From contig CP136062.1 in the NCBI GenBank assembly GCA_032622095.1, forward strand, positions 141,626,351 to 141,690,350: a stretch of DNA of 64,000 nucleotides, written 5' to 3'. A program made the position numbers and the translations under genes. Shown here piece by piece: positions 1-64,000 of the stretch; position 1 is the first letter of the stretch; each line of letters begins with the position of its first letter. The DNA comes from Siphonodentalium dalli. Its lineage: Eukaryota > Mollusca > Scaphopoda > Gadilida > Siphonodentaliidae. The notes below the pieces were generated by a model. That model was not told where the DNA came from. It searched no databases and worked only from the letters and a program-made list of their open reading frames with translations.

Positions 1-938
1 ATCTATCGTCCAGAATAATAGATATAAAACAAGGCGCAAGACAAGGAGTTACCCTTTCGCCGATTTTGTAGGCAATATTCATTGATGATTTGCTTCACGA
101 ACTTGAGCTGTCAGGCTTTGGCCTCATGCTACACGAAATAAATTGCTCGTCACCGACCCAAGCCGATGATATGACCTTACTTTCTCTATAATCTTATGGT
201 CTTCAAAAGCTATGTGATATATGTAGCTCATATAGTAGGAAATGGCGGTTTATTTACAATCAACAGAAATGTAAAGTTATCGTATTCGATGGAAAACCAC
301 TCAATCCAGCTAATTCGCGATCTTGGTTAATTAACAATGTTCCTATTCTAGAAACAGACGTGATCGTCCATCTTGGAATACCTTTGGAGAAAACTAACCG
401 TCAAAACACACTCACAGATTCCATGTGCTCAAAACTTCGTTCAACATTCCTAATGCTCAGCAATGATGGACTATATGCGGGTGGAATCACACCCATTAGC
501 TCCTTGATGATTTACAAGTCAATTGTACTTTCATGCGGCCTCTATGGATCGGAGTTTTTGTACAATACGTCAGTTTGTAATGCAACCAAGCTGGAAAGAA
601 TCCATCGCTTCTGTTTAAAACGTATCCAAGGCCTATCGCCGAGATGCAGAACAGATATTGTCCTTGGTCTGTTGGGAACTTCGTCTTTGGAGTCAATCAT
701 TGAAGCCAGGAAGCTTTCTCTGTTCAGTGGCTTGTGTCGTGTTCCTACTGGAAAGGCATGCAAAAACGTCTTTCTCAGGCGCCTTTATGAGGGCATCTAC
801 ACACCACCATATGTCAAAAATTCGTCAGTGTTATGTAATATTATTTCGATCATCGAAAAGCACGACATGACGGATGCCTTAACTGAATATGTCCAATTTG
901 GCACATTCATTCCGAATTATCATGGAAAAGACGAATAA
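1..938 (+). pseudogene. LINE reverse transcriptase, C-terminal half (decayed)
   Basis: Frame 3 reads through RT motif B (KQGARQGVTLSPIL), motif C written as SPTQADDMTLLS, motif D (SSYSRKWRFIYNQQKCKVIVF region), then HLGIPLEK and the thumb with KRIQGLSPRCRTDIVLGLLG. There is a TAG at 69-71, shared with the sister unit, and a TAA at 189-191 unique to this unit. The frame closes at 936-938, after which the protein continues in another frame. The usual aromatic residue before ADD is Q here. Family membership is clear; the exact LINE clade is not assigned. Confidence 0.85.
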
Positions 939-1492
939 GATGTACTATACATAATGCAGACGAATTCGCTTGGAAATCAAGAATAAGTACTGACCCATCA
1001 TTCAATCGATTTGTAAAATTACATGACACGCTGCAAGTCTCACCTATTTGGTACCTTTGTAGAAAATTCCCAAACAACAGGCGATCACACCACACACTAG
1101 CAAGTGTTATTGAAGCAACCACTTCCTCAGATGCTGGATTTTGCACGGTCTGTGAACTTTCATACACCGATATCGTAGAACATATACTCATCGATTGCCA
1201 GTATCTTGTAAATATAAGAAACGACATGTTCTATGGTATCATTAACCAGTTTGGGGTACACCCATTAATTCTTGTTGATCGGCTATCTTCCAACAATATG
1301 GTCTTACTTGATTTATCACTCATCAATGATGAACTGAAGTCTGTGCTGCTTGATATTGACTCCTTCCTGAACTTCATGATATCGGGTACATCTCGATTGT
1401 GGCATGCATACTTTCTTCTGAAAAAAGCGTGGTGTTGCTCTATCGGATACAAGAGCCGATGTTGCCCTGACCGATCCGAACACCTACTTTGA
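933..1492 (+). pseudogene. LINE ORF2 C-terminal segment with CCHC finger
   Basis: An open stretch in frame 2 overlaps the end of the RT frame and continues the same polyprotein after a frameshift. It contains WYLCRKFPNNRRSHHTLASV and then CTVCELSYTDIVEHILIDC, a C-x2-C-x9-H-x4-C finger of the type found at the C-terminus of many LINE ORF2 proteins. The frame ends at 1,492. It was read from DNA because no ATG marks its start. The same segment recurs at about 4,795-5,354. Confidence 0.75.
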
Positions 1493-2103
1493 TCCGCCAT
1501 AGACTATCGATCAGCTCTCACAACATGACTCTCCAACAAATCAATAATGTTACGGATCAGTTGTGATTCGTCTGCGTCTGCTTATCTTTTAAGCCAGTGG
1601 CACGGGCAGATCGCAACTGCTTCGATGTCGATGGAGTCGCGCTTGGGCAGGATCTATTTCGATTTCTTGGATAGACTCTCATGCAATAACTGACAATATA
1701 TATGTTTACACATTGATTTTTTCTACAGATACATGCCACATGAGTTCACTTCGAATCAACTTATTGCATTATAAATGTCTTATTTTCAGGTAGCTGTGTA
1801 CCACACATTGTGGTTCCATTGTATATAATTATAATATTCATGTTTGTCATTTATGTCAATCTTCATTTATGGAGGAAATAAAGATGTAATAATAATATAT
1901 CTTCATATTGTAATTTCCACAACGGCTCTTATCAAGGACTCCTACTATGTAGTTGCTGCAGGTGTGAAAAACAACACCCAAGCCGGACAGATTAATGCAC
2001 TTCTCGACAACTTATCAAGAGAACGACAGTCGCTGTATTGTTGGACGAAAAGGTGTGATAAACTATGCTAGCCAGAACCTCATATAACAAAGAATGTCAT
2101 ATC

Positions 2104-2190
2104 AATATTCATACTAGAAACCTCAAAAATGAAGGAAAGAAAAAACGACAAAGAAACGTATTCAGCGAGGGTGACTTGCGGAGCTAATTT
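2104..2190 (+). repeat. 87-bp direct repeat, left copy
   Basis: It begins AATATTCATACTAGAAACC and ends TGCGGAGCTAATTT. It is repeated at 3,115-3,201 with about two mismatches and encloses a 924-bp insert. In the undisturbed junction at about 5,974-6,060 the same sequence is single and continues directly into GCTAACGGC, so the duplication was created with the insertion. Confidence 0.85.
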
Positions 2191-3114
2191 TTCATCATTC
2201 TTGTTCCGGTCAATCGACGGGACGGTCGCACTGTGCTTGACGCACGAGCCGTTGATTGACCGTGAGTTTTTTGTCGGGCTTGGCTAGTTATGGATAGCTT
2301 AATCCCCAGCCAAGTCCGCAACGTGCTGAGCGATTTCCACCTGGCTCATTGTGTGCGTTGGAACATCCATGCATACGATGGCCGGATGTACGTGGTTTTG
2401 GAGTATCGAGTCGCTCCAGCAGAACCCTCTGCTGGCCGCGGCTCGATAGGACATACCGGAGTCCACCGGTCCAAGGCAGGCCAGACCACCGCGGATGGGA
2501 CCATGCTAAAGAAGAGAAAGAAGAAAACCCCATCACGTCGCCGCAGAGACAGGGGATAACTGAGAGACGCCCAGTTCCCTCCCACCTGGCCTCGCAGCAA
2601 CAACAGCAGCCCACTGTCGGCGCGCCAGAATCCATCAGAAGCGGAAACGACAGGGACGTCGATGTCACCCCGGCCGCCCCTGTCGCCGACTTTGTAGTGA
2701 GGGCGGAGGATTTTCCACCGTCTCCAGCGGAGGACTACAATCCACCGACACCGAGACCTCCGGTGTCCCCCGACTGCATCGCAGAAAAGGAGCAGGAACC
2801 ACCACCCCCTGCTCCTAGACTAACATCAACAGAGAGAGACGCCATCTCTGCCAGATTAGACAAGATGCAGGCACAGGCGGACGCAGCTTTGGCAGCATGC
2901 AGGGTTCACGATCAGAAACCCGTGCCACCACCTTCATCGGAGAAACAAATGATCCAAGCAAAAGAAGAAAAAAGAAAAAGTAACATCATAAAATGCTTCT
3001 TTTTTTTTAGCTTCTTCTCAATAAATGGCAATAATATGAGGGGTGAAGGAAAGGGCCTATCGGCCCGTTCGACCATCCCGGGGCTAGCCCCCCCCCAAAC
3101 CACGGGATTAAAAA
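2191..3114 (+). mobile_element. Short non-autonomous retro-insert (ORF1-only) with A-tail
   Basis: A 924-bp block is absent from the equivalent junction at about 6,060. It is flanked by an 87-bp target-site-like duplication and ends in an A run (3,109-3,116). It is more GC-rich than the LINE sequence around it. It holds one broken ORF1-like frame and no endonuclease or RT. An AATAAA lies near 3,020. The A-tail, single ORF and direct duplication point to target-primed reverse transcription of a short RNA, probably mobilised by another LINE. An 87-bp duplication is long for this process. Confidence 0.7.
2290..3110 (+). pseudogene. ORF1-like protein, frameshifted
   Basis: The ATG at 2,290 opens MDSLIPSQVRNVLSDFHLAH, followed by a short aromatic/basic section and the basic run KKRKKKTPSRRRRDRG, and stops at 2,559. 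A second frame then continues (about 2,545-3,110) with QQQQQ, a proline-rich tract (DFPPSPAEDYNPPTPRPP), a short helix-like stretch (LDKMQAQADAALAACRVHD) and a lysine-rich end. One base change near 2,550 would join them. The basic K-S/T-P-S-x-R-R-R-D block resembles the N-terminal ORF of invertebrate LINEs. That similarity is from memory of the family style, so the identification is tentative. Confidence 0.45.
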
Positions 3115-3201
3115 AATATTCATACTAGAAACCCCAAAAATGAAGGAAAGAAAAAACGACAAAGAAACGTATTCAGCGAGGATGACTTGCGGAGCTAATT
3201 T
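3115..3201 (+). repeat. 87-bp direct repeat, right copy
   Basis: Right-hand partner of 2,104-2,190. It is also the normal beginning of the next LINE unit (compare 5,974-6,060). Confidence 0.85.
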
Positions 3202-3248
3202 GCTAACGGCTTATATCGACAGCCACCACATTCCCCCGAAAACCACCC

Positions 3249-3660
3249 ATGCCAATAATGGATGACATCAAACTTCTCACATGGAACGCTTCTGGAGTAA
3301 CTTCCACTGTTTTGTACCTAAAATCAATACTCGACAGACAACTCTATGACATTGTTGGAATTTCCGAGAACTGGTTCAATGAAGATAACATTAACTTCTT
3401 GAAAAATATACATGACTCGTACATTCCACTGGCGAAACCTGTGAGAACCATAAGACTGAGTTCGGGTGGATCTTTCACGCGGGACGGCGTGGCTCTCTTA
3501 ATAAGCAAGAATATCGCTAATCGTTGTGCAGCTCTAGAAACGACGTGTGATCGCATCGTTGGTATGCAAGTCAACCTAAATTCGGAGAACATGCTCACTT
3601 TGTTACAAGTATACCTGCCGAGCACGAATCACAGTGATGACTACTTTGAGGAATGCTTAG
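3249..3660 (+). pseudogene. LINE AP-type endonuclease, N-terminal part
   Basis: The frame starts MPIMDDIKLLTWNASGVTST, carrying the first catalytic Asn motif (WNASG) and the Glu motif (IVGISENW, where relatives have SEHW). It then runs GGSFTRDGVALLI and ends at VYLPSTNHSDDYFEECL. The later motifs (GDFN, the S-R-I-D-H block and the final catalytic H) are missing. Sequence jumps at about 3,660 into RT sequence in another frame. Nucleotide identity to 6,119-6,520 is very high. Confidence 0.8.
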
Positions 3661-5354
3661 TCTCATGTCTTCCTATGTAATACAGGAGAGCATCTCTTAT
3701 GCTGATGAACAAAATTCACGCATGTTCGCCTGTTTTTTAGATGTACACAAAGCATTCGACACTGTATGGACGAACGGACTACTTATGAAACTATTTTTTG
3801 CGTGGTTTCACTGGCAATATACTTAAATTATGTAACGAATTTTTAACCGGCGTAACTTGCACAGTGCGTCATGGTAATCTATCGTCCAGAATAATATATA
3901 TAAAACAAGGCGCAAGACAAGGAGTTACCCTTTCGCCGATTTTGTAGGCAATATTCATTGATGATTTGCTTCACGAACTTGAGCCGTCAGGCTTTGGCCT
4001 CATGCTACACGAAATAAATTACTCGTCACCGACCCAAGCCGATGATATGACCTTACTTTCTCTATCATCTTATGGTCTTCAAAAGCTATGTGATATATGT
4101 AGCTCATATAGTAGGAAATGGCGGTTTATTTACAATCAACAGAAATGTAAAGTTATCGTATTCGATGGAAAACCACTCAATCCAGCTAATTCGCGATCTT
4201 GGTTAATTAACAATGTTCCTATTCTAGAAACAGACGTGATCGTCCATCTTGGAATACCTTTGGAGAAAACTAACCGTCAAAACACACTCACAGATTCCAT
4301 GTGCTCCAAACTTCGTTCAACATTCCTAATGCTCAGCAATGATGGACTATATGCGGGTGGAGTCACACCCATTAGCTCCTTGATGATAAACAAGTCAATT
4401 GTACTTTCATGCGGCCTCTATGGATCGGAGTTTTTGTACAATACGTCAGTTTGTAACCAAGCTGGAAAGAATCCATCGCTTCTGTTTAAAACGTATCCAA
4501 GGCCTATCGCCGAGATGCAGAACAGATATTGTCCTTGGTCTGTTGGGAACTTCGTGTTTGGAGTCAATCATTGAAGCCAGGAAGCTTTCTCTGTTCGGTG
4601 GCTTGTGTCGTGTTCCTACTGAAAAGGCATGCAAAAACGTCTTTCTCAGGCGCCTTTATGAGTGCATCTACACACCACCATATGTCAAAAATTCGTCAGT
4701 GTTATGTAATATTATTTCGATCATCGAAAAGCACGACATGATGGATGCCCTAACTGCATATGTCCCAATCATTCCGAATTATCATGGAAAAGACCAATAA
4801 GATGTACTATACATAATGCAGACGAATTCGCTTGGAAATCAAGAATAAGTACTGACCCATCATTCAATCGATTTGTAAAATTACATGACACGCTGCAAGT
4901 CTCACCTATTTGGTACCTTTGTAGAAAATTCCCAAACAACAGGCGATCACACCACACACTAGCAAGTGTTATTGAAGCAACCACTTCCTCAAATGCTGGA
5001 TTCTGCACGGTCTGTGAACTTTCATACACCGATATCGTAGAACATATACTCATCGATTGCCAGTATCTTGTAAATATAAGAAACGACATGTTCTATGGTA
5101 TCATTAACCAGTTTGGGGTACACCCATTAATTCTTGTTGATCGGCTATCTTCCAACAATATGGTCTTACTTGATTTATCACTCATCAATGATGAACTGAA
5201 GTCTGAGCTGCTTGATATTGACTCCTTCCTGAACTTCATGATATCGGCTACATCTCGATTGTGGCATGCATACTTTCTTCTAAAAAAAGCGTGGTGTTGC
5301 TCGATCGGATACAAGAGCCGATGTTGCCCTGACCGATCCGAACACCTACTTTGA
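3661..5354 (+). pseudogene. LINE reverse transcriptase and C-terminal finger, unit 2
   Basis: It enters RT at YVIQESISYADEQNSRMFAC, then motif A as FLDVHKAFDTVW, motif B region with the same TAG (3,946) as unit 1, and motif C as SPTQADDMTLLS. A 4-bp deletion at about 4,456, relative to unit 1, shifts the frame within the thumb; the protein resumes as LERIHRFCLKRIQGLSPRCR. The CCHC finger and terminal segment follow to 5,354. Unlike unit 1 it lacks the TAA in motif D. It is a pseudogene by several independent lesions. Confidence 0.8.
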
Positions 5355-6060
5355 TCCGCCATAGACTATCGATCAGCTCTCACAGCATGACTCTCCAACA
5401 AATCAATAATGTTACGGATCAGTTGTGATTCGTCTGCGTCTGCTATGCTTATCTTTTAAGCCAGTGGCACGGGCAGATCGCAACTGCTTCGATTTCGATT
5501 GAGTCGCGCTTGGGCAGGATCTATTTCGATTTCTTGGATAGATTCTCATGCAATAACGGACAATATATATGTTTACACATTGATTTTTTCTACAGATACA
5601 TGCCACATGAGTTCACTTGGAGTCAACTTATTGCATTATAAATGTCTTATTTTCAGGTAGCTGTGTACCACACATTGTGGTTCCATTGTATATAATTATA
5701 ATGTAATATTCATGTTTGTCATTTATGTCAATCTTCATTTATGGAGGAAATAAAGATGTAATAATAATATATCTTCATATTGTAATTTCCACAACGGCTC
5801 TTATCAAGGACTCCTACTATGTAGTTGCTGCAGGTGTGAAAAACAACACCCAAGCCGGACAGATTAATGCACTTCTCGGCAACGTATCAAGAGAACGACA
5901 GTCGCTGTATTGTTGGACGAAAAGGTGTGATAAACTATGCTAGCCAGAACCTCATATAACAAAGAATGTCCTATCAATATTCATACTAGAAACCCCAAAA
6001 ATGAATGAAAGAAAAAACGACAAAGAAACGTATTCAGCGAGGGTGACTTGCGGAGCTAAT
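5355..6060 (+). other. LINE 3' tail and leader junction, no gene
   Basis: Untranslated 3' region of unit 2 (same as 1,493-2,190), running without a break into the leader of the element at 6,061. I see no gene in it. Confidence 0.7.
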
Positions 6061-6118
6061 TTGCTAACGGCTTATATCGACAGCCACCACATTCCCCCGA
6101 AAACCACCCCTGCCAATA

Positions 6119-7112
6119 ATGGATGACATCAAACTTCTCACATGGAACGCTTCAGGAGTAACTTCCACTGTTTTGTACCTAAAATCAATACTCGACAGAC
6201 AACTCTATGACATTGTTGGAATTTCCGAGCACTGGCTCAACGAAGATAACATTAACTTCTTGAAAAATATACACGACTCGTACATTCCACTGGCGAAACC
6301 TGGGAGAACCATAAGACTGAGTTCGGGTGGATCTTTCACGCGGGACGGCGTGGCTATCTTAATAAGAAAGAATATCGCTAATCGTTGTGCAGCTCTAGAA
6401 ACGACGTGTGATCGCATCGTTGGTATGCAAGTCAAACTCAATTCGGAGAACATGCTCACTTTTGTTACAAATATACCTGCCGAGCACGAATCACAGTGAT
6501 GACTACTTTGAGGAATGCTTTATAGCCTCTGTTGAAAACCACGTATCTATGTGTTCTGATTGTGGACCCGTTCTAGTCATGGGTGACTTTAATTCGCACC
6601 TGAATCGTCCCCCTGAATACCATGTACCGACTGGTCACAGTAATAGAATGGTTCTCTTGAATGAGTTTCTCGTTCGTATTGAGTCTTACTCAACCACATG
6701 CTCTGCGGCATGTAAGGGACCGACCCATACATTTTATCCCTTCTCCTCAGCGGCGTCACCGTCTCGAATTGATCATATCACCGTGCCGTCTATTGTTGAA
6801 GATCTTGTGACTCACAATACTTCTAATCACATGCCCGTGACGTGCTTCATCGCAATACCTGTTTGTCAAATAACTTCTCCGACATTCGATAAACTGTCAC
6901 TTAACTGGGATAAAATAGACATTAACGCTTACCAATCTGCACTAGAATACTACTTGTCGGGTATTACACCATGTCCAGTTGTAAGCAGAACTCAACTGCA
7001 AAACATGTATGCGGATATCGTTTATGCTGTTACCTTTGCTGCTTTCGCTTCTTCTCCTAGGATGTCAAATCATTCTGGAACGACGAACTACGGATACTGC
7101 ATGGCTGTCTAA
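6119..7112 (+). pseudogene. LINE AP-type endonuclease, complete but frameshifted
   Basis: It nicks target DNA in target-primed reverse transcription. It starts MDDIKLLTWNASGVTSTVLY. Motifs in order: WNASG, ISEHW, GGSFTRDGVA, LVMGDFNSH, SRIDHITV and NTSNHMPVT (the final catalytic His). An extra T at about 6,462, relative to unit 2, shifts the frame, so the protein runs in frame 2 to about 6,460 and frame 3 afterwards. Apart from the shift all expected catalytic motifs are present. Confidence 0.85.
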
Positions 7113-9125
7113 AAGTCAAACGGTCCGAATGGATTTCTGATGGTAAACCACACGCATGTGAGGTGGCTTCCTATGTCGATTATAAAGACGCAAAACGTAA
7201 ATTCAGGAAGTTACTTCGTTCGGCAAACCGTATCAGAGATCAGGAAAAGCATGAAAACTGGAGTTTTACTCAAACAACGATCGCACTAGCTTTTGGAAAA
7301 TGCTGAAATCAAATTCCACTTCATCACACATGTGTGGTCTCAGTAATGTGATGGAGTACAATGGCGAAACCCTCCGAGACCCAGATGATATTGTTTCAGC
7401 TTGGCGCTCATATTTCGAACATCTTTACACCCCAGGCAAACACGACGACCCTGAGTTCGAACAGACCATACAATTGCGACTCGCGTCCTTATTAAACCGA
7501 CACCACGTTGACTATAATTGTTCTATATTCTGTGACACCATCACCATTGCAGACCTGGATGTAGTTCTTGCGACTCTAAAACGAAGAAAAGTAGGTGGAA
7601 TAGACCGGGTGACAAATGAACATTTGATACACGGCAGTCAGTCACTGAAACAAAAGCTGTGCCAACTATTTTGGAGTTAGAATGGGTCCCTCCACGGATG
7701 AAAATCGGCATAATCAGTCCCATGTACAAGGGAGAACCTAAACCAAACGTCTCACCGGACAGTTACCGAGCCATAACTCAATTGTCTGCAATATACAAAT
7801 CATTTGAGAGTATAATGTTAAGCAGATTTCTGGGCAACGAATGCCTCGCGAACTTTCCACATTCCCTTCAGCACGGATTTCAAAAGAGAGTCAGATGCCT
7901 AATGACATCATTTGTGCTACAGGAATCGGTTGCATACGCACGTGATCTGAATACACGTGCTTATGTGTGCTTTCTGGATTCACAGAAAGCCTTCGACCGA
8001 GTTTGGTACGAAGGCCTCCTAGTAAAACTCAGCCAGCATGGATTCAAAGGCAAAATTATTCGACTCATTGCTAACATGTACACCGACTGCACCAGCAGAG
8101 TGATGGTAAATGGTCTGCTATCTGAACCATGGACTATCTTGCAAGGAGCAAGACAGGGGGCAGTAACCTCCCCTTTCTTCTACCTCATGTTCATAAATGA
8201 CTTGCTGGACTCACTTACCACATCGAACAGCGGGTTTGACATAGGACACGTGGTGTGTACTGAGCCCACTACTGCTGACGACATCGCTTTGATATCGACT
8301 TCTAAAGCTGGATTGGAAGAACTCATCGATATGTGCGACAGTTACAGTAAGTCGTGGCGGTTCGTTTTCTCGCATACGAAGAGCGCTATTGTGGTCTTTA
8401 ATGAAACTAAGAGTCAACATGACCGACAAAAGAGAACATGGTCCATTGGTGAGCAACGACTTCCCGAATCTACCGAAGCAGTGCATCTTTGAATCAGACA
8501 ATGCAAATTCCAAAATGACCAGCGTAGGTCTTCTGCCGTCTCTGACAAGATGAGGAAATCTTATTTCTCTATTTCTGGCAGGGACATTGTTAAACAATGC
8601 ACACCAACGACGATGGCTTCCCTTTTAAAATTTATCGTCCTTCCAAAAAGCCTATTTCGATGTGAGATTATGCCTCTCTCTTCAGCCTCGAATACATATC
8701 ACATGGAAAAGGCTTATCGCACATGCTTAAAACACAGTCAAGGAATTCCGACGCGTACGCCTACGAACATCGCTATGAGTTTACTGGGACTCATGCCACT
8801 CGAAAGAGAAATTCATATTAAGAAACTCGTCTTCCTAGCTGATCTCATACATCTTCCACAAAATCACCAGGTGCCACTCAGGATATTCATCTTTACATTT
8901 TATCAATGTACAATCTTTAGTCACCATATCAGCGGTTATGTTGCAGATGTCATCCACCTGCTCCACCAGTATGACCTCTACAATTTCTTGGAATCATTCA
9001 TGGAGACCGGTGAATTTCCGTCCAAACTTGGAAAGAACTTTGTAAGTCAACTACACAGCGTCACTATATATCAGAATGGGATCGCAAAGTTACTTCCGAC
9101 TCATCACTGGAAATATTCCGTTTAA
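7113..9125 (+). pseudogene. LINE linker and reverse transcriptase, element A
   Basis: The linker has FWNDELR, then DYKDAKRKFRKLLRSANR. The stretch 7,300-7,680 ends RRKVGGIDRVTNEHLIHGS. RT follows from 7,680: MKIGIISPMYKGEPKP, YRAITQLSAIYKSFESIMLS, motif A FLDSQKAFDRVW, motif B GARQGAVTSPFFYLMFINDL, motif C PTTADDIALIS and motif D. It stops at 8,492; the thumb continues at 8,550-9,125. Frames change at about 7,130, 7,300, 7,660 and near 8,490. The residue before ADD is T rather than an aromatic one. Inactive copy. Confidence 0.85.
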
Positions 9126-9355
9126 CACACCGTCAACCACTCTCAGTCTGGAGCATCTGGAGATTGCTCAAATGTCATCCCCAGTGTTCCCGGACACTAA
9201 AGCCTCTCTCCTTACTTCTGAACAGAACGACGTTTGACAACAATCGCATATGTTGTGCTTGTACTAACTCATTTAGTAACGAATTACTGCACGCCAGATG
9301 CATTGGCACAACGAAAGAAAAAGACGGCCACGTCGTTTTCGTGAACATCCGATAG
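9126..9355 (+). pseudogene. LINE element A C-terminal end
   Basis: After the thumb frame ends, another frame reads WSIWRLLKCHPQCSRTLKPL, then LLNRTTFDNNRICCACTNSFSNELLHARC. This looks like a degraded C-x2-C...H-x3-C finger matching the one at 1,140-1,200. It is too decayed to define the end of the protein. Confidence 0.5.
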
Positions 9356-9480
9356 TGAAGAGGCGCAAGGAGCAAGGGGCGTTTGTGAACCTTATCATTG
9401 CCGATCTGTACTTCGACGAGCAGAAGTTTATAGCCTATACCTGCGTGTGACACGAGAGCAGTTTGCTTTAATTCTCCATT

Positions 9481-10370
9481 TTATATCAGAAGATATCACC
9501 AAGAGGAACAGGATGAGGGAAACGCAACATTTCAAGTCCGAGACATGAAAAAAATGAAACGCATCCGGCAAACGCACATGTGCGAAAGACCCAGTGATAT
9601 TATCACGGTTTCGACCGATGCGTTAAAATATTAGAAACGCAAGGAAACGCATCCGAGAAACGGACATGTGTGAAAGCGGCTTAAACTGAACACAGCGTCT
9701 CAAAAATGCGCTGCTCTGCCAAGCAAGACAAAGGACTACGTGGACAACGTTGAAAAACACATGTGCACTGTCTTCGAACTGTTCGCCGCAAACACAATGG
9801 GCAGATACCAGGGATTGTGCCAGCACGTCGACTCTCAGGTGACGTCCAACACAGGGGCACATATTCGTAACTCGTGGCTTTATGCAGGACCTGATCAATC
9901 TCGGAATTCTCTTGAAGTGTCTCCACATAATAGGGAAGTACCTTCACTTGATGCCTCTCTTCAAAATATAGAAGAGAAACCAGCCATGGCGTCATTCGCA
10001 CAACCCTACATCTACCAGTTCATGTTCTTCGAAAACAGTCAGTGATCACCTTGTTACACTTGACGAGTTCATTTCAACAACATTGCAGGCAAACTCCGCT
10101 TCCTCTGTACAAACACCAGACAGTGAAAACGCGAAGCTTCCAGATATTTCTGTGCACGACGCAAACATTGCGATATTCAATATAGAAATTCAAACATAAA
10201 TCAATCCAAAGATATCATCTTGCCGCAAATAGGGACAGATGACAGCCAACATGATCACAGTGTCATTCATGCAACACCGACATCAACAAGGATGAATCAT
10301 TCGGAATTGGCGATCTTCCTGAACACCTCCCGGTTTTACTGATGATTCTAGTGACAAATTCGAGGGTGTT
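9481..10370 (+). other. Spacer with possible ORF1 upstream fragment
   Basis: Contains a near-duplicate of about 33 bp (GAAACGCATCCGGCAAACGC at about 9,559 and GAAACGCATCCGAGAAACGG at about 9,647). An open frame at 9,740-10,045 could be the upstream part of the ORF1 that follows, but it has no motif I recognise. Otherwise nothing seen. Confidence 0.4.
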
Positions 10371-10607
10371 GTGCGTACCAGTAAGCGAACTCGGGCATTC
10401 TTCCTAGGTAAAATTTCAATGAAATCTTCGGAGAACAGTATACGTGATTTCCTCAGCAACAGAGGTGTATTTCCTACATTTGTCAAGCTATTCCCAAGCT
10501 CACTTCAAGGGACATTGTCGGCTCGAATTATAGTTCACGCCACGGATGTAGCAACCCTCCAGTCAGTCGGCTTTCTTCCCAAAGGTGTATCAGTGTATCG
10601 GCTGTGA
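10371..10607 (+). pseudogene. LINE ORF1-like fragment, element B
   Basis: The 78-residue frame reads FFLGKISMKSSENSIRDFLS, then LFPSSLQGTLSARIIVHATD and ends VGFLPKGVSVYRL. The pattern of a short helix, a basic strand, a GTxSAR strand and a terminal P-x-G-V-x-V-x-R resembles the RRM-like C-terminal domain seen in ORF1 proteins of several invertebrate LINEs. It ends 33 bp before the endonuclease ATG at 10,641, the spacing expected of a bicistronic LINE. The N-terminal part is missing or lies in the spacer before it. Confidence 0.5.
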
Positions 10608-10640
10608 GCAGCCAAAAGGACAAAATACCAGATCGTAATC

Positions 10641-11426
10641 ATGGAGAAGACGCTCAACATACTTACATGGAACGCAAGTGGCGTAACTGCAAATTGTGAT
10701 TATCTTCATGACATTCTAATTTCGCGAAACTTCGACATTATTGGCATCTGTGAACATTGGTTAAGCGAGTCTGACTTACCTTACCGTTCCTTAACTCGCT
10801 TTGCAGTGAATATTATCCAGTTTCCAAACCGGGTAGTAATATCCTCACTGGCAACGGCGGTTCATTCACACGCGATGGCGTAGCTCTATTCATTCGTCGG
10901 AATCTTCAAAAACTGTGCACTTCAGTTAGTCCAGATTACGAACGTTTCGTCGGAATCCAAATTAAGTTATATAGAGCAGGAATTTCGATTAACTGTTCTG
11001 CAGGTATACTTGCCGAGCACAAGCCACAATGACGCTCATTTTGAAGAATGTCTCCAAAAACTCGAACACTGTATCAACCTCTATTCAGATTACGGATATG
11101 TGATTATCATGGGAGACTTCAATGTACACTTTGGAGATTCCCGCATTGATAACCCACCAACAGGACATGCCGATCGCTCGAAAATCTTCTCTGAATTTCT
11201 CAACAGACTAAAATCTATCTCAACCACGACTTCAGATAAATGCGTGGGTGAACGATTCTCGCTCTTCCCGTGTACCTCGATGGGATCACCCACTCTGCTT
11301 GACCATATAATCGTCCCTGTAACAATATATGACCCCGTTTTGCATTGTGAAATTATAAGTGACTTTCCGAACACATCATGTCATGTGCCAGTGACTTTCA
11401 TTGAAAATACCACATTCTGCAAGTGA
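10641..11426 (+). pseudogene. LINE AP-type endonuclease, element B
   Basis: It starts MEKTLNILTWNASGVTANCD with motifs WNASG and ICEHW. A frameshift near 10,850 moves to GGSFTRDGVALFIRRNLQKL in the next frame. A second shift near 11,005 restores YLPSTSHNDAHFEECL, VIIMGDFNVH, SPTLLDHIIV and SCHVPVTF. The family differs from element A by many residues but has the same motif order. A TGA at 11,424 ends the last frame, and the protein resumes weakly as FNWKRLDEDAFYRALDYQ at about 11,460. Confidence 0.85.
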
Positions 11427-12803
11427 CCTCCTGTCAGAGAAATAGCACCATAATGTAAAATTTAACTGGAAACGACTTGATGAGGATGCATTCTACCGTG
11501 CATTAGACTATCAATGTACCACCTGTATGTGGGATGGCCCACGTTTTTGTCTGCTATCACGATAACAAATTGTATGCATGGGAACTTTGAACACAATCCC
11601 AGCCGATGTACCCTATATACATAACTTTTATATACTCTATATATAAAGAGCGTTTACCATATCATATGTATAGGTTTGTAATTTAATTACTTACTGACAA
11701 CAGCCCTATATATCATGACAAATATAAAATAGACTAGTTGTCGTGTGATATATAGATACTTACTACATGTATAGCCAAAGCTACTGCATTACATAAAGAG
11801 TGGTTTATCTATGATTTATTTTATACGGGATTTATGGGTACCGCGGTAATCAGACAACGGGACCTCCCTTGGTCAAGGAAACGAAATAACCTTCCACGAT
11901 AATGTGTGGATAATTCGATAATTGAAAATTTTCAGTGTTGGTATCTTTTAATAAGTATATGAAGTGAAAACATTCATACCCAAGTATGAATGATTATGGT
12001 TTACATATGCGTACATGTTAAACGCACTTATTTTACAAAGTCGGGAACTCCAGGCCCCAAAATATGCAAACAAGTAAACACGCACGTATGCATATAATTT
12101 AAATAGCTTTATTTGTTTTAAATATTGCGGACTCCAACAGTCCAACTCCATGCACGCATATAATACGCTAATATATATTTAATACAATGTAGGATAACGT
12201 TTTGTGGCCGACATTCAATGTCTGCCATTTAGTCAGTCCGCCCGTCCGTCCGTTTGTGTCTGTTTTCCGCGATAGATTTGTATGTCTCACCTGGATGTCA
12301 TTAGTATGTGTATACCGATATTTAATATGGAAAATACACATATATGATAACGCATGTTGTCTTATCTTGTAAAAATGCTTACTACATGTATCAGCTTTGT
12401 TTCCCAGACTGTTAAGCTATACTGCATTATATATAAAGAGTGGTTCATCTATGAGTTATTTATTTTTATACGGGAATTATAGGTAATCAAACAACGGGAC
12501 CTCCCTTGGTCAAAGAAACGAAATAACCTTCCACGATAGTGTGTGGATTATTCGATAATTAATTGTCTATGTTGATATCTTTTAATGAGTATATGGAGTG
12601 AAACATTCATACCCAAGTATGAATGGTTATGGTTTGTATATGCGTACATGATAAACGCACTTGTTTTACAAAGACGGGAACTTCAGGCATCAAAAATACA
12701 AGCAGGTAAACACGCACATATATGCATATAATTAAATAGCGTTAATTGTTATAAATATTGCGGACTCCAACAGTCCAACTCATTGCACGCATAAATAGAG
12801 GAT

Positions 12804-12940
12804 CTCACATGAGTTCCTATTTTATACGGAATTTATCAACCGAGTTCACTAAATTCGATTTGAGCCGAGGTTTACCGAGGCTCAAATAGAATTTAGAGGA
12901 CGAGGTTGATAAATTACGTATAAAATAGGACGAGTGTGAG
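12804..12940. repeat. 137-bp foldback hairpin
   Basis: The left arm starts CTCACATGAGTTCCTATTTT and the right arm ends GATAAATTACGTATAAAATA plus GGACGAGTGTGAG. The arms, about 62 bp each, are reverse complements with a handful of mismatches. The loop is about 12 bp at 12,867-12,878. The next 180 bp (about 12,945-13,126) are bounded by TTTTATCACAT and its complement, so a small MITE may adjoin it. Confidence 0.8.
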
Positions 12941-13143
12941 ATACCTTTTATCACATGATCAAATAAACCCGAAGCAACGCGAAATATTCATCGAAAACAA
13001 CAATCATAAACTACAGCGATCGCAAGTTATCTGAAGAACGCCGTGACGTCATCGCACGCGCTGATATTAAACGTGTCTATTACCGATAATTATGAAACTG
13101 CTTTTATGGCCAAATTATGTGATAAAAGACGCTAATACATATA

Positions 13144-13878
13144 TCTATTATATATTTTGAAAGATCTGTGTATGTGTTTGTGTGTGTGTGTGTTTGAAAT
13201 CGATGGACTCGAAAACGACTAAGCCAATTTCGATAAAATTTGGTATTTTAGGGTATTTTCGGCCGGAGACGAACATAGGCATATTTATTTGTCCGTGCGA
13301 GGTCAACTTTTCACGTGCGGAGGTCAAATCTATTTTTACGCCGTTTTGCGCCAATATATTTCAGTTCGGTGCTCACAAATCGATTCGATATAGCGCGAAT
13401 AATAAATTGCCAGTCATATAATTTGCACGGTTAGAATCTGTGTGGCTTCATCTTTCCAACGATATATAATATGTATGTATCCGTTTTAGTTATCTGCCTC
13501 AATTATTAGGGACAAGTGGACGTACGATCTTTTATCAGGATAAAATCAATGCCTAACTTCTATGACGTCGTCAGAGGTCATAAAATTAGATTACGTTAAC
13601 TCTCACCCTGCCGATGCATTTGACTGTGTCGCGTTAACTCACCACCGGCCGAGGTATCCGCAAATGACATTGGGCTATATATCTCGGAAACGGGTGTAGC
13701 TATCGACTTGAAATTTGGTATGTGAATGTATCTTGCCCCGGATACGAATTTTATCGGGTCGCCGAGAACGTGCGACACCAACTTCGCGCATGCGCAGACC
13801 AGATCTAGGAAACGGGTGGAGCAATCGACTTGAAATTTGGTTTTTGAATAGCCCGGACGAAGTCGGGTCACCTTCTAG
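13144..13878 (+). mobile_element. Non-autonomous Helitron copy A
   Basis: It begins A|TCTATTATATATTTTGAAAG and ends with AGCCCGGACGAAGTCGGGT, a short imperfect hairpin, then CACCTTCTAG|T. The 5'-TC start, 3' hairpin followed by CTAG, and insertion between A and T are Helitron hallmarks. No Rep/helicase frame is present. Two relatives with the same ends lie at 19,643 and 33,584. Confidence 0.75.
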
Positions 13879-14360
13879 TTTAATATATAATGTAGGATAA
13901 CGTTTTGTGGCCGACATTCAATGTCTGCCGTTTAGTCAGTCCGCCCGTCCGCCTGTTTGCGTCTGTTTTCCGCGAGAGATTTTTATGTCTCACCTGGATG
14001 CCATAATTTGTGTATACTATATTTAATATGTAAAATACGCATATGATAACGCGGAAATATGTAAAATATAGGAATGTATGCGCCCGATGCGATCTCGGTG
14101 GATTCCGATAACTCCCGCTAACAACAAGGGCACCTCCGATGTTTATGTAAACAATATAACCTGACTACGACTGTTGTTGAATTTATAGTTGTAAATTTTG
14201 GGCTTTGTAAGTGTATACCATCATGTAATAAATTCATGATATTCAGGATTCTCTACAATTTTATTTACACTAATTTTATTTTTGACTGGCTAAAACTGCT
14301 CCTACGGCAGACTGTCTGTTCATCATTAGCATAATATAAGCTTCCGGTGAGCAAGGCGGG

Positions 14361-16840
14361 GTACCTTGTTTGTGGGCCCAGGACACTGTGGCATCACCTG
14401 CTCATTTTGTATATGGGCTCTATAAAACAATCAATTCTACAGCAGATCTGTCTCGCACATATAGTAAGATTGTTACAATCCTACTCAACACAGCCCAAGT
14501 TTCTGTTGGACAAAAGCAGTACAAGAGCCACATCAAGCCATATTGGAACGACGCATTGAAATTTCTATGTAACCACTCCAGGTTATGCAGATACAACTGG
14601 GTCATTGCAGGGAAACCTCGATCTGTTGCTTCTAAATCATACGCTGATTATAAACATTCCAAACGAAACTTCCGCCGCATACTTCGTCGTGAGACCAGCG
14701 CCTACATCACGAGAATCAACAACAATATTGAACGTTATGCAAGTTGTGATCGAGCTCAATTCTGGAAGTTAGTTAATTCAGATAAACAACGTGAATCTTT
14801 TGCACACGAAATGGAATTCAACAGGACAATGATTCGTGATCCTTCAGACATACTTGTTAGTTGGAGAGACTATTTCTCTGAGCTATATTCTAAAACTCCA
14901 CATAAAGACCCATCGTTCGAACGCGACATTGAGTATCATCTCGCAGACATACTCGACCCAGAACATTAGGATTTCTCAACAAGTTACCTATCTGAGCCAA
15001 TCTCTCTCGCGGAAGTAAACTCTGCAATTCATTCACTTAAACCCAACAAAGCAGGAGGCATCGACAGCATTGTGAATGAACACCTTTTGTACAGCCCAAA
15101 ATCTCTTCGCACCATGCTGTGTGGTTTCTTCAATGAAATACTCAGACTAGAGCAAGCACCACGAGAACTCAAGATCGGTTTGATCGTGCCTCTCTTTAAG
15201 GGTGATCCGAAGCCTCGAAAACAAACACGACAGTTACAGTGCCATAACTCTCCTCCCGGTCATCTACAAGCTATTCGAAGCAATCATCATGAATCGTATT
15301 TTATCCAGTGAACTTGTGTCAGAATTTCCCAACAAACTCCAAAATGGGTTTCAGAAAGGCATCACCGTTTCATACGCATCAGACTTGGGATCAAGGACCT
15401 TTGTTTGCTTTCTAGATTCACAAAAAAGCATTTGATCGAGTGTGGCATTCGGGTCTCATGTTTAAACTGTACAACTTTGGAATTAGAGGGAAACTCTTTC
15501 GCACAATACTCCAGATGCACGTGGATTGCACCAGGTTCTCTGTAATAGCAACATCTCGCAACCTATCCGTATCGAACAAGGAACGGTCAGTTCCCCGTTT
15601 CTCTATCTGGTGTTCGTGAACGACCTGCTGAGGGATCTTTCAACTACAAGAGAAGGCGCGCTTGTGCACAATATTTCAAGTGCCGCCCCAACGACTGCTG
15701 ACGATATTGCTGTGATTTCATTTCCAAAATCTGGCCTCGATAAACTGCTTGCAATCTGCAATGATTACAGTCTTAAGTGGAATTTTGAATTCTCCAATAC
15801 TAAAAGCAAGGTTGTTGTATTCAGCGAAACGGACCGTCAACAAGATGAATCTAGACAGTGGCAACTAGGCGAAAGCTTCATCAAGGAAGCCTCACAATAT
15901 ACCCACCTTGGTATTCTCCAAGTTAAATCTAACAACGCCTTGATTCGTTATGAAGACATGTCTCACAAACTCAGGAGATCTTTCTTTGGTATTGTCGGAA
16001 AACGCGTTCTGCGATCGTGTTCGCCGGCTGTGATGTCGAAGCTGATACAGAGTGTAGTTCTACCGAAGGCCCTCTATGGCTGCGAATTGCTACATATGAA
16101 CAATGGTACAGCACTGCTCACCCTTGAAAGATCGGTTCGAACATGCGTTAAGCATATCCAATCTCTTCCGACGAGAACACCAACACACATTGCACTAGGA
16201 CTGCTGGGTATGCTGCCCATTGTATGAAAAGTCCACATTCGGAAATTGTGCTTCCTTGATAAACTCATTCATCTACCTATTGGACATCAAATCGCACTTC
16301 AATTGTTTCTATTTAAATCATATCAGTACCCGTTGTTTAATCGACTACCATCGGGTTTTGTCGGCGACATATTCCCAATACTGCATATGTATAACCTGAC
16401 TTCTCACTTGACATATTTTTTAGAAAACGGTCAGTTCCCGTCCAATGTCAGTTCGTCGCCATGTTGAAGCAGATTACCAAGAGAAATGGCACTCCGCAAT
16501 AGAAAACAATACGGAGCTATCACTGTTCGCACAGTGTCACCCTTCTCCGACTATGTTGTGGAAAATATGGGGCATAGCTAAGAATATCGCACGCGCGACC
16601 CCACTACAGAACCTCGCTCTACTTCTCAACAGATTGCCGTATGGCAATAATGCTCTGTGTCACTTGTTTTACTTTCGCTACAGTAACGAACTGTTCCATA
16701 TAATTTGGTCGTGTAATATAATGCACATGCTACGATACAACTACTGGAATCATATTGTCAACGTGTATGGTATCGTCATGTTCATGTTTCGGGATAACGT
16801 ATCTCAACATCATCTGATGGCCGTTCTTTTTGGGTTGTGA
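14361..16840 (+). pseudogene. LINE linker, reverse transcriptase and C-terminus, element B
   Basis: The linker at 14,370-14,969 has YWNDALKFL, YADYKHSKRNFRRILRR. RT begins at about 15,000 with NKAGGIDSIVNEHLLYS, then LKIGLIVPLFKGDPKP, FQKGITVSYASDLGSRTFVC, motif A across a frameshift at 15,420 (FLDSQK then KAFDRVW), NDLLRDL, motif C PTTADDIAVIS, motif D and thumb (KHIQSLPTRTPTHIALGLLG). Breaks occur at about 14,970, 15,225, 15,420, 15,560, 16,227 and 16,460. The last frame ends at 16,840. Its closest relative in the window is element A. Confidence 0.85.
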
Positions 16841-18251
16841 ACCCGTAACAATGCCACCGGATATCACTGACCTGATGGACGCAGTTATTGTCGACACATC
16901 AACATTCCTATTGAATTATTGTCGACATATGCGGAAATGTGTAGTGTAAATCACGCTGCCAGATGCGAATGACGCGATGTTTAATTCCGCACATCAACAT
17001 TTTAGTGTTACACTTGATAAATTAATTGTTCTACAGTCTCCTGAACACCAGAATGTAACACACTACTGATATATCGCCTTCCTTGTATATTCGTTTCCAC
17101 TATCTGAGAAGTACAACTTTACAGCACACGCCAATCCCAGTCGATTGCACCAACCATAACACGGCCTCCTATTCAAATAGAGACTCTTAAAAAAAATGGA
17201 AACGTTGGTGCTATCTGCGATTGATGCAGAATTACATATGATCATTACGATTTACTATTCCCCAATATTGACATACAGTAGTACGTTGCCTTATGTACGT
17301 GATCATTGTATTAATATATTATGTACATATACACTGCACATTGTATTATATAACACATCATCTCTCCTTAAAGAGGAGGCAATAAAGTTTTTACACGATC
17401 ATGTGTACCACGCGTTGTCCAATCCACTATCCGTTAATTAGTTTGATTACGTCTTGTACACGCTAATTCGTAATGTAATTTATGGCTCCACCTCCAGCCA
17501 TAAATTAAATTGATATCAAATAATTAACTTTGATTTTAGGATAACCTATTAACCTGAACGTTTACAGGATACATCTTTGTCTCAAATTCCTTATTTTTCT
17601 ATTATCGATATTAGATCGTTGTTATTACCGGGAAGTTATTGAAAATGGCCTACAGTACCCCTTTAATATTCATAAACAAATGATCTTTTATTTACACTAT
17701 CTCCACAGTTTTATCAACTCTTCTGTCAATAGATAGTTTCATCAGAATATATTTGTACTATTATTGTTTAATATACCCTATATACTGAGGTGGTCCTCAC
17801 CTAGAGGGAATTTCACAAGCAAGCAGGATTAAAATATTTAACAATGGTTACGATCAGAACAACGAACATGACTGGCGTGTGGACCTCAAATAAAAGAGAC
17901 ATTCCATAAGTTACTTATGTCCACTAGTGTAACCAGGTAAATCACATGCTTATATGTGTTTTGTTTTGAAATATATGTAAACATTCAAGTTTCATTTCAC
18001 TTGTAAGTTGTACCTTTAAGACAACTCGCCACAAATTAGTTACTAAAATCGACGTATGTTCAGACCAACCGATAACGAGCACAATGTTATGGTGTCATCT
18101 TTGAAAATGAAAAATGCCAAACAAAAGCATAGATTGTTTATTCAAACTAAAAGTGAAAACAACATCTGGAACTAAAAGGTTGACATATTTCACAATTAGA
18201 GATGTACTGTGAACATTGAACCATTCTAATATAAAATATAATATAATATAA
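16841..18251. other. Gene-free AT-rich spacer
   Basis: No supported gene. It contains a fragment of the TTAA MITE family (17,470-17,662); otherwise I see nothing distinctive. Confidence 0.6.
17470..17662 (-). mobile_element. TTAA-type MITE, one end only
   Basis: It ends GGCCTACAGTACCCCT followed by TTAA. It matches, in reverse complement, the left third of the complete element at 59,240-59,824, including ATCGATATTAGATCGTTGTT. The other end is not seen, so this copy is truncated or diverged. Confidence 0.65.
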
Positions 18252-18311
18252 AACTCGTTGAGTATAACAATTGATGACAATTTAGAACTAGAGCTAGTAG
18301 AAGGGACTGAG

Positions 18312-18756
18312 ATCCTCCAATTGGGTCGTAGCGTGATCAAATTTGTTTTGAATTTAGATTCTTCATTGGCTTGTGACAATAAATGGTGATCAATTTAACA
18401 TGATACAATACTCTCCGTGACATATATTATTCTGATGTTAATGGTAAGTTTATCTACCCCTTTTCAACTACTACCTGCACTCCCTTTCCCTTTCTCTTTC
18501 CTATCCCTACATCTATAAACTTTATTATTCGGACCATACAGAACAAAACCCGTCTGCTATACCCCAATGGTATCAATTGGGGTCTATACCCCAATGGTAT
18601 CAATTGGGGTAACATTTATTTTCTGAGGATAGGACTTAACAAAAGCCCCCAAGCTTGTTGCTCAATCCTCTTTTGAACAATTTGAGATTATATGTTATGT
18701 ATTTTTTGTTTGTATTTCTGTTCTGTTTAGTGTTCAAATAAAATATTGTTTAAACC
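18312..18756 (+). mobile_element. 445-bp retro-insert with 13-bp TSD
   Basis: Flanked by AGAAGGGACTGAG at 18,299-18,311 and 18,757-18,769. The right end has AAATAAAATATTG just before the duplication, like a 3' UTR with a polyadenylation signal. Inside is a 29-bp tandem pair carrying CCCCAATGGTATCAATTGGGG. It is probably the 5'-truncated tail of a LINE or a SINE; the family is not identified. Confidence 0.7.
18557..18614. repeat. Two 29-bp tandem units, each a palindrome
   Basis: Each unit is CTATACC plus CCAATGGTATCAATTGGGG, whose ends pair (ACCCCAAT / ATTGGGGT). It lies inside the retro-insert. Confidence 0.75.
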
Positions 18757-18911
18757 AGAAGGGACTGAGGCTGATATTGAAAATGAATTTGATATTATTG
18801 ATAATCATGGTAATGACAACATTGACATTCCTTCGGCTTCGATTTTGGAAGTTAAAACTGCCTCAGACTCAACAGACTTAAATAGTACTAATTCATGTAT
18901 AACTATAAAAG

Positions 18912-19190
18912 ATGTCAGACTTTAATCAAGACAATACAAGTACATCATGTGAGAGAAGAAAGCAGGTTGTGGTGGAGGAGAAGCAGTCCCTCCGAGTGGA
19001 GCTTAGAGACATGTTTATTGAGATGAGTGCACCACCGACAGCAGTTGAAAGAGTCTACTCACTTTGCGACAACACAATATCCGAGGAATCGTTCGCGATG
19101 TGTGAGGAATGCTCCCCAGACTATATTGTCTGATTTGTAACCAACAGTTGCATTCCAGCATCAACCACATTCTGTGGCATAAGCCACAAA
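18912..19190 (+). pseudogene. KDZ-like transposase, N-terminal cysteine cluster
   Basis: MSDFNQDNTSTSCERRKQVV leads to a helical stretch and FAMCEECSPDYIV, stopping at 19,133. Reading on in the next frame after a one-base shift gives LICNQQLHSSINHILWHKPQI. Together this is a C-x2-C ... C-x5-H ... H array like the CxC-type cluster near the start of KDZ transposases. Position upstream of the exons below fits. Frameshift and stop indicate decay. Alternative: an unrelated cysteine-rich exon. Confidence 0.45.
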
Positions 19191-19239
19191 TATAGCAGGT
19201 AATTTATGCTTATAATTTATATGTAGACCCATAGTTACG

Positions 19240-20230
19240 CTGGAGGGGTCACATTCATCACGCGAAGTGTGGTTGAGTACCCATACACTTTAATATACCG
19301 TACCTCGTTTACTGAATCGCTTAAGCGCAATTGAATTTCATTTGTGACAACTAAGTGCAATTAATTGTACTCAAACACAATTAATTCAATTACGCTTAAA
19401 TTCAATTATTTAATAAATGTGAAAACGGCCTCACGTACTTGAGTATCGGTACCCATCTTAACAATATCTCACAACTAAACGAGATTCCTGATATCGTTTG
19501 TTAAATTGTTTTTATTTTTGGGAGAAAGATAAAGTCCAAAACAAAATGAAACTGCAAGCTGGTGCGACAAAGACAAATCGTATTCCTATATGTACAATTA
19601 TTATTAAATCGATCGATGCTATATATCATATCCATAATTAATTCTCATATATATTTTGAAGACCTCTGTTTGTATGTATGTTTGTATGTCATTTATACAA
19701 ATCTACGATTCTCGACCGATCGGGACGAAACTTGGTACGTGTGTGTAGTTTGACCGGGCGGTGGACGTTGTCGTATTGGCGAGCCCGTGCGGCGCCCGCT
19801 TCGCGCAGACGAGATCTCGGAAACGGGTGGAGCTATCGACTTGAAATTTGCTATGTGAATGTATCTAGCCCCGGATACGAATTTTATCGGGTCGCCGAGC
19901 CCGTGCGACGCCAGCTTCGCGCATGCGCAGACCAGATCTCGGAAACGGGTAGAGCTATCGACTTGAAATTTGGTTTTTGAATAGCCTGGATAACGTCGGG
20001 CTGGGTAGAGCTATCGCCTTGAAATTTGGTTTTTGAATAGCCCGGACAACGTCGGGCTCATCGGCTAGTTAAGTATATTTGCATTGAGTTTGCCATTCAG
20101 AAAATGTGATCAGTCTGGAAATTTTTTAAGTGCGGTTCTCAACCACACTGATTCGTTAAGTGAGGTACTCAAACTCAAGAAATATTAAGCTGGGACTCAA
20201 CCGCACGTTGCGTGATGATCGTGACCACTT
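19240..20230. mobile_element. TIR element hosting a nested Helitron
   Basis: The left arm (about 19,242-19,330: CATCACGCGAAGTGTGGTTG ... CTGAATCGCTTAAG) is the reverse complement of 20,125-20,230 (CTGATTCGTTAAG ... CAACCGCACGTTGCGTGATG). Arms are about 90-100 bp and diverged. An internal AAGCGCAATTGAATT / AATTCAATTACGCTT inverted pair lies at 19,322-19,400. No transposase frame. Confidence 0.6.
19643..20068 (+). mobile_element. Non-autonomous Helitron copy B
   Basis: It starts TCTCATATATATTTTGAAG and ends AGCCCGGACAACGTCGGGCT + CATCGGCTAG|T, the clearest 3' hairpin of the three. The 3'-end module is partly repeated just inside (AGCCTGGATAACGTCGGGCT at about 19,982), as if two 3' ends were stacked. 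Internal GAAACGGGT-GAGCTATCGACTTG repeats also occur in copy A. Confidence 0.75.
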
Positions 20231-21597
20231 CATCATTTGTTGCAAGAGGGGCAAACCAAAAACCATGCTTATCTAGTCTCTAGATATATATTTCAAAGTT
20301 TAATAAAAGGCTATATAGTCAACGTGTCGACCGAAAAGATGGCATTTTTTTCAGAAATGAAAACATTGATTCTGGGAACAATCGTTGAATCAAACATCAA
20401 ACTTTGGTTGAAATCTATCGGATAATCGTAACTTGAGTTGACATCCGGAAAACAAAATAATCACTGAATTCCAAGTCGAAAATGGTTATAACGCCAACAG
20501 AAATGATTGGACCGGATCCAAATTTGTCACTTGATCGGGACTTTCTCATATGAGGTGACACACCAAGTTTCATCAGATTGTCAATACTAAAATAATCAAA
20601 GTTATTATCCAGACAACAACCGTTTCAGACGGATGGACGAACACCGCTCATTTATATATTCCCCCGGGAAATACATATTTGGGCAACAATAAGAGGTCAC
20701 AGATCTGTTCGGATTCAACAATTTAAAATGGATCATAAGTCATCGGTCAGAAATCAAACGAACGGACAGACAGATTACATTGCTCAGTCCTTCCCGCGAT
20801 AGGAGCGATTGCCCTCGCACCCGTACGCCCTAGTATTTTTTAATTCACAGGTGCTAAAATTCGCACTCGTCCTTTTTGTCATAATATACTGTAATCGTTG
20901 ATTCAAAATTGTACTATTTTAAGGTTTACTTACATCATTTCCCATCTCAGTTCAATTTTGGGCATACGAAAGTGTAACTGGACATAGGTCTATCCCATAA
21001 TGAATTTTTTTTTAAAGAGAAAAACCCAACTTACGATTATATTAAAAGCTGACAAGTCAAATATATTTTAGGGATGGAGATACGAGTCAATCAAGCTACG
21101 GAATGCTGAGATACATGTATCATATTGGGTCATAATATATTGTGATAAACCTGAATGCTGTAACTAGTAACTGAGCAGGCTTTTGCTCGTTGTGTAATAT
21201 GTCACCAAAAGTTAAAAAAAATTATGGATTTTATTTCAGTATATAAATTTACTTGCGATTATTGGTTATTATATCAATCAGTATTAAGAAAAACATAAAC
21301 ATATTTTTTTTAAACTGTGGCTAATCAGGAGTCCAATTCTCCCATACTTGATACAATTTAATATACCAATTTCCAATAGAAATATTTCAAAAGAAAATTT
21401 AAAAACACGAAATGACCTTCGCGATGGGTGTTGCTGTTAAAATATTCACATAAGTTAAAACTACAATAAACAGAAAGAATATTAAAATATTGATTTTGTT
21501 CTTATACCAATCATAGATATCGCATAAATAGTCGGTTATTGTCAATATCGTAGGTAATTTTCAATAAATAAAAGCCATATTATGTTATGTTTTACAG
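20231..21597. other. Gene-free spacer
   Basis: It contains GACGGATGGACGAACACCGC near 20,630, a tail-like repeat motif common in invertebrate dispersed elements. No reading frame I can support. Confidence 0.5.
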
Positions 21598-21802
21598 TAT
21601 GTAAAGAGTGCGATAAGCAAAACACTCAACACCGGGGAGACCCCACAAACAACCTTTTGTTGAACAAGACACCATGTTGTTTACAACATACTCGTATAGC
21701 GCTCGCTAATCCTTGCCACTCAAGATTTCAGTGTTGAACGGGTCACCATGAATCACTCTTCCGAAACAATTGCTGAGTATTGCTTACTGCACACTTTACA
21801 TA
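21598..21802. mobile_element. 205-bp MITE
   Basis: Terminal inverted repeats TATGTAAAGAGTGCGATAAG at the left and the complement of TATGTAAAGTGTGCAGTAAG at the right, about 30 bp each with a few mismatches. No coding capacity. Confidence 0.7.
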
Positions 21803-22366
21803 ATAAAACGCCCAGCTCAGACTGTTTTGTGGATAATTTATTATTGCAATCATAGCAACCACCAGGTGGCTGTGTATACCATAGGCGCAGGTGAATGACG
21901 TCATATATATTTTTCTATATCCATCAGTGATTTTTCAAAGATCGCGGGTATGGATTTGGGAGAAATTGTCACGTGATGGTTAGTAATTATAGTGTGAAGA
22001 TTGCAAAAAACGCGGAATTGGGAATGAAGAATCGTGATGAAAATGAAAGTAACTACTTCACAACTTACGAAGAATTCACATGGATTTGGGCCTATTAGTT
22101 TGAGACACACAACAATTCCAATTTAAATTCAACAATTGGAATTCCAATAAATATGCTCCACAGACTTTCGCACAAGCTATAGTCTTAAGTGATATGGTTA
22201 TTCAATTGAATTCTTAATCCTGTCCCAACAGTACATGAAGTTCAAGAAAAAGTTTTAAAGCAAAATTTGCAAACACAGATCCAATCTTGTGTAGTCTTCA
22301 AACTTTGTGTTGGCTCCCTCGATTTGATCTAAAAATGAATGCAACGATTTCGTTAATTTTTTAAAG

Positions 22367-22469
22367 GAGGACCATTATGTGGAAATGGATCAGCAGTTGA
22401 TGCTCCAACGGCAAAACCATCAATGTCAGACAAATTACAGAGGGATACTGGACATAATAGATAGTAAAG
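22367..22469 (+). pseudogene. Candidate exon of the KDZ-like gene
   Basis: An AG-bounded stretch reads EDHYVEMDQQLMLQRQNHQC, then YRGILDIIDSK before a possible GTATAT donor. It is open and helix-like, but has no diagnostic motif. It is listed only because it lies in order between the cysteine cluster and the next exon. Confidence 0.25.
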
Positions 22470-23294
22470 GTATATTAACTAACAACTTAGCAATTAAGTA
22501 GGGCCCTGCGAATCCGCATTTTCATTTCAAATAAATCAAGCAATGAAAGATTATAAATCCATCAAATCTCAATTCGAATAGTTGTCTCAAAAGTGAAGAT
22601 GTGGAACAGTTCGAAAACCTGTTAGGTGATTGATCGTCAATGGATGTAAAATGACCTTCGCAATAGAGTATCTGCAATAATTTAGAGATATTAGAAGCAG
22701 CAAGGAATATAACACGAGTAAACTATAAGGTGCATTACATCTCATTTTCATCATGAATACTGATGTATGTAAATTAATAAATGCGATGGCTGGTATGAGG
22801 AGAAACTATTTATAGTGTGCTTTCAAAATTTCGTAAAAAGCAAACTGTCAATCTCCATGCGGTGTAATGAAATCTGCCATTTGTGTTCTATCAAATGAAC
22901 TCCTTAACCGAAGGCAGTATACAGCATGGAGACTTACGAGGCTTGCCAATGAGATTGTCTGTATAACTCCTTGTGAAGTGCAACTCGTGGAATCCTGGAG
23001 TCCTAATTGGTTTATATATTTCTTACAGATTTTAAATAATTGGGCGATATATTTATAAATAATTTCTGACTGTGTGTCGTCATTGCGACTAAAGATATAC
23101 TTTAATTCTCTAATGTAATTCGCTCTAATTTTTGTGGCAATAAGAAGCCATTTAGCTTTGACAAATCAACTTAAGTATGGACCTTGCCATAGGAAGCAAC
23201 AATTTCAATTTATTTATTTAATCCCTATATTTCAGACACCCTTGATTTGCTGATAATCATGCATGGTGAATAATTGAAGTATTTATACTTGCAG

Positions 23295-23506
23295 GTAGCT
23301 TGCATTATAAAACCATAGTTTTGTTTTGTGCTTGTGGGGCAGAGGGGTCAACACTGATGCGGCATGGCCAGTGGCAATCATCACCAAAAAACACAGACTG
23401 CTTATTCTGTAGAGTTACTGGATTTTTTGGCCAGCCTGCAGTTAGAAGCATGTGTGTCAAGCCAGTCATTTGTAGCTGCCGTTTCATCGAAAATAGCCCA
23501 AGATAG
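23295..23506 (+). pseudogene. KDZ-like transposase exon (TLxRxGxWxxSP)
   Basis: Follows an acceptor-like ...ACTTGCAG. It reads HYKTIVLFCACGAEGSTLMR, then HGQWQSSPKNTDCLF and VRSMCVKPVICSCRFIE. KDZ transposases have a TLI-x-x-G-x-WP-x-SP signature followed by an SxxxFC segment; this matches in order and spacing style, with W-Q in place of W-P. The TAG at 23,504 lies 7 nt before a GTGAGT donor (23,514), so the stop is probably a lesion in what was an internal exon. Confidence 0.6.
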
Positions 23507-24246
23507 AGAAATTGTGAGTATTTGAGTATGATTTAATGAACATGCATGTTTAAAACCATAGTTATTTGATTTACTATAACGATCAGCCCTCATAACTGGC
23601 TACAGTAACCAACAACGCCAAAGCTATTTGCCGAACAAACTGGGCCCACAGTACAGTTGCCAAAGCCCAACAATAGGAATTAAGAGGGCTGGTTTACTAT
23701 ATACATAATGCATGTGAAAAGGACATCTGTATTGGGAAATGGCATTGTATTAATGTATTGGTCAGCAATGCTTGTGAAACTACTCATTGAGATTTCATTA
23801 TTAGCTATAGCATAGCTTCATCTTAAACCTTTCTATACTGATGGATTATCCCATTAAGTTATAAAAGTATACATCGGAAAGGTATATTATTCATTTATAA
23901 CAGCAGATTACAGCATAAGAGATAATACAAGAGCTGAATGATTCATATTTTCATTGGTGGGAAATGTTCAACTAATTAAGTTCAATCTTTGGCAGTTTGT
24001 TGAACTTATTATCTGAACTTTTCCTAAGAGAACTGCTCATGAGTTTTCATTTTTCTGTAATAAATGAATATGGTGAACATATATACCACCAAACTTCTAA
24101 GAATTAAAGATGAATTTCAGATTGCATTGCAAAAATAAGTAGCTGACAAGACACCCCTGTCCCCCAATCGATCAGAAGAAAAAAGATGTAATACGGCTTC
24201 CCTAATGACTCACCATTAGGAATAAATATCCATTTTTATTTTGCAG

Positions 24247-24363
24247 ATGAAAAGACTAACAAAACTAATAAAAGGCGAAACCATGGAAGAGTTTAGAGAT
24301 TTCCATTGTTGGATAAAGTCACAAACTGAGCCACTGGGTACAGATTGTCCTGCTTGTCGAAGA
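24247..24363 (+). pseudogene. KDZ-like transposase exon (CPAC)
   Basis: Bounded by TTTTGCAG and GTAAGC. It reads MKRLTKLIKGETMEEFRDFH, then CWIKSQTEPLGTDCPACRR, uninterrupted and ending in phase 0. The EFR ... CPAC arrangement immediately precedes the DGN catalytic segment in KDZ transposases, and the next exon here supplies DGN in the same phase. Confidence 0.65.
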
Positions 24364-24429
24364 GTAAGCTACAAACCAGTCATATACAGTGTTCTCTTAC
24401 CTCATGCATATATGTGCCATGATTATTGA

Positions 24430-26469
24430 TAATCGGTCGTTAATAATCGAACCTAGTATTAATAACATCAGTGGAAGTGTTCCGTAATATGGCCTATTGG
24501 CTGGGTGCTGGATAACTACTGTCGCTGGGATGTTTCAGACATCGGCTGATGTAATTGTTACGTTAATAAAGTGGCTCATAAACCATCGGTAATGACCACA
24601 CTGTATTCAATACCAGCACAGTTCTCGGCGATGCCATGGCTATATTTGTGTGTTCATTAGAAAGAAAGTAACGATTAATTTCCTTGTCACGAATAGCCAA
24701 ACATACAAATTATATAGGAATGCATGACGGACCACCGACGGTTCATAAAAAAGGAATCTAATGTTGCGGAAGCTAAAGATTCAGCAAACTTCCAGAGCGT
24801 GGATAACACTCAAAAAGGTGGGCAGTGTTCACTTGGTCGGTGGCCAAAGTGGCCACCTTTGTTCGAAAGTGGCCACACAAAATTCCATTTGTCCAATCGT
24901 TTTTCACCACAAATGGGAGACAGAAATCGAATTCAAAAAGCGCTGAATAGATTGACGAAGTTAGGTGTTGAAATATCGCCCGTTTTTGGACACGCGGGTT
25001 TCGTACTTCGGATACATCATACCATGACAACCGAAATTAATTTTGTAAGGGGAGCATTGATTGAATGGTGACGGTTGTACACAAGCGATTACTAATCGTC
25101 AACAACCCTATTCTCTGCACTGGTTATATCATGATTATTATTTTGTTGATTAGGCGGTATGTAATATGTCCTATAATTCGGTGTACCAGCGATGGTATGT
25201 TAGTTACGCAATGTGTAAACTACCTCGCGTCTTATAACAACCGGACTTCACACCATAAAGGTTATTAATACAACAATAGGTATTCAATACCTCGCGATAA
25301 TAAGCAACAGAACTGTTTTATTTCGGCGAAAATAGCGATGAGAACTAACATACCCCATTATTTGATTAGTTGGCGAACATGGTGTCAGCGACGCGACAGA
25401 CGCAAAGAGTTATATATTTAAAATATATAGTTTAGTCATCAATTGTGAGCCCAGAAAATGAGGATTTAGTTAGGCCAAAGTGTTTTAATTTGGTGAAAAA
25501 ACATTTGGCCAATTAGTTTTATTTGGCCACTAAAAATTTCTTTCGGCCACTTTTTTTGTAAAAAGTAACACAGATTAATCGATGACGGAAATGGTAATCG
25601 ATTATTGGCTTTATCAACGGATCATCGATTATATGATTAATCGTGGCACCACTAATGTAATAAATTTAGTTCTATAGTGAACAAATAGTAATAAAGGTGC
25701 ATGGGCAAGGGAGGACGGAGGTGAAATTCCCTCCTGATGTGTTATCACGGGGCTGCTAAATACAATCCGTTTCATTAAAGTTTATGAATGACTTCATTGA
25801 GCCTGTATCAACGTTACAAAATATAAATACAATTTGTCATGTTCAAATATTTCGGTACAGCATCTTGAGACAGGTCAACATCGACAATATGTTCGATCAA
25901 TCAGCTGCTAATATTCTCTTTTGACATACATGTATGGGGCACAACATGTCTCTTGAATCAGCTGAAACATAATTATTTGAATGTTTTTGATTATTTTTTG
26001 GTAGAGTACCATAACTTTTACTGAGCTCATATCAGTTTATTGCTAAAACAATTTGATATAGCTTCAACCCAAGTTTGACATGAAACTGGTTTGTGCCAGT
26101 GTTTATCATGTTTCGAACTTTCCTTAACCGCTGTATGACCATGATAATTTGGAAAATAATAGACTTCCCCACATGGGACTGGTTGAGTTTTCGATATGAA
26201 ATTGCTTGAGGGGGCATTGAGCGGTCTAATCTCACAGAAAGACATTAGTTCCTCTCAGCTGGAAATTCAAGATATAATTGATGCCACTGATCTGCATGTA
26301 TGTTATTAACAATGTCAATGGATATCCTTTCCAAATGTAGTTACTGTTAAATTCTGAAAGAAGACAATAACTCATACCTCAAAATTGGATAACACTGGCA
26401 TGTTTGAACAGTTAGATAATTACTTATTTCTGAAAATTATAAAAATAAATCAAAAGTATTGTATTTCAG
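24430..26469. other. Spacer or putative intron, no gene
   Basis: It would be the intron between the CPAC and DGN exons. Repeated GTGGCCA / GGCCAC words occur at 24,840-24,880 and 25,480-25,555. A 115-codon open frame at 24,724-25,071 has no recognisable motif. Confidence 0.5.
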
Positions 26470-26631
26470 GCTAATTGAAAGCTTACTATTGCTCTCGATG
26501 GAAACTTCGGACTCGTCAGGAAACGAAAAGCAGGGACGGGTGCCGAAGCGGCAAAAAGGTCAGCATTCATGATTGATGAAGAGGTCCAAGTAAAACTACC
26601 AGAAATACAGAATAACAATCAGATACTGAAA
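26470..26631 (+). pseudogene. KDZ-like transposase exon (DGN core)
   Basis: Bounded by TATTTCAG and a consensus GTAAGT. After an in-frame TGA at 26,476 it reads KLTIALDGNFGLVRKRKAGT, GAEAAKRSAFMIDEEVQVKL and on to the donor. DGNFGLVRK-x-x-AG is a hallmark of the KDZ superfamily, carrying the first catalytic Asp. Phase 0 at both ends matches the CPAC exon. I find no downstream exon with the later CG..F.AG or DExG..CRH motifs, so the gene looks truncated as well as broken. Confidence 0.7.
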
Positions 26632-26981
26632 GTAAGTGAAATTACATTGTCTTAGATAAAAGAGCAATTAAATCATGAATTATTTTCATGATTGAATGGT
26701 ATTTTCATGAAAATGTTAGGGGTTCAAAACACACAAACTGATCTGTATGTATTGGAAACTTGGCATTGATAATTGACATAAGATCAACAGTGTTGATGTC
26801 ATTGCTCTCCAATTCGCTGTATTCAGACTTCAGTTACAACGTTAACATACAATATTTAGCGCATTACACTGAATTAATGTTGAAAACGAAATGTGACATT
26901 ACAATTTCATTTTGTTTTTGAAAACAATTCAATATCAAGCCAGATCGCAGGTACAAACCTAGCAATCAAATCCTCGCGTAA

Positions 26982-27297
26982 AACGCACATAATCGATCTA
27001 TAAAGTGAAATAGGTACATAATGTGATCATTTGACTCCGATATAAGCAGATTATGGAGTCATGTCCGTTGTTTCGTTTTATGACGCGGGCCACAGTGAAA
27101 ACACATGTTAAAGAGCGTACACCTGAAAGGTCGTGGGTTGCCTTATATGTGTCATTATGCGCACATAATCTGCTAAGAATCGCCTCATTGTGAGTCGATG
27201 GTGTGACTAAAATCCTCTCGTTTTTAGCACATTATCGTCTCCTAATGAGGCTATTCTCAACCTAAAACAAGTTATATTGTAAGCTTAATGTGTGCGG
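26982..27297. mobile_element. MITE family GCACATAATC, copy 1
   Basis: Left end ACGCACATAATCGATCT, right end TTAATGTGTGCGG (partial complement). The interior has CGCGGGCCACAGTGAAAACA and a GATTATGGAGTCAT motif. It is shared along its length with 31,762-32,020. Confidence 0.65.
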
Positions 27298-28239
27298 ATT
27301 TTCGAGAGAACAGCCTGAGCCCAGAGATTTCAAATTGGGTTAAGTCACTTCTCCCTGTTTGGTTATTAGGCAGAAGTGTACTGTTATCAGGGAGAAGTAA
27401 CAATGGGTGAAATTCAATTTGCACCACATCATTCAATAAGAATTATGCAACACAAGAGCCATTATAATCTGTAAATATACTTTAAATTTGATATTGGGAC
27501 ATAAGCATACTGGTATATGAGAGAGGTCACTTCTACCTGGGACAAAAATAGAGAGCAGTGGCACATTTTAGGAAGATCTCTCACAAGTCGCCCTCTAAGC
27601 TGGTTCCTGTCTGATCATCTATTCTGGTCATAAACAAATTACATGCAGATACTTTTGTTGCCATAATTATTGTCATATGATACCACTTAATTATTTGTCC
27701 CGATTAAAGTGCTTAATATTTACATTTGAGCATATTTCAAACTCTGTATTATCTGAAATAGTAAAGTCGATGGCTATGTTCTGCCAGTGGATATAGCGTT
27801 TGTATACTAATTATTTGATATTATTCACTGAAATTAGTCCACAATGTTTTCTAACATTCATATCCAATATATCCAGAGAAAATGACAGGGTTTTTATATT
27901 TTTAATAGGATTGCAATGATTTCAAGGCAGGGAACATAGTACGGACATACAGGTCTGATGGAAAATTGGACATAAAGGAATTTTCGGTGCTGGGTGCAAG
28001 CGTGAGGTTCCTCTCAAGTTTATGAACCTCCATCATGAACAGTTTATTCATTAACGGATAATTCAAATAAATTACAAATGGAGACAACAGAGGCTAAGAA
28101 GGCCAATTGAGTAGATATTAATATTAAAAATAAAATTATGACATTTGCTCTAACATAAAACGAATTATTTTCACCAGAGATGCGTAAATATAATTATACA
28201 CCAACCAACATCCAGTATGATTCCAAACTAATTTATGTC
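27298..28239. other. Gene-free spacer
   Basis: Nothing beyond AT-rich sequence and short chance frames. Confidence 0.5.
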
Positions 28240-29065
28240 ATTTGCGATTTTGCATCGCGAACAGTCTAAATGTCAATAATTGATTCGCAATTCAGAACAA
28301 ACTCTTCACTTCTATATCTCATAACAATGGACTATGCTTTATGACTCCCAAGTTAACATAATGGAATATAAGATAAGGTTCCGGTAATTGAATTTTTTTG
28401 AAATAATAACACACCTATTAGTTTATCTTCCTACGTCATTTTCTCAATATCTATATTCGGCCTTTAAATTCATAGATGTTAATAGATACAATATGCACAT
28501 TTGCCTGGAGGATCAGTTGATTTGGCAGCGCATGTTTTTTTTACGCTAGCCAATCAGAACTTGGGATTCCCTCGCAGACAGAAATAGAATTGGTGGTACT
28601 ACCTGTTCCAACTGGGAATCGAAGTATGACAGTGAACGAAGTATTAACCGTCTGATTTCAATTTCGACTGGGAATGTTGATGATGTTACTGAATTTTATT
28701 TCACTTGACTAATCCTGATTTCAAAAGTTTCCATTCACCAATTGCGACACCAAACTGATAATCTTGAATCATTAACCTACAAATGAGATTAAAAGAATGA
28801 CCCCTTTCCTAGTTTTTTAACTATATATATATTTAAAATAGTACTCACAAATACATTTGATTTGAATGTAGGAATGCTAGCAAATGAACGTGTCCATTTG
28901 TAATAGCTTCTAATATGAGAATATATCATTAATATATTGACAAAAATATTGAGCACTGGTAGGTTGGTTGAACATTATAGAGAATAATTTGCACGTGAAT
29001 TCACAAGGGCTACACTAATTTCTGGTATCTTGATTGTCTCCCAATCTCTTTCTGTACTTCTTCAG

Positions 29066-29128
29066 TTATCAACAATGAGAACACTGGGAATGATGCTGTG
29101 GAGATAAGTCAACAATTTGAACATGACA
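29066..29128 (+). pseudogene. Exon-like segment, repeat unit 1
   Basis: Between TTCTTCAG and GTAAGA it reads INNENTGNDAVEISQQFEHD, open and with good splice-site matches. It lies in the first full tandem unit. No family recognised. Confidence 0.35.
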
Positions 29129-30031
29129 GTAAGATATTTACATATTGAATCATTAAGTACCAAGAGTCAGTCATTTGTGTCGTGAAAACACGGTCTAAAT
29201 TTCGATAACTGATTCACAAGTCAGAACAAACTATTCACTAAATATAATAACAATGGACTATGCTTTATGACTCCCGAGTTATCATAATGGAATATAAGAT
29301 AACGTTCCGGTTATTGAACATTTTCGTAGCAGTAGAGATGAAATAATAACACACGTGTCAGTTTATCTTCCTACGTCATTAATACATTATCTCAATATCT
29401 ATATTTGGCCATTACACACATAGAAGTAATTGCTTATGATATGCACATTTGGCTGGGGGATCAGTTGATTTGGCAGCACATATTTATTTTTTACACTAGC
29501 CAATCAGAGCTTGGGATTCCCTCGCAGACAGATATAATTGGTGGTACTCCCTGTTCAACTTGGATTCGAAGTATGACAGTGAACGAAATATAAATAGTCG
29601 GATTTAAATTTTGACTGGGAAAGTTGATGATGCTACTGAATTTTATTTCACTCGACTAACTATGATTTCCAAAGTTTCCATTCAGCATGTTTTGACATCA
29701 AACTGAGAATCTTGAATCACCAACCTACAAATGAGATTAAAAGAATGACATCTTCCATAGTTTCTTAACTAGCAATATATTTACAATAGTAATCACGAAT
29801 ACATTTGATTTGAATGTAAGAATGCTAGAAAATATATCATTAATATATTGACAAAAATATTGAGCACTGGTAGGTTGAACATTATTGAGAATAATTTGCA
29901 CGTGAATTCACACAGGTTGTATGAAACCTTGTATATTAGGTAGAAATGAAATAATACACTTAGAAATACACAAGTCTACAATAATTATTGGCATCTTGAT
30001 AGTCTCCAAATATCTTACTGTACTTTTTCAG

Positions 30032-30093
30032 TTATCAAAAATGAGAACTCTGGGAATGATGATGTTGAAATAGTCAGTAATTTGAAGATGATA
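30032..30093 (+). pseudogene. Exon-like segment, repeat unit 2
   Basis: Counterpart of 29,066-29,128 after TTTTTCAG and before GTAAAA. It is one base shorter, which shifts the frame after NDDVEI, so if coding it is damaged. Confidence 0.3.
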
Positions 30094-30225
30094 GTAAAAT
30101 ATTTAATAATTGAATAATTAAGTACCAAGAGTCACAATCATTTGTGTCGTGAATACACGGTCGAAATGTTGATAATTGATTCGCAAGTCAGAATAAACTC
30201 CTCACTAAATAAAATAACAATTGAC

Positions 30226-31761
30226 TGCGCGGTATTACCCACAAGTTAAAGACACGGTTGGCCTTGGCGGTGGGTATCATGTGAAAATATTTCCACCCGT
30301 CAAAAACCGCCACAAACAGAAAGAACATCAAAATGTAGACAGACTTTGTCCATATACAAATAAGAAATATCGCATAAACAGTATGTTATTGTCATATATT
30401 TGACTATTGTTATGTAAACAAAAGCATAAAAAGTTACTTTTCTGGTGTTTGTTTATATTATGATGGTAAACATAAAGAGCGTTCTTTGTGGGTGAATTCC
30501 TGATATGGAACTAATAAAGAGCGTTTATGCCATTTGTGTGTGATTAGCCAGTAGCATTGTGCTGTCTTCTGTAACACAATCAGGCTCTTGCTTAGGTAAA
30601 ATATAGTAGGGCTTTATGATAACATGCTGTTTACGCGATGGTCATGATATATATGAACGAAACTGTATGCGTTTTAATGTTTTTCTGTTTACGGTGTTTG
30701 GAACAAATATGAATATTTTCGACAATTAAGGCCTCACGTGCCTTTAACATATTCATGATATTGAAATATAGTATAAAGTTCTGGTAATTGAACATTTTCG
30801 TAGCGGTAGAGATTATATAATAACACATGTTATAACTTACCATATAAAGAAAATTTGGCACTGGTAGCCCTCGTTGGCATGCACTGGTAGTTCGCCGTGC
30901 CATTTTCTGTGATCAACGCCCCTCGTTTCGATTTATTTTCGTGTATTTCCAACTGATACACGCCAGTGATTTCGATGTACACTTATTGTCGATAGATTCC
31001 GATGTCGGAATTTTATAAAAGATTCCGCAAGTTATGCTCAGGAATTAAACAAAACGCACTAGAATTGACATACCCTACGAGTTTGTACACCGTATTTTTC
31101 TGCATTAAACAAAGGCCACAATAGCCCAGAGTCGAACTGAACACCACTAGGTGACCCCTCCACTGGGTAAATGCAAAATTCATCGTATATCCCTTTCCAT
31201 TTACTTTTGTGTCGTTACTTAGCCGTCCAGTTCTAATTATGATACCATAATATCGCTTAAAAACACTGATATTCTCCTGTGGAACACTGGTATTCCGCGA
31301 GCCGATTGGACAGTGTGATTTTATGTTAACACAACCGCTCGCAGTTTGTTTCGGCACATGTGTGCGCAACATCGCTGCAACATCGCTTTGCATGGATTCT
31401 CCATGGACCAATAAAGAGCATTTAGTTTTAACATTTCCGGATACGGTAAACACAAAGAGCGTTAATGTCTTTTCGACTCCGAAGTTATATCTGAAGTATT
31501 GTTCCTCTCTATTAAATATAGACCGCGTTTCAGAAATCTTTTTCGGACGTATAACATCGATATGTCTAGATTATTTGAACTCTTTCGTTCAAGCGGTGTA
31601 TGACACCTATTGCTTTTGTAACATTACGGCGATCAAATTATCAAACACATATACTAATATAATTTTACACCATGCACGGGATGACTTACATGTATGACTC
31701 AAAGAATTTCATCAGCTGTTTTGAACTTTCGGCGCAAAAGTACAACATAACGTCGCGCAAA
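30226..31761. other. Gene-free spacer with two motif pairs
   Basis: Holds two pairs of the ATAAAGAGCGTTT motif (30,472/30,514 and 31,411/31,452). A 146-codon minus-strand open frame at 31,013-31,453 has no recognisable domain. Confidence 0.5.
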
Positions 31762-32020
31762 TACGCACATAATCGACCTATACAGTGAAATAGGTAATAA
31801 TGTGATTATTTGATTCTGAAATAAGCATATAATGGAGTCATAGCCGTTATTTCGTTTTATGGCGCGGGCCACAGTGAAAACACATGTTAGAACGTGCACC
31901 TGAAAAGTCGTGGGATAGTTTATTTGTGTCATTGTCCGCATATAATCTTCTTATAATCGCCTCATTATAAGCAGATTATCTACCTATATAACAAGTTTCT
32001 ATAAGCAGATAATGTGCGGT
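31762..32020. mobile_element. MITE family GCACATAATC, copy 2
   Basis: Starts TACGCACATAATCGACCT and ends GCAGATAATGTGCGG, so the ends are complementary. It shares its interior with 26,982-27,297. Confidence 0.65.
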
Positions 32021-32047
32021 TTTTCAGGAGAATAGGCTAAACAGTAA

Positions 32048-32180
32048 GGCCTGATTCGTCATCTCCGGTTTAAACCTCCGAGTTTAAACATGATTTAAAC
32101 CTACATTGGCGGTCCAACCAAACCTGGTCTAAGCGGGCGTTTTGGTCGTTCAATTGCCAGCTAATTGACAACTCGATTCG
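32048..32180. mobile_element. Fragment of the GATTCGTCATCTC MITE family
   Basis: GGCCTGATTCGTCATCTCCG plus GTTTAAACC resembles the reverse complement of the right end of 37,121-37,487. The partner end is not found. Confidence 0.45.
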
Positions 32181-33583
32181 GTGATATGATTATGCAATCA
32201 AACTACCCTCTTATCAATCAGACCGAAAGATATGCCCATATAATGGTTATTGACAAGTCATAAATTATCGTGATCGCGTGCACGCTCAATGGATTTATTC
32301 ACTGAGAAACAAGTATCGCTCATTGACTATTAATTCGATCTCATTGTGTGTTTAAATCAATTTAACAAAGGGCATGTCTCTCAACACGAGTTTCACGCTC
32401 TGTTCATCACTTTGTTTGTGATAGATTTCTGCAAGATGCTTCACCCGCAAAGACAACATTTGGTGTCTTTAAATGTATATCTGTATATATTAAAGGGTAT
32501 AGTTGCTGTCTATCTGTATGCCCGTTTGTCTGTTCGCAACTGTTCTCCAATACCCCATGGACCGATTTCAATTAAATTATGTGTGGTGATTCATGTGGTA
32601 TAACGGCGTTAGGTTTTAAAATTTTTGATTTAAAAATATAATTTAAAAAAGAAAAGAAAAAAATTGTTAAATCGAGTAAGGAGTTGAATCTAAAAAGAAA
32701 CCAAATTTAAAATTTAAATTAACATTTGTTTGTTTTAAATTTAATTAATTTGTTTAAAAATTAAAATGTTCAAATGATCAAAATGTGCGCAAAGCCACAC
32801 TGGTGCTGAATAAAGTCTCCATAATCGAGTCAATCCTGGATCAAGAGGCCAGTCAAGTAAAGGCAATTAGCTTATGACACCACATAAGCGGCATCTGAAA
32901 TGTTGGAAGTGGGCAACCATGCAGGGGGACAGCTTTTAATAAAGAAATATATTATATGCGTTGATTTTTTTTCAATGTCATAAATTTCCCACTGTGTAGG
33001 AACTGTTACATCGGAAATCATTCTATCGCCGGTTTGTGATGGTTCTTGGTTGATTTGTGACGGTTCCTGATGATCGAAATTATACATTTTCACGACTTTT
33101 TGACAATTAAAACGCAATTTTGAGGCATCTAGGTGATAATTTGATTAGTTACTTCAATCCCATCACAATCTGTGGCACCAACGAGCGTGTTAATAACGAA
33201 ACTTTCATTGTGCGAGTCATAACAACGACAAAACCGCGAATCGGTAAAACTATGGATAATATTTGCCATGGTACATGGTTCAAATTGACAATTTTGTGAA
33301 AGTATATAAAGATAAACACAACAAACTATGCATTACGTTGTAATTTGCACCACTTGTCATTAATTTCGATGAATTACACTGCCTTTCTATGCTTATCCAA
33401 TAAGCTGTGTTACGCCTATCAAAATTCACAAAGTCGCCAGCTAGTTTGAAAAATAACGCGTTTTGCAGGCCCAAAATTTCCATGAGTCAATAGCCGGTTA
33501 ACAATAGTGAAATTTCATAGCGCTGGACTTCGGAAAGCGTGAGCGTAGACGGGGATATATAGAGTTATCTGTCTTGTATTTTA
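32181..33583. other. Spacer with low-complexity and a dispersed repeat
   Basis: 32,600-32,780 is very AT-rich. 32,985-33,085 is the reverse complement of the 36,452-36,540 repeat (TCCGATGTAACAGTTCCTAC in the other orientation). No gene. Confidence 0.55.
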
Positions 33584-34138
33584 TCTATTATATATTTTTG
33601 AACTTCTGTCTGTATGTATGTATTTGTGTTATAGACTCGAAAAACTGCTCGACCGATCCGACTCAAATTTGGCTTGTAGGCCTACTTTGATCCGGTGAAC
33701 AATATGGGCGGGTCCAATTTCACGTGCGACCGTGTCCTTGACCTTGACCTCGCTCAAATACGCTCATATAGGCATGTTTCTGGACCTCGACCGATCCCAC
33801 TCAAATTTGGTAGCTGGTTCTACTTTGATCACGGGAACAATATGGGCGGGTCCAATTTCACTTGCGACAGTGTCCTTGACCTTGCTCATATACGCTCATA
33901 TAGGCATGTCTCTGGACCTCGACCGATCCGACTCAAATTTGGTATAATGTAGGCCTACTTTGATCCCGGGAACAATATGGGTGGGTCCAATTTCACGTAC
34001 GACCATGTCCTTGACCTTGATCATATTCGCTCATATATAGGCATGTTTCCGGGCCGATCGAACAATAGTTTGTCCAGGCGGAGACGATCACAAATAAATC
34101 CCTAAATAGCCCGGACGAAGAGGGGGCACATCGGCTAG
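33584..34138 (+). mobile_element. Non-autonomous Helitron copy C
   Basis: Begins A|TCTATTATATATTTTTGAAC and ends AGCCCGGACGAAGAGGGGGC + ACATCGGCTAG|T. The interior has three degenerate repeats of GACCGATCC(G/C)ACTCAAATTTGG at about 33,651, 33,790 and 33,920. The 3' stem is weaker than in copy B. Confidence 0.75.
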
Positions 34139-34397
34139 TGATCTCTATTTTCGTAGGCGTATTTTACTCCCAAAAAAAAAGAGCCAAAAATAAGACGTTA
34201 AAAGTTCGTTGACACCCATACAATGTTCTGATGACGCAGATTAGGAAGTTTATGTCGGGCATCCGCTTGCTGGATGCTGATTATCTAGGTTAAATTCTAG
34301 AATTCTAGAATATGCAGCTATTAAGGCATATACAAGCACGATAACCTTTCATTCAATCATGTTTTAGATTGACTAGGGACCTCTGATTTTTTAATAG

Positions 34398-34740
34398 AAG
34401 ATATAAAAAAGCAAAGAATCCTACAGTTACAAATATTATTATATGGATGTTAAACCTTTGGTTACTAAATGCGCTGTAATGAGAATTGACTTGAATCATA
34501 TTGATTAATTTGTAGGAATGCTTAGCTATTAAGTTCAACAAGCAGTAACATATAAAAAAAAGAGAAAAGAATCATGCAGTTACAAATATTATTAAATGGA
34601 TGTTAATCCTTTGGTGACTAAATGTGCTGTAATGAGCAGCGACTTGAATCCTATTGATTCATTTGTAGGAATGCTCAGCTATTAAATTCAACATGCGGTA
34701 ACAGATTGTTTGAATTATTAGCTAAACATTCATACAAATG
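34398..34740. repeat. Two tandem units of about 170 bp
   Basis: Both contain GTTACAAATATTATT, ATGGATGTTAA and TTTGTAGGAATGCT in the same order. Confidence 0.75.
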
Positions 34741-36460
34741 AATCATTAGAAATTGGTGTTATGGATGTATGAACCTGGCTATTATAAGGCACATTATTAT
34801 TCCTCGCTGATAACGTGTCAAGTGAGCAGGGACTTGGGCTGGAGGGTCTCCAATGTTGGGGCGTCAACCTTGGAAGATCCATGACACATTATAGCTCTAG
34901 ATTGAATGCCATTCTGAAGTGAATTGATTAGTAGCCTTTGATTGGCCACCATGCAAACCGGGAGAGAAACCAGGATACATGGGCCCAGTGAGAAAATGTG
35001 GATATCTGAACCTGAAAATTGCAAAAATCATCTCGACTGGCTTCAAGATTCCCAAGTGTTGGAAGTTTCCAACCTGGCGCCCCCACCCACACAAGATTGG
35101 AAATGTTCCCAACAGATGGAGAGAGAGAGCTGATTTATTTTGCAAAGGAGCATACATTATTTAATACAATGCATATTAATTAAATGGAATTAGATTATTT
35201 GTCTATTAACCAGTTTCTTGCCAATTTCGGGGGGGGGCGGGGGGCGTAAATGTGATATAGAAAACTAGATCACACCTGGTCCCTACTTCCTGTCCACCCA
35301 TCATGAGTTTTGGATCAACTCTAAAGAAGAGGTGTCCATTTGTATATGTCAAATGTGGTTGATTACATGTTTAAAGTGTAGGAAAGTATGCAAATGTTGG
35401 TCTAAAAACGACCGTGATAAATCCCCACTATTAAATAGTTGTCAAATCAAAGAAAACAATTTCAACATATTGTTGGTGTTAAATTTCAAACCAATCTATT
35501 GTAAGATAAGAAATGTTTAACTGTTGAACATTTTGACCAAAGTTGGGGATATACACCAATTGAGCACCCCCTCCCCAAGTCCCCCCACCACCACAATCAC
35601 GTCATAACCTATCAATGATTCAGTTGAACGTGATTTCATAAGTTATATTCATGTCTGGGCGACAAACATGTGTAAATGTCCCTCAGGCGGACTTCAGAGG
35701 AGGAAATATGATGGCGCTGGCATTGAAATATTGTCACACCTGGATCTTTCAATAATTCCCAGATTAAGTAAATGAATATAACATCTCATATTCTCCTGAG
35801 AGTAGATTTATATTACCGTTGGTCATTTATATAGGCGGGCATGATTATGATACTATACTCATCGGGACTTTCAATATTTTATTTCTGCCTATTAATGTCA
35901 CTTAATCTCCCGTATTATGTATTTATTGTGTTATTTCTTAATATACCTGTTATATTATGCAAATCACATAAGCTAGTCATTATCTGGTTTAAAATGTCAG
36001 ATACACAAGACGATTTTCAGACCAAAGTGCAGAAATCGTTCGAATAAATCTCATGTACAGAACCGTCACAGCCGTGATTGGTTTGAAATAGAACCATAAC
36101 ACGCACCCGTGTTGATTACGAGGCCACAGCTCCCACTTATCAACCCCTATTCTCAACTATTTTACAAAAGAATAACGGGTATACTTTATAGTCAGTGGTT
36201 GTCTTCAGAATGCGTTTCATATTTGATACGCCACGAAAAACAAAGAAATTGCGTCCACGTGGCTTGATTTTCAGTGATAACATGTTGATATTTACGCGTT
36301 AACTCGCTAATACCGAGTTAATTGTGGTCTAGAGTTCAGTTTCGATAACAAGGCACTTCTGCAGCCTTTGTTCATTCAGGAAAGTATAATATATTCAAGA
36401 TATCTATAATTATGCTTGATTTTGTCACAAAAATGATTATTTTCAATCATCAGGAACCGT
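34741..36460. other. Gene-free spacer
   Basis: 35,000-35,150 is open in several frames on both strands but shows no motif. A G-rich run lies at 35,228-35,247. Nothing supportable. Confidence 0.5.
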
Positions 36461-36718
36461 AACAAATCAGGCAAGAACCATCACAATACCGGCGATAGAA
36501 CGACTTCCGATGTAACAGTTCCTACACAGTGAAATTTCCCGTCATGCAGAAAATCAAAAAGGTTCCCAGGTTTTGAACTGGTAGAATATAACAAATCAGG
36601 CAAGAACCATCACAATACCGGCGATAGAACGACTTCCGATGTAACAGTTCCTACACAGTGAAATTTCCCGTCATGCAGAAAATCAAAAAGGTTCCCAGGT
36701 TTTGAACTGGTAGAATAT
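36461..36718. repeat. Exact 129-bp tandem duplication
   Basis: 36,461-36,589 and 36,590-36,718 appear identical. The unit starts AACAAATCAGGCAAGAACCA. Identity suggests a recent event. A diverged inverted relative lies at 32,985-33,085. Confidence 0.9.
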
Positions 36719-37120
36719 TATGGGAATTTATGGGCGTAGCCAGAATAGAGCTTTGTGGCATGATCTACATCAAAATAAGTTATCAAATTTGACTCATATA
36801 GCAATATAAGTTTAGCATATCTGGTCATGCAGTAGCATAGTTTTTGTGTCAAAATTAAAACGTTGAACCCTTCAAATGAATTCGTAGAAAGCACCAGTAT
36901 TTGTGATTGCCACAAGCCAAACAAAAAAACAACAAGATAGTTGTAAAATCAAATATTTAGGAACATGTCCATATCTGAGCAAAGCTCGCGTGCGAATGAA
37001 TCAACGGTGACATGATAACACCAGTCGACAGTCGCCACTTAGACACGCCCTCACTCAAGATTATTTACAGCTCCACCCTTTGACTGATTGTTTGACAATT
37101 CTAAACCGCGATGAAGAAAA

Positions 37121-37487
37121 GACGGATTCGTCATCTCAAGTTTAGCCTCGATAAAGCTGGTTTAGCTGGACCGCCGAATTAGATGGTTTAGTTGCCGATT
37201 TAAGCTTATAAAACGCAAACACAATATTGAAATTGACAAAAACTTATCCCCATATGCTTTATATGTGTGACTGCTTCTCGCTTATAAATGTTTAGTCAAA
37301 ATATGACCGCTGTCGTAATTAGGAAAGTACGTTTAATTATCTCGACGAAACAGAGACACTACTGCTAAACCACTGGTCTGGCTGGCCCAGGTTTTCGGGT
37401 TTAAACCATGGATTTTGCTGACTCACGGCGGTTTAAACCTAGAGGTTTACGTAGACCAGGTTTAAACCTGAGATGACGAATCCGGCC
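37121..37487. mobile_element. MITE with GATTCGTCATCTC termini
   Basis: Left GACGGATTCGTCATCTCAAG, right CTGAGATGACGAATCCGGCC. Terminal repeats are about 22 bp. The interior has several TTTAAACC words. No coding frame. Confidence 0.75.
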
Positions 37488-38129
37488 TAACTAAACGTTC
37501 TTATACTCATTACCAAATCAAGAACAGACTAACCAGGAATGCTCGTTACTATGTAACATATTACAATTTAACCTTGTAATATGTTCCTTTTATAGCGTTT
37601 CTTGTATCAAAATGAGCTATAAATATATGTCACAAAAGACTTATGCCACCCCCACACCCTGAGATTCTGAGGGTCCGTCCGTACAAACCAGCTATTTTCC
37701 TTTTGTACAATATGCAATTAGCATTGCTACTTAACTGCCAGTAATTGGATTTGAATATATACATGTATATACGATAGAACGATAGGTATAATCCATTTTA
37801 ATTTCTTCACCAGAGTTACGGTCCTTCTTGGACTTAGAAAATAGCCACATTTTCCTCCTTACAAGTATTTAGCATTTCCCACCCTATAGACTGAGCGTCG
37901 TGGCATATGCACGATTGGTGTTGCACTCGTTGGATTCGCGAGAGATTGATAGCCTCATGCAGACACAGGGGCACGCCCCTAAAAACGAGTAAAAAATTAT
38001 AAATTAAAAACTATAAATTAAAAATGAGCGCGCTACTTTAACAAACACATCAGTATTGATATAATATGTTTTTCGCGGGAGTTCACTATTTCAAATTCGT
38101 CCTCATTTCTAACGGCCATAATTCATAGA
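37488..38129. other. Gene-free spacer before the duplication
   Basis: AT-rich; nothing recognised. Confidence 0.5.
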
Positions 38130-38466
38130 CACCTCAACCGATTCCTAATTTTCCAACGCCAATCGATCGAGAAAAAGCTATATTTTACAAAGTTGCTTCA
38201 CAATTCTTGGATAAACTGCTCGACAACTCATGAAACAGACGATGAACAAAACATGTAACAATGATTGGAATAAACAACTAATCAAGCTGCGCCGGTGCAT
38301 CATTAAAGATAATTTACCCGTGCATTATCTTATATATGCGTACATGTAGCCTCGCATATATATAAGAGAATGCACTGGCTAACAAGGTCAAGGTAGATAT
38401 TTTAAGGCTCTTATATATGCGAGGCTCCATATGGGAGAAAATAAATATGAAGCCCCCTGTCCTCAA

Positions 38467-38686
38467 ACGCTTCTATCAATTAATATTGATTATATTTCGA
38501 ATTTTCTGGTATAATCAATGGTATAATCAATTTGGGACAGTCCAGGGCCCGCGTTCGTTCTGAGCGTATCATGGGCGATAGCTCTATCTAAAACATCTTA
38601 AAATGGTAACGAAAAAATCTCCCACTTGGCCATCGCACTATGTAAGAAAATATCGATATAAAATCAATATTAATTGATAGAAGCGT
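38467..38686. mobile_element. 220-bp MITE, copy 1
   Basis: Ends ACGCTTCTATCAATTAATAT and its complement ATTAATTGATAGAAGCGT. A second hairpin (AGCCTCGCATATATATAAGA / CTTATATATGCGAGGCT) lies just upstream at 38,349-38,426. Confidence 0.75.
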
Positions 38687-40150
38687 GTCCGGAAAGGTGT
38701 CTTCGACTCATATTTACTATTTTATACTCCGGAAACCAGATAAAACATATTTAGGAAGGGATAGACCATCTTTAACTCCAGTGTGGACTAATCAATCTAA
38801 TCCAATGTTGGCATGTCAGTTTCTCAGCCAAAAATACATATCAAGTTCGAATATGGGTTCTGTCCAGTTATTTCGGCATGAGTTACGACTTCGAAATTAC
38901 ATGTACATAGACAAATGTACATGTGCCTGCATGATTTAATAACATTTTGGTTTGCAACATATTTACGCAGTTCGGAATATTTTATCGGAAGTTTGTATAG
39001 AAATACAGGTCGACAAGTTCAACTATGGGTTCAGATCAACGCGTTTTGCACGAGTGGTGCAGACATTTTTCAGACTTGGAATTTATCCAATTTGAAAACA
39101 TATTTGGTTTCTGACTGATAACTCCAGATTTGGTTATTTTCTCGCAACTAAGATTGGTACATGTGTTCTTCAAAACTGCAGGCAACTTCAACGTTTCGAA
39201 TATGGGTAGGGTCCTCCGTTGATTTTGCACGAGTTCTAGCCCTTCTCAACATAATTAATCCGAGTTGATGTAATTATTTATGAGTTTAACAAACTGGCGT
39301 ATTTAGCCACGCCCAAACGATGCTCTTGAATTTAAAACATCTAGTTCCGATAGTTACTACATGTTTTCATTTTATTATTTATTTTGTAATTAAAATATGT
39401 TGATATATTTAGCATTGCTTACTCTCTAAATTGAAGTCGTGACAATGATAGCCTGGGACCCGTTTGTCTCTAGCATGTGACAATAAAGAGCGTTTGTTTA
39501 ATTATTTATTTAAACGGTGAAAATAAAGAGCATTCGTCTACATTATGCGATAAACCTTGAATGCATTTGATAAATATTTCCGACTTTGTCTGACTTTGTT
39601 AAGTCTTTCTCATGCATACAAATTCTGTATAAATAAGTATTTCAGATATTGATCGGCCTATTTTGTTAACAGGAACGCTACAAAAGCAAGACATTCCTAG
39701 ATTTAGTTATTATCCCACTTGCAGGTTGGGGATATACATGATTTGTTTGAACATATTTATTGTGACCCAAATATTACAACATCCTAAAGGACATCGACCG
39801 TTTAAATTTCGAAATGGCACGAGCACACGGAATGCAGTCCATAGAACTAACTATTCACAAAATCATTCCTTTACTTGGAAAACACAATATACCAACATTA
39901 GTCCAGATCGAAGTAGTATAAAACAGAACTTTTATGTGAGTACCCACGACCTGACGACTCAATGTTGGGGGTAACATAAAGTCGGCAAGGCATACGGTAT
40001 TGAGTCGCCATACCCGACCTATAGTCGTCAGTTTGTAAGTTAAAAAAAACAAATGACATTTGAACACTGAAAAACGAAACTATGAATCGTGAACAATTAT
40101 TTATTGTAGTTATGAATCGTGATTCTGATAAACGAAAAGTCTTTTTGCAG
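38687..40150. other. Spacer with weak exon candidates
   Basis: An open frame at 39,663-39,974 is kept in both duplicates (39,663 and 52,710) despite an in-frame insertion in copy 2. It ends near a GTGAGT. No motif recognised. The motif pair ATAAAGAGC lies at 39,483/39,523. Confidence 0.4.
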
Positions 40151-40250
40151 CTTCCTCGAATGCCGCGACGTATACATCTGCCACGAGAAAGACGGTCATG
40201 CACAGCTGTTGCGGCCCAGTTCGTCTGCTCAGAAGTATGCAAATGACTGA
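40151..40250 (+). other. Candidate terminal exon, copy 1
   Basis: After CTTTTTGCAG an island richer in GC than its surroundings reads FLECRDVYICHEKDGHAQLL, RPSSSAQKYAND and stop. In the duplicate only two bases differ in this frame, one silent and one changing the last D to N. An upstream partner exon is not established. Confidence 0.3.
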
Positions 40251-40608
40251 ATTTCATTACAAATCAGACGAGCAATGTCATGAATATCTCAAGTTTTATT
40301 TTTTCAGACAACGATTTGCTTCATTATTAGATAGATTCCGAGTGATATTTTAAAGAAACTGGACTTTGCGAACACCATGCGTGCCTTTAAGCTATAGTTC
40401 CAGGAAGAAACAGTGTATTTTCATTGTTGAATATCCAATAATCGCCAAAGAACAATAACATATCATACCCACAGAGAATGTCCACATAAAATAGTCAATG
40501 CGTATGTGACTTTTCTCCGACGTAACACATCTCGCCCATGAATTTAAACCTGCCACAGAATTAAAGTCCCCACCCTTCAGTAATTAGTACGAATGCAGCT
40601 AGAATTGA

Positions 40609-41115
40609 TCAGTCATCGTTGTGCTTTCCTTTGATGATGTTAACGAACTCATTGTAATTGAAGTGTCCTCCGGATATAGGTGCTTCCTTCCAAGTCCGCG
40701 CGATCTCATCTTTAGTGAAGTTATCTCCCATGTTTTGAAGCAGATCTTTGAGGTATGCTTCCGGAATTGTTCCTTTCCCTTCCTCGTCGAACATTTTGAA
40801 AGCATCAATGAGTGTGCTCTCGGAATCCGTCCCGCCAATTTTCTCGCCAAACAAGGTCAGAAACATCGTGAAGTTAAGCGGACCTGGAGCCTCTTTCAGC
40901 ATCTCTTTAAGATCCTTGTCGTTCGGCGTCTTCCCGAATTGCGAATATATTTCCTTCAAATCAACCAACTCGATCAATCCATCTCTATTAGAATCGATCA
41001 CAGAGAAAGCCTCTTTCAGTTCCTGCATAACTTTTTGTGGGAGTTTGGTGAAGGCTCCTGAAGCGCATTGTTTCGTCTTGTCAGCCATTTCGATTCTTGA
41101 TTTCGATATCGACAA
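40609..41115 (-). CDS. Myosin regulatory light chain (EF-hand), copy 1
   Basis: Regulatory light chain that wraps the neck of a conventional myosin heavy chain; a cytoplasmic or sarcomeric subunit. The frame is 168 codons; the family-typical start is probably MADKTKQ at 41,088, nine codons inside the longer frame. Visible features: LPQKVMQELKEAFSVIDSNR, first EF loop DSNRDGLIELVD (residues 1, 3, 5, 12 intact), APGPLNFTMFLTLFGEKI, FDEEGKGTIPEAYLKDLLQN, and NMGDNFTKDEIARTWKEAPI. The later EF loops lack full Ca ligands, as is normal. No MLCK target R-x-x-S motif near the N-terminus, as in molluscan chains. Intronless, with a TATA box about 60 bp upstream. The protein is identical to copy 2. Confidence 0.92.
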   Translation of the reverse strand: MSISKSRIEMADKTKQCASGAFTKLPQKVMQELKEAFSVIDSNRDGLIELVDLKEIYSQFGKTPNDKDLKEMLKEAPGPLNFTMFLTLFGEKIGGTDSESTLIDAFKMFDEEGKGTIPEAYLKDLLQNMGDNFTKDEIARTWKEAPISGGHFNYNEFVNIIKGKHNDD

Positions 41116-41175
41116 CAGGAACGTATGTCAGCCAGCGAATTGTGAGGTTTGGTGATGCTTTCAGAGTCCTATTCA

Positions 41176-41186
41176 CTTATATAGGG
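41176..41186 (-). promoter_or_regulatory. TATA box of light chain gene, copy 1
   Basis: CCCTATATAAG on the minus strand, 60 bp before the longer ATG and conserved at the same place in copy 2. Confidence 0.65.
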
Positions 41187-41189
41187 GAT

Positions 41190-42009
41190 ACTTGACCATA
41201 TACATACCCGCCGGGTAGCAGGAGCCCACCACAAACCCGCTGGTGGCATATGTGATGTCATGCTGGGCACAGCACCCGGTGTATGGCAATACTCGTATCT
41301 GATATGGCCGGTCAACTAATTGGATATATGTTAATTGGGTATAATACCGGATATATGATGTCATAATTATGTTATATCAACGTCCGTCTTACATATTAAT
41401 TCAGGAATAAACATCCCGCGATTGAGGGCTGCTGAGTATACGCATTCATCCTCCATACCCACATCTTGTCCCTGTTTTCAATCTGTGGATTTCTATAATA
41501 TAATTAGTAATAATTCATAAACGACCATCCCTTTTATCTGGTCATGCAAGCACCACGCCCGATGTCAGTCCATGCATGCTATCAATCCATGGGGAACCGC
41601 AGAGCGATTTTAGTCTAGACGCTGTTGCTTTGTCCAGATTGCGGTTTAAATATATATTCAGGTTTTCGACGTCCGATTACAACATAGTAATTATATCATA
41701 ATATCATCTTCTGTTGTGTTCTGTTGAAAAAATGCAGAAAACTTAATATGACTTATAAACTAGACCTAAAATACCAAAGAATATAATTAAGTTATTGAAA
41801 ATTTGACCAATAAATTCTTTTTGTCCCTTTAAAACAACGAAATTGTCTGAAATATTTGCATTGAAAATTCAATATCAAACAAAATAACGCATTTTACGTG
41901 GCACTTCTCGTTCCAAACCTGCTATTCTATACATACATTTGTAAGATTCAAAATAAATGGTAATTATGTCATATATCATAATAATTAGTCTGGAACCCTG
42001 AATAGATCT
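41190..42009. other. Gene-free spacer upstream of the light chain gene
   Basis: Conserved with 54,160-54,989 but no frame is preserved. Probably promoter and intergenic sequence. Confidence 0.5.
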
Positions 42010-42863
42010 TTAATATTTTGGACATGCATAGGGATATTTTGAAGTCCATGTTTGCAAAAGATAAGATATTGTGACCACGTTTTGACTCAGAACTACTGGC
42101 CTTGATGACGGTCGAATATAGCCGTTAGACTTGGATCTTTCAATATCCAACAGAGCAGCAACACAAGCAGCTACGTCTGGTGTCAGATTGCCAACTTTAT
42201 TGGTACCGTCGAACACGGCAACAGTATTCTTGTCGTGCCCAGTTTGATTCTCGCATTAGGCGGGCACCATCAGGGGTGGTCCAAACGTTAGCCATTTTTT
42301 GTGGGATAAGGCCGGCGGTTACCAATGTGTGCTCTCGTTTTTCGAGTTGTTGAGATTGACTTTCGTGACAATTATTGTTGTCACTGCATTGGAGCTTAAG
42401 ACGCTTCCATGATTGAATGGTATTGAATTGAAGATCTGCGTGCACTTTGAATGCTTCTTTATAAAAGCGCTTTTTTGTGGATTGATCGAGCATTCAATCG
42501 CTAGGCTGGTGGGCAATCCCCAGACGTGGTCACACCACCATCGGCACAAATACTGGCATCGCTGGCGACTACACGCGATTCTTGGTAACCGTGCCCACAT
42601 ACCACGTTGATAATTCCGTCTTCACATATACAAACATTGATTGGTTTGTCCTCTTTGTCTGGTGGATTGGCGACTGCTGTTCTGCAAGACTTGTAGTTTC
42701 ATCATCCTGTTCATCTTGGGTTTCTTGTTCGCTTCCCAACGATACGTCATTTTGTTCAGCATCACTAGAACAACCACATAGTAACATCACAGTCTCATCA
42801 CAGTTATATATTTTGCTCCGGATTATATCGCAAGACGTTCGATTCGAGTGTTGTCCCCAATAA
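42010..42863 (-). pseudogene. Decayed minus-strand gene of unknown function, copy 1
   Basis: Protein-like stretches lie in order on the minus strand but in different frames. They are YNCDETVMLLCGCSSDAEQN with an acidic tail, a cysteine-containing ICEDGIINVVCGHGYQESRV segment, SWKRLKLQCSDNNNCHESQS, and finally TVAVFDGTNKVGNLTPDVAA to CPKY (stop at 42,010). All pieces recur in copy 2 with mostly conservative changes. Either short introns separate them or frameshifts predate the duplication. I do not recognise the family. Confidence 0.4.
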
Positions 42864-44579
42864 GGTGAAGTGTAATTCCCTAGAACAGTATATCAATACT
42901 TTTTCAACTACAAACTGTGGAACACAAATTACTATTTCTTACAATACTTAAGAGCTGTAAATATTAAGTTCACTTGTATATTATGGTGCGCTAGAACATG
43001 TACTTACTTTTATCCGTTGGGCGTGTTGGGTCGATTTATCTATAGGTAACTTATAGGTATTCACAGGTAAATTGAGACATTGAAATTGAATCAAAATCCT
43101 GGTTCCGTGCCTACCAGAATTATAAACTAAACATTAGTTCACCATTCACATAAAGAGGAACATCTAACTTTTATAGGGTAATGATTCTGACAAAGTCTGC
43201 ATGGGGCGTATGTAGTTTCGAACTAATCTGCCACATATATTGTGGCCTGCTGAACTGTTCCTCCACCAAGCAAAATAATTTTCTGACATGCATGGGAAGG
43301 GAAAAATATCGTATAATGTAGAGGGGATCTTATTGATTTGGCTATATATTGCCCATTCAATGTTTTCAGCAAATAATTGGAAGGGTATTGGTGTTTTTCA
43401 GCAATCCTAAAGTCGTCAGTGCCGTCCTAATGTCGCCAGCTTGAAAAAAAAGGCTTTTATATCAACACGGAGAAGTAACGATGGAAGATAGGTAACTCTA
43501 AATGAACTTCACACCCTCTCTTCCACGATGTAACCCAACTAGAAAGTAAACAATCACGGTTTTAATGTACACCTATTTTTCGATAATATTGTCGCCAGTG
43601 ATTGCTTCCAGCTGGGTACAAACATAGTACTTACGAAATATGTTTATTTCTGTGAGAACATATACGTATGCCGTTTGATGGCAGTGATTACTTTCGATTT
43701 GTGGCGAGATAATTGATCTTTCTAAACACGCGACACTTGAACTTATTTTGCCTCGCACTAGAACGAGATTAACTGACGACATTACATAGGTGACGACTTT
43801 ATGTCGATGTACGTTAGATTGCAATTTTATATGAGCATATTGGATGAGGGTGCACATGGGATTGAACATAAGTTATATAACTTAGATTAGTTCCTCTTCC
43901 TGTTCACTGAAGATCACCGAGCTACTATGTATCTGAAATGTGTAAAATAGTGTAGAATACGTTGAAATTCCGATACTGAATATGATAATTAATAAAAACT
44001 TGGCATAAGTTGCTGTGGCCCATGTTACTTACGTTGGGCAATACTCAATTCGTATATTCGGTCATGAGGACGTGAAGAATTACAATACCCCCTCCCTGTG
44101 TTGAACCATCGCACCTAACTGGATCAGAAAGCCTCTAATTTGAATGTCCTCTTATATGGAAATTAGTGTCAATATGAGTTTCAGTGAAACGTAAGATAAC
44201 ATAGCACATGTCGTTTATTCGCTATAGGTATGTGTCTAATACTGATATGAACTATTGATAAGAAGTTTTGGTCACCGTTGGCCGATATATTTTCTGGGCC
44301 TGGAATTTGATGAATGTCGCCGCACCTAATCAATAGAATTTCTTGATTCGGTTCCGGCGTATCAAATGAAAAGTCCCTATCGAGTTTCTCCGTTTACTAA
44401 TTCTTCAAGAGCCATTCGAGATGGTGTTATAATTCATTCGTCCGTACGTCCATCCGTGTGTGAGTACTTGTGTCCGACCGAGCAAATATCGCAGCCAGGG
44501 GTTGTTGGATCTGAGTGAAATTGACATGGTTGGCAAACAGGAGGCCTTTTAAAAGACGTTGTTCGCATTTTCTGTTCTG
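42864..44579. other. Gene-free spacer, copy 1
   Basis: Contains several GTCGTCAG / GTCGCCAG words (43,411, 43,431, 43,591 and inverted near 43,774). No gene supported. Confidence 0.5.
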
Positions 44580-44620
44580 TTGTGTATAACAAATATCCTT
44601 TTCGTATCTATATATAAACA

Positions 44621-44759
44621 AATGGGCGGTCTCTTGGTGCTTACATTTTTGTACCTCGTTCCGGTCGTGTCGTGTACAGATATTTCTCAAAATGGTAGCT
44701 ATCTAATGCCAAAATCTAGTGATTATTGTGTGAATGGGTGGTTTCGCCTACTTGTCTGA
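44621..44759 (+). other. Signal-peptide-like reading frame, repeat R1a
   Basis: MGGLLVLTFLYLVPVVSC followed by TDISQNGSYLMPKSSDYCVN looks like a cleavable signal peptide and a short secreted stub, possibly a first exon. The block from about 44,580 to 44,740 recurs at 47,562-47,722, where one extra T in the T run breaks it, and in copy 2 (57,520 and 61,018, interrupted). It may be a small dispersed repeat rather than a gene. Confidence 0.35.
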
Positions 44760-46620
44760 TGTCTTGATCTTTGAACACACAAAAAGAAATCGCATGCAAC
44801 AATTCTAATCCCGCTTTCTATAAGCCATAATTATATCAGTCCATCGTCAAAGCTTCATTGGAAGACTCGCGTTGCAGGGATGCGAGTACAAATGTCCTAC
44901 TGAAGCATAACAGTACGATGATAAAACAAAATCGTTGCATGCAAGACTTGTGGTGATCACTGGTCGGAGAAGGCCGGCCCCTTAGATCGAATATTTTGTT
45001 TTTACAAATTTCCCAATGTATACATTTTATGACCACTGTTTTTACTATAACTCTAAATCCGTGTCTTTGTTTCAGTTCAAGATACAAACCATAATGAACT
45101 ATCAGGTTTAAATGAGGTAGCAATCAACGATTTCTGGTCATTTTCACAATTTTGAGTGGTTACTGTACTACAACCTTCTGCTGCACCATGGTCATTGACA
45201 AACAGCACACGAATGTTTGGCTACAAGAGACAGAAAATGCACTAAGCATTCAACTGTCTGTACTTTGACTGGACTGTCACATCACAAATTGAATTATCTC
45301 CCTTAGACTGTCCATGCAATACACCAATTTTTAACCATTGTTTGGCCGAAAGTGGTCGTCTTCGGCCCCATAGTTAACCATGACAGAGCGAATGTCAGTC
45401 TATGGTCACCTTGTGAGCAGATAGAACCTAGATAGATGTAAGATGTTTTAAAAACTAAAGACAAATTATCGTATCAATTTTGAAATTTTGTTTTGGAACT
45501 GGAGAAGACTGTTTTCAAGGGAGATAAATCAAGCTCTTTTCCGGTGTATTACCACATTGAGCTGGTCCACACCAGATACGAAACACATATATCGTAATTC
45601 AAACATCATCCCATTTTGTGAACTATGGTATCTTTATAAAATAATTAAACCATTAAAACAGTACTCACATTAATAACAAATGTCGAACTGACAGTTACAG
45701 CCCTTATATGCTTAAAATCCTATTTTTCAGCCCTCCTACAACCCCATGAAATCGTGTATGGATACTTGAACTATAACGCATAGTATTGTCGATGACAGTG
45801 TTGCCGTGCACGAACGTGCTTATGTAGCCTAAATTGTTTATTTCAGATGGTTGGAACTAATATTTTGCCTGAATTTCGGTATGTTTGTTCTGTCAGTCAC
45901 ATGCCCCTTGTTTCGAATTTACAAAACACCACATTTCCACCACGTTCTTTTGACGATATTTGACCCAGAAGCAAACAATGGCAAAGCGAATGGCAGCAAA
46001 TAATCATACCATCGCATGTTAGAACTATGCTGGCATTAACCTATATTGGAATTAGAAATAAACCCATCGCAGTGGTTGGCTCTCAATGCCTTTTCCTTCA
46101 GAAATAATGCAGCGGTCAGAAGTGTTATAAATGCGGATTCTAGTTTCCCTACACGCATTCCAGAAGCGCAGCTCTAATGATTGAGTTACATGTAACCATG
46201 CATATGGCAATATAAATTGTAACATTATATACGTCGAACGTGTGCGCGTGCCAGGGAATACCCAAAACAAATGTGTGTCATAAATCTAACTCAGAACCGA
46301 AAGCATTCAGTTTTAGTTTTCAGTAATATATTCATACGCTTAACATCTGATGCATCTATACAATTCGCTTGTTTAATTGACATTATACTCAATTTTACAC
46401 CGCGCTCAGTGAAGCGAGTAAATACTTCAAATTCACGGAGCAAGTGGGAAGCGCCGATGCATGTTGTGACACGAATTTGATTGCAACGCAAAGTAAACAC
46501 TTCATTGCCACTCGAAAGCTGTGTTGTAGTACTCGAAAGATCGCCGAACCAATCAAATAGCGTTGATTAGGCGGAACAGAGGCCACTACGTTCTTGTAAA
46601 AACACCCCCGTCCAGACCCC
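44760..46620. other. Gene-free spacer, copy 1
   Basis: A TTTGTTTCAG acceptor-like site at about 45,073 is followed by QDTNHNELSGLNEVAINDFW and a stop. This could be a terminal exon, but nothing supports it beyond that. Otherwise no gene. Confidence 0.4.
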
Positions 46621-46627
46621 GTGCAAG

Positions 46628-46635
46628 TATATAAA
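46628..46635 (+). promoter_or_regulatory. TATA box of nanos, copy 1
   Basis: TATATAAA about 107 bp before the ATG; the counterpart in copy 2 is TATATATAAAT at 60,099. A conserved leader follows. Confidence 0.65.
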
Positions 46636-46734
46636 CCCAGATTGGTTTCATATCAAACCATATCATTCGTTCACTGTCACTCGATCGTTCTAAATCATAA
46701 CCATTTCAGTCGAAAATTAGAAATTATCATCATT

Positions 46735-47359
46735 ATGTCATCAGTTGCAGGCATCGACATGAAAGGGGGACTTTTTGGTTTCCTTATAGATTCAGCGTTT
46801 ACGTTCAGTGATCAGGATATTTCACAATCGCATGGGAAAATAACCAGGTCGTGTGTATATCAACACATCTCGAGTACCTTGCTTCAATTCGATCGAACGC
46901 CACAGATGATTTCAATGTGAATGGCACGGAGGTCGACCTTGACGACTATGATTCCTACCAAGCTCAACTGAGGGGTCACAATGTCAGCAGTTCCATTCTG
47001 TTTTCTATGGGGTGTGATGCAGCGACAGATTCGAAAGACAAGAAAGGAATCAAGCGAGCATGTGCCGAAGCCGTTCTGCCCCAAACAAGAGACCGGTAGT
47101 GAACAGTTTAAGGAACAAATATTGCGTTTTCTGCAAACACAGTAAAAAGCCAGCACGGTTGTACAAAAGTCACCTTGTAAAAGACGACAATGATGTAGTT
47201 ATCTGTCCCATTCTCCGACGGTACAAGTGCCCTCTATGTGGTGTTAATGGTGACAACGCTCACACGATCAAGTATTGTCCATCATACGACGGGATATCCA
47301 TGAGCGTTGCCGTAGCCAGGAGAAGAAAGTTCGACAGCAAGAGAGTCAGGCCTTCATGA
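46735..47359 (+). CDS. nanos: Nanos zinc-finger protein, copy 1 (putatively two short introns)
   Basis: Post-transcriptional repressor of germ-line and stem-cell mRNAs, acting with Pumilio and the CCR4-NOT complex in the cytoplasm. The ATG at 46,735 opens MSSVAGIDMKGGLFGFLIDS. A middle part reads DFNVNGTEVDLDDYDSYQAQ. The C-terminal finger pair spans about 47,120-47,290: CVFCKHSKKPARLYKSH, then CPILRRYKCPLCG, NAHTIKYCP. This fits C-x2-C-x12-H-x10-C-x7-C-x2-C-x7-H-x4-C exactly, the Nanos signature. The three parts are in three frames. A GT-AG segment at about 46,853-46,905, and another from 47,012 or 47,014 to 47,106 or 47,099, would join them. Small protein of about 160 residues. A recognisable NOT1-binding motif is not evident. 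Confidence 0.85.
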
Positions 47360-47403
47360 GCTGCAAGCCATATTAGCACACGCTATGTGTCTAAAGGCCC
47401 GTT

Positions 47404-47790
47404 TTGTTTAAATATTATTCAATTGTTATATATATGCCTTTAATTTATGTTGGTGCGCATGTAAATTTGAAACATGCGCACAATTTGTATTGTATAAATA
47501 AACAATTTGTAATGAATTATATGCAAAGAAGCTTTTACATATTAGGCAATAAAATTGTGTATAACAAATATCCTTTTCGTATCCATATATAAACAAATGG
47601 GCGGTCTCTTGGTGCTTGCATTTTTTTGTACCTCGTTCCGGTCGTGACGTGTACAGATATTTCTCAAAAATGGTAGCTATCTAATGCCAAAATCTGGTGA
47701 TTATTGTGTGAATGGGTGAACAACGCCAGACCAGCTTAACCTCTGAGGGGGGTGTTTCTTATACAGTTTAATTGCACTCAGTTAAGAATA
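47404..47790 (+). other. Nanos 3' region and repeat R1b
   Basis: AATAAACAATTTGTAATG near 47,497 could serve polyadenylation. 47,562-47,722 is the second copy of the signal-peptide-like block, with its frame broken by an added T. Confidence 0.45.
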
Positions 47791-48280
47791 AGTATAATTG
47801 GGGTGGGGTCCATTTTTGTTCTGTGGACCTGTGTCGAGAAATGGCATGGGTCGCCCATTTTACACCGGGTTGGGTTGTGGGGCCACCATACAACACTCTT
47901 TGTATGAACTAAATATGTCAAGGGGTGCTTGAAGGGGCCGAGAAATTGCATGGGTACCTAGTTGAACCCCTCTGTACGGCAGCCTTTTTGGGTCGGGTGG
48001 GTGTGTGGTGAATATTTGTATTGTCTTTGTGTGCCACCATACACCACTCTGTTTGACATAAATCGGTTAAGGGCCAAGAAATGTCATGGGTCCATATATG
48101 ACTCCCTCTGGACGCCGGCCATTTTTGGATCGGGCGGGGTAAGTGGAGTGAATATTTAGATTGGTTTGGGGTCCGCCCTACAACACCATTTGTCAAAAAA
48201 CTGAATAGGTCAAGGGGCCCTATTTGAACCCATCTGGACATGCAGTGGCCATTTTGGAGCGGGGTTGGTGTGTGAATAGA
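47790..48280. repeat. Degenerate tandem repeat of about 150 bp, copy 1
   Basis: Three to four units share GGCATGGGTC / CATGGGTCC, CCACCATACAACACTCT and a GGGTCGGGTGGG-like stretch. Conserved in copy 2 at 62,460-62,945. Confidence 0.65.
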
Positions 48281-49019
48281 GTGCCTTGTTTAAAACTCTA
48301 AAACATCCTTTGTTTGGCCAAAATATAAAAATTTCGAATAAGGAATGGAATTCACTTCGTGCTGTTCGAGTCATGAATGGGGAGGGGCACCAAAAACTGA
48401 TAGTGATACCATTATGTTTAGCTCTAGTTTCCACAAATGCATACACGTTATTCTCCAATGAATCAAATCATGTGAGTTAAAGACGCCACATGATTGATGA
48501 CCCAATATCAGGATGACCATGGCCCTCCCACGAACCAACTACATAAATATATATATATATATCCGAAATCGGTAAATTGCATTTGCTTCACGCCATTAGG
48601 TTAGATAGTTTTCGAATTACTGGCTCATCTAACTGTCGGAAATATAGCGAACATTTTGCAAAGCTGCAAAATATGAGGAGTGTTGCACACTTAAATTCCT
48701 AGCAAAAACTTAGGGTCTCCAGATTCTTAATAGGGAAAAACCCACCCCGTGCTCACTTCGCTAACACAACATTAGTTCATATGTTATGGGCAACATTTGA
48801 GCGGAATATCATTTGTCATGGAACTTAATATATATATTTTTACACGCTTGTTCCCAGAAGTACAGTGTTAAAGCTGTTCCATATTTACAAATACGTATGG
48901 ACCGTGCGTTCCATACGCGTCTCGTTGACGTAAAATGACGTTCGCCTCAACCATGAAACCGGAACTATAATATAAAAGCATCATCACACATGACAAAACA
49001 CGCCCTCTATGTGCCTCTT

Positions 49020-49081
49020 GTTGTCGCGGAAGGATAGAACTCGAGACGCAAGCGCCTCTCGTTCTATCCTTCCGCGACAAC
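49020..49081. repeat. Short perfect-arm hairpin, copy 1
   Basis: GTTGTCGCGGAAGGATAGAA+C and its exact complement, separated by 20 bp (49,041-49,060), which is itself partly palindromic. Present in copy 2 with a better-paired inner stem. Confidence 0.85.
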
Positions 49082-49290
49082 ACTCGTGCCGTATCGACAA
49101 ACCCATTTACACATCGTGTCGTTCTGTGTATATATCAAGACATGTATATTTGCTATACATGATAACTATAAAGAGCGATTGTTTCACTCACGTGTGGGAA
49201 TCTGATAACAGCTGGTGAATTTATGTGGTTTGAGTGACGGGGTTCGAGGGTTCCGTTGGTGGTGTCCCACTTATAATTTTCAACTACCAC

Positions 49291-51126
49291 ACCCCTTGAA
49301 CCAGTCTAAATTTCGTTATTTGACACCACCCCTCCCCGTGAGCGAAATTTTCCAACTATAATAGTACCACACATTTCAACATGATAAATGAACCCCTGTT
49401 GGTTGTATGGAACTTGTCCAAATGATGGTGATGTTAGTCCTAACATAAATTGGTCAAATATTTGGGAAATATAGACTTGGTCTCAAAATAACTAATCACA
49501 CACTATAGATTTTGTTGGTAAAACTATCCAACAATGTTAACCTGTTTGTGGCCTGAAGTATCTAACTAAATTTAATGTTGTTTCAGACATAAGATTTCCA
49601 ACTGTTCAACAAGGTGATGATCGTTGGTTGGGGGGGGGGGATGAGACATATCCACCCCTGTTGCCATGACATTGCCCCCGAATGACGTCGGTTCTCTCAC
49701 TATATACACGGTACATCCGTGTATTAGTTTATCGTGTTTTATTGAAGCCATTTTGATTGCCATAATGTACCAAAAAATCAATAAATTATTTTTGTTTATT
49801 TCCGCTATATCTCCCAATTGGATATATGTTCGGTTTATGGATCGATTTTTTAAATGGCCTTCTCAATTCGATCTGACGAAATACCGTCCACATGCTATCC
49901 AAATATCCAATAATTCATGCAAGAGCACATACTCGTCCCGTTATCTCCACAATCAGCTAATTAAACTGACCGGCATTTATTCTTACTGATTAATGACAAC
50001 TCAGTGGGCGTTCATACATGGCTTTGACAACTCACGGCAGTTTCAGATTGGATACGGCCATCGTTGGGCCAGGCCAAGTCCAAGTCTTCTCGTACTAAAA
50101 CCAGCTATGATATTGGGATGGCTAGATGTTGACATTTAGTCCGAGTTCGCGCCCTATACATTCTTATGACACGAGTTAAGCGTTAAAAAAATGACCCGCT
50201 CAAATAAAACCACAATTATATGAAATAAAATATCACAATTGCGACAATAAACGGATATTTTCCGCAGAAGACATGCTATTTGATCTGAAACCCACATCAG
50301 TTGTGAATTGAAAGCGGTAATTTAATGTTAAAAAAGACATTTACCGCAGTGTTTACATATTTTTAAAAGTATGCGAATTCAGTTGACCTCGCGAACTGTG
50401 TTCGGCACGTTCCGTTGAAAATATTCCGTAGATTTTCGGCTATATATAACCACGCACATGACGATGAATTCTCCATTGTAATCGTAATACATTATATAAA
50501 TTACGGGAATTACAACCCTCTCACAGTTTAAAACAATGTAAACACAACGAGCATTAGAATTCTATGGGGTCTGCCATTTTGTTTGTACTGGACTATGCGG
50601 AAGTTCTTCGTAACACTTCGGCTTTCAGTTAAAACGTAAAAAAAAATAAAAAACAGCGATGTCGGTGACAATCAACCGGAATATTCTATGCGTAATTTAA
50701 AATGAAAGTTAGATTATTATACATCATTACGACCATAATATGTCACTCTTTCCTATGTATATAGCATCATGTATTGATTTGTTAGGTAAATCGAGTAAAA
50801 TACACCACAGATTCCCGCCACAGATCCTGGGCGCAACTCGTGTCATAAGAATGTATAGGGCGCGAACTCGGACTAAATGCCAGCATCTAGCCATCCCAAT
50901 ACCTTAGCTGGTTTTAGTACGAGAAAACTTGGACTAGACTAGGCCAGGCCAGGCAAAGGTGTAGCTTTGTTTAATGATTTGGAGTATGTTTGGATGAATG
51001 TACATGAATGACGATCGTTGGGGGGGGGGGGGCATGTGACAAATCACCCCCGTGTCGCAATGACATTGTCCCTGAGATTGCCTGAATGAATTTGGTTGTA
51101 CATTAGTTTAGTATGTATTGTTTGTG
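49291..51126. other. Spacer between the duplicates
   Basis: No gene. 49,612-49,740 and 51,008-51,125 resemble each other (GATCGTTGG + G-run, then CCCTGTTGCCATGACATTG-like). Between them sits the foldback element at 50,066-50,954. Confidence 0.6.
50066..50954. mobile_element. Foldback element with TIRs of about 115 bp
   Basis: 50,066-50,181 (GGGCCAGGCCAAGTCCAAGT ... TTCTTATGACACGAGTT) is the reverse complement of 50,833-50,954 with a few mismatches. The interior, about 650 bp, has no transposase frame. Confidence 0.8.
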
Positions 51127-51457
51127 CTGAACCGATTCCTAATATTCCAACGCCAATCGATCGAGAAAACGCTATATTTTACAAAGTTGCTTCTTGCTTC
51201 ACAATTCTTGGATAAACTGCTCGACAACTTATGAAACAGACGATGAACAATGATTGGAATAAACAATCAATCAAGCTGCGCCGGTGCATCATTAAAGATC
51301 ATTTACCTGTGCATTATCTTATATGTGCGTACATGTAGCCTCGCATATAATATAAGAGAATGCACTGTCTAACCAGGTCGAGGTAAATATTTTAAGGCTC
51401 TTATATATGCGAGGCTCCATATGGGAGAAAATAAATATGAAGCCCCCCTGTCCGCAA

Positions 51458-51676
51458 ACGCTTCTATCAATTAATATTGATTATATTTAGAATTTTCTGG
51501 TATAATCAATTGTACAATCAATTTGGGACATTCCAGGCCCCGCGTTCGTTCTGAGCGTAGCATGAGCGATAGCTCTATCTAAAACATCTTAAATGGTAAC
51601 GAAAAAATGTCCCACTTGGCCATCGCATTATGTAAGAAAATATCGATATAAAATCAATACTAATTGATAGAAGCGT
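51458..51676. mobile_element. 220-bp MITE, copy 2
   Basis: Counterpart of 38,467-38,686 with both terminal repeats intact, so it predates the duplication. Confidence 0.75.
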
Positions 51677-53136
51677 GTCCGGAAAGGTGTCTTCGACTCA
51701 TATTTACTATTTTATACTCCGGAAACCAGATACACGTATTTAGGAAGGGATAGACCATCTTTAACTCCAGTGTGGACTAATCAATCTAATCCAAAGTTGG
51801 CATGTCAGTTTCTCAGCCAAAAATACATATCAAGTTCGAATATGGGTTCTGTCCAGTGATTTCGGCATGAGTTACGACTTCGAAATTACATGTAGATATA
51901 CAAATGTACATGTGCCTGCATGATTTAATAACATTTTGGTTTGCAACATATTTACGCAGTTCGGAATATTTTATTGGAAGTTTGTATAGAAATACAGGTC
52001 GACAAGTTCAACTATGGCTTCAGATCAACGCGTTTTGCACGAGTGGTGCAGACACTTTTCAGACTTGGAATTTATCCAATTTGAAAACATATTTGGTTTC
52101 TGACTGATAACTCCAGATTTGGTTATTTTCTCGCAACTAAAATTGGTACATGTGTGCTTCAAAACTGCAGGCAACTTCAACGTTTCGAATATGGGTAGGG
52201 TCCTCCGTTGATTTTGCACGAGTTCTATAGCCCTTCTCAACATAATTAATCCGAGTTGATGTAATTTTTAATGAGTTTAACAAACTGGCGTATTTAGCCA
52301 CGCCCAAGCGATGCTCTTGATTTTGGAACATTTAGTTCCGATAGTTACTATAGATGTTTTCATTTTATTATTTATTTTGAAATTAAAATAGTTTGATATA
52401 TTTTAGCATTGCTTACTCTCTAAATTGAAGTCGTGACAATGATAGCCTCAGACCCGTTTGTCTCCGGCATGTGGTAATAAAGAGTGTTTGATTAATCATT
52501 TCTTTAAACGGTGAAAACAAAGAGCGTTCGTCTACATTATGCGATAAACGTTGATTGCAGTTGATAAATATTTCCGACTTTGTTGAGTATTTCTCATGCA
52601 TACAAATTCTGTATAAATAAGTATTTCAGATATTGATCGGCCTATTTTGTTAACAGGAACGCCACAAAAGCAAGGCATTCCTAAATTTAGTTATTAACCC
52701 ACTTGCAGGTTGGGGATATACATGATTTGTTTGAACATATTTATTGTGACCCAAATATTACAACACCCTAAAGGACATCGACCTATAGTCGTCAGTTTTT
52801 ACGTACCGTTTAAATTTCGAAATGGCACGAGCACACGGAACGCAGTCCATAGAACTAAATATTCACAAAATCATTCCTTTTCTTGGAAAACACAATATAC
52901 CAACACTAGTCCAGATCGAAGTAGTATAAAACAGAACTTTTATGTGAGTACCCACGACCTGACGACTCAATGATGGGGGTAACATAAAGTCGGCAAGGCA
53001 TACTATATTGAGTCGCCATACCCGACCTATAGTCGTCAGTATGTAAGTTAAACAAAAACAAAGAAACTATGAATCGTGAACAATTATTTATTGTAGTTAT
53101 GAATCGTGATTCTGATTAACGGAAAGTCTCTTGCAG

Positions 53137-53236
53137 CTTCCTCGAATGCCGCGACGTATACATCTGCCACGAGAAAGACGGTCACGCACAGCTGTTGCGG
53201 CCCAGTTCGTCTGCTCAGAAGTATGCAAATAACTGA
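53137..53236 (+). other. Candidate terminal exon, copy 2
   Basis: Same frame as 40,151-40,250, ending KYANN. It is preceded by GTCTCTTGCAG. Only weakly supported as coding. Confidence 0.3.
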
Positions 53237-53580
53237 ATTTAATTACAAATCAGACGAGCTATGTCATGAATATCTCGTTTTATTTGTTCATACAACGATT
53301 TGCTTCATTATTAGATAGATTCCGAGTGATATTTTAAAGAAACTGGATTTTGCGAACATCATGCGTGCCTTTGAGCTATAGTTCCAAGAAGAAACAGTGT
53401 ATTTTCATTGTCGAATATCCAATAATCGCCAAAGAACATTAACATATCATACCCACAGCGAATGTCCACATAAAATAGTGACTTTCCTCTGAAGTAACAC
53501 ATCTCGCCCATGAATATAAACGTGCCACAGAATTAAAGTCCACATCCTTCAGTAATTAGTGCGAATGCAGCTAGACTTGA

Positions 53581-54087
53581 TCAATCATCGTTGTGCTTTC
53601 CTTTGATGATGTTAACGAACTCATTGTAATTGAAGTGTCCTCCGGAGATTGGTGCTTCCTTCCACGTCCGCGCGATTTCGTCCTTAGTGAAGTTATCTCC
53701 CATGTTTTGAAGCAGATCTTTGAGGTATGCTTCCGGAATTGTTCCTTTCCCTTCCTCGTCGAACATTTTGAAAGCATCAATGAGTGTGCTCTCGGAATCC
53801 GTCCCGCCGATTTTCTCGCCAAACAGGGTCAGAAACATCGTGAAGTTAAGCGGACCCGGGGCCTCTTTCAGCATCTCTTTAAGATCCTTGTCGTTCGGCG
53901 TCTTCCCGAATTGCGAATATATTTCCTTCAAATCAACCAACTCGATCAATCCATCTCTATTAGAATCGATCACAGAGAAAGCCTCTTTAAGTTCCTGCAT
54001 AACTTTCTGTGGGAGTTTGGTGAAGGCTCCTGAAGCGCATTGTTTCGTCTTGTCAGCCATTTCGATTCTTGATTTCGATATCGACAA
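53581..54087 (-). CDS. Myosin regulatory light chain (EF-hand), copy 2
   Basis: Same role as copy 1. All 168 residues are identical to copy 1, although about thirteen codons differ at the DNA level, every one silent (for example CCT/CCA, ATA/ATC, GAT/GAC, GAG/GAA near 53,650-53,690). The family-typical ATG is at 54,060. The first EF loop is intact, DSNRDGLIELVD. Flanking non-coding sequence carries substitutions and indels, so coding constraint is acting on both copies, or gene conversion has been recent only in part. Intronless. Confidence 0.92.
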   Translation of the reverse strand: MSISKSRIEMADKTKQCASGAFTKLPQKVMQELKEAFSVIDSNRDGLIELVDLKEIYSQFGKTPNDKDLKEMLKEAPGPLNFTMFLTLFGEKIGGTDSESTLIDAFKMFDEEGKGTIPEAYLKDLLQNMGDNFTKDEIARTWKEAPISGGHFNYNEFVNIIKGKHNDD

Positions 54088-54147
54088 CAGGAACGTATGT
54101 CAGCCAGCGAATTGTGAGGTTTGGTGATGCATTCAGAGTCGGATCCT

Positions 54148-54158
54148 CTTATATAGGG
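54148..54158 (-). promoter_or_regulatory. TATA box of light chain gene, copy 2
   Basis: CCCTATATAAG on the minus strand, at the same spacing as in copy 1 although the bases just upstream differ. Confidence 0.65.
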
Positions 54159-54989
54159 GATATTTGACCATACATACCCGCCGGGTAGCAGGAGCCCATC
54201 GCAAACCCTCTGGTGGCATATGTGACGTCATGCTGGGCACAGAACCCGGTGTATGGCAATAGTCTTATCTGTTACGGTCAACTAATTGGATATATGTTAA
54301 TTGGGTATAATACCGGATAATGATGTCATAATTATGTTATATCAACGTCCGTCTTACATATTAATTCAGGAATAAACATCCCGCGTATGAGGGCTGCTGG
54401 GTATAGGCATTCATGCTCCATACCCACATCTTGTCCCTGTTTTCAATCTGTGGGGTTTCTATAATTCAGGAATTAGTAATAATTCATAAACGACCATCCC
54501 TTTTATCTGTCCATGCAAGCACCACGCCCGATGTCAGTCCATGCATGCTATCAATCTATGGGTAACCGCAGAGCGATTTTAGTCTAGACGCGGTTGCTGG
54601 TCCAGATTGCGGTTTAAATATATATTCAGGGTTTCAGACGTCCGATTACAACATAGTAATTATATCATATTACCTTCTGTTGAAAAAATGCAGAAAACTG
54701 AATATGACTTATAAACTAGACCTAAAATACCAAAGAATATAATTAAGTTATTGAAAATTTGACCAATAAATTGTTGTTGTCCCTTTAAAACAACGAAATT
54801 GTCTGAAATATTTGCATTGAAAATTCAATATCAAACAAAATAACGCATTTTACGTGGCACTTCTTGTTCCGAACATGCTATTCTATACATACATTTGTAA
54901 GATTCAAAATAAAAGGTAATTATGTCATATATCATAATAATTAGTCTGGAACCCTGAATACATCTTTAATATTTTGGACATGCATAGGG

Positions 54990-55834
54990 TTATTTTGAAG
55001 TCCATGTTTGCAAAAGATAAGATATTGTGACCACGTTTTGACTCAGAACTACTGGCCTTGATGACGGTCGAATATAGCCGTTGGACTTGGATCTTTCAAT
55101 ATCCAACAGAGCAGTAACACAAGCAGCGACGTCTGGTGTCAGATTGCCAACTTTATTGGTACCGTCGAACACGGCAACAGTATTCTTGTCGTGCCCCGTT
55201 TGATTCTCGCATTAGGCGGACATCATCAGGGGTGGTCAAAACGTTAGCCATTTTTTTTGTGGGATAAGCCCGGCGGTTACCAATGGGTGCTCTCGTTTTT
55301 CGAGTTGTTGAGATTAGCTTTCCTGACAATTATTGTTGTCACTGCATTGGAGCTTAAGACGCTTTCATGATTGAATGGTATTGAATTGAAGATCTGCGTG
55401 CACTTTGAATGCTTCTTTATAAAAGCGCTTTTTTGTGGATTGATCGAGCATTCAATCGCTAGGCTGGGTGGGCAATCCCCAGACGTGGTCACACCACCAT
55501 CGGCACAAATACTGGCATCGCTGGCGACTACACGCGATTCTTGGTTACCGTGCCCACATGCCACGTTGATAATTCCGTCTTCACATATACAAACATTGAT
55601 TGGTTTGTCCTCTTTGTCTGGTGGATTGGCGACTGCTGTTCTGCAAGACTTGTAGTTTCATCATCCTGTTCATCTTGGATTTCTTGTTCGCTTCCCAACG
55701 ATACGTCTAGGTTAATGTTATTTGGACCAGCGTCACTAGAACAACAACATAGTAACATCACAGTCTCATCACAGTTATATATTTTGCTCCGGATTATATC
55801 GCAAGACATTCGATTCGAGTGTTGTCCCCAATAA
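54990..55834 (-). pseudogene. Decayed minus-strand gene of unknown function, copy 2
   Basis: Counterpart of 42,010-42,863. It has the same segments in the same discontinuous frames, plus an extra lesion: the TGG in ANVWTTPD is TGA here. An in-frame insertion (NNINL) separates the cysteine segment from its acidic tail. The function is unknown. Confidence 0.4.
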
Positions 55835-57519
55835 GGTGAAGTGTAATTCCCTAGAACAGTATATCAATACTTTTTCAACTGCAAACTGTGGAACACAAAT
55901 TACTATTTCTTACAATACTTAAGAGCCGTAAATATTAAGTTCACTTGTATATTATGGTGCGCTAGAACATGTACTTACTTGTATCCGTTGAGCGTGGTTG
56001 GGACGATTTATCTATAGGTAACTTATAGGTATTCACAGGAAAATTGAGACATTGAAATTGAATCAAAATCCTGGTTCCGTGCCTACCAGAATTATAAACT
56101 ACACATTAGTTCACCATTCACATAAAGAGGAACATCTAACTTTTATAGGGCAATGATTCTGACAAAGTCTGCATGGGGCGTATGTAGTTTCGAACTAATC
56201 TGCCACATATATTGTTGCCTGTTGAACTGAAAATACTTTTCTGACATGCATGGGAAGGGAAAAATATCGTATAATGTCTTATTGATTTGGCTATATATTG
56301 CCCATTCAATGTTTTCAGCAAATAATTGGAAGGAAATTGGTGTTTTTCAGCAATCCTAAAGTCGTCAGTGCCGCCATAATGTCGCCAGTTTGAACAAATA
56401 AATAAATCGCTTTTATATCAACACGGAGAAGTAACGATGGAAGATAGGTAACTCTAAATGAAATTCACACCCTCTCTTGCACGAAGTAACCCAACTAGAA
56501 AGTAAACAATCACGGTTTTGATGTACACCTATTTTTCGATAATGTTGTCGCCAGTGATTGCTTCCAATCAATGTTTATTTCGGTGAGAACGTACGTATGC
56601 CGTTTGATGGCAGTGATTACTTTCGATTTGTGTCGAGATAATTTATCTTTCTAAACACGCGACACTTGAACTTATTTTGCCTCGCACTAGAACGAGATTA
56701 ACTGACGACATTACATAGATGACGACTTTACGTCGATGTACGTTAGATTACAATTTTATATGAACATATTGGATGAGGGTTCACATGGGATTGAGGGATT
56801 GAACATAAGTTATATAACTTAGATTAGTTCCTCTTCCTGTTCACTGAAGATCACCGAGCTACTATGTATCTGTAAAATAGTGTAGAACACGTTGAAAATC
56901 CGATACAGAATATGATAATTAATAATAACTTGGCACAAGTTGCTGTGGCCCATGTTACTTACGTTGGGCAATACTCAATTCGTATATTCTGCCATGAGGA
57001 CGGGAAGAATTACAATACCCCCTCCCTGTATTGAACCATCGCGCCTAACTGGACCAGAAAGCCTCTAATTTGAATGTCCTCTTATATGGAAATTATTGTC
57101 AATATGAGTTTCAGTGAAACGTAAGATAACATAGCATATGTCGATTATTCGCTATATGTATGTGTCTAATACTGATATGAACTATTGATAAGAAGTTTTG
57201 GTCACCGTTGGCCGATATATTTTCTGGGCCTGGATTTTGATGAATGTCGCCGCACCTAATCAGTAGTATTTCTTGATTCGGTTCCGGCGTATCAAATGAA
57301 AAGTCCCTATCGAGTTTCTCCGTTTAATAATTCTTCAAGAGCCATTCGAGATGGTGTTATACTTCATTCGTCCGCACGTCCACCCGTATGTGAGTACATG
57401 TGTCCGACCGAGCAAATATCGCAGCCAATGGTTGTTGGATCTGAGTGAAATTGACATGGTTGACAAACAGGGGGCCATTTAAAAGACGTTGTTCGCATTT
57501 TCTGTTCTGTTGTGTATAA
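55835..57519. other. Gene-free spacer, copy 2
   Basis: Matches 42,864-44,579 with several deletions (for example around 56,225 and 56,565). No gene. Confidence 0.5.
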
Positions 57520-57665
57520 CAAATATCCCTTTCGTATCTATATATAAACAAATGGGCTTGCATTTTTGTACCTCATTCCGGTCGTGTCGTGTCGTGTACA
57601 GATATTTCTCAAAATGGTAGCTATCTAATGCCAAAATCTAGTGATTATTGTGTGAATGGGTGGTT
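57520..57665 (+). pseudogene. Signal-peptide-like block R1a, copy 2, deleted
   Basis: Lacks the GGTCTCTTGGTG stretch, so the hydrophobic core is lost. The rest, from TTGCATTTTTGTACCTC on, is present. Confidence 0.5.
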
Positions 57666-59239
57666 TCGCCTACTTGTCTGATGTCTTGATCTTTGAACAC
57701 ACAAAAAGAAATCGCATGCAACAATTCTAATCCCGCTTTCTATAAGCCATAATTATATCAGTCCATCGTCAAAGCTTCATTGGAAGACTCGCGTTGCAGG
57801 GATGCGAGTACAAATGTCGTACTGAAGCATAACAGTACGATGATAAAACAAAATCGTTTCATGCAAGACTTGTGGTGATCACTGGTCGGAGAAGGCCGGC
57901 CCCTTAGATCGAATATTTTGTTTTTACAAATTTCCCAATGTATACATTTTATGACCACTGTTTTTACTATAACTCCGTGTCTTTGTTTCAGTTCAAGATA
58001 CAAACCATAATGAACTATCAGGTTTAAATGAGGTAGCAATCAACAATTTTGAGTGGTTACTGTACTACAACCTTCTGCTGCACCATGGTCATTGACAAAC
58101 AGCACACGAATGTTTGGCTACAAGAGACAGAAATGCACTAAGCATCCAACTGTCTGTACTTTGACTGGACTGTCACATCACAAATTGAATTATCTCCCTT
58201 AGGCTGTCCATGCAATACACCAATTTTTAACCATTGTTTGGCCGAAAGTGACCGTCTTCGGCCCCATAGTTAACCATGGCAGAGCGAATGTCACTCTATG
58301 GTCACCTTGTGAGCAGATAGAACATAGATAGATGTAAGATGTTTTAAAAACTAAAGACAAATTATCGTATCAATTTTGAAATTTTGTTATGGAACTGGAG
58401 AAGACTGTTTTCAAGGGAGATAAATCAAGCTCTTTTCCGGTGTATTACCACATTGAGCTGGTCCACACCAGATACGAAACACATACTTCGTAATTCAAAC
58501 ATCATCCCATTTTGTGAACTAAGGTATCTTTATAAAATAATTAAACCATTAAAACAGTACTCACATTAATAACAAATGTCGAACTGACAGTTACAGCACT
58601 TATATGCTTAAAATCCTATTTTTCAGCCCTCCTACAAACCCATGAAATCGTGTATGGTTACTTGAATTATAACGCATAGTATTGTCGATGACAGTGTTGC
58701 CGTGCATGAACGTGCTCATGTAGCCTAAATTGTTTATTTCAGATGGTTGGAACTAATATTTTGCCTGAATTTCGGTATGTTTGTTCTGTCAGTCACATGC
58801 CCCTTGTTTCGAATTTACAAAACACCACATTTCCACCACGTTCTTTTGGCGATATTTGACCCAGAAGCAAACAATGGCAAAGCGAATGGCAGCAAATAAT
58901 CATACCATCGCATGTTAGAACTATGCTGGCATTAACCTATATTGGAATTAGAAATAAACCCATCGCAGTGGTTGGCTCTCAATGCCTTTTCCTTCAGAAA
59001 TAATGCAGCGGTCAGGAGTGTTATAAATGCGGATTCTAGTTTCCCTACACACATTCAAGAAGCGCAGCTCTAATGATTGAGTTACATGTAACCATGCATA
59101 TGGCAATATAAATTGTAACATTATATACGTCGAACGTGTGCGCGTGCCAGGGAATACCCAAAACAAATGTGTGTCATAAATCTAACTCAGAACCGAAAGC
59201 ATTCAGTTTTATTTTTCAGTAATATATTGATACGCTTAA
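57666..59239. other. Gene-free spacer, copy 2
   Basis: Colinear with 44,745-46,345; no gene. Confidence 0.5.
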
Positions 59240-59824
59240 AGGGGTACTGTACGCCATTTGCATTAAATTTCCGGTGACAACAACGATCTAATATCGATAA
59301 TATATAGAAACATAAGTAATTTGAGTCGAAGATGTATTATGTAAACGCTCAGGTTAATATGCTATCTTAAAATTTAATAATTTAAAAGTTTTAATAATTT
59401 GATATAAATTGAATTTATGACTGGAGCCATAAAATGGCGTCAATTAAATTACGAATTTCCGTAATCAAAATAAAGTAATTGAGGGATACTGGATGTTAAA
59501 CCGATCGCACACACGATTGCTTAAAATATTATAATGATACTGGGAGAACACTCAAGTCACTCACTGACTAGCGACGATACAATAACTTAAATGATTATAT
59601 TGGACTAGTATGCCTATAATATAACTTTTATTTGATTCATTTGGTTGAAAACTGTACAAAAATTACTCGACAACGACAATTTGTATTTTTGCATTCCGGT
59701 AAATTTGTCATCCGTAACACTACTTCGTACTCAACAGACTTTCAAATAATGAAAAAATTGTTACCGTATTCTCTGACTCGGAGACTATAGAAACCAACAA
59801 CAACATTTGGCGTACAGTACCCCT
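59240..59824. mobile_element. Complete TTAA-flanked MITE, unique to copy 2
   Basis: Terminal repeats AGGGGTACTGTACGCCA and the exact complement TGGCGTACAGTACCCCT. Flanked by TTAA on both sides, where copy 1 has a single TTAA (CGCTTAACATC at about 46,337). Precise TTAA duplication is the signature of piggyBac-type transposition. No coding frame. Confidence 0.88.
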
Positions 59825-60098
59825 TTAACATCTTATGCATCTATACAATTCGCTTGTTTAGTTGACATTATACTCAATTTTACACCGCGCACAGTGAAGC
59901 GAGTAATACTTCAAATTCACGGAGCAAGTGCATGTTGTGACACGAATTTGAATGCAACGCAAAGTAAACACTTCATTGCCACTCGAAAGCTGTGTTGTAG
60001 TACTCGAAAGATCGCCGAACCAATCAAATAGCGTTGATTAGGCGGAACAGAGGCCACTACGTTCTTGTAAAAACACCCCCTGCCAGACCCCGTGCAAG

Positions 60099-60109
60099 TA
60101 TATATAAAT
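60099..60109 (+). promoter_or_regulatory. TATA box of nanos, copy 2
   Basis: TATATATAAAT about 109 bp before the ATG. It is slightly expanded relative to copy 1. Confidence 0.65.
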
Positions 60110-60207
60110 CCAGATTGGTTTCATATCAAACCATATCATTCGTTCACTGTCACTCGATCGTTCTAAATCATAACCATTTCAGTCGAAAATTAGAAATTAT
60201 CATCATT

Positions 60208-60819
60208 ATGTCATCAGTTGCAGGCATCGACATGAAAGGGGGACTTTTTGGTTTCCTCATAGATTCAGCGTTTACGTTCAGTGATCAGGATATTTCACAA
60301 TCGCATCGGAAAATAACCAGGTCGTGTGTATCAACAAATATCGCTTGCTTCAATTCGAGCGAACGCCACAGATGATTTCAATGTGAATGGCACGGAGGTC
60401 GACCTTGACGATTATGATTCCTACCAAGCTCAACTGAGGGGTCAAAATGTCAGCAGTTCCATTCTGTTTTCTGTGGGGTGTGATGCAGCGACAGATTCGA
60501 AAGACAAGAAAGGAATCAAGCCTTTCTGCCCCCAAATAAGAGACCGGTAGTGAACAGTTTAAGGAACAAATCAAAAGAATATTGCGTTTTCTGCAAACAC
60601 AGTAAAAAGCCAGCACGGTTGTACAAAAGTCACCTGGTAAAAGACGACAATGATATAGTTATCTGTCCGATTCTCCGACGGTACAAGTGCCCTCTATGTG
60701 GTGTTAATGGTGACAACGCTCACACGGTCAAGTATTGTCCATCATACGACTGGATATCCATGAGCGTTGCCGTAGCCAGGAGAAGAAAGTTCGACAGCAA
60801 GAGAATCAGGTCTTCATAA
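60208..60819 (+). CDS. nanos: Nanos zinc-finger protein, copy 2 (putatively two short introns)
   Basis: The ATG at 60,208 gives the same MSSVAGIDMKGGLFGFLIDS start. The finger region (about 60,580-60,750) keeps all eight ligands of the CCHC-CCHC pair. Differences from copy 1 in the C-terminal part are few: V/I, I/V (HTVKYC), G/W after SYD, and an in-frame three-codon insertion before YCVFC. The putative first intron (60,326-60,371) is 7 nt shorter than in copy 1, yet the phase across it is the same; the second corresponds as well. Both copies could encode full proteins if these introns are real. Otherwise both share the same two frameshifts. Confidence 0.83.
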
Positions 60820-60855
60820 GCAGCAAGCCATATTAGCACACGCTATGTGTCTAAA

Positions 60856-61098
60856 TGCCCGTTTTGTTTAAATATTATTCAATTGTTATATATATGCCTT
60901 TAATTTATGTTGGTGCGCATGAAAATTTGAAACATGCGCACAATTTGTATTGTATAAATAAACAATTTGTAATGAATTATATGCAAAGAAGCTTTTACAT
61001 ATTAGGCAATAAACTTGTGTATAACAAATATCCTTTCGTATCCATATATAAACAAATGGGCGGTCTCTTGGTGCTTGCATTTTTGTACCTCGATCCGG
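60856..61098 (+). other. Nanos 3' region and repeat R1b, copy 2
   Basis: Matches 47,404-47,640. The signal-peptide-like frame MGGLLVLAFLYLDPV is intact up to the point where the 61,099 insert interrupts it. Confidence 0.5.
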
Positions 61099-62316
61099 TG
61101 TAACACGTCATCTCCCCCCCCCCCCCCCAGGATATCTCCCCTAACCATAAGATTATTTTTTTGTCATGTAGGTGCTAGATGGGGGAAGATATCCTGACCT
61201 GGACATCTCCCCCTCCCCCACCCCAAACCCTGACTCAAAAAACTTTTTCTCAGAAGAAGTTAATTTCTCGCTGTTTCATGACTATATAAAGCAAAAACAA
61301 GCGATAAAACCATAAGATTAATTTTTTGTCATGTAGGTGCTGGGTGGGGGGAAGATATCCTGACCTGGACATCTCCCCCCCCCCACCCAAACTCTGACTC
61401 AAAAAACTTGTTCTCAGAAGAAGTTAATTTCTCGCTGTTTCATGACTATAAAGCAAAACAAGCGATAAAACCATAAGATCATTTTTTTGTCATGTAGGTG
61501 CTGGGTGGGGGGGGGGAAGATATCCTGACCTGGACATTTCCCCCCCCCCACCCCAAACCCTGACACAAAAAACTTGTTCTCAGAAGAAGTTAATTCCTCG
61601 CTATTTCATGACTATATAAAGCAAAACGAGCGATAAAACCATAAGATTATTTTTTTGTCATGTAGGTGCTGGGTGGGGGGGGGGGGGGGGAGATATCCTG
61701 ACCTGGACATCTTCCCCCCCCCACCCAAACCCTGACTCAAACAACTTGTTCTCAGAAGAAGTTAATTTCTCGCTGTTTCATGACTATATAAAGCAAAACG
61801 AGCGATAAAACCATAAGATAATTTTTTTGTCATGTAGGTGCTGGGTGGGGGGAGATATCCTGACCTGGACATCTTCCCCCCACCACAAACCCTGACTCAT
61901 GAATATATAAAGCAAAATAAGCGATAAAACCATAAGATGATTTTTTTGTCATGTAGGTGCTGGGTGGGGGGGGGGGGGTGGAATATCCAAGCCTGGACAT
62001 TTGAAAGAAAAGAAAAAATTGAATTAAAAAAAAACATTTTTCTGGTCAATGAACAGACAATCAAATTCGTTAAAACAATAATTTAGTCACTTTTTTTTTT
62101 TAAATAAAAAAAAAATTAATATATATTTTTTTTAATCTCAAAAAACATTTTTCTGGCCATTTCAGAACCAAACGATATCAAATGAGTGAAATTATTTTTT
62201 AGTCGTACATGGGGGGGGGGGGAAGATATCCAGGGTGGGGGAAAGATATCCTAGGATATCTTCCCCCCCGGGGGGGGGGGGATATATCCAGGGGGGGGGG
62301 AGATATCCCTGTTACA
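61099..62316. mobile_element. 1.2-kb GC-run insert with internal satellite, unique to copy 2
   Basis: Begins TGTAACACGTCATC and ends CCCTGTTACA. Flanked by CCGG on both sides where copy 1 has one (TTCCGGTCGTG at about 47,636). The interior holds six tandem units anchored on AACCATAAGAT at 61,143, 61,308, 61,469, 61,637, 61,809 and 61,928. Each unit has a C-run, a G-run and GATATCCTGACCTGGACAT. Its last 110 bp are stacked G-runs around GATATCC. No protein frame. Confidence 0.8.
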
Positions 62317-62459
62317 CCGGTCGTGTCGTGTACAGATATTTCTCAAAATGGTAGCTATCTAATGCCAAAATCTAGTGATTATTGTGTGAATGGGTGAACA
62401 ACACCAGACCAGCTTAATCTCTGAGGGGGTGTTTCTTATACAGTTTAATTGCACTCAGT

Positions 62460-62945
62460 TAAGAATAAGTATAATTGGGGTGGGGTCCATTTTTGTTCTG
62501 TGGACCTGTGTCGAGAAATGGCATGGGTCGCCCATTTTACACCGGGTTGGGTTGTGGGGCCACCATACAACACTCTTTGTATGACCTAAATATGTCAAGG
62601 GGTGCTTGAAGGGGCCCAGGAATTGCATGGGTCCCTTAGTTGAACCCATCTGGACGGCAGGCTTTTTGGGTCGGGTGGGTGTGTGGTGAATATTTGTATT
62701 GTCTTTGTGTGCCACCATACACCACTCTGTTTGACATAAATCTGTTAAGGGCCAAGAAATGGCATGGGTCCATATATTCATGATTCCCTCTGGACGCCGG
62801 CCATTTTTGGATCGGGCGGGGTAAGTGGAGTGAATATTGAGATTGGTTTGGGGTCCGCCCTACAACACCATTTGTCAAAAAACTGAATCGGTCAAGGGGC
62901 CCTATTTGAACCCATCTGGACATGCAGTGGCCAGTTTGGAGCGGG
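62460..62945. repeat. Degenerate tandem repeat of about 150 bp, copy 2
   Basis: Counterpart of 47,790-48,280. Confidence 0.65.
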
Positions 62946-63227
62946 GTTGGTGTGTGAAAAGAGTGCCTTGTTTAAAATTCTAAAACACCCTTTGTTTAAC
63001 CAAAATATAAAAATTTCGAATAAGGAATGGAATTCACTTCGTGCTGTTCGAGTCATGAATGGGGAGCGGCAACCAAAACTGATAGTGATACCATTATGTT
63101 TAGCTCTAGTTTCCACAAATTCATACACGTTATTCTCAAATGAAGCAAATCATGTGAGTTAAAGACGCCACATGATTGATGACCCAATATGATCACGATG
63201 GCCATGGCCCTCACACGAACCAACTAC

Positions 63228-63229
<2 letters not shown>

Positions 63230-63288
<59 letters not shown>
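63230..63288. repeat. Expanded (AT)n microsatellite
   Basis: Nearly thirty AT dinucleotides. The same site in copy 1 (about 48,545-48,562) has fewer than ten. Confidence 0.95.
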
Positions 63289-63290
<2 letters not shown>

Positions 63291-63743
63291 AAATCGGTAA
63301 ATTGCATTTGCTTCACGCCATTAGGTTAAATAGTTTTCGAATTACTGGCTATTCAAACTTTCTAACAGTCGGAAATATAGCGAACATTTTGCAAAGCTGC
63401 AAAATATGAGGAATGTTGCACACTTAAATTCCTAGCAAAAACTTAGGGTCTCCAGATACTTAATAGTGAAAAACCCTCCCCGTGCTCACGTCGCTAACAC
63501 AACATTAGTTCCTATGTTATGAGCGGAATATCATTTGTCATGGAACTTAATATATATATTTTTACACGCTTGTTCCCAGAAGTACAGTGTTAAAGCTGTT
63601 CCATATTTACAAATACGTATGGAACGTACGTTCCACACGCGTCTCGTTGACGTAAAATGACGTTCGCCTCAGCCATGAAACCGGAACTATAAAATAAAAG
63701 CATCATCACACACGACAAAACACGCCCTCTATGTGCCTCGTGC

Positions 63744-63801
63744 TGTCGCGGAAGGATAGAACTCGAGGCGCAAGCGCCTCTCGTTCTATCCTTCCGCGAC
63801 A
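63744..63801. repeat. Short hairpin, copy 2
   Basis: TGTCGCGGAAGGATAGAAC ... GTTCTATCCTTCCGCGACA, with the inner stem GAGGCGC-AA-GCGCCTC now fully paired. The stem is about 28 bp with two mismatches and a two-base loop. Confidence 0.85.
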
Positions 63802-64000
63802 ACACTCGTGTCGTATCGACAAACCCATTTACACATCACGTCGTTCTGTGTATATATCAAGACATGTGCACTTGCTATACATGATGACTATAAAGAGCGA
63901 TTGTTTCACTCATGTGTGCGAATCTGATAACAGCTGGTGAATTTATGTGGTTTGAGTGACGCGGTTCGAGGGTTCCGTTGGTGGTGTCCCACTTATAATT

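What the first reader, a model, noticed from the sequence alone, without database searches (positions are those of the whole stretch)
46735..60819. Tandemly duplicated nanos, both copies with intact fingers
The finger array fits the Nanos spacing exactly in both copies. In each copy the protein lies in three frames. The 7-nt length difference between copies falls inside the first proposed intron and leaves the phase across it unchanged, as expected of an intron and not of coding sequence. Nanos is usually single or low copy, so a linked pair inviting germ-line subfunctionalisation is notable. The introns would be very short (about 46-53 and 86-95 nt) with weak consensus.
Basis: partly seen in the sequence, partly recalled or inferred. 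Interest (0 to 1): 0.8.

Follow-up and report, generated by a model that had tools for sequence, protein, structure and literature searches.

The report
Two dead nanos copies, hundreds elsewhere
The two nanos germ-cell genes seen side by side are broken relics related to a huge gene array: this animal's genome holds at least 270 nanos-type sites, mostly in long tandem arrays of intronless genes, where animals are thought to have only a few.

Summary
In detail: two ~94%-identical tandem segments each carry a complete Nanos CCHC-CCHC finger pair. The proposed introns are frameshifting indels. A ~95%-identical relative fills a tandem array on another chromosome (C1:129.37-129.91 Mb) as one uninterrupted 210-codon exon (23 of 25 assessable copies). 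Against it copy A carries +2, -1 and -9 nt, copy B -5 and -16, and a third neighbouring copy -5. Nanos differences between segments show no significant constraint, while the myosin light chain gene in the same segments differs only synonymously (Fisher p = 9e-5). The pair are passenger pseudogenes in a duplicated light-chain segment.

The larger discovery lies outside the window: at least 270 nanos-type sites in eight subfamilies, against PUF (Pumilio) repeats found at one place. Thirteen of 15 measurable intact pairs, all within subfamilies, have dN/dS 0.19-0.39. Seven subfamilies share a central motif. The CNOT1-binding motif reaches 4 of 5 residues only in array-2 and one single gene, and is at chance level in the largest array. 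No expression data, organism name or second genome.

The parts
46735..47359 (+). nanos pseudogene, copy A (relic of the array-1 subfamily)
   Evidence: 95% identical to C1 array copies; +2 nt at 46856-46857, -1 nt after 47078, -9 nt after 47117 relative to L013
47123..47278 (+). CCHC-CCHC Nanos finger pair of copy A
   Evidence: spacing match; PF05741 83.7 bits on the enclosing frame
60208..60819 (+). nanos pseudogene, copy B
   Evidence: -5 nt after 60343 and -16 nt after 60517 relative to L013
60583..60738 (+). CCHC-CCHC Nanos finger pair of copy B
   Evidence: spacing match; PF05741 82.8 bits on the enclosing frame
44580..47718 (+). one array-1 repeat unit plus ~160 bp of a second (period about 2975) in segment A
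   Evidence: aligned with the C1 array locus L013; ends 44580-44740 and 47555-47718 are 95.7% identical direct repeats
57510..62396 (+). the same repeat unit in segment B, interrupted by extra DNA at about 59240-59824 and 61100-62316
   Evidence: alignment with L013 and with segment A
40609..41127 (-). myosin regulatory light chain gene, single open frame (the first 13 codons precede the ATG), segment A
   Evidence: best solved matches are regulatory light chains, E 3e-58, scallop and squid type (sources partly recalled); EF-hand families
53581..54099 (-). myosin regulatory light chain gene, segment B
   Evidence: 13 nt differences from segment A, all synonymous
38133..51126 (.). tandem segment A (light chain + nanos relic)
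   Evidence: self-alignment
51127..64000 (.). tandem segment B; runs on to about 68990 in window numbering, where the third segment begins
   Evidence: self-alignment of window + following 20 kb
46628..46635 (+). TATATAAA upstream of copy A (promoter-like; counterpart in B at 60101)
   Evidence: exact string; promoter role inferred, motif recalled
47548..47553 (+). AATAAA downstream of copy A (poly-A-signal-like; counterpart in B at 61008)
   Evidence: exact string; role inferred, motif recalled

Best explanation
Window copies: decayed relics of an intronless nanos gene, whose frame is broken between the start and the fingers. One repeat unit of about 3.0 kb (plus ~160 bp of a second) shared with the C1 nanos array lies beside a myosin light chain gene on C2. 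It was multiplied as a passenger when the 13-18 kb light-chain segment duplicated in tandem, and lost its reading frame at least twice independently (A by +2 and -1; B and the third copy by a shared -5, B also by -16), while the light chain stayed under strong selection. Whole genome: nanos has been amplified into at least 270 sites in eight subfamilies. Two are long homogenised head-to-tail arrays whose unit carries a single-exon gene, intact in most copies examined (168 sites outside C2 match the array-1 probe; 54 lie in array-2). Most plausible working (inferred): the intact copies make Nanos-like proteins that bind RNA through the fingers, probably with Pumilio. They are kept by purifying selection and homogenised by unequal exchange or gene conversion, giving high dosage and/or specialised germ-line or embryonic functions. 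Shown: copy numbers as assembled, open frames, finger conservation, frameshifts, dN/dS within subfamilies. Inferred: transcription, tissue, partners, direction of the C1-C2 transfer, and use of array-1, for which no pairwise dN/dS could be measured.
For: Single-exon relatives at 95% identity. Indels and substitutions: A 6 syn/9 non, B 5/13, third 5/13 against L013; A-B 5/12, A-third 5/12, B-third 0/8; none differs significantly from neutral (p 0.12-0.57). Light chain 13/0, 16/0, 18/0, Fisher p 9e-5 for A-B and 2e-5 for A-third. Array unit with terminal overlap in C2. Genome counts 171+56+20+7+6+5 by pattern, every reversed-pattern control 0, plus 4 (C5:23.7, C5:249) and 1 (C2:48.85). Open frames of at least 210 codons in 131 of the 147 C1:129 rows listed (recounted). 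dN/dS 0.19-0.39 in 13 of 15 measurable pairs, including array-2 against its C1:97 relative (0.22). Between L013 and copy A's unit the coding part differs by 2.6% and the DNA on either side by 6.0% and 5.4%, a sign of past constraint on the gene. 62 of 63 proteins examined keep the eight finger ligands (truncated copies left out). PUF repeats found at one place only.
Against: For array-1 itself there is no measurable pairwise dN/dS: against s7 and array-2 dS is saturated. Within each array the constraint is weak and not significant alone (array-1 22 non/11 syn, p 0.10; array-2 7/4, p 0.17; pooled 0.037), so recent amplification of inert DNA is not excluded. One pair (L034-L035) has dN/dS 2.7 (1 syn, 10 non; p 0.26), another (L001-L002) 0.61. 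Copy A against the array gives a ratio of 0.43 (p 0.12), not a clean neutral value. No RNA, reads or second species. Array lengths rest on one assembly. The sampled array copies were not drawn at random (top hits plus chosen places).
Confidence: 0.85

Rival explanations
1. One reading: two working, spliced nanos genes with two tiny introns each, subfunctionalising.
For: Fingers intact and start region present; TATA- and AATAAA-like strings kept; GT-AG combinations restoring a frame exist, 54 one-intron solutions for A and 41 for B.
Against: The same region is uninterrupted coding sequence in 23 of 25 assessable array-1 copies; A and B differ from it by different small indels; no significant constraint; GT-AG rescue works as well for the undamaged gene and for 43 of 60 artificially damaged ones.
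Confidence: 0.04
2. The long arrays are satellite DNA that happens to contain a nanos frame; intact frames reflect recent amplification, not use.
For: Near-identical units; weak, individually non-significant pN/pS within arrays (0.58, 0.45); no measurable pairwise dN/dS for array-1.
Against: Ten within-subfamily pairs with dS 0.1-0.9 have dN/dS 0.19-0.39, one of them array-2 against C1:97; coding part of the array-1 unit less diverged from the C2 relic than its flanks (2.6% against 6.0% and 5.4%); 131 of 147 listed array-1 rows open.
Confidence: 0.15
3. Reverse direction: the C2 locus, a nanos gene flanked by ~160-bp direct repeats, was the founder, and unequal exchange between those repeats produced the unit of the C1 array.
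For: The C2 unit has ~160-bp direct repeats one array period apart; no disabling change is shared by all three C2 copies.
Against: A partial second unit is also just what a piece cut from an array would carry; the 4.3 kb left of the array's left edge has no match to the window or the next 20 kb (right edge not examined).
Confidence: 0.2
4. Copy numbers are inflated by assembly (uncollapsed haplotypes or repeat stutter).
For: One assembly only; no reads available.
Against: Sampled units differ by substitutions and spacing; eight divergent subfamilies on six contigs cannot be one artefact.
Confidence: 0.06
5. The C2 relics act as RNA: sense or antisense transcripts, or small RNAs, tuning the 95%-identical array.
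For: High identity to the array; promoter-like region kept.
Against: No direct evidence; the immediate flanks of copy A differ from the array at 11 of 175 and 6 of 270 places, and no test for constraint on RNA was made.
Confidence: 0.04

Closest known systems
Nanos family (Drosophila Nanos 5kl1/5kl8, zebrafish Nanos 3alr)
   Same: CCHC-CCHC finger pair with identical spacing; 52-63% finger identity of seven subfamilies to these two
   Different: Known animals carry a few genes (recalled); here at least 270 sites in eight subfamilies, a shared motif before the fingers in seven of them and, in several, no CNOT1-binding motif above chance. Whether the central motif exists in other animals was not tested
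Duplicated (non-processed) pseudogene
   Same: Copied as DNA with its flanks, frameshifted, no significant constraint
   Different: Carried as passenger by a selected neighbour, with a large array of relatives on another chromosome
Homogenised coding arrays (histone clusters; Stellate and other ampliconic genes, recalled; drive papers seen in search listing only)
   Same: Head-to-tail near-identical units each with one small intronless gene
   Different: The gene is of a family of germ-line translational repressors; no sex linkage, expression or suppressor is known here

Membership tests
Nanos family | zf-nanos domain above the curated cut-off | tested here: met
   83.7 and 82.8 bits, cut-off 27; 150 of 150 scored genome sites above it, of 349 candidates
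Nanos family | Two CCHC fingers with the conserved spacing | tested here: met
   Both window copies; 62 of 63 proteins, exception L066; L024 also
Nanos family | CNOT1-binding motif F-x2-W-x-D-Y-x2-L (NIM; passages of PMC4003280, which says it is absent from some phyla) | tested here: inconclusive
   No row has all five. 4 of 5 in array-2 and C2:48.85 (0-2 of 500 shuffles reach it); 3 of 5 in the C5 s6 genes (34-77 of 500); 2 of 5 in array-1 (468-469 of 500)
Nanos family | Germ-line expression and action with Pumilio | not testable with these tools
   No RNA or protein data; PUF repeats present at C9:169.63-169.65 Mb
Working protein-coding gene (window copies) | Open frame from start to fingers, or credible splicing | tested here: not met
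   Frameshifts in A, B and the third copy relative to the single-exon gene; splicing itself cannot be tested without RNA
Processed (retro)pseudogene | Copy limited to the transcript, without promoter or flanks | tested here: not met
   Homology covers a whole ~3.0 kb unit including upstream DNA
Ampliconic drive system (Stellate-like) | High-copy tandem array of a germ-line gene | tested here: inconclusive
   High-copy tandem arrays present; the germ-line role is inferred from the family name only
Ampliconic drive system (Stellate-like) | Sex linkage, transmission bias, suppressor | not testable with these tools
   No population, sex or expression data

The most novel reading that the evidence does not exclude
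The amplified nanos clade is in conflict with, or has been diverted from, ordinary Nanos function. The largest array encodes a protein with target-binding fingers and the clade's central motif (F-x2-NG-x3-[DEN]-[LF]-D-[DE]-x-D-x-Y, with variants) but no deadenylase-recruiting motif above chance. It could act as a mass-produced competitor or re-wired repressor of the germ-line programme, amplified by an intragenomic arms race (drive and suppression) in which units also reach other chromosomes and die, as in this window.
Probability: 0.12. Interest if true: 0.88.

Novelty: new variant of a known kind. Interest (0 to 1): 0.62.

Why it matters
Nanos is a conserved germ-line determinant normally held at very low copy number (recalled). 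A genome with at least 270 nanos-type sites in eight subfamilies, many of them open, with PUF repeats found at one place, makes dosage, redundancy and germ-line conflict directly testable. The window itself is a clean natural control: one duplicated segment, one gene under selection (light chain) and one released from it (nanos).

Tried and rejected
Introns: rejected by comparison with array copies; GT-AG enumeration was uninformative. A first finger pattern used a recalled spacing that was wrong by one residue (0 of 44 matched, and its intron test was void); corrected from the Drosophila alignment. Rfam at gathering thresholds: no match in 87,929 bases. Organism: a search for nine-chromosome genome notes (25 of 26 listed, abstracts' beginnings only) showed none of 2.2 Gb; the light chain is closest to molluscan-type ones among solved structures (sources partly recalled), so a lophotrochozoan is likely but unnamed. 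Literature on large nanos expansions: (listings only; many hits are 'nano-' words) showed none by title or start of abstract; held papers only, so absence from print is not shown. Rows dropped: L037, L044, L055 (array-1), L068 (array-2) and L072 (C1:97) were cut wrongly by me, and L022 holds masked bases; none is in the intact counts.
Full report
WHAT WAS CHECKED. The window is C2:141626351-141690350 of an unnamed animal genome of 2.23 Gb in nine contigs. Both proposed copies exist. The finger frames score 83.7 and 82.8 bits against PF05741 (cut-off 27) and have the spacing of Drosophila Nanos (47123-47278 and 60583-60738; solved relatives of copy A are 5kl1, 5kl8 and 3alr). Self-alignment shows a tandem duplication: 38133-46343 with 51127-59239 (93.8%), 46340-47642 with 59825-61099 (93.8%), 47638-48562 with 62317-63247 (95.6%). 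A third segment begins at 68991 in window numbering.

THE INTRONS ARE INDELS. The genome holds relatives of copy A at 95% identity in a head-to-tail array at C1:129.37-129.91 Mb, unit about 2.98-2.99 kb. There the gene is one uninterrupted 210-codon ORF. Of 28 array-1 loci fetched (top hits and chosen places, not a random draw), three were cut wrongly by me; 23 of the remaining 25 have the full ORF, L016 and L054 do not. Relative to L013, copy A has +2 nt at 46856-46857, -1 after 47078 and -9 after 47117; copy B has -5 after 60343 and -16 after 60517; the third copy has the -5 alone. Hence A runs through three frames and B through two. No frameshift is shared by all three, so the frame was lost at least twice.

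SELECTION IN THE SAME SEGMENTS. Between segments A and B the myosin regulatory light chain frame (with 13 codons ahead of its ATG) differs at 13 nt, A-third 16, B-third 18, all synonymous. In nanos A-B there are 5 synonymous and 12 nonsynonymous changes, A-third 5 and 12, B-third 0 and 8, none significantly different from neutral (p 0.56, 0.56, 0.21). Fisher's test between the two genes gives p = 8.7e-5 for A-B and 2.3e-5 for A-third. The segment is kept for the light chain; nanos is a passenger. Four further light-chain copies, two with stops, lie at C2:141.73-142.22 Mb.

HOW THE UNIT GOT THERE. Segment A holds one array-1 unit (44580-47718) whose first and last ~160 bp are direct repeats one period (2975) apart. 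That fits a piece of about 1.05 units cut from the array and inserted in C2, or a C2 founder whose flanking repeats seeded the array. The 4.3 kb left of the array's left edge has no match to the window or the next 20 kb; the right edge was not examined. I favour the first, without proof. It is not a retrocopy: upstream DNA is included.

THE GENOME-WIDE AMPLIFICATION. Probes with up to 2 mismatches for array-1 and 3 for the others, reversed-pattern controls all 0, count: array-1 type 171, all one strand, three of them on C2 (only the first ~100 places are listed, and one search lists 147 on C1:129 and 3 on C2); array-2 type 56 (54 at C1:103.26-103.39, 2 at C1:97.11); s3 20 (18 on C4, 2 on C6); s4 7 (6 on C4, 1 on C3); s5 6 (C4); s7 5 (C5). 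Four s6 sites (C5:23.7, C5:249) and one s8 site (C2:48.85) come. Sum 270 sites, broken ones included, and a lower bound: the family search scored 150 of 349 candidates, all 150 over the cut-off. PUF repeats are found at one place only (6 matches, C9:169.63-169.65 Mb; 150 of 221 candidates scored, so others could be missed).

ARE THE COPIES USED? In one search, 131 of 147 C1:129 rows have an open frame of at least 210 codons and 16 are shorter (recounted). Of 15 C1:103 loci fetched, 12 are complete at 193 aa, one is broken (L070) and two could not be judged (L022 masked, L068 cut by me). Of 19 pairs compared, four have saturated dS (array-1 against s7 twice, array-1 against array-2, and the two s6 kinds). 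The other 15 are all within a subfamily: 13 give dN/dS 0.19-0.39, and the exceptions are L034-L035 (2.73; 1 syn, 10 non; p 0.26) and L001-L002 (0.61). So array-2 has a direct value (0.22 against C1:97) but array-1 has none. Indirectly, between L013 and copy A's unit the coding part differs at 16 of 623 places (2.6%), the upstream part at 95 of 1576 (6.0%) and the downstream part at 19 of 352 (5.4%), which points to constraint on the gene for part of that time. Within arrays the signal is weak: 11 syn/22 non in 23 copies and 4/7 in 12 copies; p 0.10, 0.17, pooled 0.037. The finger ligands are complete in 62 of 63 proteins, truncated copies left out.

PROTEIN ANATOMY. A tree of 23 rows separates s6 from the rest (100/100, but with long branches; the root is for drawing only) and joins array-1 with s7 (98/95). 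In the seven subfamilies other than s6 a motif of the form F-x2-NG-x3-[DEN]-[LF]-D-[DE]-x-D-x-[YL] precedes the fingers: my pattern finds it in 20 of 24 rows, missing the three s6 rows and L004, which has a local change. Whether other animals have it was not tested. The CNOT1-binding motif, positions F1 W4 D6 Y7 L10 (passages of PMC4003280), is complete in none. It is matched at 4 of 5 in array-2 and s8 (0-2 of 500 shuffles reach this), at 3 of 5 in s6 (34-77 of 500), s7 (75-104) and one s4 row (54), and at 2 of 5, chance level, in array-1, s3, s5 and the other four s4 rows. That paper says the motif could not be detected in Nanos of insects, flatworms, annelids or rotifers, so its loss does not exclude function.

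VERDICT. The finding as written is a pair of pseudogenes with intact finger modules. The lead is worth more than the claim: it exposes an exceptional amplification of nanos. Whether that is dosage, specialisation, conflict or (for the youngest units) neutral expansion cannot be decided without expression data and relatives.

Noticed in passing
window 1-16840: Fragments of non-LTR retrotransposon ORFs: reverse transcriptase (7620-8489, PF00078, 2e-23) and sub-threshold endonuclease matches (3207-3677, 6399-7109); 1-2190 and 3877-6062 are 97% identical.
   Followed up: partly
window 61143-61899: 172-bp tandem repeat, 4.6 copies, in the extra DNA that interrupts the array unit of segment B.
   Followed up: no
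window 36460-36718: Perfect tandem duplication of a 129-bp unit before segment A.
   Followed up: no
C2:141666962-142216040: Seven single-frame myosin regulatory light chain copies at 97-100% protein identity, two carrying stops; further copies at 90-93% on C3 and C4.
   Followed up: partly
L024 (C2:48851500-48852700): A nanos gene of its own kind (s8; only site seen) with both a near-complete CNOT1-binding motif (FQAMRDYFGL) and the central motif of the amplified clade; possibly close to its founder.
   Followed up: partly
L076, L077 (C5:18.58, C5:18.66 Mb): s7 copies whose longest ATG frame in the stretch cut is only 121 and 132 aa, so this small cluster also seems to contain damaged members.
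   Followed up: no
L066 (C1:103.329 Mb): Array-2 copy with the first finger cysteine changed to tryptophan though the frame is open.
   Followed up: no
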